DNA of 64,000 bases, from contig JBBHKE010000099.1 of assembly GCA_037447655.1 (NCBI GenBank), positions 116,630 through 180,629 of the forward strand. Direction: 5' to 3'. Source of the stretch: Zygnema cylindricum. Taxonomy: Eukaryota; Streptophyta; Zygnematophyceae; Zygnematales; Zygnemataceae. Below are positions 1-64,000 of this stretch, in pieces. Below the pieces are notes generated by a model. That model was not told the origin of the DNA, ran no database searches, and saw only the letters and a program-made list of their open reading frames with translations. Position 1 is the stretch's first letter. Each line of letters opens with the position of its first letter. The translations under genes were made by a program, and so were the position numbers.

Positions 1-444
1 TTTTAGGGTTTTTTCAATTTTGTTATGGCTTCACTTCATGTTAAGCTTTTCAATTTTTAGCTGCGCCCATCCTGCCTTTTTTTTAGTGTTTTTTAGGATT
101 TTCTTAGGGTTATTCCATATTTTAAGCTTAAAAAGAATTTGTTATTAGCACTGACAAAAATGTAACTTCTGCATACTTCTGCATATTTTGTTTCCTATTA
201 CTGTGAATATATACCATATAATCTATGTGAATTTTTATGCTTCTCTATGTTTCCGTTTATTTGTGGTTTTCATTTTATCTGGCTAGAGGAATTTATTCCA
301 CTTTTTTAAACGGGTTAACAGTTGCGGTCAGTTTGACTTTTATTTTATTTTTCCTTCTTTACCAGTTTGACTTTTTCCCAATTCAATTTTCTTTGGTATA
401 GATTTGGCTTAGTTTCCCCTCATTTAGTATGATTGGTAATCAAC
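1..444. other. AT-rich stretch, no gene seen
   Basis: No convincing coding sequence on either strand. It lies upstream of the family A fragment and may be intron of the protease-EGF-LysM gene or older repeat sequence. The last five bases (440-444, TCAAC) would be one target-site duplication of the family A insertion, but the partner is missing because the element is truncated on its other side. Confidence 0.5.
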
Positions 445-914
445 TATTGAATGTGATGCCATAAAAGGCTGAAAATATTAATATGTCGAAAATATCAAAA
501 AAAGCCAAAACAAGAAAAACACTAAGATAAATAAGACAAGGAAGAAAGTAACGACAAACAAGGAACAAGTGAGAGGTTTGTCGTTCAAGTGTCTTTGATT
601 TTTGATAAATTTTCACAATGACACAAGAGAGTCTTATAGTAAGACGAGGTAAGGAGTAGCCGCAAAAAGGCTCTAAAACGTACATCTAGCCTAGAGCGTA
701 ACTTAGGAAGGTACACCTAGTTATGGTAAAAGGAATCTAAGACTAAAGAGATTCCTACGCAAGAATCATCAATTCTAATAAAGGTATGTACATTCTACTA
801 AATAAAGTACAGAATGCTAAACCGAAGTACAAGACTTATAGCGTAGCAAATAGAACTCTAAAAATAGTGTAGGAAACAACAGGTAGTGTAGAATGCTTTA
901 ATTGTATTTCAACA
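445..914 (-). mobile_element. LTR of Ty1/copia family A (reverse orientation)
   Basis: 470 bp, homologous over its whole length to the LTRs at 27639-28108 and 29586-30055. On the minus strand it begins TGTTGAAATAC directly after a G-rich polypurine tract (C run at 915-921 on the plus strand) and ends ...TTCAATA. The last 18 nt contain the ATG that starts gag in the copy at 28091. It is the 3' LTR of the fragment at 915-1780. Confidence 0.85.
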
Positions 915-1780
915 CCCCCCCTCGATTAAAGCATGGTTAGTCACGAAGACCGGCATAGTAAATGTGATGATGAAAAAAAGGACGAGGGAGAGGTTTGGTG
1001 AGAAAATCGGCAAGTTGAGAGTCGGATGCACAATGAGAGAAGGAAACGGTACCATCAAAAATTTTATCACGCGTAAAATGAAATTGTATATCAATATGTT
1101 TGGTGAGTGTATGATGGATAGGATTTTTCATAAGAGCCAATGCCCTTTGAGAGTCACAAAAAATGGGGGTGGGAGATGATGGAGGAAAAGAGAGATCGGT
1201 AAGAAGGCGTCGGAACCAAATAGCCGATTTCGTGGCGGTAGTGTCGGCCATATATTCCGCCTCCATTGAGGAAAGAGCAAGATTGTTTTGTTTGCGGGAT
1301 GACTAAGAGACAAGACCACCACCTAGAGAAAAACATACATAAGCTAATGGATATGGAACGACGATCGTCGAGTTGATTTCCCCAATCCGCATTGCAGAAT
1401 CCAATAATCGAAGTGTCCGGAGAAAAAGAAAAGGAGGAGTACGAGTGAGGAGAAGTATGGGAAAAAGAGAGGTGAAGGTCTTTCGTCCCTTGGAGGTATC
1501 GAAAGACACGCTTGGCGGCTTGGAGATGAGTTTGAGTGGCACAATGCGAAAATTGAGACAAAAGACAAACAACAATACATATATCCGGCCGTGTACCAAG
1601 CATAGCATACATTACTTTTCCAATAATCGACCGATAGAGTGAGTTTATATCTCCTTGGGCATTCCCATCGGAGGACTCTTTTGTGAGAGTGGTATTCGGA
1701 TCAAGAGGGTAAGGCGCCGAATTGCAATCAGACATTGCAAAATGCTCAAGAAGATCAAGAATGTAGTGCTCTTGACTCAG
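915..1780 (-). pseudogene. copia family A pol fragment (end of RT, RNase H)
   Basis: Reading leftwards, minus-strand translations give the end of a copia reverse transcriptase ([13 protein letters not shown], then GKVMYAMLGTRPDI) followed by RNase H (ALSSMEAEYMADTTA, TKHIDI.FHFTRDK, LADFLTKPLPRPFF), close to the copy at 26926-27616. The frame is broken: pieces lie in at least two frames, and the tryptophan of the SW.S motif before RNase H has become a TAG stop. Everything upstream in pol (integrase, protease, gag) is missing. The truncation point coincides with the 3' splice site of the protease exon that starts at 1781. Dead 5'-truncated copy. Confidence 0.85.
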
Positions 1781-1979
1781 TGTTTCTCATGCGGTGTAGA
1801 CCATAATGTGGTTGTTGTTGGTTACGACATCTTATCTATACCTCCGTTTTGGCTCGTTCGCAACTCATGGGGAACCAGTTGGGGAGAAAATGGCTATATG
1901 CGAATCAAAATTACTGGAGGAGTTGGAATCTGTGGGATAAATAGCCTCCCGGCTCTTATACCAATAATGCAATCGCCTT
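1781..1979 (+). CDS. Papain-like (C1A) cysteine protease, C-terminal exon
   Basis: The exon encodes the second half of a papain-fold catalytic domain. The catalytic His sits in [12 protein letters not shown] (codon 1802-1804), the catalytic Asn in [17 protein letters not shown], and the domain closes with [14 protein letters not shown], the usual C1A ending. It begins right after a CAG at 1778-1780 and ends at a good donor (GTAAGT at 1980), leaving phase 1. The exons with the catalytic Cys and N-terminal half are not in the window. In phase, the message continues into EGF-like and LysM exons at 2498, 2801, 3315, 3738 and 10570, so this looks like one secreted modular protease. I infer cell-wall or glycan-associated proteolysis. 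Family certain; gene integrity doubtful because a downstream exon has a stop. Confidence 0.85.
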
Positions 1980-2497
1980 GTAAGTTTTCACCTTTGCACT
2001 TTTGGTCTTAAAAATCCTCGACCACCGAAATATTTTCCTCTAGGTTTTTTTTTTAGCATTTGTAACAAGGCTACTACACCAACGACCTGGTATGACAAAA
2101 TTTTATCTGAATTTTAATCGTAGCATTGAAGATTGACTTATTATTGAAAGACTTAACCATGCTTTTACTGAGTTTTTCAGACACTGTATTCCACATTTTT
2201 GTTTTATATTCAAAGAACAAGCACTTAGTATAAAACTTCTACAGTTTCTGCGACATTTCCGACAGCCAAGTGCAAGTATAAAAACCATACAGCCTACAAT
2301 ACTGAACTTAGCTTCGGCTAGAAAATCATCTTTTGATTACCCATTGAGTTTCTATTAGCGCTGATATAAGTTCTCCTAGACTGGATGCCTACCAAAATAA
2401 CTCATCTTTTCCTAAGTCGGTATAGAAAAATTGCCCCTCAACAGCTACATAGACATATTTCATTCGGGAATACTCGGGAATGGTGTGTCTTTTCCAG
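1980..2497 (+). other. Intron of the protease-EGF-LysM gene
   Basis: Bounded by GTAAGT at 1980 and TTTTCCAG ending at 2497, phase 1. No other feature recognised inside. Confidence 0.55.
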
Positions 2498-2944
2498 TCA
2501 ATGACCCCTGCAACACCATCAATTTCGCCAGCAACAATCTAACGAACGATAACGCCCCTGGACGCTCCAACCCATGCGGTAATGGCAAATGCATTCGAAA
2601 CGGGACCACCAATCTTTGCAAATGTGACAATCCATTTGTGGCTGTTGACAATACCGATGGCTCGCAAACCTGTGCTCCAGGTACAAATTCAAGCAGCTCT
2701 ATTAGTGGCTTTGGACTGCATAATGCTGCTTTATGGTCCGTTGAGTGTGAATTTACTTATTTATGATCTGATACGCTTTATGGTCGAGGATGCATGGCAG
2801 CATCCCCATGTACCTTCAGTCCACGAAATCCTTGTGGTGTAGGAACCTGTTTGGACTCTTCATTTCCTCCGGGAACTTATGTATGCATATGTCCACCTGG
2901 CTATGTGGTGGACTCTTAAAGTGGCCCCCTCACTTTTGTATCAG
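2498..2944 (+). pseudogene. Two EGF-like exons of the modular protease gene, second with a stop
   Basis: Exon 2498-2680 encodes NDPCNTINFAS...NPCGNGKCIRNGTTNLCKCDNP...DGSQTCAP. Exon 2801-2944 encodes SPCTFSPRNPCGVGTC...GTYVCICPPGYVVD. Both have EGF-like cysteine spacing. Flanking splice sites (TTTCCAG/, /GTACAA, GGCAG/, /GTAAGG) all leave phase 1, matching the 1979 donor, so the exons are symmetrical 1-1 modules of the kind spread by exon shuffling. In the second exon an in-frame TAA (2917-2919) replaces the Asn or Asp expected by comparison with the first. Either the allele is a pseudogene, a different splice form is used, or the base is an error. EGF modules after a papain domain probably mediate extracellular binding. 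Confidence 0.7.
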
Positions 2945-3314
2945 GTAAGGATCTAGGGGATGTCTACAATCGATACGGACATTGACTTACAATTGTATTT
3001 AGGGTCCATGAAGTTGCTGAACTAGATTCTGTCTTATCAACCTTAGTAGAGAGTCGTGGTTTTTACATCACTAACCACCATCGGCAAGGTCAAATCTACT
3101 CATGCCGTGAGTCTAATTTATTTTGTTTCATTTTTTTTATGGGTGTTTTTTTTTTTTTTGTTTTTTTATATGCCACCTACAAATGAGTTAGGAGGAAAGA
3201 CACCCATTGTGGTAGGTCAGTGCCTATATCAATGTGGATATAAAAAAATGACAAAAAAACATATATTTTCGAACATGATCCGTGATAATAATAGTGGGAC
3301 TGCCCGGTGGCCAG

Positions 3315-3827
3315 ATGGGACCAATCCCGTGAAGTACTTTGTGGTACCAAATGGAGTTAATGTGACCTGCTATGACATTTATCTCATTTACAGCATCAAG
3401 AAAGAAGTATTTTTTTCACAAAATAAGGTGACATTTAGTGAATGAATTGTGTGTTGTGTTTGTCTGTTTCCTTAAACACCATGCAGATTCATGCTTTTAG
3501 ATTTCTATTCCTTAATGAAGTTTTACTGTTACTGACTACACAAAGCTATACTCGGTACTATTACATTTTTATTGGCCGCGCATCTTGGATAAGGGCATCT
3601 GTAGTTATTTTTGCACTTGTCAGTTCAATAAGATATTTAATAAGACCAGTTAAAATAGTGTCCAGAAGGTATTTTCTTTTGTTTTCATTTTCAGATTACC
3701 TCCTAATTTAACGCCCGTATGTTCAATTTTGTGGCAGGGTATCAACTGCTCCATTCCATTATCGCCCAACACAACTATTAATGTGACTACCTCCAAAAAC
3801 TGTTTTCTCCTATATGCCATCAACGAG
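3315..3827 (+). CDS. LysM exons (first LysM and start of second) of the modular protease gene
   Basis: Exon 3315-3406 (acceptor GGCCAG, phase 1 in, phase 0 out) reads KYFVVPNGVNVTCYDIYLIY, a LysM start. Exon 3738-3827 (acceptor GTGGCAG, donor GTTAGA, phase 0) reads GINCSIPLSPNTTINVTTS, the LysM end, then NCFLLYAINE, the start of a second LysM completed by the exon at 10570. About ten residues usual between the two halves of the first LysM are not found, so a short exon may be missed or lost between 3407 and 3737. LysM modules bind N-acetylglucosamine polymers such as chitin or peptidoglycan; known for the family, inferred here. Confidence 0.65.
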
Positions 3828-4155
3828 GTTAGAACATGCTTTGGCCTCCATACCGCAATGAAGTGAATGGCAAATAATTGTGAAAAACTATCTTACATGA
3901 TTGAATCATAGAGGATTTGATATTGGAGTAAGAGATTATTTAAAGAGGATAGAGAAGAGTTTATCTTTGAAGAGAGAAGAAGAGGAGAGAAAAGTTGATG
4001 TAAGAGGATTCGGCCAGAAACACTTAAATATATTTTTGGTCGATTATCCTCTTGCTGTTTATGAGCTTCCACTGTGTAATGTTTTATGTTTTTGAGCATT
4101 TAATTTGAGTGGGTATTTATTTTAAAGATCCAATAATTGGTATAGGAGCAGGTTA

Positions 4156-6781
4156 TGCTTCAGTTTATGAGAGACGTGTAAGCAATGGGAAGGAAGAGTG
4201 CATTCAGTTTTGAGGTGCTCAGTTTGAAGCTTCCCTTCCGTCGGACCCTTCAAGTTCGGGAAAATTTGCAATTCGGATGTTTGGCTACAAAATTCAGTGG
4301 ATGAGTTGATGAAATTTATGAAGAAGAAAAAGAGGAGATATCGGATTTTTGTTCCGGTTTGAAAGAAGATAATATTAGAGATGAAGTGGAGAAAGAGAGA
4401 GGTTGGTGTATGGGAAAAAGAAGAGGATTAATATTTCCCCCGTGGCGGCTTCGACGTTCGTTCGGAGAAACCGTTCAGTTTTTTATTTGAGTTTTATTTG
4501 AGGAAGAATCTCGGATGTATGGAGTCCCGAGTAATTTGGAAGATCAATTTCCGAAAGTGTTCATCAAATTGATGTGATGTATTGATGCCCTATTGCAATT
4601 TAAATCAAAAGGAGAAAAGAGAAGAATCATCTAACGGATGTTTCGGATCCTTGTTTTATTTTGATGGAGATAGAGATGAGAGTGGAGGAGACGAGTATGT
4701 GAAGAAAGAGAAGGGGAAATTGTCACGTATACTTTCATGGAGGAGAGGTGACATTTTTGGAGTTTGAGGAAATATTATTCCTCAATGTTACTTGATTCAT
4801 TTTTGGAGGAAATGGGTCGTGTAAGAGGTGACCAAGCGATTGCGGTATTGACCGCGACCGTGTTGATGATTTTGAATTTGGAAATTATGTCAATTATGGG
4901 AATGATACCGACGACGGACTATTATTTTCGATTTGTATTTATTTGATGAAAGAGGAGAAAGAAAAGGGGAAAGTGTTACTTTGAAATTTTGAGGTGTATT
5001 GGTGACATTTACGGAGTTCGGGGATATATTATTCCTCAATGTTACTTCAATTATTTCGGTGGAGGAAGAGGTCGTGCAAGAGGAGACCAAGGCGATCGCG
5101 GTGTAGGCCGCCGCCTTGATAGGTGGTTATGAATTTGGAATTTATTTTTATGGAAATGATTGATTCGGTGAGTGGAGAAAAAGATCGGATGGAAATTTTG
5201 ATCTTAATGAGGAGAGTAAAATTTATGATTTCTTGTCCATTGCGGATTCCGAATTAGAGGAGAAACCGTATGTCCATTTTCGGTTTGAATAAATGAAGGA
5301 AAATGTTGACATTAAGAAAGACATTGAATTTGAAACGATGATTGGAGTGATTGAATTTTTAATTCCCGAGTGATTTTGAATTGCTCGAAATTTAAAGGGT
5401 TTTTAATTGAGTTTACAATTAAGCTTCAACGTTGTGGAATTGGAGGAAGAAAAAGAAAAATGTTTGAATGAGTTTTTGTATTATGAGGGGGAAGAAGCCA
5501 AATAAGTTTTCTTATTTTCGGCAAGGAGAAATGGTTTCAAACTCACGTCATTCTATTTCGGACGTGAGAGAAATCAACTATATTTATTGACTATTGTGTG
5601 CGAGAATTCTGCTTGGAGCCCACATTCGTATTTCGAATTAAGAGGATTCGGAAAGTGAGAAACGATAATGGAGGAGGCAAAAGTGGAGAGAATTGAAAAT
5701 AATGAGAGTGAATTGAAGTTAAATTTTCGTGTATGCGTGCAATTTTTTTGTACGCACACATATTGAGTGACGCGGCTATTTGTACGGTCACCAATTTAAG
5801 AGGAGTTCTAATTAATTTTGATTGTGTTGGTTGAAAGTCCGAGAGTGGGTTATATAGAGCCTTCTAAAATAGAGTGGAGGTCAGCAAAATCGCTTAAACG
5901 ATTTGTTACACGCGCGAGAATCTTGATTTATATTTACACAATCTAATTTCGCGCATATATGAGAGGAGGAGAGTTGTTTCGAAATTCGAACAGAAAGTAG
6001 ATTATGTGTCGGTTGCAAGTCCGAGAAGGGGTCATATGAAAGCCTCTAAAATAGAGTTGCGGTTAACGGCTATGTGGGTTGGTAAAGGTGCCGTGGAGAT
6101 TTAGATTTTTTCACAATCTGATTATGGCGTACTGGTGAAAGGACGTGAGTATGTACTTTCGAGTTAGAAGATTACTGGATATTTTGGCGATCTTTATTTT
6201 TGTGTCGTCTGCGTATATCGTCAGGTGGCGTAAAGCCGTTATGGTACAATACCCGTACCATGTGACTTCATTTTTTTTTGTCCACGAAAAACTATTTATT
6301 TTTGGAGTTACATTTGACGAAAGAGAAGTCGTTCCGTACAGACAGGCGATTGGACGCTTGGTGTACTTTGGAGAAGGAGCGATGATGCCGGATATTCAAA
6401 CGGTTGTTTTGGTCGTCGTCATATATTGGCGGGCAGGAGTTATTCCATGACAGTCAAGCGAATCTTTCGATACACTTTTTGTTACGATTGATTTGGGACA
6501 CGTCTTGTGATTGGTGAAGATTCATTTGATGGCGTTGATTGGAGCGGCAGTTTTCTACCTTGGTTTCAAAAATTCAACGGCCTGTTACTTATTAATTTGG
6601 AGCCGCAGTCGATTATTGTTTTGACAATGTTCAAACAAATGAGGATGTGCCACGTGGAAATTTTGTGTATGATTACGCAATCATTTATGATACTTTTTTG
6701 AGGAGTAAGCGACAACGAATTGAATTTCGTTATGCTTGTGAAATCTTGGACTTTTGCGTCAATCGGCAGATTGACCAGTGT
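4156..6781 (+). pseudogene. Decayed gag-pol body of copia family C
   Basis: Coding remnants are faint. Near 6311-6400 the plus strand reads VPYRQAIGRLVYF, the copia RT/RNase H boundary motif (VPYR.AIG.L.Y). Near 6530 VDWSGS resembles the ADWAGS motif of RNase H, and near 6718 RIEFRYACEI resembles the HI..RYHFVRE motif. The 5' part (about 4680-4905 and 4937-5155) is an imperfect tandem duplication of ~256 bp, including GTCGTG(T/C)AAGAGG in both copies, probably gag. A second direct repeat (about 5825-5890 and 6006-6070) shares AAGTCCGAGA and CTCTAAAATAGAG. Strong C-to-T-like erosion suggests long-standing methylation decay; that is inference. Confidence 0.5.
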
Positions 6782-8431
6782 CAGAGGTCGCAAAAGTCAA
6801 AAAAATTCATACCCGAAACCGACCGTTTTTTTTTTTTCAAAATCTGAGTAACCGACGCTTGACCGAGTTTTGTCACGCTCCAAAATTGTTAACCGTTAGC
6901 CGACCGTCGTTTACGAAAAAAAAAAATAACCGAATCTTGATTTTTCGCGACTAACCGTGCCAGCCCGTAACCGAAAAAGTACAAAACTAATCAATGTACG
7001 ACGCAATAAGCCAATAATTACAATTTGTCGCGTTCCCTAAGATTTGCGAAATGAATAGTGTTATTACTGTGTTAGATTTGCGACGCTTTGTCGCGTTGCC
7101 TAAGATTTGCGAAATGAATTCTGTACTACCGTGTCAAATTTGCGACGCTTTGTCGCGTTACCTAAGATTTTCGAAATGAATAGTATACTACCGTGTCAGA
7201 TTTGCGACGCTTCGTCGCGTTCCCTTTGATTTGCGAAATAAATAGCTTACTACAGTACCGTGTCAGATTTGCGACGCTAACCATGATGTCACGTACTTCC
7301 ACGATGCCAAAGAGTACAAAGTACATGAATGTTGGATTATCTTTTTGTAAGGGTGCGTCTCTGTGTGCTTAAGTAAGGGTTTTTTCTGTCGTTTTCCTGT
7401 AAAACTTAGAGCCGTACCGCGTAAGTTTCAACCGTACAATAAAATATAAGAAAAGAGAAGTACATTTTGCGTCATCATCGAATTTAAAATGTACTACATC
7501 TTGTCGTCTTGTGTTCTTCGACCCACTTCGACGACAAAAAAAGTCATCTTCAACCTTATCTTTAAAATACAGGGCCGATGTGTTTTAAAATTAGGGATTT
7601 TCTATAAACAAATAGGAACACGTATTCGCACGTGTAATGTTTTGTTCAGAAAGTTCAAACGATTTCAAGCGACGTGGAAGTGTACACGATTCGCGATGTT
7701 TTGTCCGTTTTTGTTTAATACGACAAAGAGAAGTACATAGTTTGTTTTGTTTTGTCCGTTTCCATCCGGTAAGTATTTTTTTTTGCAGGGGTCTCAAGGT
7801 TCCGATGCCATTTCACGTCGAGCCGACAATAGACGAAAAGTCAAAACGCATCTTCTTCAACCGTGAAACGGCACAGGCTAGAGGGCGGTAGGTCTACAAT
7901 GTCACGAAAAATCACGCGACGTCACAAGCAGCTACGAAAAATGACGTGGGTCATCACAGATTGTAGACGTTGATAGCCGTCACGGGCATTGTCGACGTAT
8001 ACAATCATCACGCCCTTAAGTGACAATTTCGTTTGGTACACATAGGGACACCCGAAATCCGGGTCCGCCGGATCTGCCCTAAAAAACAAAAAAAAATCTC
8101 TAAGTTTGAAGTACAAAGAGACGCACCCTAAGATTCGCGAAATGAATAGTGTTAGTACCGTGTCAGATTTGCGACGCTAATCATGATGCCACGTACTTCC
8201 ACGATTCCAAAAGTACAAAGAACAATAATGTTGGAAAAAAAAAGTACAAATTTTTCTTTTTTTTTGGTTTTTTGTTTGACCGACCATAACTAACAGTTTT
8301 TTTTTTCTTGGTGAGTCAACCGACCGTAACAGCCCGACCCCCAAAATTTGGCAACCGAATCCGTTCCGGATCCGGCGCGGGCAGTCAGTTAACGGTCGGT
8401 CACGGTTTCGGTTGACCGTTTGCTACCTCTG
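6782..8431. mobile_element. Non-autonomous hAT-type transposon, family E
   Basis: 1,650 bp bounded by terminal inverted repeats CAGAGGTCGCAAA / TTTGCTACCTCTG and by an 8-bp target duplication ACCAGTGT (6774-6781) / ACCGGTGT (8432-8439), the signature of hAT elements. It interrupts the decayed RNase H of copia C. No transposase is visible. Its left ~200 bp match 36668-36876 and its right ~330 bp match 41091-41371, the ends of the larger family E copy that does hold transposase remnants. It contains a minisatellite at 7026-7279. Confidence 0.8.
7026..7279 (+). repeat. Minisatellite, four ~62-bp units
   Basis: Four tandem units each starting TGTCGCGTT or CGTCGCGTT and ending GATTTGCGACGCT, with CTAAGATTTGCGAAATGAAT in the middle. 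Single units recur at about 8128-8178 and 41091-41140, always before CACGTACTTCCACGAT, so this is a subterminal repeat of hAT family E. Confidence 0.85.
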
Positions 8432-8840
8432 ACCGGTGTTGCGTTTGGTCCATTGATGTTTATTTTGGAGGATTTTGAAGTTCGACGATTCACACAATAA
8501 AGAGGGGGATTGTTACGTTATTGTGCGAATCGTCAAAGAGGACTAAATTGCATGGAGTTTTGAATTGAGGAGTTTTGGCTATTTTGCCAATGAGAGGGGG
8601 ATTGTTAGATTCATTGTTGAATCGCGCGGAGTGACGCTTCAATGAACCGCAATGTATTTCGCATTCGCGTACGAAGCGCTCAACTTCGATTCGCGTCTAT
8701 GTAATTGTATGGAGATATTTCGTGCGATTACTTCGCACGGGTGTACTTGTGATGATTTGAGTTGGACGTCACTTTCATATAACGTTGGCGATCGAAGCGT
8801 TCAACTTCGATTCAAAAGTACAAATTTGGAGTATTATTGG

Positions 8841-9626
8841 TAATGTTGTGTATCGGTAAAAAACTTATCGCGGTAACACCGATACCGATAGTTATCGGTT
8901 ATCGAACGGTCAGAGGTCCCGATATATCGGTCTGGGACCAACAAATTCCATATCGGCAATAACTTTTTAAAAATAAAATATGCATACAATAGTACTGTAT
9001 AACATACTGTATTATATTATTTTCATTATATAGCGTGGAATGCCACGTATAAGAATCTGTTCCGCGTATCTATTTAACTAAAAAATTTTACGGACAGCGC
9101 TGCACATAAACGTAGACAATATATGTTAATACTTTATTGTTATAAATGTATACTATCGAAATGAAAAAAATAAAATACATAGTAAAATTTCTGAATCAAA
9201 CTTTTTCCAAAAAAAGATGAACAGACTGAAAGAAGCAGACGAACACACCTGTCAGACTGCCGCCATTTCCAGACGCCATATTTTGAAAATTCTGGCAGCA
9301 GGAATTTTGAAAACCCCCTTAAATTAGGAGTTATGATGGAAAAATAGCCATTTTTTACCGGAATCAGGAGTAAGGGGGTCCGCTGCGCGTCCGGGAAATA
9401 TGACGTACAGTTGCGTGTATAGGCCGTACATTTATCTGTACGTTCCGTACAGTTATCGCCGATAGTTATCGTTATCGGCATTATCGCCGATAAGTACCCG
9501 ATATTATCGGCTACTTATCGGCGATAAAACCGATGTCGATATATTGTGCCAATATATCGATTATCGGGAACCCGAAAAAAGGTCCATATCGGTTATCGGT
9601 AAATCCTTACCGATACACAACACTAA
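8841..9626. mobile_element. hAT-type MITE with TATCGG-rich ends
   Basis: 786 bp. The left end TAATGTTGTGTATCGGTAA and the right end (reverse complement TAGTGTTGTGTATCGGTAA) differ at one base in 19. The flanks carry a perfect 8-bp target duplication ATTATTGG (8833-8840 and 9627-9634). Several hundred bases at each end are crowded with ATCGG/CCGAT words that would fold back. No transposase. It sits in the 3' LTR of copia C. Confidence 0.85.
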
Positions 9627-10569
9627 TTATTGGAGTACGTTTGGAGTATGGTACTTTCGGAGTATTGATGTTTGGCGCCAAAACGAACGACTTCGTTTCG
9701 CGTCAACATTTGATGAGTCAGCGAACGAAATGTACGATTAAGTTTCGCGTCACTTTTGTTTTTACGTGCAGGTGAGTTATATCGTGTGCAGGTGCTCATT
9801 TCGTGCGCACGCACGAAACTTCTTTTTTTGAGTTTGGCGTTTCGAAGAAGAAGGCGTGTACGCTTTCCTTCGTGGAAGCTTTTTTTCAGCGTTTTCTGGA
9901 AGGAGACATTTTTCGGAAAGAGACTGGTGGTTACCGCCTTGCTAGTTTGCTTGCTTTGTAAGCAAGTTAGAGAGGCTATATAGGCAGCATAGTTCAACTG
10001 CAGAGTTATCCTTATATTAGCTTTGGATCAACTGAAGAGAAAAGATGTAGATCCTTTGTGATCGAACAAGAGAGAGGGGAGGATCCTTTGTGATCGATTA
10101 AGAGAGAGAGAAAGACCCTGTGTGGCCAATTAAGAGAGGCATATCCTTTGTGGTCAATTAAGAGTTGTTGAGGATCATAGTGATCCATTTGGAGAAAGAG
10201 GTTGTGATCATTATTGAGTGATCTTTTAAGAGCGAAGAGTTTATCTTTGAAGAGAGAAGAGAGGAGAAAGTTGATGTAAGAGATTAGGCTAGAAACACTT
10301 AAATATATTTTTGGTCGATTATCCTCTACTGTTTATGAGCTTCCGCTGTGTAATGTTTTATGTTTTTGAGCATTTAATTTGAGTGGGTATTTATTTTAAG
10401 ATTCAACAGTTTTTTGATTACACTACTCTACGGTTGAACTTGAACTTGCTGGTCTTTAGGTAATCCTATTTTCTTCACGTGATGTTGATTATTTTATTAG
10501 GCTAAGCCTTTTCTTGCATGACTTGAAATGTATAAAGGCTGGCTGGCTTATTTTCTTGCGTCATTCTAG

Positions 10570-10704
10570 GGTGACACTTGCGCCAGTATTTCGAGTCTGT
10601 TTGAGATTAAAAATCTTGGGGGACCAGGCTCTCCTAACCCTGACTTAGACTGCTTACATCTTCGACCTTTTCAACAGGTGGATATTCCTATTACAAATAT
10701 TCAA
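10570..10704 (+). CDS. LysM exon completing the second LysM module
   Basis: After the acceptor TCATTCTAG the phase-0 frame reads GDTCASISSLFEIKNL, then NPDLDCLHLRPFQQVDIPI: the conserved GDTC, the helix, the NP.L.C turn and the closing hydrophobic strand of LysM. Joined to the 3738-3827 exon (NCFLLYAINE) it forms a complete LysM. The exon end is uncertain: donors at 10680 (CAG/GTGGAT) and 10704 (CAA/GTACCT) are both possible, and the frame stays open until a TAA near 10818. The intron before it (3828-10569) is filled by a copia element. No further LysM repeat or gene end recognised downstream. Confidence 0.7.
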
Positions 10705-13424
10705 GTACCTTTTTTTTTTCGGGCACAAAATTTTCTCACAAAAACGAGCATTATTTCTTGTAGGATTCTAATTTCGTTTGTGTTTTACCATTCTTTTCAG
10801 CATTTGACTTTGTTGGCTTTTAATTAACTTTACAATATGCCATAAAAATCATATCTAGAGTCCTTTGTATATTTTTGTGACGTGCACAATGTATATCCCT
10901 GTTTATTCTATGCTGCGGCTCTGTGAACTTAATCAATTCCATAAACCATGTCAAATATCGTTCCAAATTCAAATGATGTAATCATTGGCATCAGTGTTAG
11001 CAAAGGCCACAAAAGCGTATTGCGCTCCAATTTTGCCAACTTCTAAACAAAATTATGGAAAACACAATGACGAAGCGCACTATGTTTGCAAGGGTCCACA
11101 GAGGTCGCGTACACACATTTTTTGCGGATATTATCTGCCCAGAAATTTAGATTTCAGACACATCTTAGTGCAATCACATTAAGTATGGTAGACGGTGGAG
11201 GTTCCAGGTGTGCATTAAAAGGGGGCCACTCCCCTCTTTTGGACCTTGCACGAGGCCATACGATGTAAACTGGACGAATCGTGTCCCTCCATAATCAGCA
11301 GCCAATTAAATGGCAACACTAGCAGATTCTATGAACTAAACCCGGTGTCTTCTGTGGCCGACTTCTATTCGTTACCGTCCTAAGTGTGAATTTTGGACAA
11401 CAGGTATGTTTTCTTTACGACAGTATCTTTTGTGGTCTTTCAGGATGAGTACAGAGGTGGTGGAGAAGTATAGATCCAAAACTTTTTTACCCTACACTTG
11501 ATAGCCCATGTACTACACCGGAATTAGAGGATATTTTATCCCTTTTCTAACATATGTTTGACCAATGTGTCTTATTACAAGTGTCAAATTATATGAATGC
11601 GTGCCTTTTTTAATATCCATTGCCTTTTTTTCTAATTTGCCTTTGTTTTAAAGTTATGCCATGAATATTGAAAGGAGGGAGGAAATTTTAATTTCGCATA
11701 GAGAAGTAATATTGAATTTTTTAAATCCGTTTTTTTTTCTCATAGTCAGGGAAGTAAGATCAAATGATTAATCTACTCATTAATCTACGACTCAAAAAAT
11801 CATGACCTTTACGTGGCAGTTTACCAGAGCTAATTAAAAAAAAATGAGCACATAAAAAATATCGTCGATTGCAAACCACAAGTTTTATTGTGAATGGTTT
11901 TTGGTAATGCATAAACTGCGATGATACCAGATCCGTCGACTGACACGGATAGCACCTATCGACTCCAATGGCGTCTGATGACATTTTCAGTGGAGGCTTA
12001 AAACAAAATTGCGACATTTGTCAGTCCAATAGATTTGACCCAAACACACTAGACGAACTATTATTCTTTTTTGGGAAGGCAATGTCGCAACCTCCAGCAT
12101 GCGAAAACCAAGCGTTTTATCAGAGTCATCGACACACATGAAATCGATGCATGCTTTTAGTTTAAAGATGTTCATAGTTATCAAAGTGTACATTTATGGA
12201 CTGTGTCCTTGGAGTTCTATCGGATGAATGCTGAAATTTATAAGCTTTCATACTCTCCTTCTCCACTAAGAATTTAAAGGGTAAATCAAACTGGATTAGG
12301 TTAGCTAATATGTGGACTACCCCCGACATGATTCAATCCGAGGCTGCGTCGTATTGTTGGCCTCTCGGTCACGGAAAAATTGTATGAATAATAATATAAG
12401 GGACTCGACTCAGGCTCAAATTCTATCATTTTACAATCTCCTTGATAGGTCATACTTTGAAGAGGTAAATTTAACTAGAAAATGGTTTGCCTTACTTTTC
12501 ACGACACAATACCCTATATAGGTCTTTATATATGAATTAAGTGAATTATTCCGTTATTTTAATGCCTTGACGTCTATTGAAAATGACCGTAACAAAGTTT
12601 ATTTGATCTTTATGCTAGTGTGATTAATTAATTCGTTTTTAGATAGCTACTAAAATACCGGTTATGTAGTCATCGTAGTGCAATCTTGCAGTTTGTTTTC
12701 ACTACTCCACCACTGAAAACATCATCGATGCCATGACAGTCATAAACGTCATCAGTGACAACTGATTGATCTAGTGTCAAGGTTCATAATTTCGTTATGG
12801 TCTTTGCTCTTACATGATTGATCTAGTGTCAAGGTTCATAATTTCGTTATGGTCTTTGCTCTTACATGATTGAACGAATACTAAAATAAAACGACGGCAC
12901 AAAGTACCACGGACGAAACAAATAAGGGCAGCCGAACAGACTCAAATAGTTGGTCGATACACCGATTCACACATTGTCTCAACACTTACGGCCAGGCTTA
13001 TGGATCGTTACCACCAGATCATATATTCAAATTAATCACGTAAATAATCTTATTCAAAAATGCTCCACGCGTGTTTGAATTATTGCTTCCCGTGCAACAT
13101 GTCTCTACACTTGAAAATTGTAGTAAATGAACGTTCAGTGGACCATTTCGATGCGAAGAAACATCGTACATTCTCTCGTTGTCTAACCATCAATAGTCCC
13201 AAATCATGAAGTTACGATCTTATGGTCACTTTCCACTTTTGACTCAGTAATTTTGTAGTTTATTGCATGGTTAACAACATCAATGCATAGTTTTTTGCAG
13301 GTTTGTCTTGCTGCAGATGATATGTGAGCCAATTGGAAAGGATGTCTAAGTGGAAAATCATATACTTTGAAAAAAGGTGACTCGTGCTCCAAACTGTCGA
13401 AATGTTTTACAAAAAAAGAAACGT
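10705..13424. other. No gene recognised
   Basis: Only short, non-conserved open frames on both strands. It may contain intron or 3' sequence of the LysM gene. The one clear structure is the 52-bp tandem duplication at 12764-12867. Confidence 0.5.
12764..12867 (+). repeat. Perfect 52-bp tandem duplication
   Basis: Two identical 52-bp units starting TGATTGATCTAGTGTCAAGG (12764 and 12816), followed by TGATTGA of a third start at 12868. Confidence 0.9.
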
Positions 13425-16400
13425 TCAGGGGATTGAACAAGTTTGCTTGTACACTCGCTGCACTTCGAAAAGTCTTGCGAACCAAACAGAAAAAAATATG
13501 CATTCCAAAATCCAGTACCTGCACATGAAAATACCTGAGGTTGAAGTGAATGTAAACGAGCGCTCGATTGTTTTATCTGGGTTCAGTTTTAGTTTGAAAG
13601 CCCACTTACAACCGATTGGTTTTCGGTTAGGTGGACAGTCCACCAGCTCCCAAGTATCGGCTGCCATGATTGAAGCCATCTCCTCATTGATGGCTGTCTT
13701 CCATCGGTTTCTTTCTGGACAAGTCATCGCCTCTCCATAAGTTTGAGGTTCATCTTGATGAGATAGTTTAGTTACCTTGTTAATAACCTGTTTTTCTTGC
13801 AGTCTTTTGCTACTTCTCCTCCCCCCCTCAAAATCTGAGGCCGGAATAGATGGTTCTCGTGGATTCTTTCGAACAAACTCGACTTCTCCCCTATCCCTTG
13901 ATTCCGAATCAATTTCCACCACGTCTTCCGCTTCGAGTAGAGTTGTCACTGGAGTTTCCACAGCCGGGTCCTTTTCGGTCTGATTTGTACCTGCAAGAAT
14001 GTCATCTTCTCTAAAACCTGGGTAGTTAGGAAGCTCAAAGTCATCGGAATTTTCTGACTCAAATCTGATTTTTACTGACTTCGTATATTTGAAGGGATCC
14101 ACAGACTTTCCTTCATCCATAACTACTAGATGCTTTACTAAGATTATATCTTCCCTTTTTAGATCATAAACTCTAAATCCTTTAACATCTTCATCATATC
14201 CTAATAAGTATCCCGGTTTTCCTTTAGGATCTAGCTTCCAATTGGACCGATCAGTATCTAGACTGAACACTTGACTGCCGAAAACCTTTAAGTGAGATAT
14301 GTCTGGTTTCCGGCCTGTCCATCTCTCATAAGGTGTTTGATCTTTTATAGCTGAAGTAAGAACTCTATTCTTGAGGTAATTAGCACAGTTCATAGCTTCT
14401 GCCCAAAACCTTTTTCCTATCTTTTTATCTGACAACATACTTCTAGCACTATCACTTAGTGTTCTATTTAACCTTTCAGCTACCCCATTCTGTTCCGGAT
14501 TTTCTGGAACTGTCTTTTGGTGTTGAACCCCATCTTCCCTCAGAAAATCCTCAAACTGGTTAGAAGTATACTCTCCACCATTGTCACTCCTTACTCTCTT
14601 GATTGGAGTTTCATGGAGTTTTTTGCTCCATGCTTTATATTCTCTGAAGCAATCCTCAGCTTCGGACTTGTTTTTCAAAAAATATACCCGGGAATACCGA
14701 GACCAATCATCAGTTATAGTCATCATAAATCTCTTCCCCCCCGGTGAGGGCACTTTAGCCGGTCCCCAAATATCTCTGTGTACTAGATCTAGAATTTTTT
14801 CTCCCTTATAGGTGGCTGATTTAGGAAAGGGTAATCTGTGTGCTTTACCTTGAGCACATCCACTACAATCACTTATATCATCACTCTCACTGAACTGAAT
14901 CCCTTCCACCACTCCCATCTTTTTCATCTCTCTTAACTTATCTAGATTCACATGCCCAAGCCTCTTATGCCACATCATAATATCATGAACACCAGCGTAA
15001 TAAAGTTTTTTATTTTCATTACTTAAGATCAGCCTAAACATCCCATGGCTACCTTTCTCAGCAATGAAATAGACATCATCCTCAAAACTAGCAGTAAAGA
15101 CTCCTTCCCTAGTGCTAGTAAAAAAACCCTTATCATCCAATACTGATGTGGAGATAAGATTTTTGTTCAGCTCCGGAATAAACAATACATCGGAGAATGT
15201 TAATATGGATGCCTTTCCTTCTACTAACACTTTCAGATCTACCGATCCTACAAGAGTAGTGGTGACTATCCTCCCATCCCCGTACTCTATCTTTACGGTG
15301 GGAATCTTTCTTATCTTAGTGAACAGGTGCCTATCCTTACACATGTGCATGGAGGCACCTGAATCTATGATCCAGCCTGCTTCACCTTTCAATCCACCGT
15401 AAGCACATTTCTGCCTTCGTGGAATTTCGACCTCATTTTTCGCCTCCAACTCCTCATCCAAAAGGAGCTCATCGTCCTCGTCCTCGGATTCCGCCTCAAG
15501 TACCTGTGTGACAAGGGCCTTTTTCTTTCCTCTCGGGGTACCACCGGTCTGCCCCTCCTTTAACCGAAGCTCGGTTAGCTTAGTGCACTCTGCCATATAG
15601 TGCCCCGGTTTCTTACAAAAATGACATAAACCTTTGGGAGCCCTTGGTTCGAATTCGTCGGCCTGTTTTTTCTGCTCCCTACCCCCATAGTTTCCGACCG
15701 GTTTTCGGGAATCCCTGTTCCTCCAATCAGTGGCTGTTGCCAAGGCTTGGCCACTCTTTCCTCCCCTTCGGATCTCAATTGTATTCTCTTGAACTAGAAT
15801 CATCCCTACCACTGAGTTCCATATCCACCTTGAGTCAGGCAAGTCCTGCACACGGTAAACTATGTTCACGAACTCATCAGGTAACTTCATCAGTAAACAG
15901 TTAACCTTTTCTTTTTCACTAAAATCTTTTCCCGCACTGTGTAGCTCCATGAAGAGTGTAGCAAGCTCATTGCAAAAATCCAACATATTTCCCCCTTTAT
16001 ATACATACTCCTTAACTTTCTGATCAGCCAACTGTTGTTGCTGAATCGTACCACTTCGGTACATCTCTATGAGAGCCATCCAAAGATCGGATGCCCTTTC
16101 TACCTGCAAATGAGGACATGCAAGTCCTTGAGTGAGATGGCGTAGGATGAAGTGCTTTGCCGCCATATTGTTGAAGTCCCAGGTTTCAGTATCATTCTCC
16201 TCGTTCCTCGGAATAGGTGACATGAACGTCGAACCAGTTGCTATTGGTGTGGTCGTCTCCTTCTCCTTTCCTTTGTCCACCACCTCTCCTTCTTTTGTTT
16301 CCTCCGTTGGAGGTGGATCCTCTTTCCTGGTGAATCTGGTTCCTCCAAACCCTGGAGGAATTCCAAGACTTGATGAACGCCCCAACCGTCCACTCACTAT

Positions 16401-16523
16401 CCCCCAAAATCTTTTTTCGCATAGAGCTCCTATCATCATACTTTCCCAGTATATGAAGCCAGTTCCATTAAAGATTGGTACCCTAGAGGGTGGGCCCATA
16501 ACCTGAAACTCTGAGACCTCCAT
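13425..16523 (-). CDS. Ty1/copia family B gag-pol polyprotein, truncated in RT
   Basis: Open frame of 1,032 residues read leftwards from ATG at 16523. Order: gag (UBN2-type, ~100-260), CCHC zinc knuckle CHFCKKPGHYMAEC (~300-313), protease WIIDSGASMHMC (Asp ~387), GAG-pre-integrase HHCC region WHKRLGHVNL...CSGCAQGK (~518-560), integrase with DDE residues in LVHRDIWGP, RSDNGGEY and NPEQNGVAERLNRTL (~579-700), then the start of RT (TWELVDCP...GCKWAFKLKLNPDKTIER). At about 13557 homology stops and the last ~45 residues are foreign, so RT and RNase H are lost. The long intact frame suggests a recent insertion. Its 5' LTR lies at 16504-17536. The missing 3' half is not the piece at 25.6-26.9 kb, which is on the wrong side and belongs to another copy. 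Confidence 0.92.
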   Translation of the reverse strand: MEVSEFQVMGPPSRVPIFNGTGFIYWESMMIGALCEKRFWGIVSGRLGRSSSLGIPPGFGGTRFTRKEDPPPTEETKEGEVVDKGKEKETTTPIATGSTFMSPIPRNEENDTETWDFNNMAAKHFILRHLTQGLACPHLQVERASDLWMALIEMYRSGTIQQQQLADQKVKEYVYKGGNMLDFCNELATLFMELHSAGKDFSEKEKVNCLLMKLPDEFVNIVYRVQDLPDSRWIWNSVVGMILVQENTIEIRRGGKSGQALATATDWRNRDSRKPVGNYGGREQKKQADEFEPRAPKGLCHFCKKPGHYMAECTKLTELRLKEGQTGGTPRGKKKALVTQVLEAESEDEDDELLLDEELEAKNEVEIPRRQKCAYGGLKGEAGWIIDSGASMHMCKDRHLFTKIRKIPTVKIEYGDGRIVTTTLVGSVDLKVLVEGKASILTFSDVLFIPELNKNLISTSVLDDKGFFTSTREGVFTASFEDDVYFIAEKGSHGMFRLILSNENKKLYYAGVHDIMMWHKRLGHVNLDKLREMKKMGVVEGIQFSESDDISDCSGCAQGKAHRLPFPKSATYKGEKILDLVHRDIWGPAKVPSPGGKRFMMTITDDWSRYSRVYFLKNKSEAEDCFREYKAWSKKLHETPIKRVRSDNGGEYTSNQFEDFLREDGVQHQKTVPENPEQNGVAERLNRTLSDSARSMLSDKKIGKRFWAEAMNCANYLKNRVLTSAIKDQTPYERWTGRKPDISHLKVFGSQVFSLDTDRSNWKLDPKGKPGYLLGYDEDVKGFRVYDLKREDIILVKHLVVMDEGKSVDPFKYTKSVKIRFESENSDDFELPNYPGFREDDILAGTNQTEKDPAVETPVTTLLEAEDVVEIDSESRDRGEVEFVRKNPREPSIPASDFEGGRRSSKRLQEKQVINKVTKLSHQDEPQTYGEAMTCPERNRWKTAINEEMASIMAADTWELVDCPPNRKPIGCKWAFKLKLNPDKTIERSFTFTSTSGIFMCRYWILECIFFSVWFARLFEVQRVYKQTCSIP
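16491..16503 (-). promoter_or_regulatory. Primer-binding site of copia B (half-tRNA-Met type)
   Basis: On the minus strand GGTTATGGGCCCA directly follows the LTR end (...GTTTCA). It is complementary to the anticodon stem-loop of initiator tRNA-Met (..GGGCCCAUAACC..), as in Drosophila copia, which primes from a cleaved half-tRNA, and not to the tRNA 3' end. It lies inside the gag frame at residues 7-11 (QVMGP). Confidence 0.75.
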
Positions 16524-17536
16524 AAGTCCTCAGAGTGGACAGCTTCCAAGAAGCCTCTAGGATAATCTTGACCCCTTTGTGTTTTAGCAAAAATAACTGC
16601 CGCCCTGGCAAACAAAAACCCTGACTACCTTCACCCCTGTGAAGGCAAGACTCCCCTGAGTTGATAGCAAAAAGAATTTCTGAATTTGCTCCCCTAAGCA
16701 GTAAGTTATGGAGGGTCAAAGTTGACCTTTTGTACAGAAGCTCTCTGGGAGAGAGGGTCCTATCTTCTAATTTTTCTAAGTCCTATCTCTCTCACAGACT
16801 CTATCTACTGATGTACGGAACCAATCAGATTTCAGTTCCGTACGTAAAAGTACAACTGCCGGTGTACTTTATGTACGGATATTGTACGATATGGCCTAAA
16901 TGTCCACACGTGGAGTATCCGGATTCGCTCCTTAAATCCTCGGAGATGCCGCGCTCCAATGTTACATCGCCACGTGTCATCCGATGTGGCGCTGCCCACA
17001 AACCGCCGAATTCTCCTTCCGCGATCTCGGCGCAATTTCCGGCCGTCCGATTAAACTCGTTTTTGATCGTAGCCGTAATAAATACATGCGCGGTATTTGT
17101 TTCGCTTCCGAAATCAATGCGCGATATTGATTTCATATCCGTACCGCAATTCGTACTTTTACAATTCCATATCTATGTGTCCTGTAAATAGTTATAGTTA
17201 AATGAATTATCCTACGTGTATCTGTATAAATAATTATCGTACTATATACTACGCATCAGTACCTCTAGACTTAACGGCTAAGGCTACCGGCTATCTCCTA
17301 GCTGTCGGCCGGCAGGTACCAGGATCAAATCCTGCCGCCGGCATATACATTTTAGTAATTAATCCGTAGACTAATATAAATTTCCCGTAAACCTGAGGAT
17401 AGCTTAGGTAGCCATGGCCTTAGCTTCCTCTCCAATTTCTCAGTGACTGCGACAAGTTTGAGAGTTGGAGAGAGAAGTTAGAGGTAGACTGCCTCGGCTT
17501 CTTTGTTTCTATTTAGACCTAGAAAATACTTAAAAA
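16504..17536 (-). mobile_element. 5' LTR of copia B, first copy
   Basis: Homologous along its length to 24498-25562. The inner end (minus strand ...GTTTCA) abuts the primer-binding site. The outer ~20 bp are missing: homology ends at ACTTAAAA near 17536, where the full LTR has a further ~26 bp ending TCAATTTCTACA. The gag ATG (16521-16523) is 20 nt inside the LTR. The LTR contains a tRNA-like block at 17262-17342. Confidence 0.85.
17262..17342 (+). other. tRNA-like block inside the family B LTR
   Basis: TAGACTTAACGG resembles an A box and GGATCAAATCC a B box. They sit in a segment with a strong hairpin (GCCGGCAGG pairing with CCTGCCGCCGGC). The equivalent block in the other LTR (about 25262-25345) keeps CTTAACGG and CCAGGATCAAATCC. 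I cannot fold it into a complete cloverleaf with confidence. It may be a decayed tRNA or tRNA-derived sequence captured by the LTR, on the strand opposite to the element. Confidence 0.3.
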
Positions 17537-18965
17537 CGTCCAGACCGGCGTAGGCGAGATTTCCGTAGCCGAATTCCGGAGCTGGGGGAGGACCAGAAGG
17601 ATTTGCGGATGTGAGAGGAGGATTAGACAAAAAAGAGGGGAGAGGTGGAGGGATTGGCCAAAATAGCATTAATTTCGATATTTAACGTCATTTTTTTGTG
17701 TTAAATTTTTATTGTCTCCTTTGAGTTGGCATAACACATTTTCAAATGCACGTGTACTACCGGAGCAATATTATACTTGCGGGTTTGGAAAGCATACGCC
17801 GCATATTATTAAGAGTTCAAACTTCAATAGTATTTTCATTTTTTTTACACTCTTTTATGGTTTATATGAAGTTATTACCTCACACTGTAAAGTAATCAAA
17901 GCCGATCAAGATCCATGGGGTACTCCTCTAAATGTAATCTATCTCCACTAAAAGATGTCTTCAAATGTTTTACGGCTCCAAGGATCGATTCTTTTCAGTC
18001 TACTTTTGTCAAAAATATCTTGATGCGTTTAGCCTTAAAAAAACCCTTTCATCAATTGCAAAAAGTGAGATCTCACCAATTACCCTTCATTCTCTTGTAC
18101 CAAAGAATCCAATAAACAATCACAAAAATTATTTAGGCATATAATTAAGAATGCCCACCAACGGCCTATCATCTCACGCATATCAATGGTTTCCTTAACA
18201 AAGATGGGAAAAGATAAAATGGAGGCGTGGATTTTAAGCATGTTTAATGGAAATCAAATTCTAAAGGCGAGTTATGTACAAGAAAATAATCTCTAAGTGT
18301 GGATGTCGAAAACCCTTGACAAGACCACTAGTACGTGGCCCAATATCAAACTATATCTTATCATGTGAAACATAAGTAACTGTTCGTCTAGTATGCACCT
18401 AATAATTAGTTCCTAGCAACCTTGCTACCAATTGCACTTCCATTTAGTGGGAACTAGACTTGATCGACTTCATAACTTATTTGGTCCTAGGCTTGACATT
18501 TTCACTTCTTTGAATCGTCATTGAAAAAGGAACACCAACAACTTTTTCATAAGATCACGAGAGAATAAGCACTATCGGAAGCATTCACAAAGAACAAAAG
18601 GTCACAGAAGAACACGAGAGAATGGATCAAAAGGTTATAATATTTTAGTAGAATCGTTTTCCCACCACATAAATCTCTTTTCAATTAAACTCCCATGATT
18701 GAATGTAGATGTTATTTTACTCTTCAAATAACTACATCTATATCCACTAATGTTTGACTACCTAACCCAAAAGTTAGAAGGGAGCTGGGCATTCTTGAAC
18801 ATGAGTGGAACGAAGAAAACACGCGAAGAAGACCACAAACAGAAAGCAGGCAGATACACTTTCCTCTCGAAAAGAAAGGAGAAATTTTGAAGCGTGCAAC
18901 GTACACAGACAAAATGTAGCTCACAACAAAGGCAAAGATGCGAAATGTCATGCCGCATAGTATCG
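17537..18965. other. No gene established; possible exon fragment at 17537-17669 (-)
   Basis: Just outside the truncated family B LTR the minus strand reads a proline-rich segment (PPPLPSFLSNPPLTSANPSG, PAPEFGYGNLAYAGLDVF) that looks coding-like but matches no family I recognise. The rest, to 18965, shows no conserved frame. Confidence 0.3.
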
Positions 18966-18970
18966 GTTGC

Positions 18971-19165
18971 TTATACGCACGATATGTGGCACGTTTGCAC
19001 GATATTTGGCATACACACGCTGTATTTTGTACGCACGCCCGGTATTTTGCATACACGCGCGGTATTTCGCATGCACGCACAGTTTTAGACAAGCGCACGC
19101 GATTTTATGCATGCACACGCGATTTCATACGTGCACAGACAATTTTGATGCATGCACGTCTAGCT
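18971..19165 (+). repeat. Degenerate tandem repeat rich in GCACG and GCATGCACG words
   Basis: About eight imperfect units of roughly 20-27 bp with the pattern CGCACGCGCGGTATTTTGC. Open frames across it are repetitive (YARYVAR, YTRGISHARTV) and are not regarded as genes. Confidence 0.65.
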
Positions 19166-20144
19166 TTTTCCTTCGCACGTGCAAAATTTTGGGTCAGTTC
19201 ATTTATTTATATGTTTGTTGAACCGTACTAATTCCGTGGGATGCTTTTCATTTCGTGCCCAAGTATTTCGATTTTGAGTATTTCGTGCGCTATGCTTTGT
19301 TTTGTGCATATGCACGCAATTTCAAAGTATGGACGCTTAGTATCGTTTGGCACCGAATCGCGATTTCCTAAGTATCGATGACGCTTTGATTCCTCCTATT
19401 TATTTAAGTGGCGAACCCATGTAGGTTTGCGCATACATGTAGTTAGGGAGGGTTTTTACCCTTGGACAGTGGATTTTGTCAAGTGTACGGCAGATGATGT
19501 TGGTCGCATATTGGCCAACATCTTAAGTAGTTTCATGCATGTAAAGTAGGCTAGACGTAGGCTAGTTTTGCTTAGGCCTAGCGTAGCTCCTACTTATGCT
19601 AATTCTCAAACTTAGAGAATTTTAGCTTTAGGACAAGAATTTTCTCTTGGCGACGGAGCTTTTCTCTTGCTCCCTCTCTCACCAATTGCTCAAGCTTCTT
19701 CTTTTCTTTTGCTAGCTAGCTCTAGAGGCTAGATATTTTAAGTACATTCTCCCTTGTATTTCTGCCCACGTTTTTTAATCCACGCGGCTCAAAGCCAAGT
19801 CAGGAAGGTTTCCCTCCAACTTGTGTCATTTTTGGGAAGTGGTGGATTGGAGATCGTGTGGAGAAGCATCCAGATCCCGCTGCGCCTCTCACGGACAGCT
19901 TAACGATTTGGGGTGTTTCTATTTGTGGTGTTTGTATTTCGGTTGGGAATGGAAGAGTAAATCTTGGCAAAATTTGGAGTTTTCCTTGTTTTTCGTTGGA
20001 ATTGTTTATTTGCTTTGTTGCCTATTTGAGATAACTCTTGTAGAGAATACGATAGAGACCCGAGAGGCTAGTGGCTACCACGTGGCTTAGTATTCTTGTC
20101 CAAAAGAAAAAAAGAATCTATTAAAAATATAAATTTTATTTTAT

Positions 20145-20201
<57 letters not shown>

Positions 20202-21484
20202 TGTTTTTGTTTTCCGCTATTTCTTTCTTTCAATCTTTGTCTCGTATTGTGCTGCCGCTATATTTCCGAGTTTTAGTGTTAAACCTAAACTTTGCATCGA
20301 ATTTAGGGGCAATTTGCAAAATTAGGGTTAATCTGCAGAATTAGGGCTTGATTGCAGAATTACGGTTTTGGCTGCAGATTAAGGGTTAATTCGTTTTTAT
20401 TATAGTCCTTAGGTCGGTATCTTTCTATTCCTTGGCTGCAGATTTGGAGTCTTGGCTGTCTAGAATTAGGGTTTGGCTTTGGAATTAGGATTTTTCAAGT
20501 GGTATTAGGGTTTGCTGCTGGCTTTCGATTATTGTGGTCACAAGTTTGGCTGTATATCAGGAGCTTGAGCGCCCTCTGACTTTATTCTAACACACTTTTC
20601 CTATCTATCACATTTTTGTTTCTTATTGATTATTTTTCTTCCACCGAACGCTTCTTTTTGCCCTTCCATTGGTCCCCTAACATTCCACGGCGTACATCTT
20701 CACGGTACGGATGACATTCCACGGCGTACATCTTCACGGTACGGATGGTCTCGCGGAGGGTTATTTTGGAGACGCTGCTCAGAGCGAGTTTCGTAAAGCA
20801 AATTTTATCCCAGGGAGCTCTGCAAAACCCGACTTGCTTCGAACAAGTTTGGTTTCCCGTTAGTGCTCACCAGAGTACAAAAGGTGTTTGTAAGTAGCCG
20901 ATGCCTTACGGGTGCAAGAGCGTTTCAATTAAGTGTGGACACTCGTGTAGGGGATCGGTGTGGAGTGGTTCCATCGCGAACCATTTTTATTGAGCATTTC
21001 CATTTTCCTGCTTTCCTTGCATGCTTTCTGGCCCTAAGTGGCCTTGGAATTTCGTGTGACTATTTGGAGTGGGATTCCTTGCTAGATCTTGCCGTGGGTG
21101 GCACTGTTTAGATCTTTTCCTGGCTCTGTTGCTGTAGGTCTGCACCCAAGGGTGCTTGGATAACAATTTTTTTTTTTTTTATAGATCTGACCCTTTGGCC
21201 TTGCCAACTCTTTGCAAGGTAGAGGTTTTGGTTAACCAGCTTCTTGCTAGAGGTGACCATCGGGTGTGGATAGTGACTGCATGAGCTAATTGTACGAGTG
21301 TGGAGCTGTTTGACACGTGCTGCATCTCGGTTAAGCTGCTTGAAATATTACACTATTGTAGTCAAGGTTTTTCCCTTTCTTTATTCCCACGGATTGGGAT
21401 AACTTTCCTTATTAATCCGGTTTTTCCCAAGGTGGTACATTTTATCTTCCTCCGCAGTTAGATTCCTCAGATTCTCCAGAATCG
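19166..21484 (+). other. Presumed 5' region (LTR/leader) of the methyltransferase retrotransposon
   Basis: No coding sequence. A TATA-like CTATTTATTTAAG is at about 19397. There is a (TA)n microsatellite at 20148-20197, degenerate repeats of CTGCAGAATTAGGG near 20300-20400, and a perfect 34-bp tandem duplication (20681-20714 and 20715-20748, starting CATTCCACGGCGTAC). Placing the 5' LTR here is inference; no second copy is in the window to define its ends. Confidence 0.35.
20148..20197. repeat. (TA)n microsatellite
   Basis: Uninterrupted alternating TA run of about 50 bp. Confidence 0.95.
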
Positions 21485-23092
21485 TTGACCACATCCGATC
21501 CGGATGCGGATCCTAGATCGTCGTCAGTGCGGTCTGGTCTGAAATCTACGTCATCATTGTCCTCGATGTCATCTAGGTCATACTTAGAGGGGACTGAAGA
21601 AGACTTTTCAGAGGAAACCTTTCCACCTTCTCACACTCGGAGGTTCCCTGCCAGCCCAGCTTTGTTACAATTGGCGCATCCTCTTTTTTACGACATGGCT
21701 TCCTCTTCAGAGGGATCCATGGGTAAGATGCAATTCTGATTTTTCGGATTAAAGGACACCATGTCTTTATCGCGTTTCCGGATGTTATATTACACAAAAA
21801 TGAGGGATCTAGCCTTTAGATATCATGATATGTTTGACTTTCGTGTCACCATTTCCCTTCTTCGTCGATACCACCGTGGTACGCCCCTCACTCTCTAAAC
21901 TCGCAAGTAGAAGGATGTTCTTGCGATGACAAAGTTTGTGGCCTCCTTTGCAGGGTTACCAGAAGTCCTCGGCCAGGTGGATATCCCATATCAGGCTGCG
22001 AGACTCCCATATCAGGCTGCGAGACTGGCTATATTAGATACTAGCGGGGACGAGTTGTATCTGGCTATCCCCAAGGTTCCTTGTCAGCATGCAGTGGCTG
22101 CCCGAGCGGCGGTTCCAATTAGAGCCGAGGGAACCACTCCTTTACGTGACCCTGCCTCAGTCATGTTTGACATCCTTCAAGAGGAGTACCGGATGCAAAA
22201 TCTGGATCAGATCAAAGAGTTGATGAACTTCGAGCGTAGGCCAGGTGAAACTGCTCCTGCTTTGCGAGCTCAGATGGAAACCGTGTGAGAAGCATTACGT
22301 GACCTCATGTCCGATACGGAGGCTGTCCAAAAACTTTTGGGACGGTTTCAAGGTCCATCAAAGAGGTTTGTCCAAAACCACCTCAACCACATGCATGGAC
22401 TGAAATTCACCTTTGAGCAAGCGGCTCAATACGCGGTAGAGTATGAGATGCAGACATCCTAGTGCGACGCCCATGAGCAGTCTAAACCTCCTCACAGGGA
22501 ACCGGCTAAACTATCTCCTCCTCCACCTAAAATCCCATGGCCTCCTAATAGGCCCCAGAAGAGGCCAGCCATGGGAACTCCACCCATTAGTCTCGGAAAC
22601 CGAATGTGTTTCCGATGTGGAAAAATCGGGCACGATGCCCGCATGTGTTCTGACAAGGCGGCCACTTGCACTCATTGCCACCAAAAGGGACATTATGTCC
22701 ATCGCTGCCACATCAAAGACTTTGATTTCACTAATCAAAATCAGATAAAGAACGACAGAATTCTGACCCGTTCTACGAAACCAGTCACTTCGTCTAAGGA
22801 GACCGAGAAGGAGGAAGCTCCTCCTAAGATCTCTCGTAGAGAGAGACAAAAGGCCAAGCTTCAAGCCTCAATGGCGGCCATGATGAAAGAGCAATTTGTA
22901 GCTTTCATGGCGGAAATGAAACCCCATTTTACAGGGATTGCTAGGACCGTTGTCGACATGTCGTCGTTGGCCTGGCGAACCCTTCGGAATTACACTGTCC
23001 AACAACGGGTGGCCACATTTGAAAATGGCTCAACATACAATAACCTAGTGGGCCCATATTGGATGGCAGTATTCATGAGGCTTATCGGGTGA
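21485..23092 (+). pseudogene. Retrotransposon gag with two zinc knuckles (element D)
   Basis: Plus-strand pieces (21485-21739, 21926-22288, 22571-23092) read as one gag broken by stops and small frameshifts. The N-terminus is Ser-rich, the capsid-like part is alpha-helical (ILQEEYRMQNLDQIKELMNF; LGRFQGPSKRFVQNHLNHMH), and two CCHC knuckles follow: CFRCGKIGHDARMC and CTHCHQKGHYVHRC, then a basic Lys/Glu-rich tail. A 21-bp tandem duplication at about 21986-22030 repeats LPYQAAR. Two knuckles and the protease that follows suggest a Ty3/gypsy-like gag. Frame breaks include a TGA near 22286 and a TAG near 22460. Confidence 0.75.
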
Positions 23093-23640
23093 AGGAGCGC
23101 TTAAGTATTCTTTCAACGATGTTGGAGGATGTACCGAAAGCCCTTCCCCTCGTTGATGAGGTTGTAGCAACAACCGCTTTGAGGTCTTTGCAACATAACC
23201 GCAGTCTTTCAGTGGTCTAGCTGGTTACAGCGGATGATCGCCGTAACATAGATCCCCATATCACTTTCCTTGATAATTCTCGGGGATCATTTTCTGTTAA
23301 CGACAGTGTCCACCCCTCGCTTCCCCTCATGGACACTAAGGCCAAACCCGTGATCCTCGGATCCCAATTTGCCCTCAAGCTTGGTCTGACAGCAGACAAG
23401 CTTCAAGCTAATGCCACCCGACTTCTCACTTCGGTTAGGACTACGGAACCGGAATCACAAAGGACCCGCTCATTTTTCAAACACGAACCGAAAATGAGTC
23501 CGTTTAAATTTCTGTTCATGCATTAGTCACTAAATGCAGCGATTACGAATTTTTAGTTGGCTAGGATGTTATATTCCGAGTCGGTGGTGGTGTGGATATC
23601 CCCGACCATACATTTTTTTATCGACCAACACACTTTCCAG
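23093..23640 (+). pseudogene. Retropepsin-like protease and linker of element D
   Basis: The frame continues from gag with the fold expected of a retroviral-type protease: SVHPSLPLMDTKAKPVILGS. The active-site triplet is DTK where DTG or DSG is expected, so the site looks mutated. Downstream, CSDYEFLV then FRVGGGVDIPDHTFFY resembles the C-terminal strand and the link to the next domain. Stops occur near 23218 and 23524. Confidence 0.55.
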
Positions 23641-24497
23641 AGCGCAAAATATGTCTCCCTCTCATTTCAAGCCGCCGACCTTTGACCACCATTGCCTATT
23701 CGGCTTGGGCTGTTCCCGCTTTTTACAAAAACTCCGTTGGGGAGGAGATTTTCCACTCATTGTCGGTAGAAGAAATCTTGCCAGATATTTCTCCCTTACT
23801 CGAGCTCATTGCGAATCCCGACTTTCTTATCAATTCTCACACATTTGACAATATGTGAAGTCCACATTATCTATTCCATTAACAACTATCCCTCCTATAC
23901 CTATAGTTGCAACTGATCCTTTAGGTTTCCTTCCTATCAGATGGAAGCCCGTACAGCTGAGTCCAAATACGGACAGGGTCGTTATTTTAGAATTATTCGC
24001 CGGGATCGAAACATCATTATTGTCATGTTTACGGAATGGTCTCCTCATCAGTCACTACTATACATTAGATATTGATGCATTAATAAGAAAAACACAATTG
24101 CACCACTCTAATCTCTTGCATTCACAGTATCCACAGTTATTTCCAAAGTCAACCTTTTTACACATGCACAGTAGACTTCTACAAGACATCCGCATCCATA
24201 GTAATGATCATATACGGGATGTCGAACCGATAGACCTTCTTTTTGGGGGGTGGGAGTGTCTAGGGATGTCTCGGGCCGTCAAAGGTCTTGGTTTGGTGGA
24301 TCCCCGTACCAAATTGTTTTTTGAGCTTTTGAGGGTTCTTCATTTTCTTCAAACCATGGCTAAGCGTGTCGGATACATTTAAGAGAACGTCGCCGCTTAT
24401 AATAAACCTCGGCCTACAGTTATGGTTGACTATAAGCGCATAGAACACCTTATCAGACAACCTCTAGTAATTGATGCCACTCGGCATGGGTCCCTGG
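23641..24497 (+). pseudogene. C5 cytosine DNA methyltransferase domain carried by retrotransposon D
   Basis: The open frame at 23855-24382 has methyltransferase signatures in order: motif I VVILELFAGIETSLL (S-adenosylmethionine loop, residues ~42-56), motif II acidic LDID (71-74), DLLFGGWECLGMSRA (residues 127-141) with the catalytic-loop Cys at codon 24257-24259, GLGLVDPR, and, after one in-frame TAA (24380-24382), motif VI ENV. The standard PCQ is ECL here; Cys is kept but Pro and Gln are lost. DATRHGSL at the end resembles the start of motif VIII, where the family B LTR breaks in at 24498. The target-recognition domain and motifs IX-X are absent. It follows gag and protease on the same strand, so it belongs to the element. 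This copy is inactive. Confidence 0.8.
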
Positions 24498-25562
24498 TGA
24501 AACTATGAGACCTCCATAAGTCCTCTGAGTGGATAGCTTCTTAGAAGCCTTTAGGAAAACCTTGACCCCTTTGTGTTTCAGCAAGAATAACTGCCACCCT
24601 GGCAAACAAAAACTTTGACCACCTTCACCTATGTGAAGGCAAGACTCCTTTGAGTCGATAGCATAAAGAATCTCTGAATTTGCTCCCCTTAGCAGTAAGT
24701 TATGGAGGGTCAAAGTTGACCTTTTGTACAAAAGGTCTTTGGGAGAGAGGGTCCTATCTACCAATTTTTTCTAAGTCATATCTCTCTCACAAACTTTATC
24801 TACTGATGTACGAAACCTATCATACTACACTTCCGTACACAAAAGTACAACTGCCAATGTACTTTCTTAACGGAAATTGTACGACATGGCCTAAAGTCGA
24901 CACATGTCATATCCGAGTTCGGTCCTGTAATCCTCGGGAATGCCGCGATCAAACGTAATTTTGCCACGTGTCATCTGATGTGGCGATGACCACAAATCGC
25001 GGAGATTGTCTTTCGCGATATTGGCTTTCTTCCCGGCCGTCTGATTGTATGCAGATTTCAATCGTAGCCGTCATAAACACATGCGCGGTATTTGTTTCGT
25101 TGAAGAAACAAATGCACAGTACTAGTTTCTTATACATACCGTAATCCGTACTTATATATAACTGGATCTATGTATCTTTTAGACAGTTGCAGTTAAATAA
25201 ATTATCCTACGTAATAAAATTTAAATAAATATTAAACCCTATATCATGTATCATCATTCTTAAACTTAACGGTGAGGACTACCGGCTTTCGACTAGCTAA
25301 CATTCCGCAAGTGCCAGGATCAAATCCCTGTTCCGACATATACCCTTTTAGTAAATAAATTTATCGGTAGATAAACTAATCTATTTCCCGTAAACCTCTG
25401 GATAGCCTTAGCAGCCATGGTTCTAGCTTCCACTCCAACTTCCCAGTGACTGCGACAAGTGTGGGAGTTGGAGAGATAAGTTAGAGAAAGAATGCCTCTG
25501 CTTCTTTCTGTATTTTTATTTAGACATAGAAAATACTTAAAATAGAACCATCAATTTCTACA
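24498..25562 (-). mobile_element. 3' LTR of copia B, second copy
   Basis: 1,065 bp. On the minus strand it starts TGTAGAAATTGATGG at 25562 after the polypurine tract AAGGGGAG (25563-25570) and ends ...GTTTCA at 24498. It inserts into the methyltransferase domain of element D. Homologous to 16504-17536 but clearly diverged from it, so the two LTRs are not from one recent insertion. Confidence 0.88.
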
Positions 25563-25570
25563 CTCCCCTT

Positions 25571-26925
25571 ATCTTCTAGTCAATCTTTAATTTTAGACCA
25601 CACTTCTCCCTACAAAAAAATAGCTTAGGGGAAGACACAGGTTTGGTCATCCTATCTGCTACCATCTCGCTATATGGTCGGTGCTCTAAACTAATTATTT
25701 TGTTTTCTACTTTCTCTCTAACAAAGCAGAGTCTAATGTCCATGTGTTTGGCTTAAAAATGATGTTTATGATTGATAGAAATAGCAATTTCTGCCTGATT
25801 ATCAAAAAAAAGATTATGCACACCACTCTTAAGGTGACCAAGCTCATCAAGCAAAGACTTGACCCACATCAATTCTTTTACAGCAGAGCAAGAGGCCATA
25901 TACTCAGCCTCCATGGTAGACTGGGCAATAACCTTTTGTTGTTTGCTACTCCAACAGCAAGCCCCATCACCCACATATAATACATATCCAGAAGTAAATC
26001 TCCTCATCGGAGCATCACCATAACTAGCATCACTCCAAGTGGTGATGTCAGTATTCTTCCTACCCAAATGCAACCATAGATCCCTAGTTCCTATCAAATA
26101 TCTAAAGACTCTCTTAGCTGCCTCCCAATCCGTCTTAGTGGGAGCATTTAGACTTCTACTCAGCACTCTTACAGCTGCAGCTAAATCTGGCCAGGTACAC
26201 TTCATAAAATAGATGAGACTTCCCACAACTTGCCTATAAGGAATAGTCTGCATGAACTTTTGTTCTTCAAGAGATAATTTCTCGTCTAGGATTATGAATC
26301 CTTCTTCCTCACTCTTCTCACTTCCCTTCTTTAACTCCATTAGAGTTGTATCACTATTAGCTTTATCCATCTGAAATTTTTCAAGCATGTTCCCTATTGC
26401 TTCCTTTTGAGTCAATCTTATAATTTTCCTTTTCCTGTCTCTCTCTACTTGAATTCCCAAAATATATCTTGCTTCTCCCATATCCTTCATTTCAAATCTC
26501 CCCTTAAGATCGGTTTTCAGTTTATTAATTTTTTCCATTGATTTACTTAAAACAAGCAAATCATCAACATAAATTGCAATAAATATAACACCTTCCTCAT
26601 CTTCAAAAACATAGATTGAGTGATCTGAGTTGATCCGGATATTTCCAAGACCGGTAAAAAACTCATCAAGCTTCTATACCAGTGTCGAGACGCGTGTTTC
26701 AAACCATAAAGAGATTTAATGATCCGGCATACCTTACTCTCCTCTCCTTCTTCCACAAATCCTTCGGGTTGTTGTATGAAGATCTCCTCTTCCGATTCTC
26801 CATGCAAAAAGGCTGTCTTGATGTCCATCTATTGCACCTGCATGTCTTCCGCTGCAGCCAGACTAAGATGTATGCAGACGGAGGGAAATCTGACCACCAG
26901 GGCAAAGGTTTCCTCGTAGTCAATT
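25571..26925 (-). pseudogene. Copia B second copy: RT and RNase H half
   Basis: Reading leftwards: RT from IDYEETFALVVRF (about 26900) through MDIKTAFLHGE, SLYGLKHASRHWY and the catalytic IYVDD (near 26565), then YRQVVGSLIYF, KCTWPDLAAAVRVLSRSL, RNase H WSDASYGDAPMRR, IAQSTMEAEYMA, FFDNQAEIAIS and a tail with AKHMDIRLCFVREKV and RMTKPVSSPK near 25580-25750. One frameshift lies near 26672 (between RHWY and the expected RLDEFL), and a stop in the RNase H tail closes the 25753-26559 frame. The 5' half is missing and joins family A at about 26926. Confidence 0.88.
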
Positions 26926-27616
26926 CGGTCGATTGTTGGAAAATTAATGTATGCTATGCTTGGTACACGGCCGGATATATGTATTGTCGTTTGTCTTTTG
27001 TCTCAATTTTCGCATTGTGCCACTCAAACTCATCTCCAAGCCGCCAAGCGTGTCCTTCGATACCTCCAAGGAACAAAACATCTTCACCTCACCTTTTCCC
27101 ATACTTCTCCTCCTTCGCACTCCTCCCCATTCTTTTACTCCGGACACTTCGATTATTGGATTCTGCGATGCGGATTGGGGAAATCAACTCGACGATCGTC
27201 GATCTATTTCCGGTGTATGTTTTTCTCTTGGTGGTGGTCTTGTCTCTTGGTCATCCCGCAAACAAAAAACTGTTGCTCTTTCCTCAACGGAGGCGGAACA
27301 TATGGCCGGCACTACCGCCACGATATCGGCTATTTGGTTCCGACGCCTTCTTTCTGATCTCTCTTTTCCTCCATCTTCTCCCACTCCTATTTTTTGTGAC
27401 TCTCAAGGGGCATTGGCTCTTATGAAAAATCCTATCCATCATACACGCACCAAACATATTGATATAAACTTTCATTTTACGCGTGATAAAATTCTTGATG
27501 GTACCGTTTCCTTCTCTCATTGTGCATCCGGCTCTCAACTTGCCGATTTTCTCACCAAACCTCTCCCTCGTCCTTTATTTTATCATCACATGTACTATGC
27601 CGGTCTTCCTGACTAA
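26926..27616 (+). pseudogene. Copia family A pol end (RT end and RNase H)
   Basis: From GKLMYAMLGTRPDICIVV, through SNHCATQTHLQAAKRV-like RT connection, DADWGNQLDDRRS, SWSSRKQKTVALSSTEAEHMA, FCDSQGALALMKNP, TKHIDINFHFTRDK to LADFLTKPLPRPLFYHH and a natural stop at 27614-27616. The frame 26951-27616 is open (221 residues), so the sequence is young compared with the 915-1780 copy. The 5' part of the element is missing; the junction with reverse-strand family B falls within TCGGTCGATTGTTGG (26927-26941), which fits both families. Confidence 0.85.
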
Positions 27617-27638
27617 CCATGCTTTAATCGAGGGGGGG

Positions 27639-28108
27639 TGTTGAAATACAATTAAAGCATTCTACACTACTTGTTGTTTCCTACACTTTTTAGAGTTCTA
27701 TTTGCTACGCTATAAGTCTTGTACTTCGGTTTAGCATTCTGTACTTTATTTAGTGGAATGTACATACCTTTATTAGAATTAATGATTCTTGCGTAGGAAT
27801 CTCTTTTAGTCTTAGATTCCTTTTACCATAACTAGATGTACCTTCCTAAGTTACGCTCTAGGCTAGATGTACCTTTTAGAGTTTTTTTGCGGCTACTCCT
27901 CACCTCGTCTTACTATAAGACTCTCTTTTGTCATCGTGAATATCAATCGAAATCAAAGACACTTGAACGACAAACCTCTCACTTGTTCCCTGTTTGTCGT
28001 TACTTTTTCTTCTCTGTCTTATTTATCTTAGTGTTTTCCTTGTTTTGGCGTTTCTAGATACTTTCGACACTTTAATCTTTTTAGCCTTTTATGGCATCAC
28101 ATTCAATA
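27639..28108 (+). mobile_element. LTR of copia A (middle)
   Basis: 470 bp, preceded by polypurine tract CGAGGGGGGG. It starts TGTTGAAATAC and ends TTCAATA. It is the 3' LTR of the pol piece to its left and the 5' LTR of the deleted element to its right. I see about eight differences from 29586-30055, so the two LTRs are roughly 98% identical by eye. Confidence 0.92.
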
Positions 28109-29558
28109 GGTTATGGGCCTAGCCCTTCGTCTGTCTCAAACTCTGTGCCAAAATTTCACGGCGAAAATTTTTATGACTGGAAGTTTCAAATCCAGCATTT
28201 GTTTTCTTTCGAAAAAAATTGAGGACACATTAATGGCACTGTCAAGTTGCCTGTCCTTCCTGAAGCCAGTGACGCCACCTTTGCTACCACTCAGACAGCT
28301 GTCGCTTCATGGATTGAAAAAGATTCTGTCACGTTGTCTCACCTTGTCCTTTCTTTGGACGGCCATATTGCAAATCGGATTCGCGAAGCGACGTCTTCTC
28401 ATGAGGCGTGGCAGATTTTGTGTCGCGCCTACGAAACTGACACTTGGCCACATCGATTGGCCCTACGTCGACAGTTCAACAGCGCGCAAAAAGATAAATC
28501 TGAATCTATGCTTGTTTTTATTCAAAGAGTTGAATCATTGGCTGGACGACTTAAATGCATTAATTACAAAATCACGCATGAGGATCTCATAAGTGTCATT
28601 TTGGGTGGATTACCTCTCTCTTTTAACTCTTTTGCAAGTACGGTCAGTACTGATACGTCGACTGTCACTTTGGAAGATCTCACTAATCGGTTATTACACG
28701 AAGAGACGCGTTTAAATCTTAACAACCCTGTCGTTTCTAATGATGGTTCGGCGCTTTTTGTCTCTTCTCCCAAGAAACCTCCAATGATTGCAGGATCTCA
28801 ATTTTTTTGCAAGTACTGCAAAGAGCGTGACCAGGTCATCGACGCGTGCCCTGCATTGGCTAGGAAACGCGAAAAAGACCGTACGGCTGGGGGACCACGA
28901 GGACTTTCTACACCAAATCCAAATCCAAAGTCCTTGTCGTATCCCCACGCCTATCCACCGCCACCTGGTCATGCGGCGCACGCGGCGATCGACTTCAATT
29001 TGCCGTATGGCCCACCGCCACCGTGGTATACGACTCCTCCTTTTTACTATCCTCCTTCAAATCCGCCGGCTTCACCAGATGTTTTTCCCATGTCCACCCA
29101 AAATATTGGGTCTGCGTCACCTGCAATTGTACCTGTCCCAAATGTACCTCCCCCACTTCCCTCCGTGGACTATGGGTACGCATTTTCGCAATCAGGTAAT
29201 CCTTCTGATTGGCTAATTGACTCAGGCGCTTCTCATCACATGTGTTGTCAGCGTGATATAATGCTTAATATGGTTCCCCTTTCCATCCCTCTACGTATTT
29301 ATTTGGGTAATAATATGATTCTAACCTCCACTCTCGTTGGACAGGTGCATATTAAATCCGGTTCGCACGCCTCTCGTCCAATCATATTGGACAAAGTTTA
29401 TTTCGTACCTGACCTCAAAAAGATTCTTCATGGTACCGTTTCCTTCTCTCATTGTGCATCCGGCTCTCAAACTTGCCGATTTTCTCACCAAACCTCTCCC
29501 TCGTCCTTTATTTTATCATCACCTGTACTATGCCGGTGTACTATGCCGGTCTTCCTGA
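28091..29558 (+). pseudogene. Copia A internally deleted gag-protease
   Basis: Gag starts at ATG 28091, 18 nt before the LTR end: SVPKFHGENFYDWKFQIQHL is the conserved gag opening. A TGA at about 28219 replaces the Trp of ..WGHINGTVKLP; after it the frame is open to 29600. Gag helices (HEAWQILCRAYE, MLVFIQRVESLAGRL, GLPLSFNSFAS), a degenerate zinc-knuckle-like CKYCKERDQVIDAC, a Pro-rich stretch, then protease DWLIDSGASHHMC. At about 29425 the sequence jumps from the protease end (DLKKIL) to the last ~140 bp of pol (HGTVSFSHCASGSQ...). Integrase, RT and most of RNase H are deleted, probably through the short shared ATTCTT(G/C)ATGG. A non-autonomous derivative. Confidence 0.85.
28109..28122 (+). 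promoter_or_regulatory. Primer-binding site of copia A (half-tRNA-Met type)
   Basis: GGTTATGGGCCTAG immediately after the LTR is complementary to the anticodon-arm region of initiator tRNA-Met, the same type as in family B. It is translated as GYGP inside gag (residues 7-10). Confidence 0.75.
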
Positions 29559-29585
29559 CTAACCATGCTTTAATCGAGGGGGGGG

Positions 29586-30055
29586 TGTTGAAATACAATT
29601 AAAGCATTCTACACTACTTGTTGTTTCCTACACTTTTTAGAGTTCTATTTGCTACGCTATAAGTCTTGTACTTCGGTTTAGCATTCTGTACTTTGTTTAG
29701 TGGAATGTACATACCTTTATTAGAATTAATGATTCTTGCGTAGGAATCTCTTTTAGTCTTAGATTCCTTTTACCATAACTAGATGTACCTTCCTAAGTTA
29801 CGCTCTAGGCTATATGTACCTTTTAGAGCCTTTTTGCGGCTACTCCTCACCTCGTCTTACTATAAGACTCTCTTGTGTCATCGTGAATATTAATCGAAAT
29901 CAAAGACACTTGAACGACAAACCTCTCACTTGTTCCCTGTTTGTCGTTACTTTTTCTTCTTTGTCTTATTTATCTTAGTGTTTTCCTTGTTTTGGCTTTT
30001 CTAGATACTTTCGACACTTTAATCTTTTTAGCCTTTTATGGCATCACATTCAATA
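29586..30055 (+). mobile_element. 3' LTR of copia A
   Basis: 470 bp, TGTTGAAATAC to TTCAATA, following the CGAGGGGGGGG tract. It is immediately followed by a GAGGGA microsatellite. Confidence 0.92.
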
Positions 30056-30924
30056 GAGGGAGAGGGAGAGGGAGAGGGAGAGGGAGAGGAAGAGAGATAG
30101 GAGAGAGAGAGGTAGAGGATTGAGAGGGGGAGAGGGAGAGTAAGGGGAGAGGGAGGAGAGAGGGAGAGGGAGAGGGAAAGGGGTGAGAGGAGGGAGAGGG
30201 AGAGAGAGGGTGTGTGTTTCTTTTTCCCCAAACCAATGTCTCCCCAAAAAATTTGAAATTAAAAAAATAAAAAAAACCAACAGTGAACTATTTTCATTTT
30301 TTTTTCTTGTGATAAAAAAAAATCGAAAATAAATAATTGTATCCAATTGTGAATTATAATTCAATTTTTTTTTAATGGTTTTTTTTTTATTTTAGAAAAA
30401 AAAAAAATCTTAAAAAAAAATGTTTCTAGGGGAAATTTTTTACCTGTTTTGTCCTTTTCCCAATAATCCATGGAGTTCCCCGACAGGAAGGAGGGAGAAA
30501 AGATAGGAGAGGTAGGGGAGGGGGGAGCTGGAGGAGAGGGGAGAGAGGAAGAGTAGAGAGGAGAGGGAGGGGAGGGGGGAGAGGGAAAAAAGAGAGGAAA
30601 TGGAGGAGTTGGGGGACATGGATAGAAGAAAAGAGAGGGAGGAGATGGGAGAGAGGGAGAAATGAGAGGAGAGGGAGGTGAGGAGGGAGAGGGAGGAGAG
30701 AAGGGAGAGGTAGGAAAGGAGGGAGAGTATATCAATGAAGGTGAGGGAGGATAGGGAAGGAAGGAAGGAGAGGGAGGATATGGGAGAAAGGGAGGCGTAA
30801 GAGGAGTGGGCGGAAAGTAAGGAGAGGGAGGAAAGGGAGGAAATGAAGGAGGGGGTGGAAAGGGGGAGGGAGGAAGAGAATTGCAGAATCCATCATTCGA
30901 AATTTCTCCACTGCAAAGAGAGAT

Positions 30925-30959
<35 letters not shown>

Positions 30960-31090
30960 AGGAGAGAGAGGTAACAAGAAATAGAGTTAAGAGATTGGAG
31001 GGAAGAAAAAGGGGTGCGGACGGGAGGGGAGGATAGAGGGTGGGAAACGATGGGAAGGGGAGGGGAGAGAATAGAATTGGAGGATAAGGA
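30056..31090 (+). repeat. Polypurine region (GAGGGA-type simple repeats)
   Basis: About 1 kb in which the plus strand is mostly G and A, with runs of (GAGGGA)n, (GA)n at about 30926-30955 and GGAGAGG variants; poly-A/T interruptions at 30240-30425. Pro/Ser/Leu-rich open frames on the minus strand are artefacts of the repeat. Confidence 0.9.
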
Positions 31091-31240
31091 TTTCTTTTGG
31101 AAGCAAATTATGTTCGAGACATTGTTTAAAGATTACAATTTCGGTCCTCCCATTTTTCTATTTTTTTCCATTTTGGCTCTTTAAATGCCATTTTTTGGAA
31201 TTTCCATTTTTTTTTTTTAAAGGTTTATTTCTCCTTTATA

Positions 31241-31273
<33 letters not shown>

Positions 31274-33360
31274 CTTTTTTTTTTTTTTTTTCTTTTTTTT
31301 TTTTTTTATTTTTTTTTTTTTATTTTTCTTTTTTTTTTTTTTAAGTTTTTTTTTTCTTTTTTTCCTTTTTTTTTTTTTTTTTTTTTTTTGGATCCTTCTT
31401 TTTTTATTGTTTCCGTTTTCTGAGGGTCCTTGGCTTGTTGGAGCACCTGAAGTTCATTTTTCGAAAATTTTCCTCCATCCATTTTTTACCTTTATTCAAC
31501 ATTCCGATTTTGTCTCTCTTATTTTTTGGCATTTTGGAGGTCTCCTTGGAGTGTTTGAGTACCTAAAAGTTTCGTCTTTGAAGATCCCAAAACATTAAAT
31601 TTCTCCCTCCATCCGACATGTTAGACCTTTTGGACCTCTTTTTGGTATATTGGAGCATCGGAAGTACTTTTTTCATCTTCTCTTCCAAATTTCCCCAATA
31701 TTCCATTTTTCCTCTTCATCAACAACCTTCCATTGAAGAATCACTTTATCTATACTTTAAATTTTGGCATTTTGGAGGCTTCCCCGGTTTGTTAGAGTAC
31801 TAGAAGTTTTGTCTTCGAAGATCCCCTATACATTCCATTTTTACCTCTATTCGCCATCCTCCCTTTATGGAGATTTTTCTGGTTCATTGGAGCATTGGAA
31901 GGACTTTTCATTTCTCTTCCAAATTTCCAACACCTCCATTTTCTCCTCCCACCAACCACTCCCACCTTTTTTTGGGACTTTTCCATTCCACCAAATTTTG
32001 TCCTCCCATTGAGCATTTCTTTTTATTTTTACACTCTTCACCAAATTTTTCTCTTTCTATCTTACTTTTATTGACAAATTTGTCATTTATTTTCTCTCTA
32101 GTTAACCTTCCGAGCAACATTATTCATAACAAAGTTTGTTACATCCTTTATACTCTCCCATACTTACAGAGTTAGACGCATTACCATTTTTTTTGTTCTT
32201 CCCCTTTTATTTTCTCTTACTCTTTCATTCTTTTATTTTTCACTACTAGAAATAAGAGGGAGTATTGACATACATTTCTAGTTGTGAAATTTCCACTTTC
32301 CACTCTACATAATTCCCTATTCATGGACTACCTTTTCACTTAGCCTCTATAATTGTGAAATACATTTTTTGCATTCACTAAATTCTCTATATGCTCTCCA
32401 TTTTTTGTGACATTCTTGATTTTCACTAAACTTTCTTGTTACCATCCACCTTCTCACTTAGCCTTTATAAAGGCCTTTTTGTTTTGGAATCATTTTTCTA
32501 TCACTTCCATTTTTTCTCACATTGACTCCGTTTATAATTCCTTTAACCCTTTTCAATCATCTTTTTCATGTATAACACTTTAATTCTCTCATCTTCCCCA
32601 GTAGTGTCTATGTCCTTTTAACACCATTTTTCCATTTTTTAAACTTTCTTTTCATTCACCGTTTAGTGTTTTCTTTAACACAACTCTTTTCTATCCTTAC
32701 ATCTATAAACCACAAACCATTAAACGAATAACCAGTAGTCCATTGGGCCATTTTCTTTTACAACCTCTTTTCCTTTGGAATCAATTTCTCTCCTTCTTTC
32801 TTATATTGATGCTTTCAACATCTTTTTGACTCTTTCTAATCATTATATCATGTTCATCAACTTATGTCACTTGCTTTAACTTTCTCATTTCTCATTTTTC
32901 CATCACCATTGTGTGGTGTTTTTCACATCCTTTTGCTTCACTCTTTCCATCTCCATCTTGTAGTTCTTTCATTTCACCTATAATTTTTCCTCCTAAACAA
33001 ATATTAATTTACCTCCTTTCTTTGAATCATGGAGAATTTCTTCTTACAAACCTCTTTCTACTTAGATCATACATCAGACATTTCATCATATATTATCATC
33101 GCATCTCTTTTAATGATATGTTTTCAACATTATGCTGAGTTTGTTTTCTTTTTTATTCAGGGCTCACTTTTTGCTTTAAATCTTTTCTCACATTTTCTCT
33201 TCCATAACCTCTTTTCCCACATTTTCTCTACCACAACCTCTTTTCTCACATTTTCTCTTCCATTACCTTTTTTCCCACATTTTCTCTTCCACAACCTCTT
33301 TTTCCACATTTTCTCTTCCACAACCATTCTTCCATTTCCACAACTAAAATTGAGAGGGAG
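31091..33360 (+). repeat. Poly-T and pyrimidine-rich region with ~235-bp repeats
   Basis: Near-pure T run at about 31206-31390, then T/C-rich sequence without a convincing gene. An imperfect direct repeat of ~235-240 bp is visible: GGCATTTTGGAGG (31530 and 31767) with GAAGATCCC following, and TTGGAGCAT(C/T)GGAAG (31649 and 31886). A 29-30-bp tandem array (CCACATTTTCTCTTCCACAAC, five or so copies) runs at about 33185-33325. An AGAGGGAG tract followed by TATTGACATAC near 32255 resembles the family F LTR start at 33361, so another decayed copy may lie here. Confidence 0.6.
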
Positions 33361-34031
33361 TGTTGGAGTACAATTTCAGTTGTGTAATTAGTGAATTGTA
33401 CTTTAACAAATGTACTTTTGTACGTATTCTATTTTCATCGTAGTAATGTCGTTTCACGTCCCTTTAGGTCGGTTCATTTACTTTTATTGTTAATGTACGG
33501 ATACATTTAGTACTATCCACTTGCAACTTGTAATCATTGTATTTATTTGCCGCTTTGTTTAGCAAAGCGTCACTTAGCCGTCCCGTCGTTTCACAAACTA
33601 TAAACGACGAAGTGTACGTTCACCACATTTATTGTCTATTAAATGAATCTTTCATCCTAGATTCCTTGTACTAAATATTCCTTTTGTCGTTAACTTTGCC
33701 GTTTACCGACTTTTACTTTGGCCGTCACTAGTTATACCTTTTTGTCTTTTGCGGCTTCGATTCTTTTGTAAACGTCGTGTACCTAGTCCACTCTAAATAT
33801 AGAGTTAAGTTTAGTACTTAGCTTGTTCATTTCTGTACATTCAAAATCAACCGATTATAATGAGAAGACTTTTTCTCCCCTGTGCTTCTCCTTTTGTATT
33901 CTTTTTGTTTCCCTTTGTCTTATGTTTTGCTTCCGTATTTTTCTTTCCCATGGTTCCTCTCTCTTTCATCTTCAATATCTTTCTTCAATATCTCTCTCTT
34001 TCGCCCACCACGCCCTTACCTTCTACATAGT
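33361..34031 (+). mobile_element. LTR of family F (copia-like)
   Basis: Starts TGTTGGAGTACAATTTCAG after the tract AATTGAGAGGGAG and ends ...CCTTCTACA. Long homology with 37945-38482 (shared blocks around TTTCACAAACTA, CCGTCACTAGTTATACC, TTTTGCGGCTTCGATTC, TATAATGAGAAG). Likely the 3' LTR of an element whose pyrimidine-rich body precedes it; no pol recognised. Confidence 0.65.
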
Positions 34032-34109
34032 CATCTCTTACTCTTCTTTCCATTAATTTCCTCTTCTAAAAACTCAGCTTCATGCCAAATCACGTCCATG
34101 TTTCCCTCT

Positions 34110-34200
34110 CCCTCTCTCCCTCTTCCTCTTTCCCTCTATCTCTCTCTCCTCTCCTCTCCTCTCCTCTTCTCTCCTCGCCTCTCCTCTCCTCCCCCCCTCC
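34110..34200 (+). repeat. (CT)n/(CCTCT)n simple repeat
   Basis: Pure pyrimidine tract of CCCTCTCC and CTCCTCTC units. Confidence 0.9.
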
Positions 34201-34390
34201 GAAAGAGGAGTTTAAAAAATCTTAAGCACGTGGCTAAAGCGGCATGCACCAATAGAAACGAAGGAAATAGAAAACCAATCGCGAATTAAAAGGAAGAAAA
34301 AAAAAAAAAACGCCGATTTTGTGAATTTTCAAGGTTTTCGTCCAATCGTGTTTTTTTTTTGCATTCTATGTACTTACGCGATGTACGGTG

Positions 34391-34608
34391 CACCGTGTAT
34401 CACTATTAGTGTTAATGTTATTTTCGTCACTTAAAACATATTTTCTCCATACACACTTGTGGGATTTCGGATCTGACGGTGACGATTGAAAGATAAGACC
34501 CTCATCTTTCGATTGGCGGTCTCTATATGAGAATCGGATCACTGTGTACGGAGAAAAAATGTTTTAAGTGACGAAAAAATTATTAACCCTAATAGCGATA
34601 CAACGGTG
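34391..34608. mobile_element. MITE, TA-flanked family, ~218-bp type
   Basis: Long terminal inverted repeats of ~60 bp: left CACCGTGTATCACTATTAGT then TTTTCGTCACTTAAAACAT; right the reverse complement ending AATAGCGATACAACGGTG. The centre (ACGATTGAAAGATAAGAC / ATCTTTCGATTG) also folds back. Right flank TA; left flank has drifted. Confidence 0.8.
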
Positions 34609-34724
34609 TAACTTATAACAGCTCGAATCGTACTGAAAATATAATTATGTACGCTTTTAAAATACGAGTCGAAATCTTGTAGCTTTGTAAGAGACAAATC
34701 AGAAGCCAGCTTTTCCCGTTGGCC

Positions 34725-34857
34725 AAAGTACAGTTTACTGTCCGGTAAAGTACAGCTGAATTTGATTCGTTGACTCCAAATTTTTGTTGCCCAAAGTACA
34801 GTTTACTGTCCGGTAAAGTACAGCTGAATTTGATTCGTTGACTCCAAATTTTTGTTG
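34725..34857 (+). repeat. 66-bp tandem duplication
   Basis: Two near-identical copies of a segment starting GCCAAAGTACAGTTTACTG / GCCCAAAGTACAGTTTACTG and ending TCCAAATTTTTGTTGC (about 34725-34791 and 34790-34857). Confidence 0.85.
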
Positions 34858-34943
34858 CGGTACTGTCAATTTTCAATTTTTAAAATTCAGGTTTTAACCG
34901 TAGATCAAAAAGGATCGACGGCAATATCAGTAAGTAGACAGTA

Positions 34944-35161
34944 CACCGTGTATCGCTATTAGTGTTAATAAATTTTTCGCCACTTAAAACATCTTTTATC
35001 CGTACACACATGTACGTATTTCACATGGAGACCGCCAATGTTAATATGAGAACCTTGGATTTCAATCGCAACCGTCAGATCCATAATCCGACAGGCATGT
35101 ACGGAAAAACATTGATTTGAGCGGCAAAAAAAACATTAAACACTAATAGCGATTCACGGTG
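34944..35161. mobile_element. MITE, TA-flanked family, ~218-bp type
   Basis: 218 bp with TA on both flanks (34942-34943, 35162-35163). Left CACCGTGTATCGCTATTAGT, right ...ACTAATAGCGATTCACGGTG. The interior CAACCGTCAGAT..ATAATCCGACA is shared with the copy at 57018. Confidence 0.85.
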
Positions 35162-35357
35162 TACTGTACAAGTGTACATACCTTCGGTCGTTACAACTAT
35201 CTAAAAACGTTTTTTTTTTCAGATTTATTTAGTCCACGTCATAGCCTTGTGGAAACGATTCGAATATTCGATTAAATCCACGTTTGCGGCAATCCTTCAA
35301 CATGACTTCGCACGAAAAAGTGTGCAAACTAAACAATTATTCGAACGGGAAAAAGTA

Positions 35358-35846
35358 CACCGCGAATCGCTATTAGCGTACATGACGCTAATTGGGGTAC
35401 CCCTTTTTTTGGGGCAAATTCTCAAATAGAATAAAGTACGCTAAATGTTTTTGAACGTTATTTGAGGTACCCCGCTCAATGCGGTTCATAACTGTAATTT
35501 AGTGCCCTTTTAAATAGTGTGGTGTACGGACTGCCAGATCTGTACTATTTCGTACATTTTTAAGTTTAAAGGTACAGAAAATATAATAATATATAATTGC
35601 GTAAATATTTTCCGGCAAACGCAGATGTCAAAAAAACGCGACGGCGTACGAATTGAACAGTTTCGTACAAATACATGTTTTAGTGTGGACATATTATGTG
35701 CTGAAAATTTTTACAAAGCAGTTTACAAATTAGAGTACATGATAAATTAGTATCATGGTGTACCCGAAAAAACACAATTTACCGTAAAGTACGCTAATTG
35801 TTTCATTACGCTATCTATTTCATTACGCTAATAGCGATTCACGGTG
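35358..35846. mobile_element. MITE-family element, ~490 bp, TA-flanked
   Basis: Left CACCGCGAATCGCTATTAGC after TA, right GCTAATAGCGATTCACGGTG before TA. The interior differs from the 200- and 218-bp types and may be a composite of two elements. Confidence 0.6.
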
Positions 35847-36246
35847 TACCGCTCAATCGCATTTTTTATCTCAAGATTGCATGTTATTGAAATCCACATT
35901 ATTTAAGGTGCGTGTTGTTTGATTGAATTGTACCGCTTAAGATTTTTTATAGTATTGCACTTGAAGTTCGAGCTGTACAATTAGTGCGAGCATTGTCGTA
36001 CACCACGAGTTTTGTACTACAAAATTGAACACATCTGCCAAGGCGTGTACGATCCCGATAAAATACTTTCAATTGACCGTATTTCTACGTTCGGACGTAC
36101 GGTATTCAGTCATACGTCAGATCCACCGCAATTTTGATTCGTTAGCAAATGAACTTTTAGTCACTGAACTTTTTGAAATAAAATTCCTGTATATATTTTA
36201 TTTTTGGTCACCGACATTTTTGGGATTTAAACTCGCATCAGCAGTA

Positions 36247-36447
36247 CACCGCGAATCACTGTTAGCGTTAAACAAATATTTAGTGTTAAAGAACAACTAG
36301 TGTGATTAACGCTAATTGGGAATTTGGGGATTTTCAAGGAAATCAGTCACTCCAATTTGTGTTTTAGGGTTTTTCTAATCACTCTATTTAAGAATTTGGG
36401 TAAAAATACAGGGGCGCCGAATTAGGTTTATTAACGCATTCGCGGTG
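36247..36447. mobile_element. MITE, TA-flanked family, ~200-bp type
   Basis: 201 bp with TA flanks inside AGTAC/GTACTG. Left CACCGCGAATCACTGTTAGC, right TTAACGCATTCGCGGTG. Confidence 0.8.
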
Positions 36448-36878
36448 TACTGTACAATGATCTTGTACATCGTACCGAATTTCATACGATATATCACATT
36501 ATGCAATCCCTTCCACTTAATATCGACACTTCTTGTTCTCTGTCGCGGTTTATGTATCGCAAACGATCCTACTCATACATAGTGAAAATAAGTATATTAT
36601 ATATTCAACGATTTTCCGGTATACTGTACCGCTGCGATTTATCGCTATGGTTTATGCCTTCAGCTACGCAGAAGTCGCAAAAGTCAAAATTCTAGATAGT
36701 CGCAACCGACAAATATTTTTTTTTCAAAATTTGAGTACCCGACACCCGACCGCGTTATGTCACGCTCCTAAATTGTTACCCATTACCCGATACGCGTTTA
36801 CGAAAAATAAAAGTTTAACCGAAACTCGATTTCCCGCGACTACCCGTACCCGCCCGTACCCGAATAAGTACAAAATTA

Positions 36879-38581
36879 CAACGCTCATTGTTATTAGTGT
36901 TAAACATTTACTAGTGTTGATGAAAAATTATAATTAATAATACTATTTAATGCAAGGAGACGTGGCAAGTTGTGTTGGAATATACTTTTAGTTGTGTAAT
37001 TAGCGAAACGTACGTTTTTATATGTACCTTAGTTTTGTATAGCAATTTCACTACGGTTCATTTATTTTGCGTCTCTATTATATGTTCATAATGTTGTTTT
37101 TAGAAAGCTTTAGTCCTCTCTATGCCTCAGCTGTGAGGGAGAGAGAGTTATTCAGGACTTAAGCTATTTTTGGTTGAGTTCGGTTCAGCGGTTACCAAAT
37201 TTAGTGTGACAGTGAAGTTGGGAGTTCACGGTTCATTCACACTTGGGACACGCGTCGTCACTTGAGAGAAATGCGTGAGTATGTCCTCCGTGGATGTACG
37301 GAAATTCGGCAAGACCACGAGACTTCGTGAAGTCAGTTCTACGGTGCCAAATCCTTTAATCGAACGGCTGACAGCCGCCACCAACAAATACTGACGAGGC
37401 GTGACTAGATCACTATCACTTTACGTTGTCTAAACTTCGGTGTAAATATTTGGTAGAATATAATTTTGTTTGTAGTGAATTAGTTGTTTAGTGTTGAGAA
37501 AGCGGTTTATGACATACCTTCAGTACACAGGTATACGCACACTATTTGTTGTGTTAGAATGTTATATGTACGGCTGGAATGCCTCCGTACAGCTTAGTGT
37601 AATTTCGGTGTATAGAAGTAGGACTTAGTGAATTTTATTCATTAGGAACAAATGATATGAAAACTGTACACTCAGTTTTATGTAATTTCATTTCTGCATA
37701 TCTCACAGATCTGTCAGCGGAATTCATTGAAGTTTTGTGTGTTTGTTCTTTTGTATGTTATCTACACTGTGGTGAATTTTAAAGACCATTGGATCATTTT
37801 TCTTAAATTTATAGTCTGTCAAAGTTGCTGTTCAGCCATCGGTATTTGTGGAAGCTTCCTCTTTTGTTTTGTTCTACGATAACTACTGCTGCATCTTCTT
37901 CATCTTCAGTGCCAGCAGTTGTCTCAGAAAAACACATAGATGTTCATTGTTAGTGTACGGACCTGTAGTACTACCCGTTCACACCTTGTAATCATTGTAT
38001 TTGTTTGTCGCATTATTTCACGAACCGTCGCTTCATCCGTCTCGTCGTTTCACAAACTACAAACGACGAAGTGTAAATTCACCACATTTGTTGTTCATTG
38101 AACGATTCTTCTGTGTAAGATTCCATGTACGAAATATTTTTTTGTTCGTAATTTAGATATCCACCGACCTTGTCTTTGGCTGTCACTAGTTATACCTTTT
38201 TGTCTTTTGCGGCTTCGATTCTTTTGTGGGCGTCGTGTAACGGGTCCACTCTAAATCTAAAGTTAGGCTTAGTTCTTAGCTTGTTCATTTTGTACACTCA
38301 ATTTACCGGTTATAATGAGAAGGCATTTTCTCCCCTGTGCTTCTACTTTTGTATTCTTCTTGTCTCTTTTGCCATTATCTTTTGCTTCTATATTCTCCTT
38401 TGCCATGATTCTACTCTCTTTCATCTTTGATGTCTTTCTCCAATTTATCACTCTTTCGCCTACCATGCCCTTACCTTCAATAGGTTGGAGTCCACATCTT
38501 TAAATAACATTGTTAATTCTATTTTGTGATTTTTGGCTGTAAATAGTAGCGACTTATTAACACTAATAACAATGAGTTGTG
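36879..38581. mobile_element. MITE (~190 bp) split by a solo LTR
   Basis: Left end after TA: CAACGCTCATTGTTATTAGT (36879). Right end before TA: ACTAATAACAATGAGTTGTG (38581). Its interior GCAAGGAGACGTGGCA and TCTTTAAATA match the MITE at 60935. Removing 36973-38482 and one 5-bp target copy restores a ~188-bp element. Confidence 0.75.
36973..38482 (+). mobile_element. Solo LTR of family F inside a MITE
   Basis: Starts TGTTGGAATATAC, ends CCTTCAATA, flanked by AGTTG (36968-36972) and GGTTG (38483-38487), a 4/5-matching target duplication. Compared with 33361-34031 it carries ~850 extra bp at roughly 37100-37945, itself probably an insertion that I cannot classify. Confidence 0.7.
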
Positions 38582-39142
38582 TAGTGGTATATCTCCCTTT
38601 GCAAAAAAACAGTTCATGTACCTCTTCTTTTTACTATTTTGTCTTTTTGCAATCTCTCTTGGCGAATATTAATTTTCCTCGACAGTCACCTCCCACAAGA
38701 GGTTTTTTTCCTAATTTAGCGTGCAACTCTTAGGTTAATGTTTATTCTCTCACAACTCTAAAATTTTCGCTACATTTTTTTGACGATTTTTCTTTCGATT
38801 ACGATACTGTGTTACGAATTTTGCAAAAAAGGTGAAGTTTTATTATGTATGCTTAAAAAAAAAATCTTAGTTTTTCACATGGAAAATCAATTAGCAAAAA
38901 ACACATTACGACAGCCAAAAAAAGCAAAAATTCTTCTGTAATACCAAATATAGAAATAATCAAATCACAACAAAGAAATCCTCGTCCTATTTTCGACTCT
39001 ATTATACAAATTCTCAACCTCAAACTTAAAAATTACACAAAATGATAAATTTGGTATAAATGCTACGCTTATAAAAATAAGTATTCCGGTTTAAAAGAAA
39101 AAAAGATAAACAATACAAAATTTGTGAAATACAACAAAAATT

Positions 39143-40830
39143 TCAAAGGAAAAAAAAGAATGTAACTAATACTAAAAAAATAATAACAATTAGAAAACAT
39201 AACAAAACAAAAAACTGTGCATTTAAAAGTTCTCGGTTGGATCTAAAACACAAAATATCACTACCAATTGAATTCGCTCGTGAGCTTCTTTTTTTTGTGA
39301 TCGTGTTCCCGGCATCCGAAAAATTGCATTCGGGCATAAAGCTAGAAGGCGGAATAGTTATAACGTATATAGCGACAAAAGTTAGAATAAGAAATCCTCC
39401 ATCTTTCGCACGTACACTTGATTTTTTTTTCCACCATTCGGGTATGCTAAAGTTCAATCTTTCGTCGCTGGTTAGTTTTAAAACAAAGTAACGTTTCAAT
39501 TCATCATTAATGAGCGTTTTTTTGTCGGTGGTAATAAGAACCTCGTTTTCGTCATCGCTCTCACCAAAAAAATTGTGGAAACCGTCCATACTTTGGGATG
39601 TTTTGTTGAGGACTACCGAAATCAACATCATCACCGAGGTCCTTTGCGAGTTCTCGAAGTTTGACCCTCACGCTTTCAATTTTGGTTTTCGATACCCCAA
39701 TTATTTCAAGCCTATGTTTTTGTTGGGGATCTAATAGAGCCGCGACAATATGATACTCGTAAAGGCCCCACTTCGATAGTGCAAATTTCATAAAAAGTTA
39801 TTTCAATTTTTGCAAGTTTGGGGAATCGGCGGGGCATTGATTTTCACCGTCATTGTAAGATGTTTTTGTTATCATACAGTGGTTATGGAGAGACGATCGT
39901 TCAAAGACAACTAAATGTAAAGTTAGTTCTTTTATTTTTTTCAACGTTAGGGTCGCTTCTTGAAACCTTTCCAAAAATCGCATAAGTTTGATGAGATGAG
40001 TCTTATCGATACAAGCAAAAAGTATCAATATATTTTTTTCTTGAGTGATTGATCATATCTTATTGAATGCATCGTAAATACTCTTAAGCATTCGGAGCAA
40101 ATATGCGTTGCGTTTTCTTGTTACAGAGTGTTTTTCAAAATATTTTGTAAATTACTCTGTTTGAAAAACGAGACCTATGATTTAGAAGAGTCAATTAAAT
40201 CAAACAACTGAGGAACTTTTATATCGTATTTGTATTTTTTGAAAGTTCCGCTCTTATTTAAAATCGTTGTCATAATTGTAGCAATTTTATGGTCCGCGCG
40301 AGGTATTGAAGTAAACATACTCGGTCAACCTTCAACCGCACACATGTTAGAGCCAACGTCGGTCACAACAACGCAACAATTTTCCAAAACATCAAAATTG
40401 GACATTTCAAATTTGGTCGAACTATTTTTGAAAGCCGTTAAAACATTTTCCGCGTTATGTTTTTCCTACGGAAAATGATCGACTTGAAGCGTGCGTGCAT
40501 GAAGTTTAAATTCTTTGTCAATAAAATGAGCGGTTGTTGACAGGAATAAGGTTATTTATATTGTCTCGGTCTGGAGATTGGTCGTAAATGCGACAAAAAT
40601 ATTGCTATCAATATTTTCTCTAAGTTTTGGGATGATCAAACTATGAATATATTTGACAGAAGATATAATGTAGTTTTTTACGCTATTGAGGGACGGGAGT
40701 AGTTGGTCGATGTCAACACTTTTGTTGGATGAAACACCAACATCAAACAATGCTTGACAAAAAGCTTGAAAACCTGGGAAAAAAAATAAACAACAAGAAA
40801 ATATCATACAATTACTAACCGTGATCAATA
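39143..40830 (-). pseudogene. hAT-family transposase, decayed
   Basis: Minus-strand fragments in shifting frames give the C-terminal hAT dimerisation region at 39143-39600: DELKRYF, IPEWWKKKS, IPPSSFMPECNFSDAGNTIT (usually IPASS..ER.FS.AGN..T), KKRSS. Upstream: YHIVAALLDPQQKHRLE (39700-39790, the LDPR.K element), a catalytic-core stretch NFDVLENCCVVVTDVGSNM and a following ADHKI motif on the minus strand of 40230-40420, and QAFCQALFDVGV..SVKYIHSLII at 40556-40828. At least three frame changes and stops. No BED zinc finger found. It provides the coding evidence that family E is hAT. Confidence 0.75.
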
Positions 40831-41371
40831 AAAAAGATTTCTACCAAAACGATTTTTGATTTTATGGATAAACAAATACTAATAAAAAAAATAAAAATGA
40901 TCATACAAATATAAATAATTGATAAGAAAATAGTGATGAATAATTTGATTTCCACTGATTTATTAACCAATAATTACGATCTGTCGTGTGATATTAATAT
41001 AATAATTTGACATATTTGTGGAAACACCGTATAAAGTGCATAATTAACACTTTACAATAGAGTACGATTTGTGGCCGTTATCTTCTTGTAAGATTTGCCA
41101 AATGAATAGTGTTAGTACCGTGTCAAATTCGCGACACTAATCATGATGTCACGTACTTCCACGATACCAAGAGTACAAAGTACAATAATGTTGGATAGTA
41201 ACGACAATACAAAACATTCATTTTTTTTCGATTTTTGCTTACCCGACCATACCCGATTTTTTATTTTTTTTTGTGAAACACCCGCCTGAATTCGTCCGAC
41301 CCCCTTATTTTGGCACCCGAATCCATTCCGGATCCGACGCGGGCGATTGGGTAACCATCGGGTAACCATTT

Positions 41372-41850
41372 CCAGAGGTCGCATTCGGGTACCAAATCTG
41401 TACCCGGCCGGCCGAGTCGAATCCGGAATAGATAAGGGTACAAAATTCTGGGGGCGGTTAGATTCGGCCGAGTGATACAGAAAAAAAAAACAAATCCGGG
41501 TACAGACGGGTAACCAAAAAACGAAAAAAATGAAGGATTTGTAGATACGTTCCACTACAGTACAGTAATATGGTGTCCATACTGTACAACATTATTGTAT
41601 ATTGTACTATTGGTATCATGGAAGGTATAAGGGAGATGTACCACTACAATAATTTTGTACTTATGCGGGTACGAGCGGGTTCGAGTAGTTGCTAGAAATT
41701 GAGTTTCGGTTAACATTTTTTTTTCGTAAACGCAATCGGGTGCGGTGTAACAATGCATGAGCGTGACATAACCCGCCCAGATTTCGGGTGTTAAGATTTT
41801 GAAAAAAAAAATGTCGGATTCGGGTATCCGAAATTTTGACTTTTGCGACC
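41372..41850 (-). mobile_element. hAT family E terminal piece, inverted
   Basis: Starts CAGAGGTCGCATTCGGGTAC and ends GACTTTTGCGACCTCTTG, with TACCCG/CGGGTA-rich interior and ACATAACCCGCCCAGAT matching the left arm of the family. The other copy is at 48130-48608. Open frames here are non-coding. Confidence 0.6.
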
Positions 41851-41873
41851 TCTTGCTGAGATATTTTAGTACA

Positions 41874-43492
41874 ATTTAGTACATCTAGTATGCGCGAAGT
41901 AATGACTATCCTGTACGGATTGTTTAGGATACGTCCTCTCTATCTCGCCCGAACAGTCCCACCAACGACTCCGTTTTTGTCTTCTCTGGAGGATTTTGAC
42001 GATAAACATTTTAGGGTGCCCCACCACCTCGTTGGGCATGGGATTTTTGATCGGCCAAAGGGCTTGTTTGCCCGCGAAGAAGCAAGTCTCCCTATTTCAA
42101 ATGGCGACTTAGGTTTGATTCCTATGGCTAACGTTGCTCCGGCGGCGTATTTGGGTAGTTGGGCTTTGGTGGCACATACCATCACCTCTCGATTTATCGT
42201 CGATGACGTTCCAATTCTGGCCCTGGTGGTCCCTAAGGTGGAGGAAAACCTTTTTCCTTTTCATGAGGCTCTTCTCTCTACGTGTGCACTCCTCCCGCCT
42301 GATGCACGAAACCAGGTTCCACCTTTTCAAACTCTTATTTCCAACAACAACTTTCATCTCCAACAGCGCATTGGCAGCTGTTGAATTCCATAACCTTTTA
42401 AACACGCTACCTTCTGCTCAATCACGTACTCGACTGCGTTTGTGTTCTGGGCTGGGGGCTGGTGCGTGGTTGCAAGCCACGCCGATTTTTTTCGACACTT
42501 CGTTTGACGTCCGACGAGTCCACTTCTGCCTTACGTCTACGTTTGGGTTTGCCTCACCCTACGCTTTTTGGGCGACCCCATTGTGTTTCTAACCAGACTA
42601 TCGACTTAGACGGGATTCATCTACTACGTTGCTCTAGAGACGGTGAACGTACTATTGCTCATGATTTGGTTTGCGACTGAATTGCTGCAATTGGCACTGA
42701 CGCAAGCTACACCGTGAGGCGCGAAGTTTTTCATGTACTACCTCCTCGCTCCCAGTCTAACAGCATTCGAAGTCCTCGAGTTGACTTGGTTTTCCTCCAT
42801 GGGGATGGGAGGACTTTGGGTGATGTCGTCCTGAAGGATCCGTCTGGTACCCACGTTTCTTCTCGCGCGACGGTACATACAGGCGTGGCGGCTCGGGACG
42901 CAGCAATGTCTAAGGAAAAAGATTAGGCTCCCGAGACTTGGCGGACCATTTTGTGCCATTTGCCGCAGAGTTTTTCGGTTCTTTGGACAAGTCTTTTGAT
43001 GATTTCTCCGCAACTGTGCGAAGAAAACATTTGAAACTTGGGGTCCCTGGAGCCATCCCCCGAGCCTTCTCGTTGTGTTTTACCGTGAACGAGTATCAGT
43101 AGCTCTTCAACGAGGGCAAGCCGCGGCCCTTCTACGGCGGAGCACGGTGGCGGATGATAGGCGTGGCCTCCCATATCTTCCACCAAGGGATCCAATCCAC
43201 ATCCACGATCTTCGGGGGTGTGGAGTTTAGTTTGTTAGGGTTGTGTAGTTTTTCAAGTTGTATCGTGTCGTCTTTAGTAAATTTGGTTAGTTTTGGCAGT
43301 TATTCTAGTTAGATTTGGTGTCTTCACATGTTTTCTTTACCTTAGTACCCTTTGGCATTTTTTAGCATTAAGCACTTATTTCCCTTTTTTGAACCCCTTT
43401 GTGCCTTGATGGTTTGTTCCATCGCACTTTGTAAAATTTCTATTTAGTACATCTAGTATGCGCGAAGTAATGACTATCCTGTACAGATTGTT
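41874..43492 (+). pseudogene. 5'-truncated LINE (non-LTR retrotransposon), ORF2 C-terminus, with 51-bp target duplication
   Basis: A 51-bp direct repeat (41874-41924 and 43442-43492, starting ATTTAGTACATCTAGTATGC, one mismatch seen) brackets 1,517 bp. The inside reads, in three successive frames, the region after the RT fold of a plant/algal LINE: NGDLGLIPMANVAPAAYLGS, GAGAWLQATP, ALRLRLGLPHPTLFGRPHC, IDLDGIHLLRCSRDGERTIA, RREVFHVLPP, VDLVFLHGDGRTLGDVV, DHFVPFAAEFFGSLDKSF. HLLRC with the preceding Cys is the usual Cys/His C-terminal motif. Frameshifts near 42380 and 42460, plus TGA (42678) and TAG (42925) stops. The RT catalytic core is missing through 5' truncation. Confidence 0.7.
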
Positions 43493-44554
43493 AAACCTGT
43501 TGATTTCAATAACTTGAACGGCTGAACTTGTAAAAGCCTCAAAACGACAAATCTGTGTGTTCTTGTACTGTACTGTACTGTACTCATGTAGCATATGTGT
43601 CATTGACACGTGGGCAGAAAGGTTATGACCTTCAACCTCAGGATCAATCCGATTTGCAAAACCCTGCGAATCTTTTGCCAAGCGTTTTGTACTTTGACGT
43701 CCACTTATAATTGGACGGTTTCACTTTGACGGTTTCTGAAGATTCGGAAAGCACAGTAATTGGTTTCAACCGATCGAACAAAAACGTGACTGATTCGTTA
43801 ATTTTGTACTGTTGCGTATCGTGTCCGAGTTGACGATTTTCTTTCAATATCGAAGGCGGCTCAATCTTCGTCTATATGGCTTTTCAATTTCATTAGTAAC
43901 CCTAATTTTTTTGCAAGTTTGACTGCATCAATAGAGAATCTAAAAAATTAAGTGCATACTGTATTTCATTGACCTCGAGGTGAGAAATAGTATGAGTAGA
44001 TTTATTAAGTAGCAAAGATAGACCCTAGCTTGCTTGAGCGACTCAATGCCCATCGTTATTAACGTTGAGGATTTATGATGTTAATGCAGAATTAGAATGT
44101 ATAATACTGATATAGTGCAAGATGACGTGACAAATTTTCATCCCCTCACTAAAATAATGTTGTTAACAATAATTTGTGATTTTATCGGCCCAGAAAAATC
44201 ACGAACAAATAAGGTTTACGAACTTTGATGACAACGGACAACGTAAAACAAAAAATGGCGTCGTGTACCACAAATGCACATACCAACCCATAACACTTAA
44301 GACTTCAAATATACCCATAACAATTCAGACCTCAAATAAATAACGCACTAATGTAGTAATGATGTATAAAATAGTAGGATAAATGTAACGAAACAACTCC
44401 CAATGTTTTTGGTCTTCTTTTGAGACTTCAAGATTAGTAATAGTGTAACAGTTTTGAGCGATTCCATTCAGCAGAAACCAATGGCTTAATTGGTGGAATC
44501 TCCAAACCGGATTTTAAACCAATTATTCGATTAGGACAAAAAAAGAGAAGAACT

Positions 44555-44935
44555 AAAAAGAACCGAACCAAAGCAAACCGAACCAAACCGATCCAACCAA
44601 ACCAAACCGAACAAAACAGAATCAAACCGAACCAAACCAACCGAATCAAATCAAACGGAACCCAACCAAACCTAACAAACGAACCAAATTAAACCAAACC
44701 AAACCGAACCAAACCAAATCTTACTGAACCGAATAAAACCGAAGTACATCGAACCAAATCAAACCAAACCAGACCGAACCGAACCAAACAAAATGGAATC
44801 AAGCCAAACTGAACCCAACTAAACCGAACCAAACCAAATCAAACCAAACGAAACCAAACCGAACTGATCCAAACTAAGCCGAAGCAAACCAAACCGTACC
44901 AACCCAAACCAAACTAAACTAAACCAAACGGAACC
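44555..44935 (+). repeat. Degenerate (ACCAAACCGA)n array
   Basis: About 380 bp of imperfect 5-10-bp units AACCAAACCG/AACCGAACC. Repeated in the second copy at 51313-51693. Confidence 0.9.
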
Positions 44936-45029
44936 TATTTATTTTTTGCTCCATTGATATACAGTATTTGACCGCCCGGTTAAATTTAACGACCCGGTTA
45001 AACACCGTATAAAAAAAGAAGCAAAAGAA

Positions 45030-46139
45030 AAATTAAATAGAGAAGCATTGCAAAACCTCACATTTGTCATATCTGGTCATGTTGAAAATTTTGAGCTTTG
45101 TGTAAACTCCCCAGAAATTGCTCGGATGGTGGGAATTTGGATTACTCAAAAGTTCAACACGGTCTACAATCCACCCATCCGCCTGCCAAAAAAGAAAAAA
45201 AGAGCACTTCCTTAGAATTCATTTGCCAACCTACAGTGACACAAAATTATATATTTGCAAGAAACATTGACAAATATTTACAAATAAAACTGAGTTTTTT
45301 AGAATCCACAAGTTCTTTTCCATTCCAACTAAACTCAAAAAATGCCATTTCACTTTGTCGAATCAATCCAGGAAATATTCAACTCAACTAAGCATAATTT
45401 TTTAGAGTACATTGAGAAAGTCTGTAGATTACTGATTAAATCTATTGAATCTATTGCAACAATTAGATTTATTGAATTCAATGCAACAAATGTAATGCGC
45501 AAATAGAACATAAACACAAAAACAACAGCTAACGTTTTCAATAATCCCTATTTCTGAATCAGTTTAATTCAAATCTTTCAAACTGTACCAAAATCCAAAA
45601 CTTCACATTGCGTCATAGGGCCCAATTTTTTAGAATACTTTGTCTTAGAGATTGAGAGCAGCCTTAAACAAGAAATACAGCTGTTGAAAAATTTCCTATT
45701 CCTAAATTTTGGATACACAAACAAAAGTTTAAACAAATTCTTGTAAGAATCTTATTTACTGCTTTTGTACCTCGACTTAAAATACAACTTTTTTTCCATT
45801 CAAGGTACTTGAATGAAAAGTTTTTTCAGTACGAATCTCTAATTTTTCCAAATGCCAATTCTTACTTTTTCCAGTGTCGATTCTTGCTTTTGTCAGTATT
45901 GATTTTTTTTCCTTCCAGTGTTACACCCTAATTGTTTCATTGTTAATTCTTAGTACTTTCGTCGTCGATTATTATTTTTTCCGTTACCAATCCATAATGT
46001 TTTCAGTGTTGATCTCTAACTTTTCGCATGTCAATTCCTACCTTTTCAAGTATTAATTCTTATTATTTTCAGTGTCAATACTTACTTCCTTCATTGTCAA
46101 TCCCTAATTTTTTCAGTGCTAATCCTTATTATTTTCATA

Positions 46140-46187
<48 letters not shown>

Positions 46188-46532
46188 TTTTTTTTCAGTA
46201 CTTTTTCAGAGTAATCCCAACTATTTTTCCGATGTCGTTTTTTTCTTTTTTTCACTGTTAAGCCCTAAATATTTTAAGTATTCCTTCATGTTCACCTGCA
46301 AACGGATACTTTTTTCACTGTTGAACCCTAATTTATTCATTATCAATCCCTTATTTATTCATTATTAATCCCTTATTATTACCTTTTTCAGATTCCTATT
46401 TCAGTTTCGATCCCTATATATTACCTCTTCCTGTGTTCCTTTTAATTATTGCCTTTACTAATCCCTAATTAAGACCTTTTACAATATAACCCTACCTATA
46501 CTCTAATATTTCCATCGTCGATTCATTCTCAC
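45030..46532 (-). other. Intron 1 region of the GT8 gene; repeats, no exon found
   Basis: No downstream GT8 exon recognised. About 45840-46500 is a degenerate tandem array of ~30 bp (TTTTCAGTGTCAATTCTTAC-like) interrupted by a (TA)n run at 46139-46184. Ends at the duplication boundary (45029). Confidence 0.5.
46139..46184. repeat. (TA)n microsatellite
   Basis: Uninterrupted alternating TA of about 45 bp. Confidence 0.95.
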
Positions 46533-46928
46533 CTGCAATAGGAGTGCTGCCTCCTCGGTGACTCCCTTGGAAACCAAGACCACCATATCTAAATTGCCAT
46601 TAGTTTTTTTTATCGATTGACCTAAAACCCTGACTCCTAACACAAAGGCATCTCCGTACAAAAGTGTCACAAAGGCCTGACTGGTTCTTTGCTGGTCAAA
46701 AGGTGACAAAATTTTAGGTTTCGAGTCCAAATTTCTATGTAAAAATCTCTGAAAATCATTAACTGCTGACGATACAGAAAAAGTTAGAAAGAGGACGGTA
46801 ATGAAAACGACAAGAAACAGGGAGTGGAGTGGCGATCCTTGTCGTTTTGTGGTACAGGCTTTTGGAAGTGCTTTGAACCCTAATGAAGTTTGGTTTATCT
46901 TCATAAAGTGACTCTCTAGAGGAAGCAT
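46533..46928 (-). CDS. GT8 glycosyltransferase (IPUT1/PGSIP6-like), first exon
   Basis: Minus-strand exon with a basic N-terminus, one membrane span (LHSLFLVVFITVLFLTFSVS), a short stem, then the start of the GT8 catalytic domain: AFVTLLYGDAFVLGVRVLGQ, SIKKTNGNLDMVVLVSKGVT. It ends at a donor (CAG/GTGAGA, 46532). The YVTLLYGDEFLLGVRVLG-type opening is typical of plant inositol phosphorylceramide glucuronosyltransferase, a Golgi enzyme that adds glucuronic acid to sphingolipid head groups; family known, function inferred. I start at Met 46928 (Met 46904 is also possible), because the frame upstream to 47117 is translated tandem repeat. The DxD and other exons are not in the window, and the exon lies between the two duplication copies, so the gene may be broken. 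Confidence 0.75.
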
Positions 46929-46959
46929 TGTAGTGAGTTTAGTAGAAGTATTGGTCAGA

Positions 46960-47340
46960 ATATATGAGAGCAGGAGAAGAAGGAGAATATTTTTAGAAGA
47001 AGCTTTTGAAATAAGTTTTGGAAGATGTTTTGGAAGAAAGTTTTGAAAAAGGTTTTCAAAAAAGCTCTGAAAAAAGAAATGAAAAAATTTCACAAATTTT
47101 TTGGAATAAGTTGTCAAAAAAAATTTAGAAGAAGTTTTGGAAAAAGTTTGAGAAAAAAAATTGGAGGAAGTTTTTCAAAAAAGTTTTGAAAAAAGTTTAG
47201 AAAAAAGTTTTAAAAGAAGTTTTGGAAGAATTTTTCAAAAATGTTTTTGCAGAGAGCTTTGAAAAAAGTATTGGACGAAGTTTTGGAAATAGTTTGAAAG
47301 AGGTTTTGAAACAAGTTTGAAAGAAGAAATTTTAATCACA
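46960..47340 (-). repeat. Degenerate tandem array (GAAGTTTTGGAAAAAG)n
   Basis: Imperfect ~14-16-bp units of AAGTTTTGAAAAA just upstream of the GT8 exon. It supplies an artefactual N-terminal extension (KKFVKFFHFFFQSFF) to that open frame. Confidence 0.8.
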
Positions 47341-47907
47341 AACAGAAGCAAAATAAAAAAAAAGGTGGTAAGGTGTTCAAAATAGTATCCACAAAAAGAC
47401 TAGTTCCTAGAAAACTAGATGGAAAAAATGAAGTATTAAAACAGGATGAATATTTAAAAAAAAAGTGATAAAAAGAGGAGCCAGAAAACTTTTTAGGCTT
47501 AATGTGGTGGAAGTGTGAAGTTTAATCAGCTTAGACAAATCATACAGAAGAAAATTTTCAGATTTTTTTAGGTTTTTTAATAAGAACCTGTAGCTCACTT
47601 TAGAAATCTGAAAACAAAAAATAAAAACTTTCAAAGAAACCACGGAATCCGCACTGAATTTCAACGCACGTTTTGTTCAGAGGTTGAAATTTGAATTTTT
47701 GAAATCAAAGTCGAAGTGATAGTACAGTACTTGTAAATTTGTACGGTTGTACCTCCAAAACTTGAGCTACAAGAAGCTACACTATTAGGGTGGAATTCCA
47801 TTAGGCCGTCCCAGTAAATGTACGGGAAATTCTACTGGCAGCGTTTACTGGAAGACTATTCCATTTTGTCGGGCCAGTAACAAACCTTCCTCAATTATGA
47901 TTAGCGC
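47341..47907. other. Upstream flank of the GT8 exon, nothing recognised
   Basis: AT-rich, no conserved frame. Ends at the junction with the second duplication copy (TTAGCGC/CACGTAC at 47907-47908). It would hold the promoter if the GT8 exon is functional. Confidence 0.4.
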
Positions 47908-48631
47908 CACGTACTTCCACGATACCAAGAGTACAAAGTACAATAATGTTGGATAGTAACGACAATACAAAACATTCATTTTTTTTCGATTTTTGCTTAC
48001 CCGACCATACCCGATTTTTTATTTTTTTTTGTGAAACACCCGCCTGAATTCGTCCGACCCCCTTATTTTGGCACCCGAATCCATTCCGGATCCGACGCGG
48101 GCGATTGGGTAACCATCGGGTAACCATTTCCAGAGGTCGCATTCGGGTACCAAATCTGTACCCGGCCGGCCGAGTCGAATCCGGAATAGATAAGGGTACA
48201 AAATTCTGGGGGCGGTTAGATTCGGCCGAGTGATACAGAAAAAAAAAACAAATCCGGGTACAGACGGGTAACCAAAAAACGAAAAAAATGAAGGATTTGT
48301 AGATACGTTCCACTACAGTACAGTAATATGGTGTCCATACTGTACAACATTATTGTATATTGTACTATTGGTATCATGGAAGGTATAAGGGAGATGTACC
48401 ACTACAATAATTTTGTACTTATGCGGGTACGAGCGGGTTCGAGTAGTTGCTAGAAATTGAGTTTCGGTTAACATTTTTTTTTCGTAAACGCAATCGGGTG
48501 CGGTGTAACAATGCATGAGCGTGACATAACCCGCCCAGATTTCGGGTGTTAAGATTTTGAAAAAAAAAATGTCGGATTCGGGTATCCGAAATTTTGACTT
48601 TTGCGACCTCTTGCTGAGATATTTTAGTACA

Positions 48632-50250
48632 ATTTAGTACATCTAGTATGCGCGAAGTAATGACTATCCTGTACGGATTGTTTAGGATACGTCCTCTCTA
48701 TCTCGCCCGAACAGTCCCACCAACGACTCCGTTTTTGTCTTCTCTGGAGGATTTTGACGATAAACATTTTAGGGTGCCCCACCACCTCGTTGGGCATGGG
48801 ATTTTTGATCGGCCAAAGGGCTTGTTTGCCCGCGAAGAAGCAAGTCTCCCTATTTCAAATGGCGACTTAGGTTTGATTCCTATGGCTAACGTTGCTCCGG
48901 CGGCGTATTTGGGTAGTTGGGCTTTGGTGGCACATACCATCACCTCTCGATTTATCGTCGATGACGTTCCAATTCTGGCCCTGGTGGTCCCTAAGGTGGA
49001 GGAAAACCTTTTTCCTTTTCATGAGGCTCTTCTCTCTACGTGTGCACTCCTCCCGCCTGATGCACGAAACCAGGTTCCACCTTTTCAAACTCTTATTTCC
49101 AACAACAACTTTCATCTCCAACAGCGCATTGGCAGCTGTTGAATTCCATAACCTTTTAAACACGCTACCTTCTGCTCAATCACGTACTCGACTGCGTTTG
49201 TGTTCTGGGCTGGGGGCTGGTGCGTGGTTGCAAGCCACGCCGATTTTTTTCGACACTTCGTTTGACGTCCGACGAGTCCACTTCTGCCTTACGTCTACGT
49301 TTGGGTTTGCCTCACCCTACGCTTTTTGGGCGACCCCATTGTGTTTCTAACCAGACTATCGACTTAGACGGGATTCATCTACTACGTTGCTCTAGAGACG
49401 GTGAACGTACTATTGCTCATGATTTGGTTTGCGACTGAATTGCTGCAATTGGCACTGACGCAAGCTACACCGTGAGGCGCGAAGTTTTTCATGTACTACC
49501 TCCTCGCTCCCAGTCTAACAGCATTCGAAGTCCTCGAGTTGACTTGGTTTTCCTCCATGGGGATGGGAGGACTTTGGGTGATGTCGTCCTGAAGGATCCG
49601 TCTGGTACCCACGTTTCTTCTCGCGCGACGGTACATACAGGCGTGGCGGCTCGGGACGCAGCAATGTCTAAGGAAAAAGATTAGGCTCCCGAGACTTGGC
49701 GGACCATTTTGTGCCATTTGCCGCAGAGTTTTTCGGTTCTTTGGACAAGTCTTTTGATGATTTCTCCGCAACTGTGCGAAGAAAACATTTGAAACTTGGG
49801 GTCCCTGGAGCCATCCCCCGAGCCTTCTCGTTGTGTTTTACCGTGAACGAGTATCAGTAGCTCTTCAACGAGGGCAAGCCGCGGCCCTTCTACGGCGGAG
49901 CACGGTGGCGGATGATAGGCGTGGCCTCCCATATCTTCCACCAAGGGATCCAATCCACATCCACGATCTTCGGGGGTGTGGAGTTTAGTTTGTTAGGGTT
50001 GTGTAGTTTTTCAAGTTGTATCGTGTCGTCTTTAGTAAATTTGGTTAGTTTTGGCAGTTATTCTAGTTAGATTTGGTGTCTTCACATGTTTTCTTTACCT
50101 TAGTACCCTTTGGCATTTTTTAGCATTAAGCACTTATTTCCCTTTTTTGAACCCCTTTGTGCCTTGATGGTTTGTTCCATCGCACTTTGTAAAATTTCTA
50201 TTTAGTACATCTAGTATGCGCGAAGTAATGACTATCCTGTACAGATTGTT
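48632..50250 (+). pseudogene. 5'-truncated LINE, second copy
   Basis: Identical to 41874-43492, with the same frameshifts, stops and 51-bp flanking repeats, so the LINE inserted before the 3.88-kb segment was duplicated. Confidence 0.7.
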
Positions 50251-51312
50251 AAACCTGTTGATTTCAATAACTTGAACGGCTGAACTTGTAAAAGCCTCAA
50301 AACGACAAATCTGTGTGTTCTTGTACTGTACTGTACTGTACTCATGTAGCATATGTGTCATTGACACGTGGGCAGAAAGGTTATGACCTTCAACCTCAGG
50401 ATCAATCCGATTTGCAAAACCCTGCGAATCTTTTGCCAAGCGTTTTGTACTTTGACGTCCACTTATAATTGGACGGTTTCACTTTGACGGTTTCTGAAGA
50501 TTCGGAAAGCACAGTAATTGGTTTCAACCGATCGAACAAAAACGTGACTGATTCGTTAATTTTGTACTGTTGCGTATCGTGTCCGAGTTGACGATTTTCT
50601 TTCAATATCGAAGGCGGCTCAATCTTCGTCTATATGGCTTTTCAATTTCATTAGTAACCCTAATTTTTTTGCAAGTTTGACTGCATCAATAGAGAATCTA
50701 AAAAATTAAGTGCATACTGTATTTCATTGACCTCGAGGTGAGAAATAGTATGAGTAGATTTATTAAGTAGCAAAGATAGACCCTAGCTTGCTTGAGCGAC
50801 TCAATGCCCATCGTTATTAACGTTGAGGATTTATGATGTTAATGCAGAATTAGAATGTATAATACTGATATAGTGCAAGATGACGTGACAAATTTTCATC
50901 CCCTCACTAAAATAATGTTGTTAACAATAATTTGTGATTTTATCGGCCCAGAAAAATCACGAACAAATAAGGTTTACGAACTTTGATGACAACGGACAAC
51001 GTAAAACAAAAAATGGCGTCGTGTACCACAAATGCACATACCAACCCATAACACTTAAGACTTCAAATATACCCATAACAATTCAGACCTCAAATAAATA
51101 ACGCACTAATGTAGTAATGATGTATAAAATAGTAGGATAAATGTAACGAAACAACTCCCAATGTTTTTGGTCTTCTTTTGAGACTTCAAGATTAGTAATA
51201 GTGTAACAGTTTTGAGCGATTCCATTCAGCAGAAACCAATGGCTTAATTGGTGGAATCTCCAAACCGGATTTTAAACCAATTATTCGATTAGGACAAAAA
51301 AAGAGAAGAACT

Positions 51313-51693
51313 AAAAAGAACCGAACCAAAGCAAACCGAACCAAACCGATCCAACCAAACCAAACCGAACAAAACAGAATCAAACCGAACCAAACCAACC
51401 GAATCAAATCAAACGGAACCCAACCAAACCTAACAAACGAACCAAATTAAACCAAACCAAACCGAACCAAACCAAATCTTACTGAACCGAATAAAACCGA
51501 AGTACATCGAACCAAATCAAACCAAACCAGACCGAACCGAACCAAACAAAATGGAATCAAGCCAAACTGAACCCAACTAAACCGAACCAAACCAAATCAA
51601 ACCAAACGAAACCAAACCGAACTGATCCAAACTAAGCCGAAGCAAACCAAACCGTACCAACCCAAACCAAACTAAACTAAACCAAACGGAACC
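51313..51693 (+). repeat. Degenerate (ACCAAACCGA)n array, second copy
   Basis: Same as 44555-44935. Confidence 0.9.
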
Positions 51694-51787
51694 TATTTAT
51701 TTTTTGCTCCATTGATATACAGTATTTGACCGCCCGGTTAAATTTAACGACCCGGTTAAACACCGTATAAAAAAAGAAGCAAAAGAA

Positions 51788-52156
51788 TAAAAAGAGGAAC
51801 GGGGGAAAAGTTAAACATATAAGTTTCTACCAAAAAAAAACAAAACAAACAAAAAAACAAAAAAAAAAAAGGATAAAAAAAATTGAAAAAAAAAAAAAAA
51901 AAAAAACAGAATGGTACAAAAAAAATAGGCGAAAAAATTATTCAAAATGAAAAAAATGAACAAAAAAAATAAAAAATCCAACAATTTTGGAAAAAAACAT
52001 TTTAGTGGACCAATTCCGCCTAAGTGAGAAAAAAACAAAAAAAATATAAAAAGTGACAAAATGTCACAATATTAAATGCCTTCGTCCTCGTCCTCTTCCT
52101 CATCCAAAACACTCTCCATTCCTCGTCTTGTCTCTTCCCCTCCCTTCTCACCCCAG

Positions 52157-52196
<40 letters not shown>

Positions 52197-53306
52197 CCTC
52201 TCTCTCTCTCTCCCCTCCTAATCCCAACCTTTTCAATTCTACAAACTCTCTCTAACTCTCTATCTTTCTCTCCCTCTTTCTCACTCTCTCTCTCTCTCTC
52301 CCCTTCTCATCCAAACCTTTTTCTTTCTATGATTTATTTATTGTCATGAATTTTTTTAAAAAAAAACACTTTTCTACACTTTCCTAGACTTTTCAAGAGA
52401 AAAAAAAAAAAGAACAAAAAGGAAATCATATTTTTTGTTCCGTAAAAAGTCAAATAAAGAACAACCCTATGAATGTCGACCAATCACAAAAGTTCCCTTC
52501 ACTCTCTCCCCTCTGAAAATCACCTAAATCTGAACGCAGCTAAATTATTTACAGCTCTCTCTCTCTCTCTCTCTCTCCCCCTCTCCCTCCCTCCATCTCC
52601 CTCCATATCTCTTTTACTCTGTATCTCACTCTCTCCCTCCCTATCTCTCATATCTTTACTTCTGTCTTATTCTACAAATGACGTGACATTAAATCACATA
52701 TCTCTCCCCCTCTCCCCCCTCTCCCCCCTCTCCCTCTCTTGACCCCTGCAACCTCCCCCTCTTTCTCTCTCTCTCTCCCTCTCTCGTTCAATAACCCTCC
52801 GTCTTCTCTTTCCCTCACTCCCTCTCTCCCTACCACACTAAATCCTAAAACCTTCAATTACAAAGAGGAGATCGCAATTCCTCGCCGAATTTTTCCCACC
52901 AAACTTTTTTTTAAGGGCAAAGTTTCTTTTTTCGTCGGTTGCCCGATATCCATCATAATTACGGATACCGAAGAAAGTCATAAAAGACAAAAGTCTTAAA
53001 CAACAAACATCATGAAAGACAAATGTCAAAAAAGACAAATGGCACAAAAGGCAGATGCCATAAAAGACAAATGGCACAAAAGACAAGAGTAAAAGAAGAC
53101 AAATGTCATAAGAGACAGAAATCAACCGAATTTTGAAGTCAAATGGTTTCAGCAAAAACCATCACCTGTCAAGAAATGGACAAAATTAAGTGTGAGAGAA
53201 GGACAAAAAAAAGGGAGGGAAGGAAAGAAACAAAAAGAAAAGAATTGCCCAGAAAAACAGAGAGAGAGAGAGAGGAGATGAGAGAGAGAGGAGATGAGAG
53301 AGAGAC
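51788..53306. repeat. Simple-repeat region downstream of the E3 ligase gene
   Basis: Poly-A/(AAAAC)n at 51830-52060, (CT)n blocks at about 52160-52310 and 52555-52640, and C/T-rich sequence to 52840. Around 52975-53110 there are repeats of AAAAGACAAATG(T/G)C. No gene recognised; probably contains the 3' end of the RING gene. Confidence 0.7.
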
Positions 53307-53416
53307 CTTATTACAAACAGGACAAAGTTTACTCCTTTCCATCCACTCGTAAATGCAACTGAGGTGGAAATGATGTCCACAATTTGTCCCAATTTTCGGG
53401 TTTTCCTCCGTATATC
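53307..53416 (-). CDS. RING-H2 E3 ligase, exon with main part of the RING
   Basis: Fourth exon of the minus-strand gene 58007-53307. Acceptor ACACAG before 53416. Joined in phase to the previous exon it gives CPTCLDGYTEENPKIGTNC, GHHFHLSCIYEWMERSKLCP, VCNK: a complete C3H2C3 RING (C-x2-C, C-x1-H-x2-H-x2-C, C-x2-C), nearly as in Arabidopsis At3g02290. After AATAAG (53307) the frame runs into a CT-rich simple repeat, so either a GTCTCT donor is used there or the repeat encodes a divergent tail. Expected role: E2 binding and ubiquitin transfer. Confidence 0.85.
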
Positions 53417-54005
53417 CTGTGTTTATTTAAAAGAAAAAGAAAAGAAAACGTGATAAAAAAAACAAAGGGAAAAAAAAAAAAAAGAGAAAAACAAATAGAA
53501 GCAAAAAATGTAAAATTATCGTGTCAGAAAAAAAAAACTCGTTAAAAAAAACCTATTAAACTATGACTAAATAAATAACTATTTTTTAACGGCTTTCGAC
53601 AAAAGACTTGTCAAATCGTTTCCGTACATATGGTGCAGCCCAAAAATATTGGGCAGCAAAAAAAAAATCGACAGCTTGCAAGTTATCGGTTTTTTTTTTT
53701 TTTTGAGAAAGAACGGTATGCCCCTCTTCAAAACGGTACAATTCAGTACCAAAAAAAAGCAGAAAGCGGAAAAAAATTCGGGCAACGTTTATTGCTTTCC
53801 TTCACCAAAACCTTAATAGGAATGCAAATGTTTTAGTTCACTATTTGACGTTTTTACGTAGAGCTGTTATTCAACAAAAACAGGGATGAACAAAAAAAAA
53901 AACGAGGACCGGCCTTAAGGGAGATTAAAATAAAAGACAAATTCAAATCCAAAATCTAAAATCCAAAATATCCAAAATCCAAAAATCCTAATAAAAAGCT
54001 CGTAC

Positions 54006-54193
54006 CATCGAGACAGGTAGGACAACAATCTTCGTCAGAAAAAGACAACAAAGAATCTCCTTTCGTCATTCCTGTTTTTGAGTTCCCGTGTCGTAAAAGA
54101 GGAGATTCTGGCCAATAGGATTCTCCAGCTTCTCCTTCCTCTCGTCCGTTTCCTCCTCGACGGTTCATGGTCGTCATCGCCTCTCCGGATTCT
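54006..54193 (-). CDS. RING-H2 E3 ligase, third exon
   Basis: Acceptor TTTTCGCAG before 54193; donor GTACGA after 54006, phase 1. Encodes a hydrophilic linker (ESGEAMTTMNRRGGNGREEG) and then SLLSFSDEDCCPTCLDG with the first two RING cysteines. It joins in phase with exon 2 (which ends with two bases, GG). A 13-nt piece at 54279-54291 also has AG/GT borders and resembles the start of this exon, but including it would shift the frame. Confidence 0.85.
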
Positions 54194-54508
54194 CTGCGAA
54201 AAGTCAACAAAAGTCAACAGTAAGTCAACAGAAAGTCAATTAGAGGTTAGGTGAAAATAAGTGAGAGGTTGTCATTACCTTCCCAGATCCTCTGCAAAAA
54301 AAAGTCAACAGAAAACGAACGAAGATAGTCAACAGAAAGTTGACGAGAAGTCAATAGAAATGTCAGCAAAAAGTCAACATACAATCAACACAAAGTTAAA
54401 ACAACGTCAAACATAAAACCAATAGAGAATCACTGGAAAATCAACATCAAATATAAGTAAAGGTAAGGTGAAAACAAATGCAAAAGTTAAGAGGAGAGAA
54501 GCACCTAC

Positions 54509-54789
54509 CCGTTCCTTCTGAGGGGCTCCGTCTCACTCCCATATATACTCTGGGCAATAATCGTTCCTTTCTCGCGACGTGACAGTCCCTCTCTCCGTGA
54601 GAGGTAACGGGTATCCGTGTCATATGGGAGAGGCCGTGGAGGGGGGCGGAAAGTGTCCGGAATAATACCGTCCCCAGAGAGAGAGGGAGGGAGGAGAGGG
54701 GAAGGAGGGAGAGAGGAGAGAGGAGAACTGGCAGGGAGAGAGGAGATTGTCGCTTCTCGAACATCAGAATTCGCAAAAAGTACAGCGTA
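54509..54789 (-). CDS. RING-H2 E3 ligase, second exon
   Basis: Acceptor CTTTGCAG before 54789, donor GTAGGT after 54509, phase 2 out. Contains the conserved block PPPRPLPYDTDTRYLSRREG followed by LSRREKG and SETEPLRRNG, which in At3g02290-type proteins reads PPRPLPYD..RY...SRREKG...ETEPLR. This block makes the subfamily assignment strong. The N-terminal half of the exon (YAVLFANSDVREATISSLP) follows exon 1 in phase 0; between the two blocks lies a Ser/Pro/Leu-rich stretch from CT-rich sequence. Confidence 0.85.
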
Positions 54790-55080
54790 CTGCAAAGGCG
54801 ACCAAAAAAAGGAGAAAAATGTAATTTCCATAAAACCTTAAAACTAATAAGTCCTTCACACTGATAGCATCTGACTGTGTCGAAAAGAAAAATTTGTCAA
54901 TTATCACTATAAGAGTACAAGAGTTGTCAGTATTAAGGTCAGAGTAAATGTAACGTGACAGCTTTTCTGTCCACTCCTTCAACTACCATGTCCAACGCTA
55001 TTAGAGTTAATAACTCTGATACAACAAAACCATAAACCCAAAACCCTAAACCCTACAAACCCAAAAACCCTAAAAACCTA

Positions 55081-55291
55081 CACCGTGAATCACTGTTAAC
55101 GCTAATAACACTAATTCTGCCCGGTGCTTTTTCCCTTCTGACCACAGAGAAACGTTATTAATACGAATGTTTTTTTCTTAACGCCATATCTTTTTGAGGT
55201 TCACAATTGTCCAAATCATTTGGACTGGAAATAGAATATTAACGTAAAACAGTCCTCATATTAAAAATTTATTTACCAGCGATTGATGGTG
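55081..55291. mobile_element. MITE, TA-flanked family
   Basis: Left CACCGTGAATCACTGTTAAC after TA; right ...CCAGCGATTGATGGTG before TA. 211 bp. Confidence 0.65.
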
Positions 55292-56049
55292 TACCATTAA
55301 GAACACTATTTAATTGATTGGCCCACAATAAACCACGTGGCAAAACGTAATTTAGTGTTTTATGGTTAACAAGGGTGGATACAATATTCCCTAACCCTAA
55401 TAAATTCACGCACTCTAAAAACAATGAAATGAGTAGTGTTATTACCTCGATTTAACAATTTCGAGAGAGAAAAAAAATCGCGCTTAGTTATCCACTCTAA
55501 TAGCCATGAACTGCACCATAGGTCAGTTTTATTGATACACAGTCAAAGCCTTACATTTAGATCTACATTCAGTTCAATTTTTTGTTAGGTAAAGGTTAAA
55601 ATCCTAACTCTTTCATAAATAAAATCCAACATCTTGTTGAATAATACCAACCGTCAAATTGGAGGGTTAAAACTTTATATTGACAATCAATTGTCATGGA
55701 AAATTTCGTGATGTGGGAAAAAAAGACCCTCGACATTTGAAAATATTGCAAAGCCTTAACCAATGACATTATATTTGATGTTATCGTTAAAATACTCCAA
55801 TAGATACAGCGGTGGACAAATGACAAAGTTGTATGAGGAAAAGTAAGAGATAATTTTATCATTTTGGTTTGAAGGTGGATATTGACAATATCCAATTTAA
55901 CAATTTGGGGTTGAAAGATATTTAACTAAGTTATTATGAAACCCGCCACTTATGTCACATCACACCTATATGACCGCACCACATACATCAGGTACCAACA
56001 AGAACCAGGAGTTTCAATTCCTAATAAAAGAAAGATAGTTAGAAAGACT

Positions 56050-56245
56050 CTCTCCAACTCTCTCCCTCTCTCGCTGTCTCTATCTCTCTCTCCCTTTCTC
56101 CCCCTCTCACTCTCCCCCTCTCCCCCTCTTGCCTTCTGCCTCTCGCTTTCCTCTCTCTCCCTCTCCTCCCTTCCCTCTCCCCTTTACCCTCTACCATCTT
56201 TCCACCTCCCCCTCCAACTCTTTCTCTCTCTCTCCCTCTCCCTCT
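56050..56245 (+). repeat. (CT)n-rich simple repeat
   Basis: Pyrimidine-only runs of CTCTCTCCC and CCCTCTCC units. Confidence 0.9.
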
Positions 56246-57017
56246 CCATACATTGTACAAGGGCACGAAAGGTTTAATATAATCCAACAAGAAATTCAAT
56301 GTACACAATGAGAAAACGTTTTATTTTTACCACTACACTGCCTATCACAATAAGTATCGCTATTACTATTAAGAACACCAATTCCGTCGTGACCTCCTTT
56401 GGCCGAAAATCATAAAATTTTGTTAAAATCACTATTCAAGAACGTGAACTACAATGTGCCCCATCTCTCCACACTAAATTGGTATTATACATTCTAACTC
56501 GACATTTACTAGTGTTGCGTATCGAAACAGGAATCGACAAGATTCGATTTTCAATATCGAGGTGGGTCTCAATCTTCCTCGACAAGGCACTTAGATTACC
56601 TTAGTAGCCCTAATTTTCTCAAAGGTTTCAAACCAATGAGTGTTGTTATCCCATAACACCATTTCCACAAAAAAAAATAAAAAAATACAGAAACGTCTTG
56701 AGCCGTACAACTAAAAAACCCTAAAAAACCGTAGAAAACCCTAAAACTAGAAACCCTGAAATTGCTACAAAAAAGCCACAAATGCCAAGAAACCTTGAAA
56801 AACCCATTGAAAAAAAAGTGTGTACAAAAACGCGCTAAAATCGGTATCCACCGATCTTCGAGTATGGTACACATATCGAACGACATAAATTCGACAAGAA
56901 ATCAATCCAATACGCATTTACACTATCAATAATTTTACGTTAAATAATTAATATGATACATTCTAATTCCGGATTTACACAAATAATTGCTTCACACTAA
57001 TAACGATGCGCAATGTA

Positions 57018-57234
57018 GACAATCTATAACCATTAGTGTTGACGTCTTATTCACCACTTACATCAAATTTTCTCCATGAAAACATGCCAGATTTTCATTT
57101 AGAGACATCACATCGGAAGGTAAGAATCTTATGTTTCCATAGCAACCGTCAGATTAATGATACGACAAGTGTGCACAGAGAAAAATGCGTTTAAACGTTG
57201 AAAAAGCCAATTTCCCTAAAAGCAATACAGCATT
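57018..57234. mobile_element. Diverged MITE, ~218-bp type
   Basis: Left ATAACCATTAGTGTTGACG, CCACTTACATCAAATTTTCTCC; interior AGCAACCGTCAGATTAATGA; right CCTAAAAGCAATACAGCAT. Same layout as 34391 and 34944 but with eroded ends. Confidence 0.55.
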
Positions 57235-57523
57235 TATTTTTGTGCATTGCCCTTTTGGACTAATTTTTACTCAAAGACCGTCAGTATGTAAAGCTCCCAA
57301 ACACCAAAAACGCAAAAAATAAAAAAAAAAGTTCAGATGACAATGCTAAATTTACTTTTTTTATCTCGTGAAAATAAATTAGTACTATAATTATTTCGCA
57401 TTTAAATATTTCGCTTGAAGGAGTACGTTCCTAAGACGAAAGAAATGATGAAAATGAGAATGTTTATTCAGATTCAAATTAAGATTTATGAATCGAATGG
57501 AAAAAAAAAAGGATGACCAAAGT

Positions 57524-57880
57524 GGAGGGAGAGGGAGGGGGGGAGGGGGAGGGGGAGAGGAGAGGGAGAGGGAGAGGGAGGGGGAGGGGGAGGGGGAGGG
57601 AGAGGGAGAGGGAGAGGGAGAGGGAGAGGGAGAGGGAGAGGGAGAGGGAGAGGGAGAGGGAGAGGGAGAGGGAGAGGGAGAGGGAGAGGGAGAGGGAGAG
57701 GGAGAGGGAGAGGGAGAGGGGAGAGGGAGAGGGAGAGGGAGAGGGAGAGGAGAGGGAGAGGGAGAGGAGAGGGAGAGGGAGAGGGAGAGGGAGAGGGAGA
57801 GGGAGAGGGAGAGGGAGAGGGAGAGGGGGCGAGGGAGAGGGAGAGGGAGGGGGGGAGGGGGAGAAGGAGAGGGAGAGAAC
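57524..57880 (+). repeat. (GAGAGG)n microsatellite
   Basis: About 350 bp of almost pure GAGAGG/GAGGGA hexamer repeats within intron 1 of the E3 gene. Open frames here (Glu-Gly-Arg or Ser-Pro-Leu repeats) are artefacts. Confidence 0.97.
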
Positions 57881-57899
57881 AAGAACAAGTAAGTCTCAC

Positions 57900-58007
57900 C
57901 ATTCTTAGCCATCCCCTGACAAATCCTCTCAGACACCTACAGGGAGGAACGCCAGTCAGCTCCTCCCTCTCCTCCCCCCCCCAGCACTGAGAGCACAGAC
58001 CGCCCAT
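57900..58007 (-). CDS. RING-H2 E3 ligase, first exon
   Basis: 36 codons from ATG 58007 to donor ATG/GTGAGA. MGGLCSQCWGG, then CRCLRGFVRGWLRM. Gly2 with Cys5 and Cys8 is a dual N-myristoylation/palmitoylation-type start, like the MGxxCCC start of At3g02290 relatives, so membrane attachment is likely (inference). It ends in phase 0 and joins exon 2 (YAVLFANS...), as FLNVYTSIF does in the plant homologue. The whole gene is 58007-53307 on the minus strand, four exons. Confidence 0.8.
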
Positions 58008-60020
58008 CACCGCCTGTACGGATGGGAACCGTACGGAATAAAGTACGGGTTCCGTACAGCGGTGCGGATGCCGTAGTGCCAGAGTGATATCGCAGAACAG
58101 ATTGGCTAAACTGTGGAGAGGTACAAATAACAACACCTTGAGGTGGAGGAAGGGAAGCGAGAGGAAAGATGAGGTGAGATGGAGGGAAGAGAGGTATATG
58201 GTTTACAGAAAAATGGAGGGGAGAGACCAGTGAGAGAGAGATGAAGGAGAGAGAGGAAGAAAGATAGAGAGGTTAAAGTGAGAGAGAGAAGAGAGAGAGA
58301 GAAGAAAGAGAGAGAAGAGAGAGAGAGCGAGAGAGAGAAAATGTTTTGAAATTAGGAAGGAAAGGAAGAGAGGGTAAGTGAGAGAGAGAGAGAGAAAAGA
58401 CAGAGAGAGAGAGGGAAAAAAATGTATGGTTTGAAATTAGGGTTTGATTCAAGATGGGAGGATGAAGGCATGCAAAGATGTGAATGCCACAATGTATGTA
58501 CTATGTTGTCATGTAAAGGGACTATTGATGTACGAAAAAGTACAATATTACGGGATTGTATTTGTAGCCGTACTTGCTCTGTCACGACTTTGACAAAATC
58601 AGAATCTTTACGGATTTGTACTCTGTTTCACTGTAGCGCATCTCATGATAAGCTTGACAGCATGGGAGTAACCACGTGTAGTGCATTAAACGTGTGTAAG
58701 AATAGGTACAATATTCGTGCACACTTTACTGGTGTACCTTTATGTACGAATACCATCTCGTAACAATTTTCACCGGATGTATGGGTAAAGTTCAGAATCT
58801 GGTGAGAAACTGTCCACGTGCGTGCTTTGGCGCGAAGAAAAGTACGAGAACGATCAGCCAGAAACGCTGTTCATCTGACACATGGCATGAATCGCGACAA
58901 GATTAATTCTGACATGTACGGATTTTTAAATTTCACTACGGTGTACGATTTTTTTGTACGGATACATATAATAATGTATATAATCGTACAGAAATTTTTC
59001 TATTTTTGCTGTTTCCAAATTAGCGTTTACACTGAAATTAGAATAAACCTTTTTTTTTTTTTTTTTCAAATTCTTAATTAGCGTCAATGACGGTATATTT
59101 ACTTACACACTATTTAAACTTTGACACTAATAACGATGCGCTGTGTAATTTTTGAGGATGTTTATGGACAGCTGCAATAGGTAATTGCCACGTGGACTAT
59201 GCTACCAGAATTTTGCTATTACCTTCTTTTTATTTTACTTTTTTCGACGGCATAGAAATTGCGGGCAGATGTAAAATGTTCCGGTTTTAGCTGCGAGTCT
59301 GTCAGTGGGAGGGATCATTAAATTCGCCAGTTCGTTATATTATACGAAGTTCCAAAATTACGGCATGTGGAACACGAGCCTGTGAAGTTTCCATGCATGT
59401 TCCGTACAACTTCTCGGGCCCGTACGAACAATCCGGAGGAAGCGTAAAATGATTTGGAGAGTACAGTTGCCACGTGGTCGCCAAGTACCGGGTCATCAAC
59501 ATCTGCTTTTCATGAATTTGAATTTCGAAATTTGAACTGCGGTACACTGTACCACTGGAGGCGAAATCTGGAAACACAAATCGTTCACCATATGTCCGGT
59601 CTTCTGTCTGTTCCGCAATTTCTGGATAGTCGTTGCAGTCATGACATATTTGAACTTGTTATTTGCTGGATTTAGTTTTAAACGTGCGATACTCCAGTAC
59701 AGTAACCGCATGGAATCACCCTATCGTGCGGAAGTCTCCCCCAGACCCCCAGTAGAAATTTCGTACGACCACATGATTAGTAATTTTTTGCGGCTGTATG
59801 AAATTTCCACTTCAGAAAATTTTCGTATGATGCTCTTCGTCGCACGAATTTGTCGCCCGTTTTAAAGTTTAAACATACCGTTTCTCCGTTTTTTTCGTAT
59901 GAAAACCCTAATCGTAGGCTTAGGAGAGAATGGTCACCAGAGAAAATTTTGTAACCCTAAGTACAATTGTTGAGGTTTTTCTTGTAAGAGTATTGAAATG
60001 TAAATAATATCTAGCAACAA
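58008..60020. other. Divergent intergenic region
   Basis: About 2 kb between the start codons of the minus-strand E3 gene and the plus-strand gene at 60021. Just upstream of the E3 start is an inverted repeat (GGAACCGTAC at 58025 and GTACGGGTTCC at 58043). (GA)n-rich sequence at 58200-58420. The rest has many GTAC/GTACGG words and no conserved frame. A MITE end (AATAACGATGCGCTGTGTA) is at about 59126. Confidence 0.5.
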
Positions 60021-60372
60021 ATGGATCTCGATTTTGATGACGAATATTTGCTCTCGCTTGACACAAGAGAATGGAAGTTCTCTTTCGAAAACAAAACGAA
60101 AGCTTCAACAATAGAAACAATTACAGAAAAAAATGAAAGCCGTACTGTAACATGTAAATCTCCATTTAGTAATGTAGATGATGGAAAATTAAAAACACTG
60201 TACAGTACTTTATCCTGTAAAGAAAGTACAGAAGAACTCTGGAGCTCAAAAAATGTGGCAAAAAAAACATCTCCAAACTCGATATTTTCTTTCGATTCGA
60301 CGAAAGGAAAAGTTTCAAATAAAGGAAAAATATCCTTTGATCATCAGAAAATTGTTGGAAAATTTGCAACAG
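60021..60372 (+). CDS. Acidic coiled-coil protein (possible EME1-like), exon 1
   Basis: Starts at ATG 60021 (MDLDFDDEYLLSLDTREWKF), 117 codons plus one base, donor CAG/GTAAGC. Ser/Lys/Thr-rich and of low complexity. It joins in phase 1 to the exon at 62491. The short acidic-aromatic N-terminus followed by disordered sequence fits many nuclear proteins; I cannot assign it from this exon alone. Confidence 0.6.
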
Positions 60373-60478
60373 GTAAGCTCACTGAATACTGCAAGTGAAA
60401 TTAAGAAAATTGGAGATAATGCTCATTTTAACCTAATTTCGATTCAAAAATTTAAAATTAAGTGTTTATTTTCAGTAC

Positions 60479-60613
60479 AGCTCAAATGTGCGAAAACACT
60501 TGGAAATGCTATTTGTGATAGCCACATACGATATGCATATTTAACTGTATAATGCTTGTATAGTATGTGTTGGCCACATATAGCGTTTCCAATTGTTTTC
60601 GCACATTTGAACT
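60479..60613. mobile_element. Small fold-back MITE
   Basis: 135 bp; left AGCTCAAATGTGCGAAAACA and right (reverse complement) AGTTCAAATGTGCGAAAACA. The match extends through TTGGAAA.GCTAT and GCCACATAC, so almost the whole element is one hairpin. Confidence 0.75.
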
Positions 60614-60934
60614 ATGCATTTAACTTTATTTTTGTCTGGTTACACAAACTGTATTGTTGGTAATTTGTTTTTCTTATTGTTTGTTTTTGTTTGTTTTTTT
60701 TTGGGTTTGTACATGCATCAAAAGCAACCGCTGAACTTGTCAAAGTATTCCAAAAAATCTAATCAATTTGAATTACACTTGAAATCAAATGGCAGATTTC
60801 ACCACTTGATTTGGTAGTAAATGCATGGATAAAATATTGTTTAGCTTATTAGCATGATAGTTTGTATCTCTTCTTTTTAGGATTTGAACAAAGTCATTGC
60901 AATGGTTCCTTTATTTGCATCGTTTTGAATAATG

Positions 60935-61133
60935 CACCTTGAATCGTTATTAGCGTATATAAATTATTAGTGTAAAGAAAAAATTAGCGTCATTCATTCT
61001 AATTTAGTGCAAGGAGACGTGGCAGATTATGGTCCACGTCTTTAAATAGTGTAATTTATTATATTTAAGGTATCAATGTCAAAATTTTGGGGTGCCGATA
61101 TAGCGTACATAAGGCTAATAACGATTCACGGTG
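60935..61133. mobile_element. MITE, TA-flanked family, ~200-bp type
   Basis: Left CACCTTGAATCGTTATTAGC, right GGCTAATAACGATTCACGGTG-like end followed by TA. The interior GCAAGGAGACGTGGCA is shared with the MITE split at 36879-38581. Confidence 0.8.
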
Positions 61134-61959
61134 TAGTTTACTCCGTTGTTAGTACCATATATAGTTGCAATAAAAAATAGTTCTAACTTCCATGTCACAA
61201 AAGATATCAACAACAAAATATATACAATCCTAGCGTACAAGATACATTAAAAAGGAGGTGACGTTTTCTACCAAAGAGTAGTGAAATACTAGTGTTAATA
61301 TCTCCAAAAATTAATTAGTATTGCAAATACCCCTAGACGTTTTTGTTATTACGGATTATTTCACACGTGGTCGTACATTTCTTTAAAATTATGTTAAATT
61401 TTAATCAATGATAATAGTACAGTTTGCGTATGTCTTATGTACCACACTTTTGTATCGCACAATACACTAAAATATTTTTTTCTGTCTTTATTAGGTCATA
61501 TCGAATGTCACAACCTGTTTTTGTTTCTGTATCAAATATCCTATTTTTTTCCATGATACCCATCACTAATATTTTTAGTATTAATATAAAGTAAACATCA
61601 CGAAATTCACTACCAATTTAGGTCATACAACATTGTGAACAAATGAATAAATCAAACACCTTGTTTTAATGTAATCATGTGAATCCTATAGTTGAAAGGT
61701 ACAAAAATGGAGGGTTAAGAGTTTTTTTTGTTTGGTTTCCTTAGTATGTGAAATCGCCATAAAAGACCATAGAAAAATAACAACTAAAACCTTAGACATC
61801 ACAACCTTATTGTCAGAAAATAAGTCGGAAAAAAAGATCACAAGTTGAATTATTATTTCAATCACAAGCATGTGTTTATTTAGAATAATGTGCTGATGGG
61901 TACATTTAGAATAACAGGCCGACTCATGAATATATTGTTCAGTTCAATATATATTGACA

Positions 61960-62030
61960 GTTGAATTGTTCAACTCGGTAAAATTATGATGTCACGGGTT
62001 CGATTTCAGAACAAAAAGTAATAATGTCGA
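61960..62030 (+). repeat. Possible tRNA-derived SINE head
   Basis: TTGTTCAACTCGG resembles a pol III A box and CGGGTTCGATTTC a B box, 40 bp apart, as in tRNA-derived SINEs. No second copy in the window; downstream limit unclear. Confidence 0.3.
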
Positions 62031-62490
62031 ACCTTGAAAAGTTCATTAATCGCCCATTGCTATGCGTGTTAAGCAATTTTCAGGCAGCATCTAACTTTTG
62101 GATAGACCGTCGGATTTTTTTTCCGAGGCAAGCAATCGAAAGGTAATGGTCTTACCTTTCTTTCATGATGTCAAGGTTGAAAATCGAAAAACCGTGTGAT
62201 GAGAAAAAACACTTTGACTGCCTGAAATATGTTTAACATTAACAGCAATAGGCAGTAATGCCACCAGATGCGTGACAGGTTCTGGTCTGTCAGGTAAAAA
62301 AGTATTTTCAGATGAACAAAACAACTGTAGCGCATTTCTTATCGAGATTCTAACAAAGGAAAATGGTTAAGTTCTAGGCTGCATTACCTGTCGCAGGACG
62401 TCTGACAAAGAATACATCCAACATTTCTAGTATTAAATGGTTTTTTAGTAACTTAAATTTCATTTTGAACATTTTTTTTTTTTTATTCAG

Positions 62491-63365
62491 CTCCAATCAC
62501 ACTTGATTCCGACTCGGAATCTGAGGGATCCGCTTTTCCCTCTTCAGTTCCAAAAGATTTTCAAAATCGTGCCACACTATGTTTAAAATCTTTACGAGAA
62601 GATACAAAGGAGGAGAAGTCTAATCATTCAGAAGTTGAAGAAATTGAAGCCTTGACAAACTCTGGTAATTACTTATCAGAAAATCGGAATAATTTTTTAA
62701 ATTTAGAAGCTGATGGAAAAACACTCGGGGAGAGCTCTTCTAAAGGTTTGGAAAACTTCGTTGATTTGGAAGATTCGAGCGTTGAAAAAACAACATGCTT
62801 TCCAGATTCGGACGATGAGCTTATTTTGCATTTTGACACTGTTAATAATAAAAAAATGCAAAATGTGGAGACATTTCATGATAGTAGCTTGCAAACTAGT
62901 AGTTTTCGGAAACGATCTCGAAACGACGAAAATAGCCAGTTTTCTGTTCAAACTGAAAAACCTAAAGGTAATGGAGAAAGATTTGTTTGGAATACTGATG
63001 ACAACCAATCGGAAGGCAGTCCAGAAGATGGTTCTCATCAACTTAGCAAATCAAAAAACATTTTTATATCTGATAAGGATCCTGGACTTGAAGCGGGAGA
63101 TGATGACTCTAACGACATAGGAAAGAAACGAAGGAAGATGGGAGATACAGAGACTTCAAAAAAAAGGGAACAGAAATTATCAGATAAGGCAAAATCTGCT
63201 GAAGGAAAAAAAGCACAGAGGGAAGCCGCTTTGTTAAAAAAGGAAGCGGAAAAGTTAAGAAAAGAAGAAGAAAAGTTAAAAAAGGAAGAGGAAAAGGCCG
63301 CGAAAAAGCTACTTCTTGAACAGCAAAAAGCTGCAAGACAACATGAGAAAGAAATAAGAAAAGAG
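62491..63365 (+). CDS. Coiled-coil protein (possible EME1-like), exon 2
   Basis: Acceptor TTTATTCAG, donor GAG/GTTTGA, phase 1 in and 0 out. It reads APITLDSDSESEGSAF, then ~200 disordered acidic residues with DSDDEL and a basic patch KKRRKMGD, then a highly charged helix (KAQREAALLKKEAEKLRKEE...KKLLLEQQKAARQHEKEIRKE). Plant EME1 proteins have this order: acidic disordered N-terminus, then a Lys/Glu coiled coil directly before the XPF-like nuclease fold. The nuclease domain would lie beyond the window, so the assignment stays tentative; other nuclear coiled-coil proteins fit as well. Confidence 0.75.
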
Positions 63366-63748
63366 GTTTGACTTTTTTGAACTTCTGTTCTCTCACTATT
63401 AGCTGTTATTTATTTCTTAGTTTTTTTCTTTTCTGGTTTTTTTCTTATGCTCGAAAATTTGCATCGAGGATCACTTGTAAGCGATCGTAATGTTAAAAAG
63501 TTTGAGAGGAATTTTTTTTTTACCCTAAAGGAATCCATGGTTTGAGTAAAACTAAAATTTCTTGTCAGTTAAACTTGCAAACTTTTGAATTAAATCGTCT
63601 CCTATATGTTGTAGAGGAAATCATTTGCTAATGGCACCTTAGCCAAAAAAAAGGAAAAGAAAGAGAGAAAGAGGGAGAGAATAATAGTAGAGGCCATTTT
63701 TTAGACACTGAATGAAACAATGATTATTTGCATAAAATGTAATCTCAG

Positions 63749-63866
63749 GAGGAGAAGAAGAGGAAGGAAATGACAAAAGAAGAAAATCGACTTCGACGAG
63801 TAAAAGACGCTGCACAACGGAACAAAACTTTTATTGACAAAAGACTTATGCAAGGGCCTGTTTTTG
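63749..63866 (+). CDS. Coiled-coil protein (possible EME1-like), exon 3
   Basis: Acceptor AATCTCAG, donor TTTG/GTAAAC, phase 0 in, 1 out. EEKKRKEMTKEENRLRRVKD continues the coiled coil, then AAQRNKTFIDKRLMQGPVFG. The DKRLMQGPVFG end is reminiscent of the ..EIDtkvvegsvGG.. stretch that enters the nuclease-like fold of plant EME1; weak evidence. The gene continues past 64000. Confidence 0.65.
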
Positions 63867-63868
63867 GT

Positions 63869-63926
<58 letters not shown>

Positions 63927-64000
63927 CCCTCTCTCTCTCTTTCTCCCTCTCTCTCTCCCTCTCTCCCTCCCTTCCCTCCCTCCCTTCCCTCCCTCCCTTC
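63869..64000 (+). repeat. (CT)n and (CCCT)n microsatellite
   Basis: Pure CT dinucleotide run immediately after the exon 3 donor, passing into CCCTCCCTTC units at the window edge. Confidence 0.97.

Follow-up and report, generated by a model that had tools for sequence, protein, structure and literature searches.

A dead Ty3/Gypsy retrotransposon of Zygnema cylindricum and its relatives that carry a DNMT3-type methyltransferase in Pol and a PHD finger

Positions 18946-24497 of the window (the whole 64,000-nucleotide stretch of Zygnema cylindricum DNA analysed here) are the truncated 5' part of a dead Ty3/Gypsy LTR element. Its better-preserved relatives encode gag, protease, a DNMT3-type methyltransferase, RT, RNase H, integrase and a PHD finger at the C-terminus, as a single polyprotein in the best-preserved copy. 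We believe, with moderate confidence, that the window holds the remains of a Gypsy element whose Pol-borne enzyme methylated the element's own cDNA, while the PHD finger steered insertion. DNA methylation normally silences retrotransposons, and an element that carries its own methyltransferase is paradoxical for this reason. The following features were annotated in the window (L-numbered loci are relatives from the window's own genome of 352.8 Mb in 2689 contigs, in which the window is C79:116630-180629).

18946..20091 (end approximate), plus strand: 5' LTR of the methyltransferase-bearing Gypsy element; matches both L011 LTRs and the start of the L014 LTRs
20123..20208, no strand: AT-rich, mostly (TA)n tract between LTR and leader; inverted repeat
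21362..23053, plus strand: gag region with stops; 70-77% amino acid identity in tblastn to the gag of L011 and to the N-terminal portion of the L011 long frame
22607..22648, plus strand: CCHC knuckle 1, CFRCGKIGHDARMC; frame reading, zf-CCHC E=0.017, below the Pfam cut-off
22667..22708, plus strand: CCHC knuckle 2, CTHCHQKGHYVHRC; frame reading and motif scan
23296..23403, plus strand: retropepsin active-site stretch, altered; motif scan
23978..24497, plus strand: C5 cytosine methyltransferase domain, motifs I to VIII, partial; PF00145, one stop at 24380-24382
23990..24010, plus strand: motif I, ELFAGIE; frame reading
24065..24076, plus strand: motif II, LDID; frame reading
24245..24271, plus strand: motif IV, GGWECLGMS, catalytic Cys retained; frame reading and family alignment
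24383..24391, plus strand: motif VI, ENV; frame reading
24473..24499, plus strand: start of motif VIII, DATRHGSLV, interrupted by the copia LTR; frame reading and family alignment
24498..25562, minus strand: copia LTR inserted into the methyltransferase, the 3' LTR of a minus-strand copia; RVT_2 RT at 25756-26559

The preliminary description had placed the element at 21485-24497 and had recognized in it, all in one direction, a gag carrying a pair of CCHC knuckles, a stretch resembling retropepsin and a methyltransferase. These parts were borne out by the reading of the knuckles and motifs and by the PF00145 match. The end at 24497 was also correct, as it is the junction with the minus-strand copia LTR; the start was not, as the element begins at 18946 with a 5' LTR, which opens with TGTCATGCCGC, the same as the L014 LTRs. 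Parts of 18946-20106 were 68-87% identical in DNA to the LTRs of L011, L020 and L028, and 20199-24497 was 83-84% identical to the same three loci. The gag, protease and methyltransferase of the window were collinear with the open frames of L011 at 70-82% amino acid identity, and lay in several frames in the window.

Only the 5' LTR is present in the window copy. In tblastn searches, neither the C-terminal part of the L011 methyltransferase nor the RT-RNase H or integrase of L011 matched anything in the window. The protease motif of the window copy is MDTKAKPVILG, and that of the family is MDTGAKPxILG; MDTGAK was read in all 14 other rows of the same motif scan, which represent 13 places (L004 and L026 are one place). 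A Pfam search of the window's protease piece alone gave no match. Asp_protease_2 matches upstream of the methyltransferase were obtained in the relatives L019 and L014, below the cut-off. Its stops, frame changes, altered protease motif and truncation show that the window copy is dead.

The methyltransferase piece, submitted to Pfam with an X at its single stop, matched PF00145 DNA_methylase above the curated cut-off of 22 (27.4 bits, E=2.9e-6). ELFAGI, LDID, GGWECLGMS, ENV and DATRHGSL are all in one frame, and the piece is 68% identical to the L009 methyltransferase over 174 amino acids. A second copy of the copia LTR, 80% identical to the one at 24498-25542, was found at 16504-17535, heading another minus-strand copia. 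These two repeats were rejected as the element's own LTRs, being 8 kb apart, 80% identical and beside minus-strand copia frames. In the window, the tRNA scan returned no tRNAs, and the RNA family scan returned no matches at the gathering cut-offs.

This genome contains many copies of the enzyme. The Pfam DNA_methylase search gave at least 123 scored matches (782 candidates), several within very long open frames. With the L009 methyltransferase as query, at least 126 matches at at least 125 places were obtained, with 125 of 1846 candidates scored; the counts of both searches are lower bounds. No internal stop was present in 28 of the 126 rows. L009 (contig C1344) is one open frame of 2395 amino acids, in which Pfam placed, in order, zf-CCHC (below the cut-off), DNA_methylase, RVT_1, RT_RNaseH, Integrase_H2C2 and rve; the same frame contains the MDTGAK protease motif and a PHD finger. 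L019 has the same domain order over two overlapping frames. L014 has it over three, two of them overlapping and the third following an in-frame stop within RNase H, and in both L014 and L019 the frame also shifts inside the C-terminal part of the methyltransferase. Everything was in one frame in only 1 of 20 ten-kb loci (L009), which weighs against our preferred explanation.

The Pol order RT-RNase H-integrase with an rve core was found by Pfam in L009, L019, L014, L012 and L013, and the protease, recognized by its motif in the E-family copies defined below, lies ahead of it. From the single frame of L009 and the same order in other relatives, the methyltransferase lies after the protease and before RT, with RT, RNase H and integrase following it. 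The element had been described in advance as a decayed methyltransferase-carrying retrotransposon with the enzyme directly after the protease and before any RT, and the relatives agree. If only the window copy is considered, with its frame changes and its end at a copia LTR, a host DNMT3 exon or pseudogene might have come to lie beside a gag-protease element by chance. We regard such a neighbourhood as extremely improbable: it is refuted by the fusion of all domains in one frame of L009 and by the at least 125 places that carry the enzyme.

L014 is a young insertion and a sign of recent activity. It carries direct LTRs of 1385 bp at both ends, with 4 mismatches between them, and the whole element is about 10.9 kb long; no exact target-site duplication was found in its flanks. 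Parts of the LTRs within one locus were 99.4% identical in L018 and 92 to 97% identical in L011, L020, L025 and L028, and further parts of the L011 LTRs ranged from 93% to 74%. L014 is the youngest copy; its methyltransferase contains a frame break and its RNase H a stop, which counts against our preferred explanation.

Two families co-reside in the genome. The E family, which includes the window copy, has GWECQGMS at motif IV, and the P family has GWPCQGYS; between the two, the methyltransferases share about 41% identity across 321 amino acids. In the P family, L012 and L013 each have a single frame that spans methyltransferase, RT, RNase H and integrase. The copia LTR family that interrupts the window copy is also present at L001:145-1214, beside a P-family methyltransferase. 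The alignment comprised 24 loci and the window. L002, L007, L015 and L026 were left out (L015 repeats L005, L026 repeats L004, and L007 matched neither family); L006 and L013 represent the same place and were both retained.

A Pro before the catalytic Cys, giving the PC dipeptide, is usual in C5 methyltransferases. It is present in the P family and replaced by Glu in the E family, a departure that weighs against our preferred explanation. The preliminary description had taken the change from PCQ to ECL as a possible sign that the lineage or this copy had lost activity. For the Glu this did not hold: it precedes the Cys in all 15 other E-family rows of the alignment and in all 18 further E-type places, in total 33 of 33 other sampled E-family places, some of the E-type places being near-identical copies. 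The further places came from 20 that were fetched (18 E-type and 2 P-type), typed by the better match of the whole domain and not by the Glu or Pro residue. Both GAA and GAG encode this Glu, and therefore the residue was held while the codon drifted. ECL as proof of a dead lineage was rejected, as the Glu is conserved in every E-family place sampled, with both codons in use. What remains of the earlier suggestion is the Leu after the Cys, which is private to the window copy (L046 has a stop there), and the death of this one copy, which rests on the damage described above; the catalytic Cys itself is retained.

In the open copies, motifs I-X follow the canonical order: LFAGIG, VDID, GWECQGMS, ENV or ENI, AHRVR, the LPTLV region and the RxxLLGxxMD end. 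These copies have the Cys, the Glu of ENV, the motif VIII HRVR and motif X. Among PDB sequences, the best matches were DNMT3A, 3C and 3B (1.5e-10 to 3.5e-7), with HhaI at 0.003, and the P-family methyltransferase is also nearest to DNMT3. By sequence comparison, the enzyme is closest to DNMT3 among solved structures.

Pairwise omega values were computed by the Nei-Gojobori method for E-family pairs over 120 codons. Between E subfamilies, omega was 0.04-0.12 where computable; dS was saturated or above 1.6 in most pairs, which weighs against our preferred explanation. The firmest values were those of L004 against L009, L017 and L027 (0.10-0.11, with dS of 0.79-0.89), and they show purifying selection. 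Between near copies, broken ones included, omega was 0.17-0.58, and the window copy gave 0.43 against L011 and 0.49 against L028. These values fit long purifying selection on the E family with a later release in the window copy.

The C4HC3 pattern of a PHD finger is plain in the open frames of L010, L011, L014, L018, L019, L020, L024 and L034 (L034 is the continuation of L009), and Pfam PHD matched L019 and L014 at E=3.5e-10 and 3.6e-10. Genome-wide, 35 methyltransferase-PHD pairs were found when the 125 scored methyltransferase places were compared with the 150 top-scoring of 984 PHD candidates. In every pair, the PHD finger lies 2764-4586 bases downstream on the same strand; over the ranges counted, there were no pairs with the finger upstream on the methyltransferase strand and none on the other strand. 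The finger is thus linked to the methyltransferase in these elements. The P-family PHD matches fell below the Pfam cut-off, which weighs against our preferred explanation. The nearest solved PHD fingers, among the best 60 of 91 matches, were those of PHF12, KDM5-type demethylases, WSTF, DPF and BAZ2, with ATXR5 lower. Several of these fingers read unmodified H3K4.

According to our preferred explanation, the methyltransferase would be packaged into the particle as a part of Pol and would stay near RT. It may then methylate the double-stranded cDNA of the element itself, either ahead of integration or as it takes place, and the PHD finger on the integrase may steer insertion to chromatin with a particular state of the histone H3 tail. 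As the cDNA would be methylated before or at integration, the new copy would arrive already methylated, its DNA shielded and quiet to the host. The window copy would no longer be able to do so. Alternatively, the enzyme may act mainly in trans, with the chromatin of the host or further copies of elements as its targets, silencing them and limiting copy number or competing families, so that the element gains by sparing its host. The retention of the enzyme in many copies and the co-residence of two families suit this alternative, and host benefit is one possibility in the discussion of PMC5890265. However, the position of the enzyme inside Pol beside RT favours cDNA as the target, and a benefit to the host alone would probably select poorly for retention in each copy. 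We consider action mainly in trans unlikely.

If the element's copies had been heavily methylated at CG, a trace in their base composition might be expected. The CpG observed/expected ratio was 0.85-1.05 in E-family stretches, 0.70 in the P-family locus L013 and 0.55 in a copia frame. On the branch of the window copy, transitions were counted at 31 of 279 CpG positions, 99 of 1233 other C/G positions and 63 of 1689 A/T positions. CpG is little depleted in the E family and CpG transitions are only modestly raised; therefore, inherited heavy CG methylation is not evident. CpG depletion is a weak trace of methylation here, and this counts against self-methylation of the cDNA.

Three protein searches found 39 related proteins (P-numbered), mostly from environmental sources; P0029 is a protein of Closterium sp. 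NIES-54 with 38% identity. No Klebsormidium sequences were among the matches of the searches made here. The environmental relatives suggest that the class extends beyond the two lineages from which it was originally reported. Motif IV was readable in 33 of the 39 and showed Glu in 12, Gln in 10, Arg in 1, Lys in 1 and Pro in 9 before the Cys (one of the Pro rows is P0007, a distant, ordinary-looking methylase), and 6 had no readable motif. These proportions are not a census, because the searches are biased towards proteins akin to the query, and many of the rows are fragmentary and lack any other element domain. On a tree of 38 rows, from which P0007 and 9 proteins without the motif or under 170 amino acids had been dropped, 5 changes of the residue before the Cys were needed.

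The loss of the Pro could also mean that the enzyme is no longer a standard DNA methylase. It might instead methylate RNA, namely the genome of the element itself, or act as a module that binds nucleic acid or has a structural role. In favour of this alternative, 24 of the 32 related proteins with a readable motif (P0007 excluded) have Glu, Gln, Arg or Lys instead of the Pro of the PC dipeptide. However, in an alignment of 11 of these proteins, the Cys, the Glu of ENV and both Arg of motif VIII are invariant while the Pro varies, and the E family is under selection. We regard a change of this kind as improbable.

The place of the enzyme within Pol differs among these proteins. P0008 and P0011 have protease and then methyltransferase, as in the window element (the P0011 protease was below the cut-off). 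In P0010 and P0018 the methyltransferase is between RNase H and integrase, and in P0015 it comes after RNase H. In P0009, P0012, P0013 and P0014 it precedes the integrase, which is followed by a PHD finger, and P0004 has RNase H, methyltransferase and G-patch. Pfam did not detect the methyltransferases of P0004 and P0012, which were recognized from motifs and alignment, and it scored those of P0013, P0015 and P0018 below its cut-off. When 25 methyltransferase domains were placed in a tree, the RNase H-side group formed one side of a branch with support 99/98, and the environmental rows of the protease side were not a single group. The simplest reading of this tree is that the enzyme probably changed place within Pol once; a second capture from a related element may be the alternative. 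A broader reading is possible but doubtful, and we offer it tentatively. These elements might form an old, widespread Gypsy clade, perhaps of the green lineage, with an integrase PHD finger and a DNMT3-type enzyme. The Pro would have been changed to Glu or Gln under selection, with altered target chemistry or specificity, and the enzyme would have moved once in Pol, from between protease and RT to between RNase H and integrase, without leaving the element. Such elements would be self-contained epigenetic parasites that both read and write.

Chromoviruses are Gypsy elements with an integrase chromodomain. They are similar to the elements here in having a histone-reading module at the integrase end, and they differ in the kind of module, which is a PHD finger in the elements here; the latter also have a DNA methyltransferase. 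The closest described system is KnitGypsy-Dnmt3 of Klebsormidium nitens, a Gypsy element with Dnmt3 in Pol under purifying selection (de Mendoza et al. 2018, PMC5890265). Both are Gypsy LTR elements with a selected Dnmt3-class enzyme in Pol. By the published description, the repeats of KnitGypsy-Dnmt3 are DIRS-like (PMC5890265), whereas L014 has a plain pair of direct LTRs; moreover, two families are present here, one of them with Glu at motif IV. The one Gypsy retro-DNMT3 assayed there, that of Klebsormidium, showed no activity in yeast, a result its authors call inconclusive (PMC5890265) and one that counts against our preferred explanation. In the same study, de novo CG methylation in yeast was reported for retrotransposon DNMT3s, those of SymbioDIRS only, a precedent that speaks for our preferred explanation. 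SymbioDIRS-Dnmt3 and SymbioLINE-Dnmt of Symbiodinium (PMC5890265) also hold a cytosine methyltransferase inside a retrotransposon polyprotein, but SymbioDIRS has a tyrosine recombinase and SymbioLINE is a LINE, whereas the elements here are Gypsy elements with a DDE integrase (rve). In the available part of PMC2836005, one listed Ginger1 family, Ginger1-9_HM, has a Gypsy-like integrase with a C-terminal PHD finger; Ginger1 elements are cut-and-paste DNA transposons, and that part names no RT and contains no occurrence of "methyltransferase".

The term "PHD" has no occurrence in the text of PMC5890265, figures apart. Among the matches listed from the open-access literature, covering titles and the openings of abstracts (figures and supplements lie outside), no element with a PHD finger, a Gypsy integrase and a methyltransferase is described. 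The PHD finger, the two co-resident families and the two positions of the enzyme in Pol look new, as does a motif IV without Pro that is kept by selection and occurs in relatives elsewhere. This genome offers a near-identical LTR pair, an open frame of 2395 amino acids, sister families with ECQ and PCQ, and a chromatin-reading finger. The reason for methylation by such an element, its targets, and the ability of a motif IV without Pro to make 5mC thus become directly testable.

Comparison of repeats within the window revealed a pair of direct copies, with a reading frame between them:

41150-45032 and 47908-51790, same orientation: direct repeat pair
46503-47117, minus strand: reading frame between the two copies

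The copies are 3883 bp each, differ by one mismatch and are spaced approximately 2.9 kb apart. No LTR-like TG..CA ends were seen on either copy. Either the sequence was duplicated very recently or the pair is an artefact of the assembly. By eye, the intervening frame looks like a plant GUX/PGSIP-type glycosyltransferase; queried with its reverse end untrimmed, it gave no Pfam match at 0.001. Nested copia pieces lie at 26925-30056 and 444-1634, and their repeats share approximately 92-98% identity in both orientations. A long, GAGGGA-like purine-rich tract with strong GC skew occupies 30043-31407.

Elsewhere in the genome, the methyltransferase frames of loci L014, L019 and L024 shift at about the same place (domain residues ~190-250), whereas that of L018 is open across these residues. 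The shared frame-change region could reflect decay, assembly error or something systematic. Another DNA_methylase match, L007 (G000:C514:126680-126928), had no match to either retrotransposon methyltransferase family (E or P) at 1e-4, and may be a host methyltransferase exon. In the environmental protein P0004, RNase H, a Glu-type methyltransferase and a G-patch form a single chain.

One copia LTR family has members at L001:145-1214 and window 24498-25562. The edge of the former falls exactly within a P-family methyltransferase (family motif IV GWPCQGYS), and that of the latter exactly within an E-family methyltransferase (family motif IV GWECQGMS). The window LTR has further matches in loci L015, L023 and L027, and shorter ones in L026 and L030. 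The presence of copia LTRs inside methyltransferases could represent ordinary nesting or target preference.
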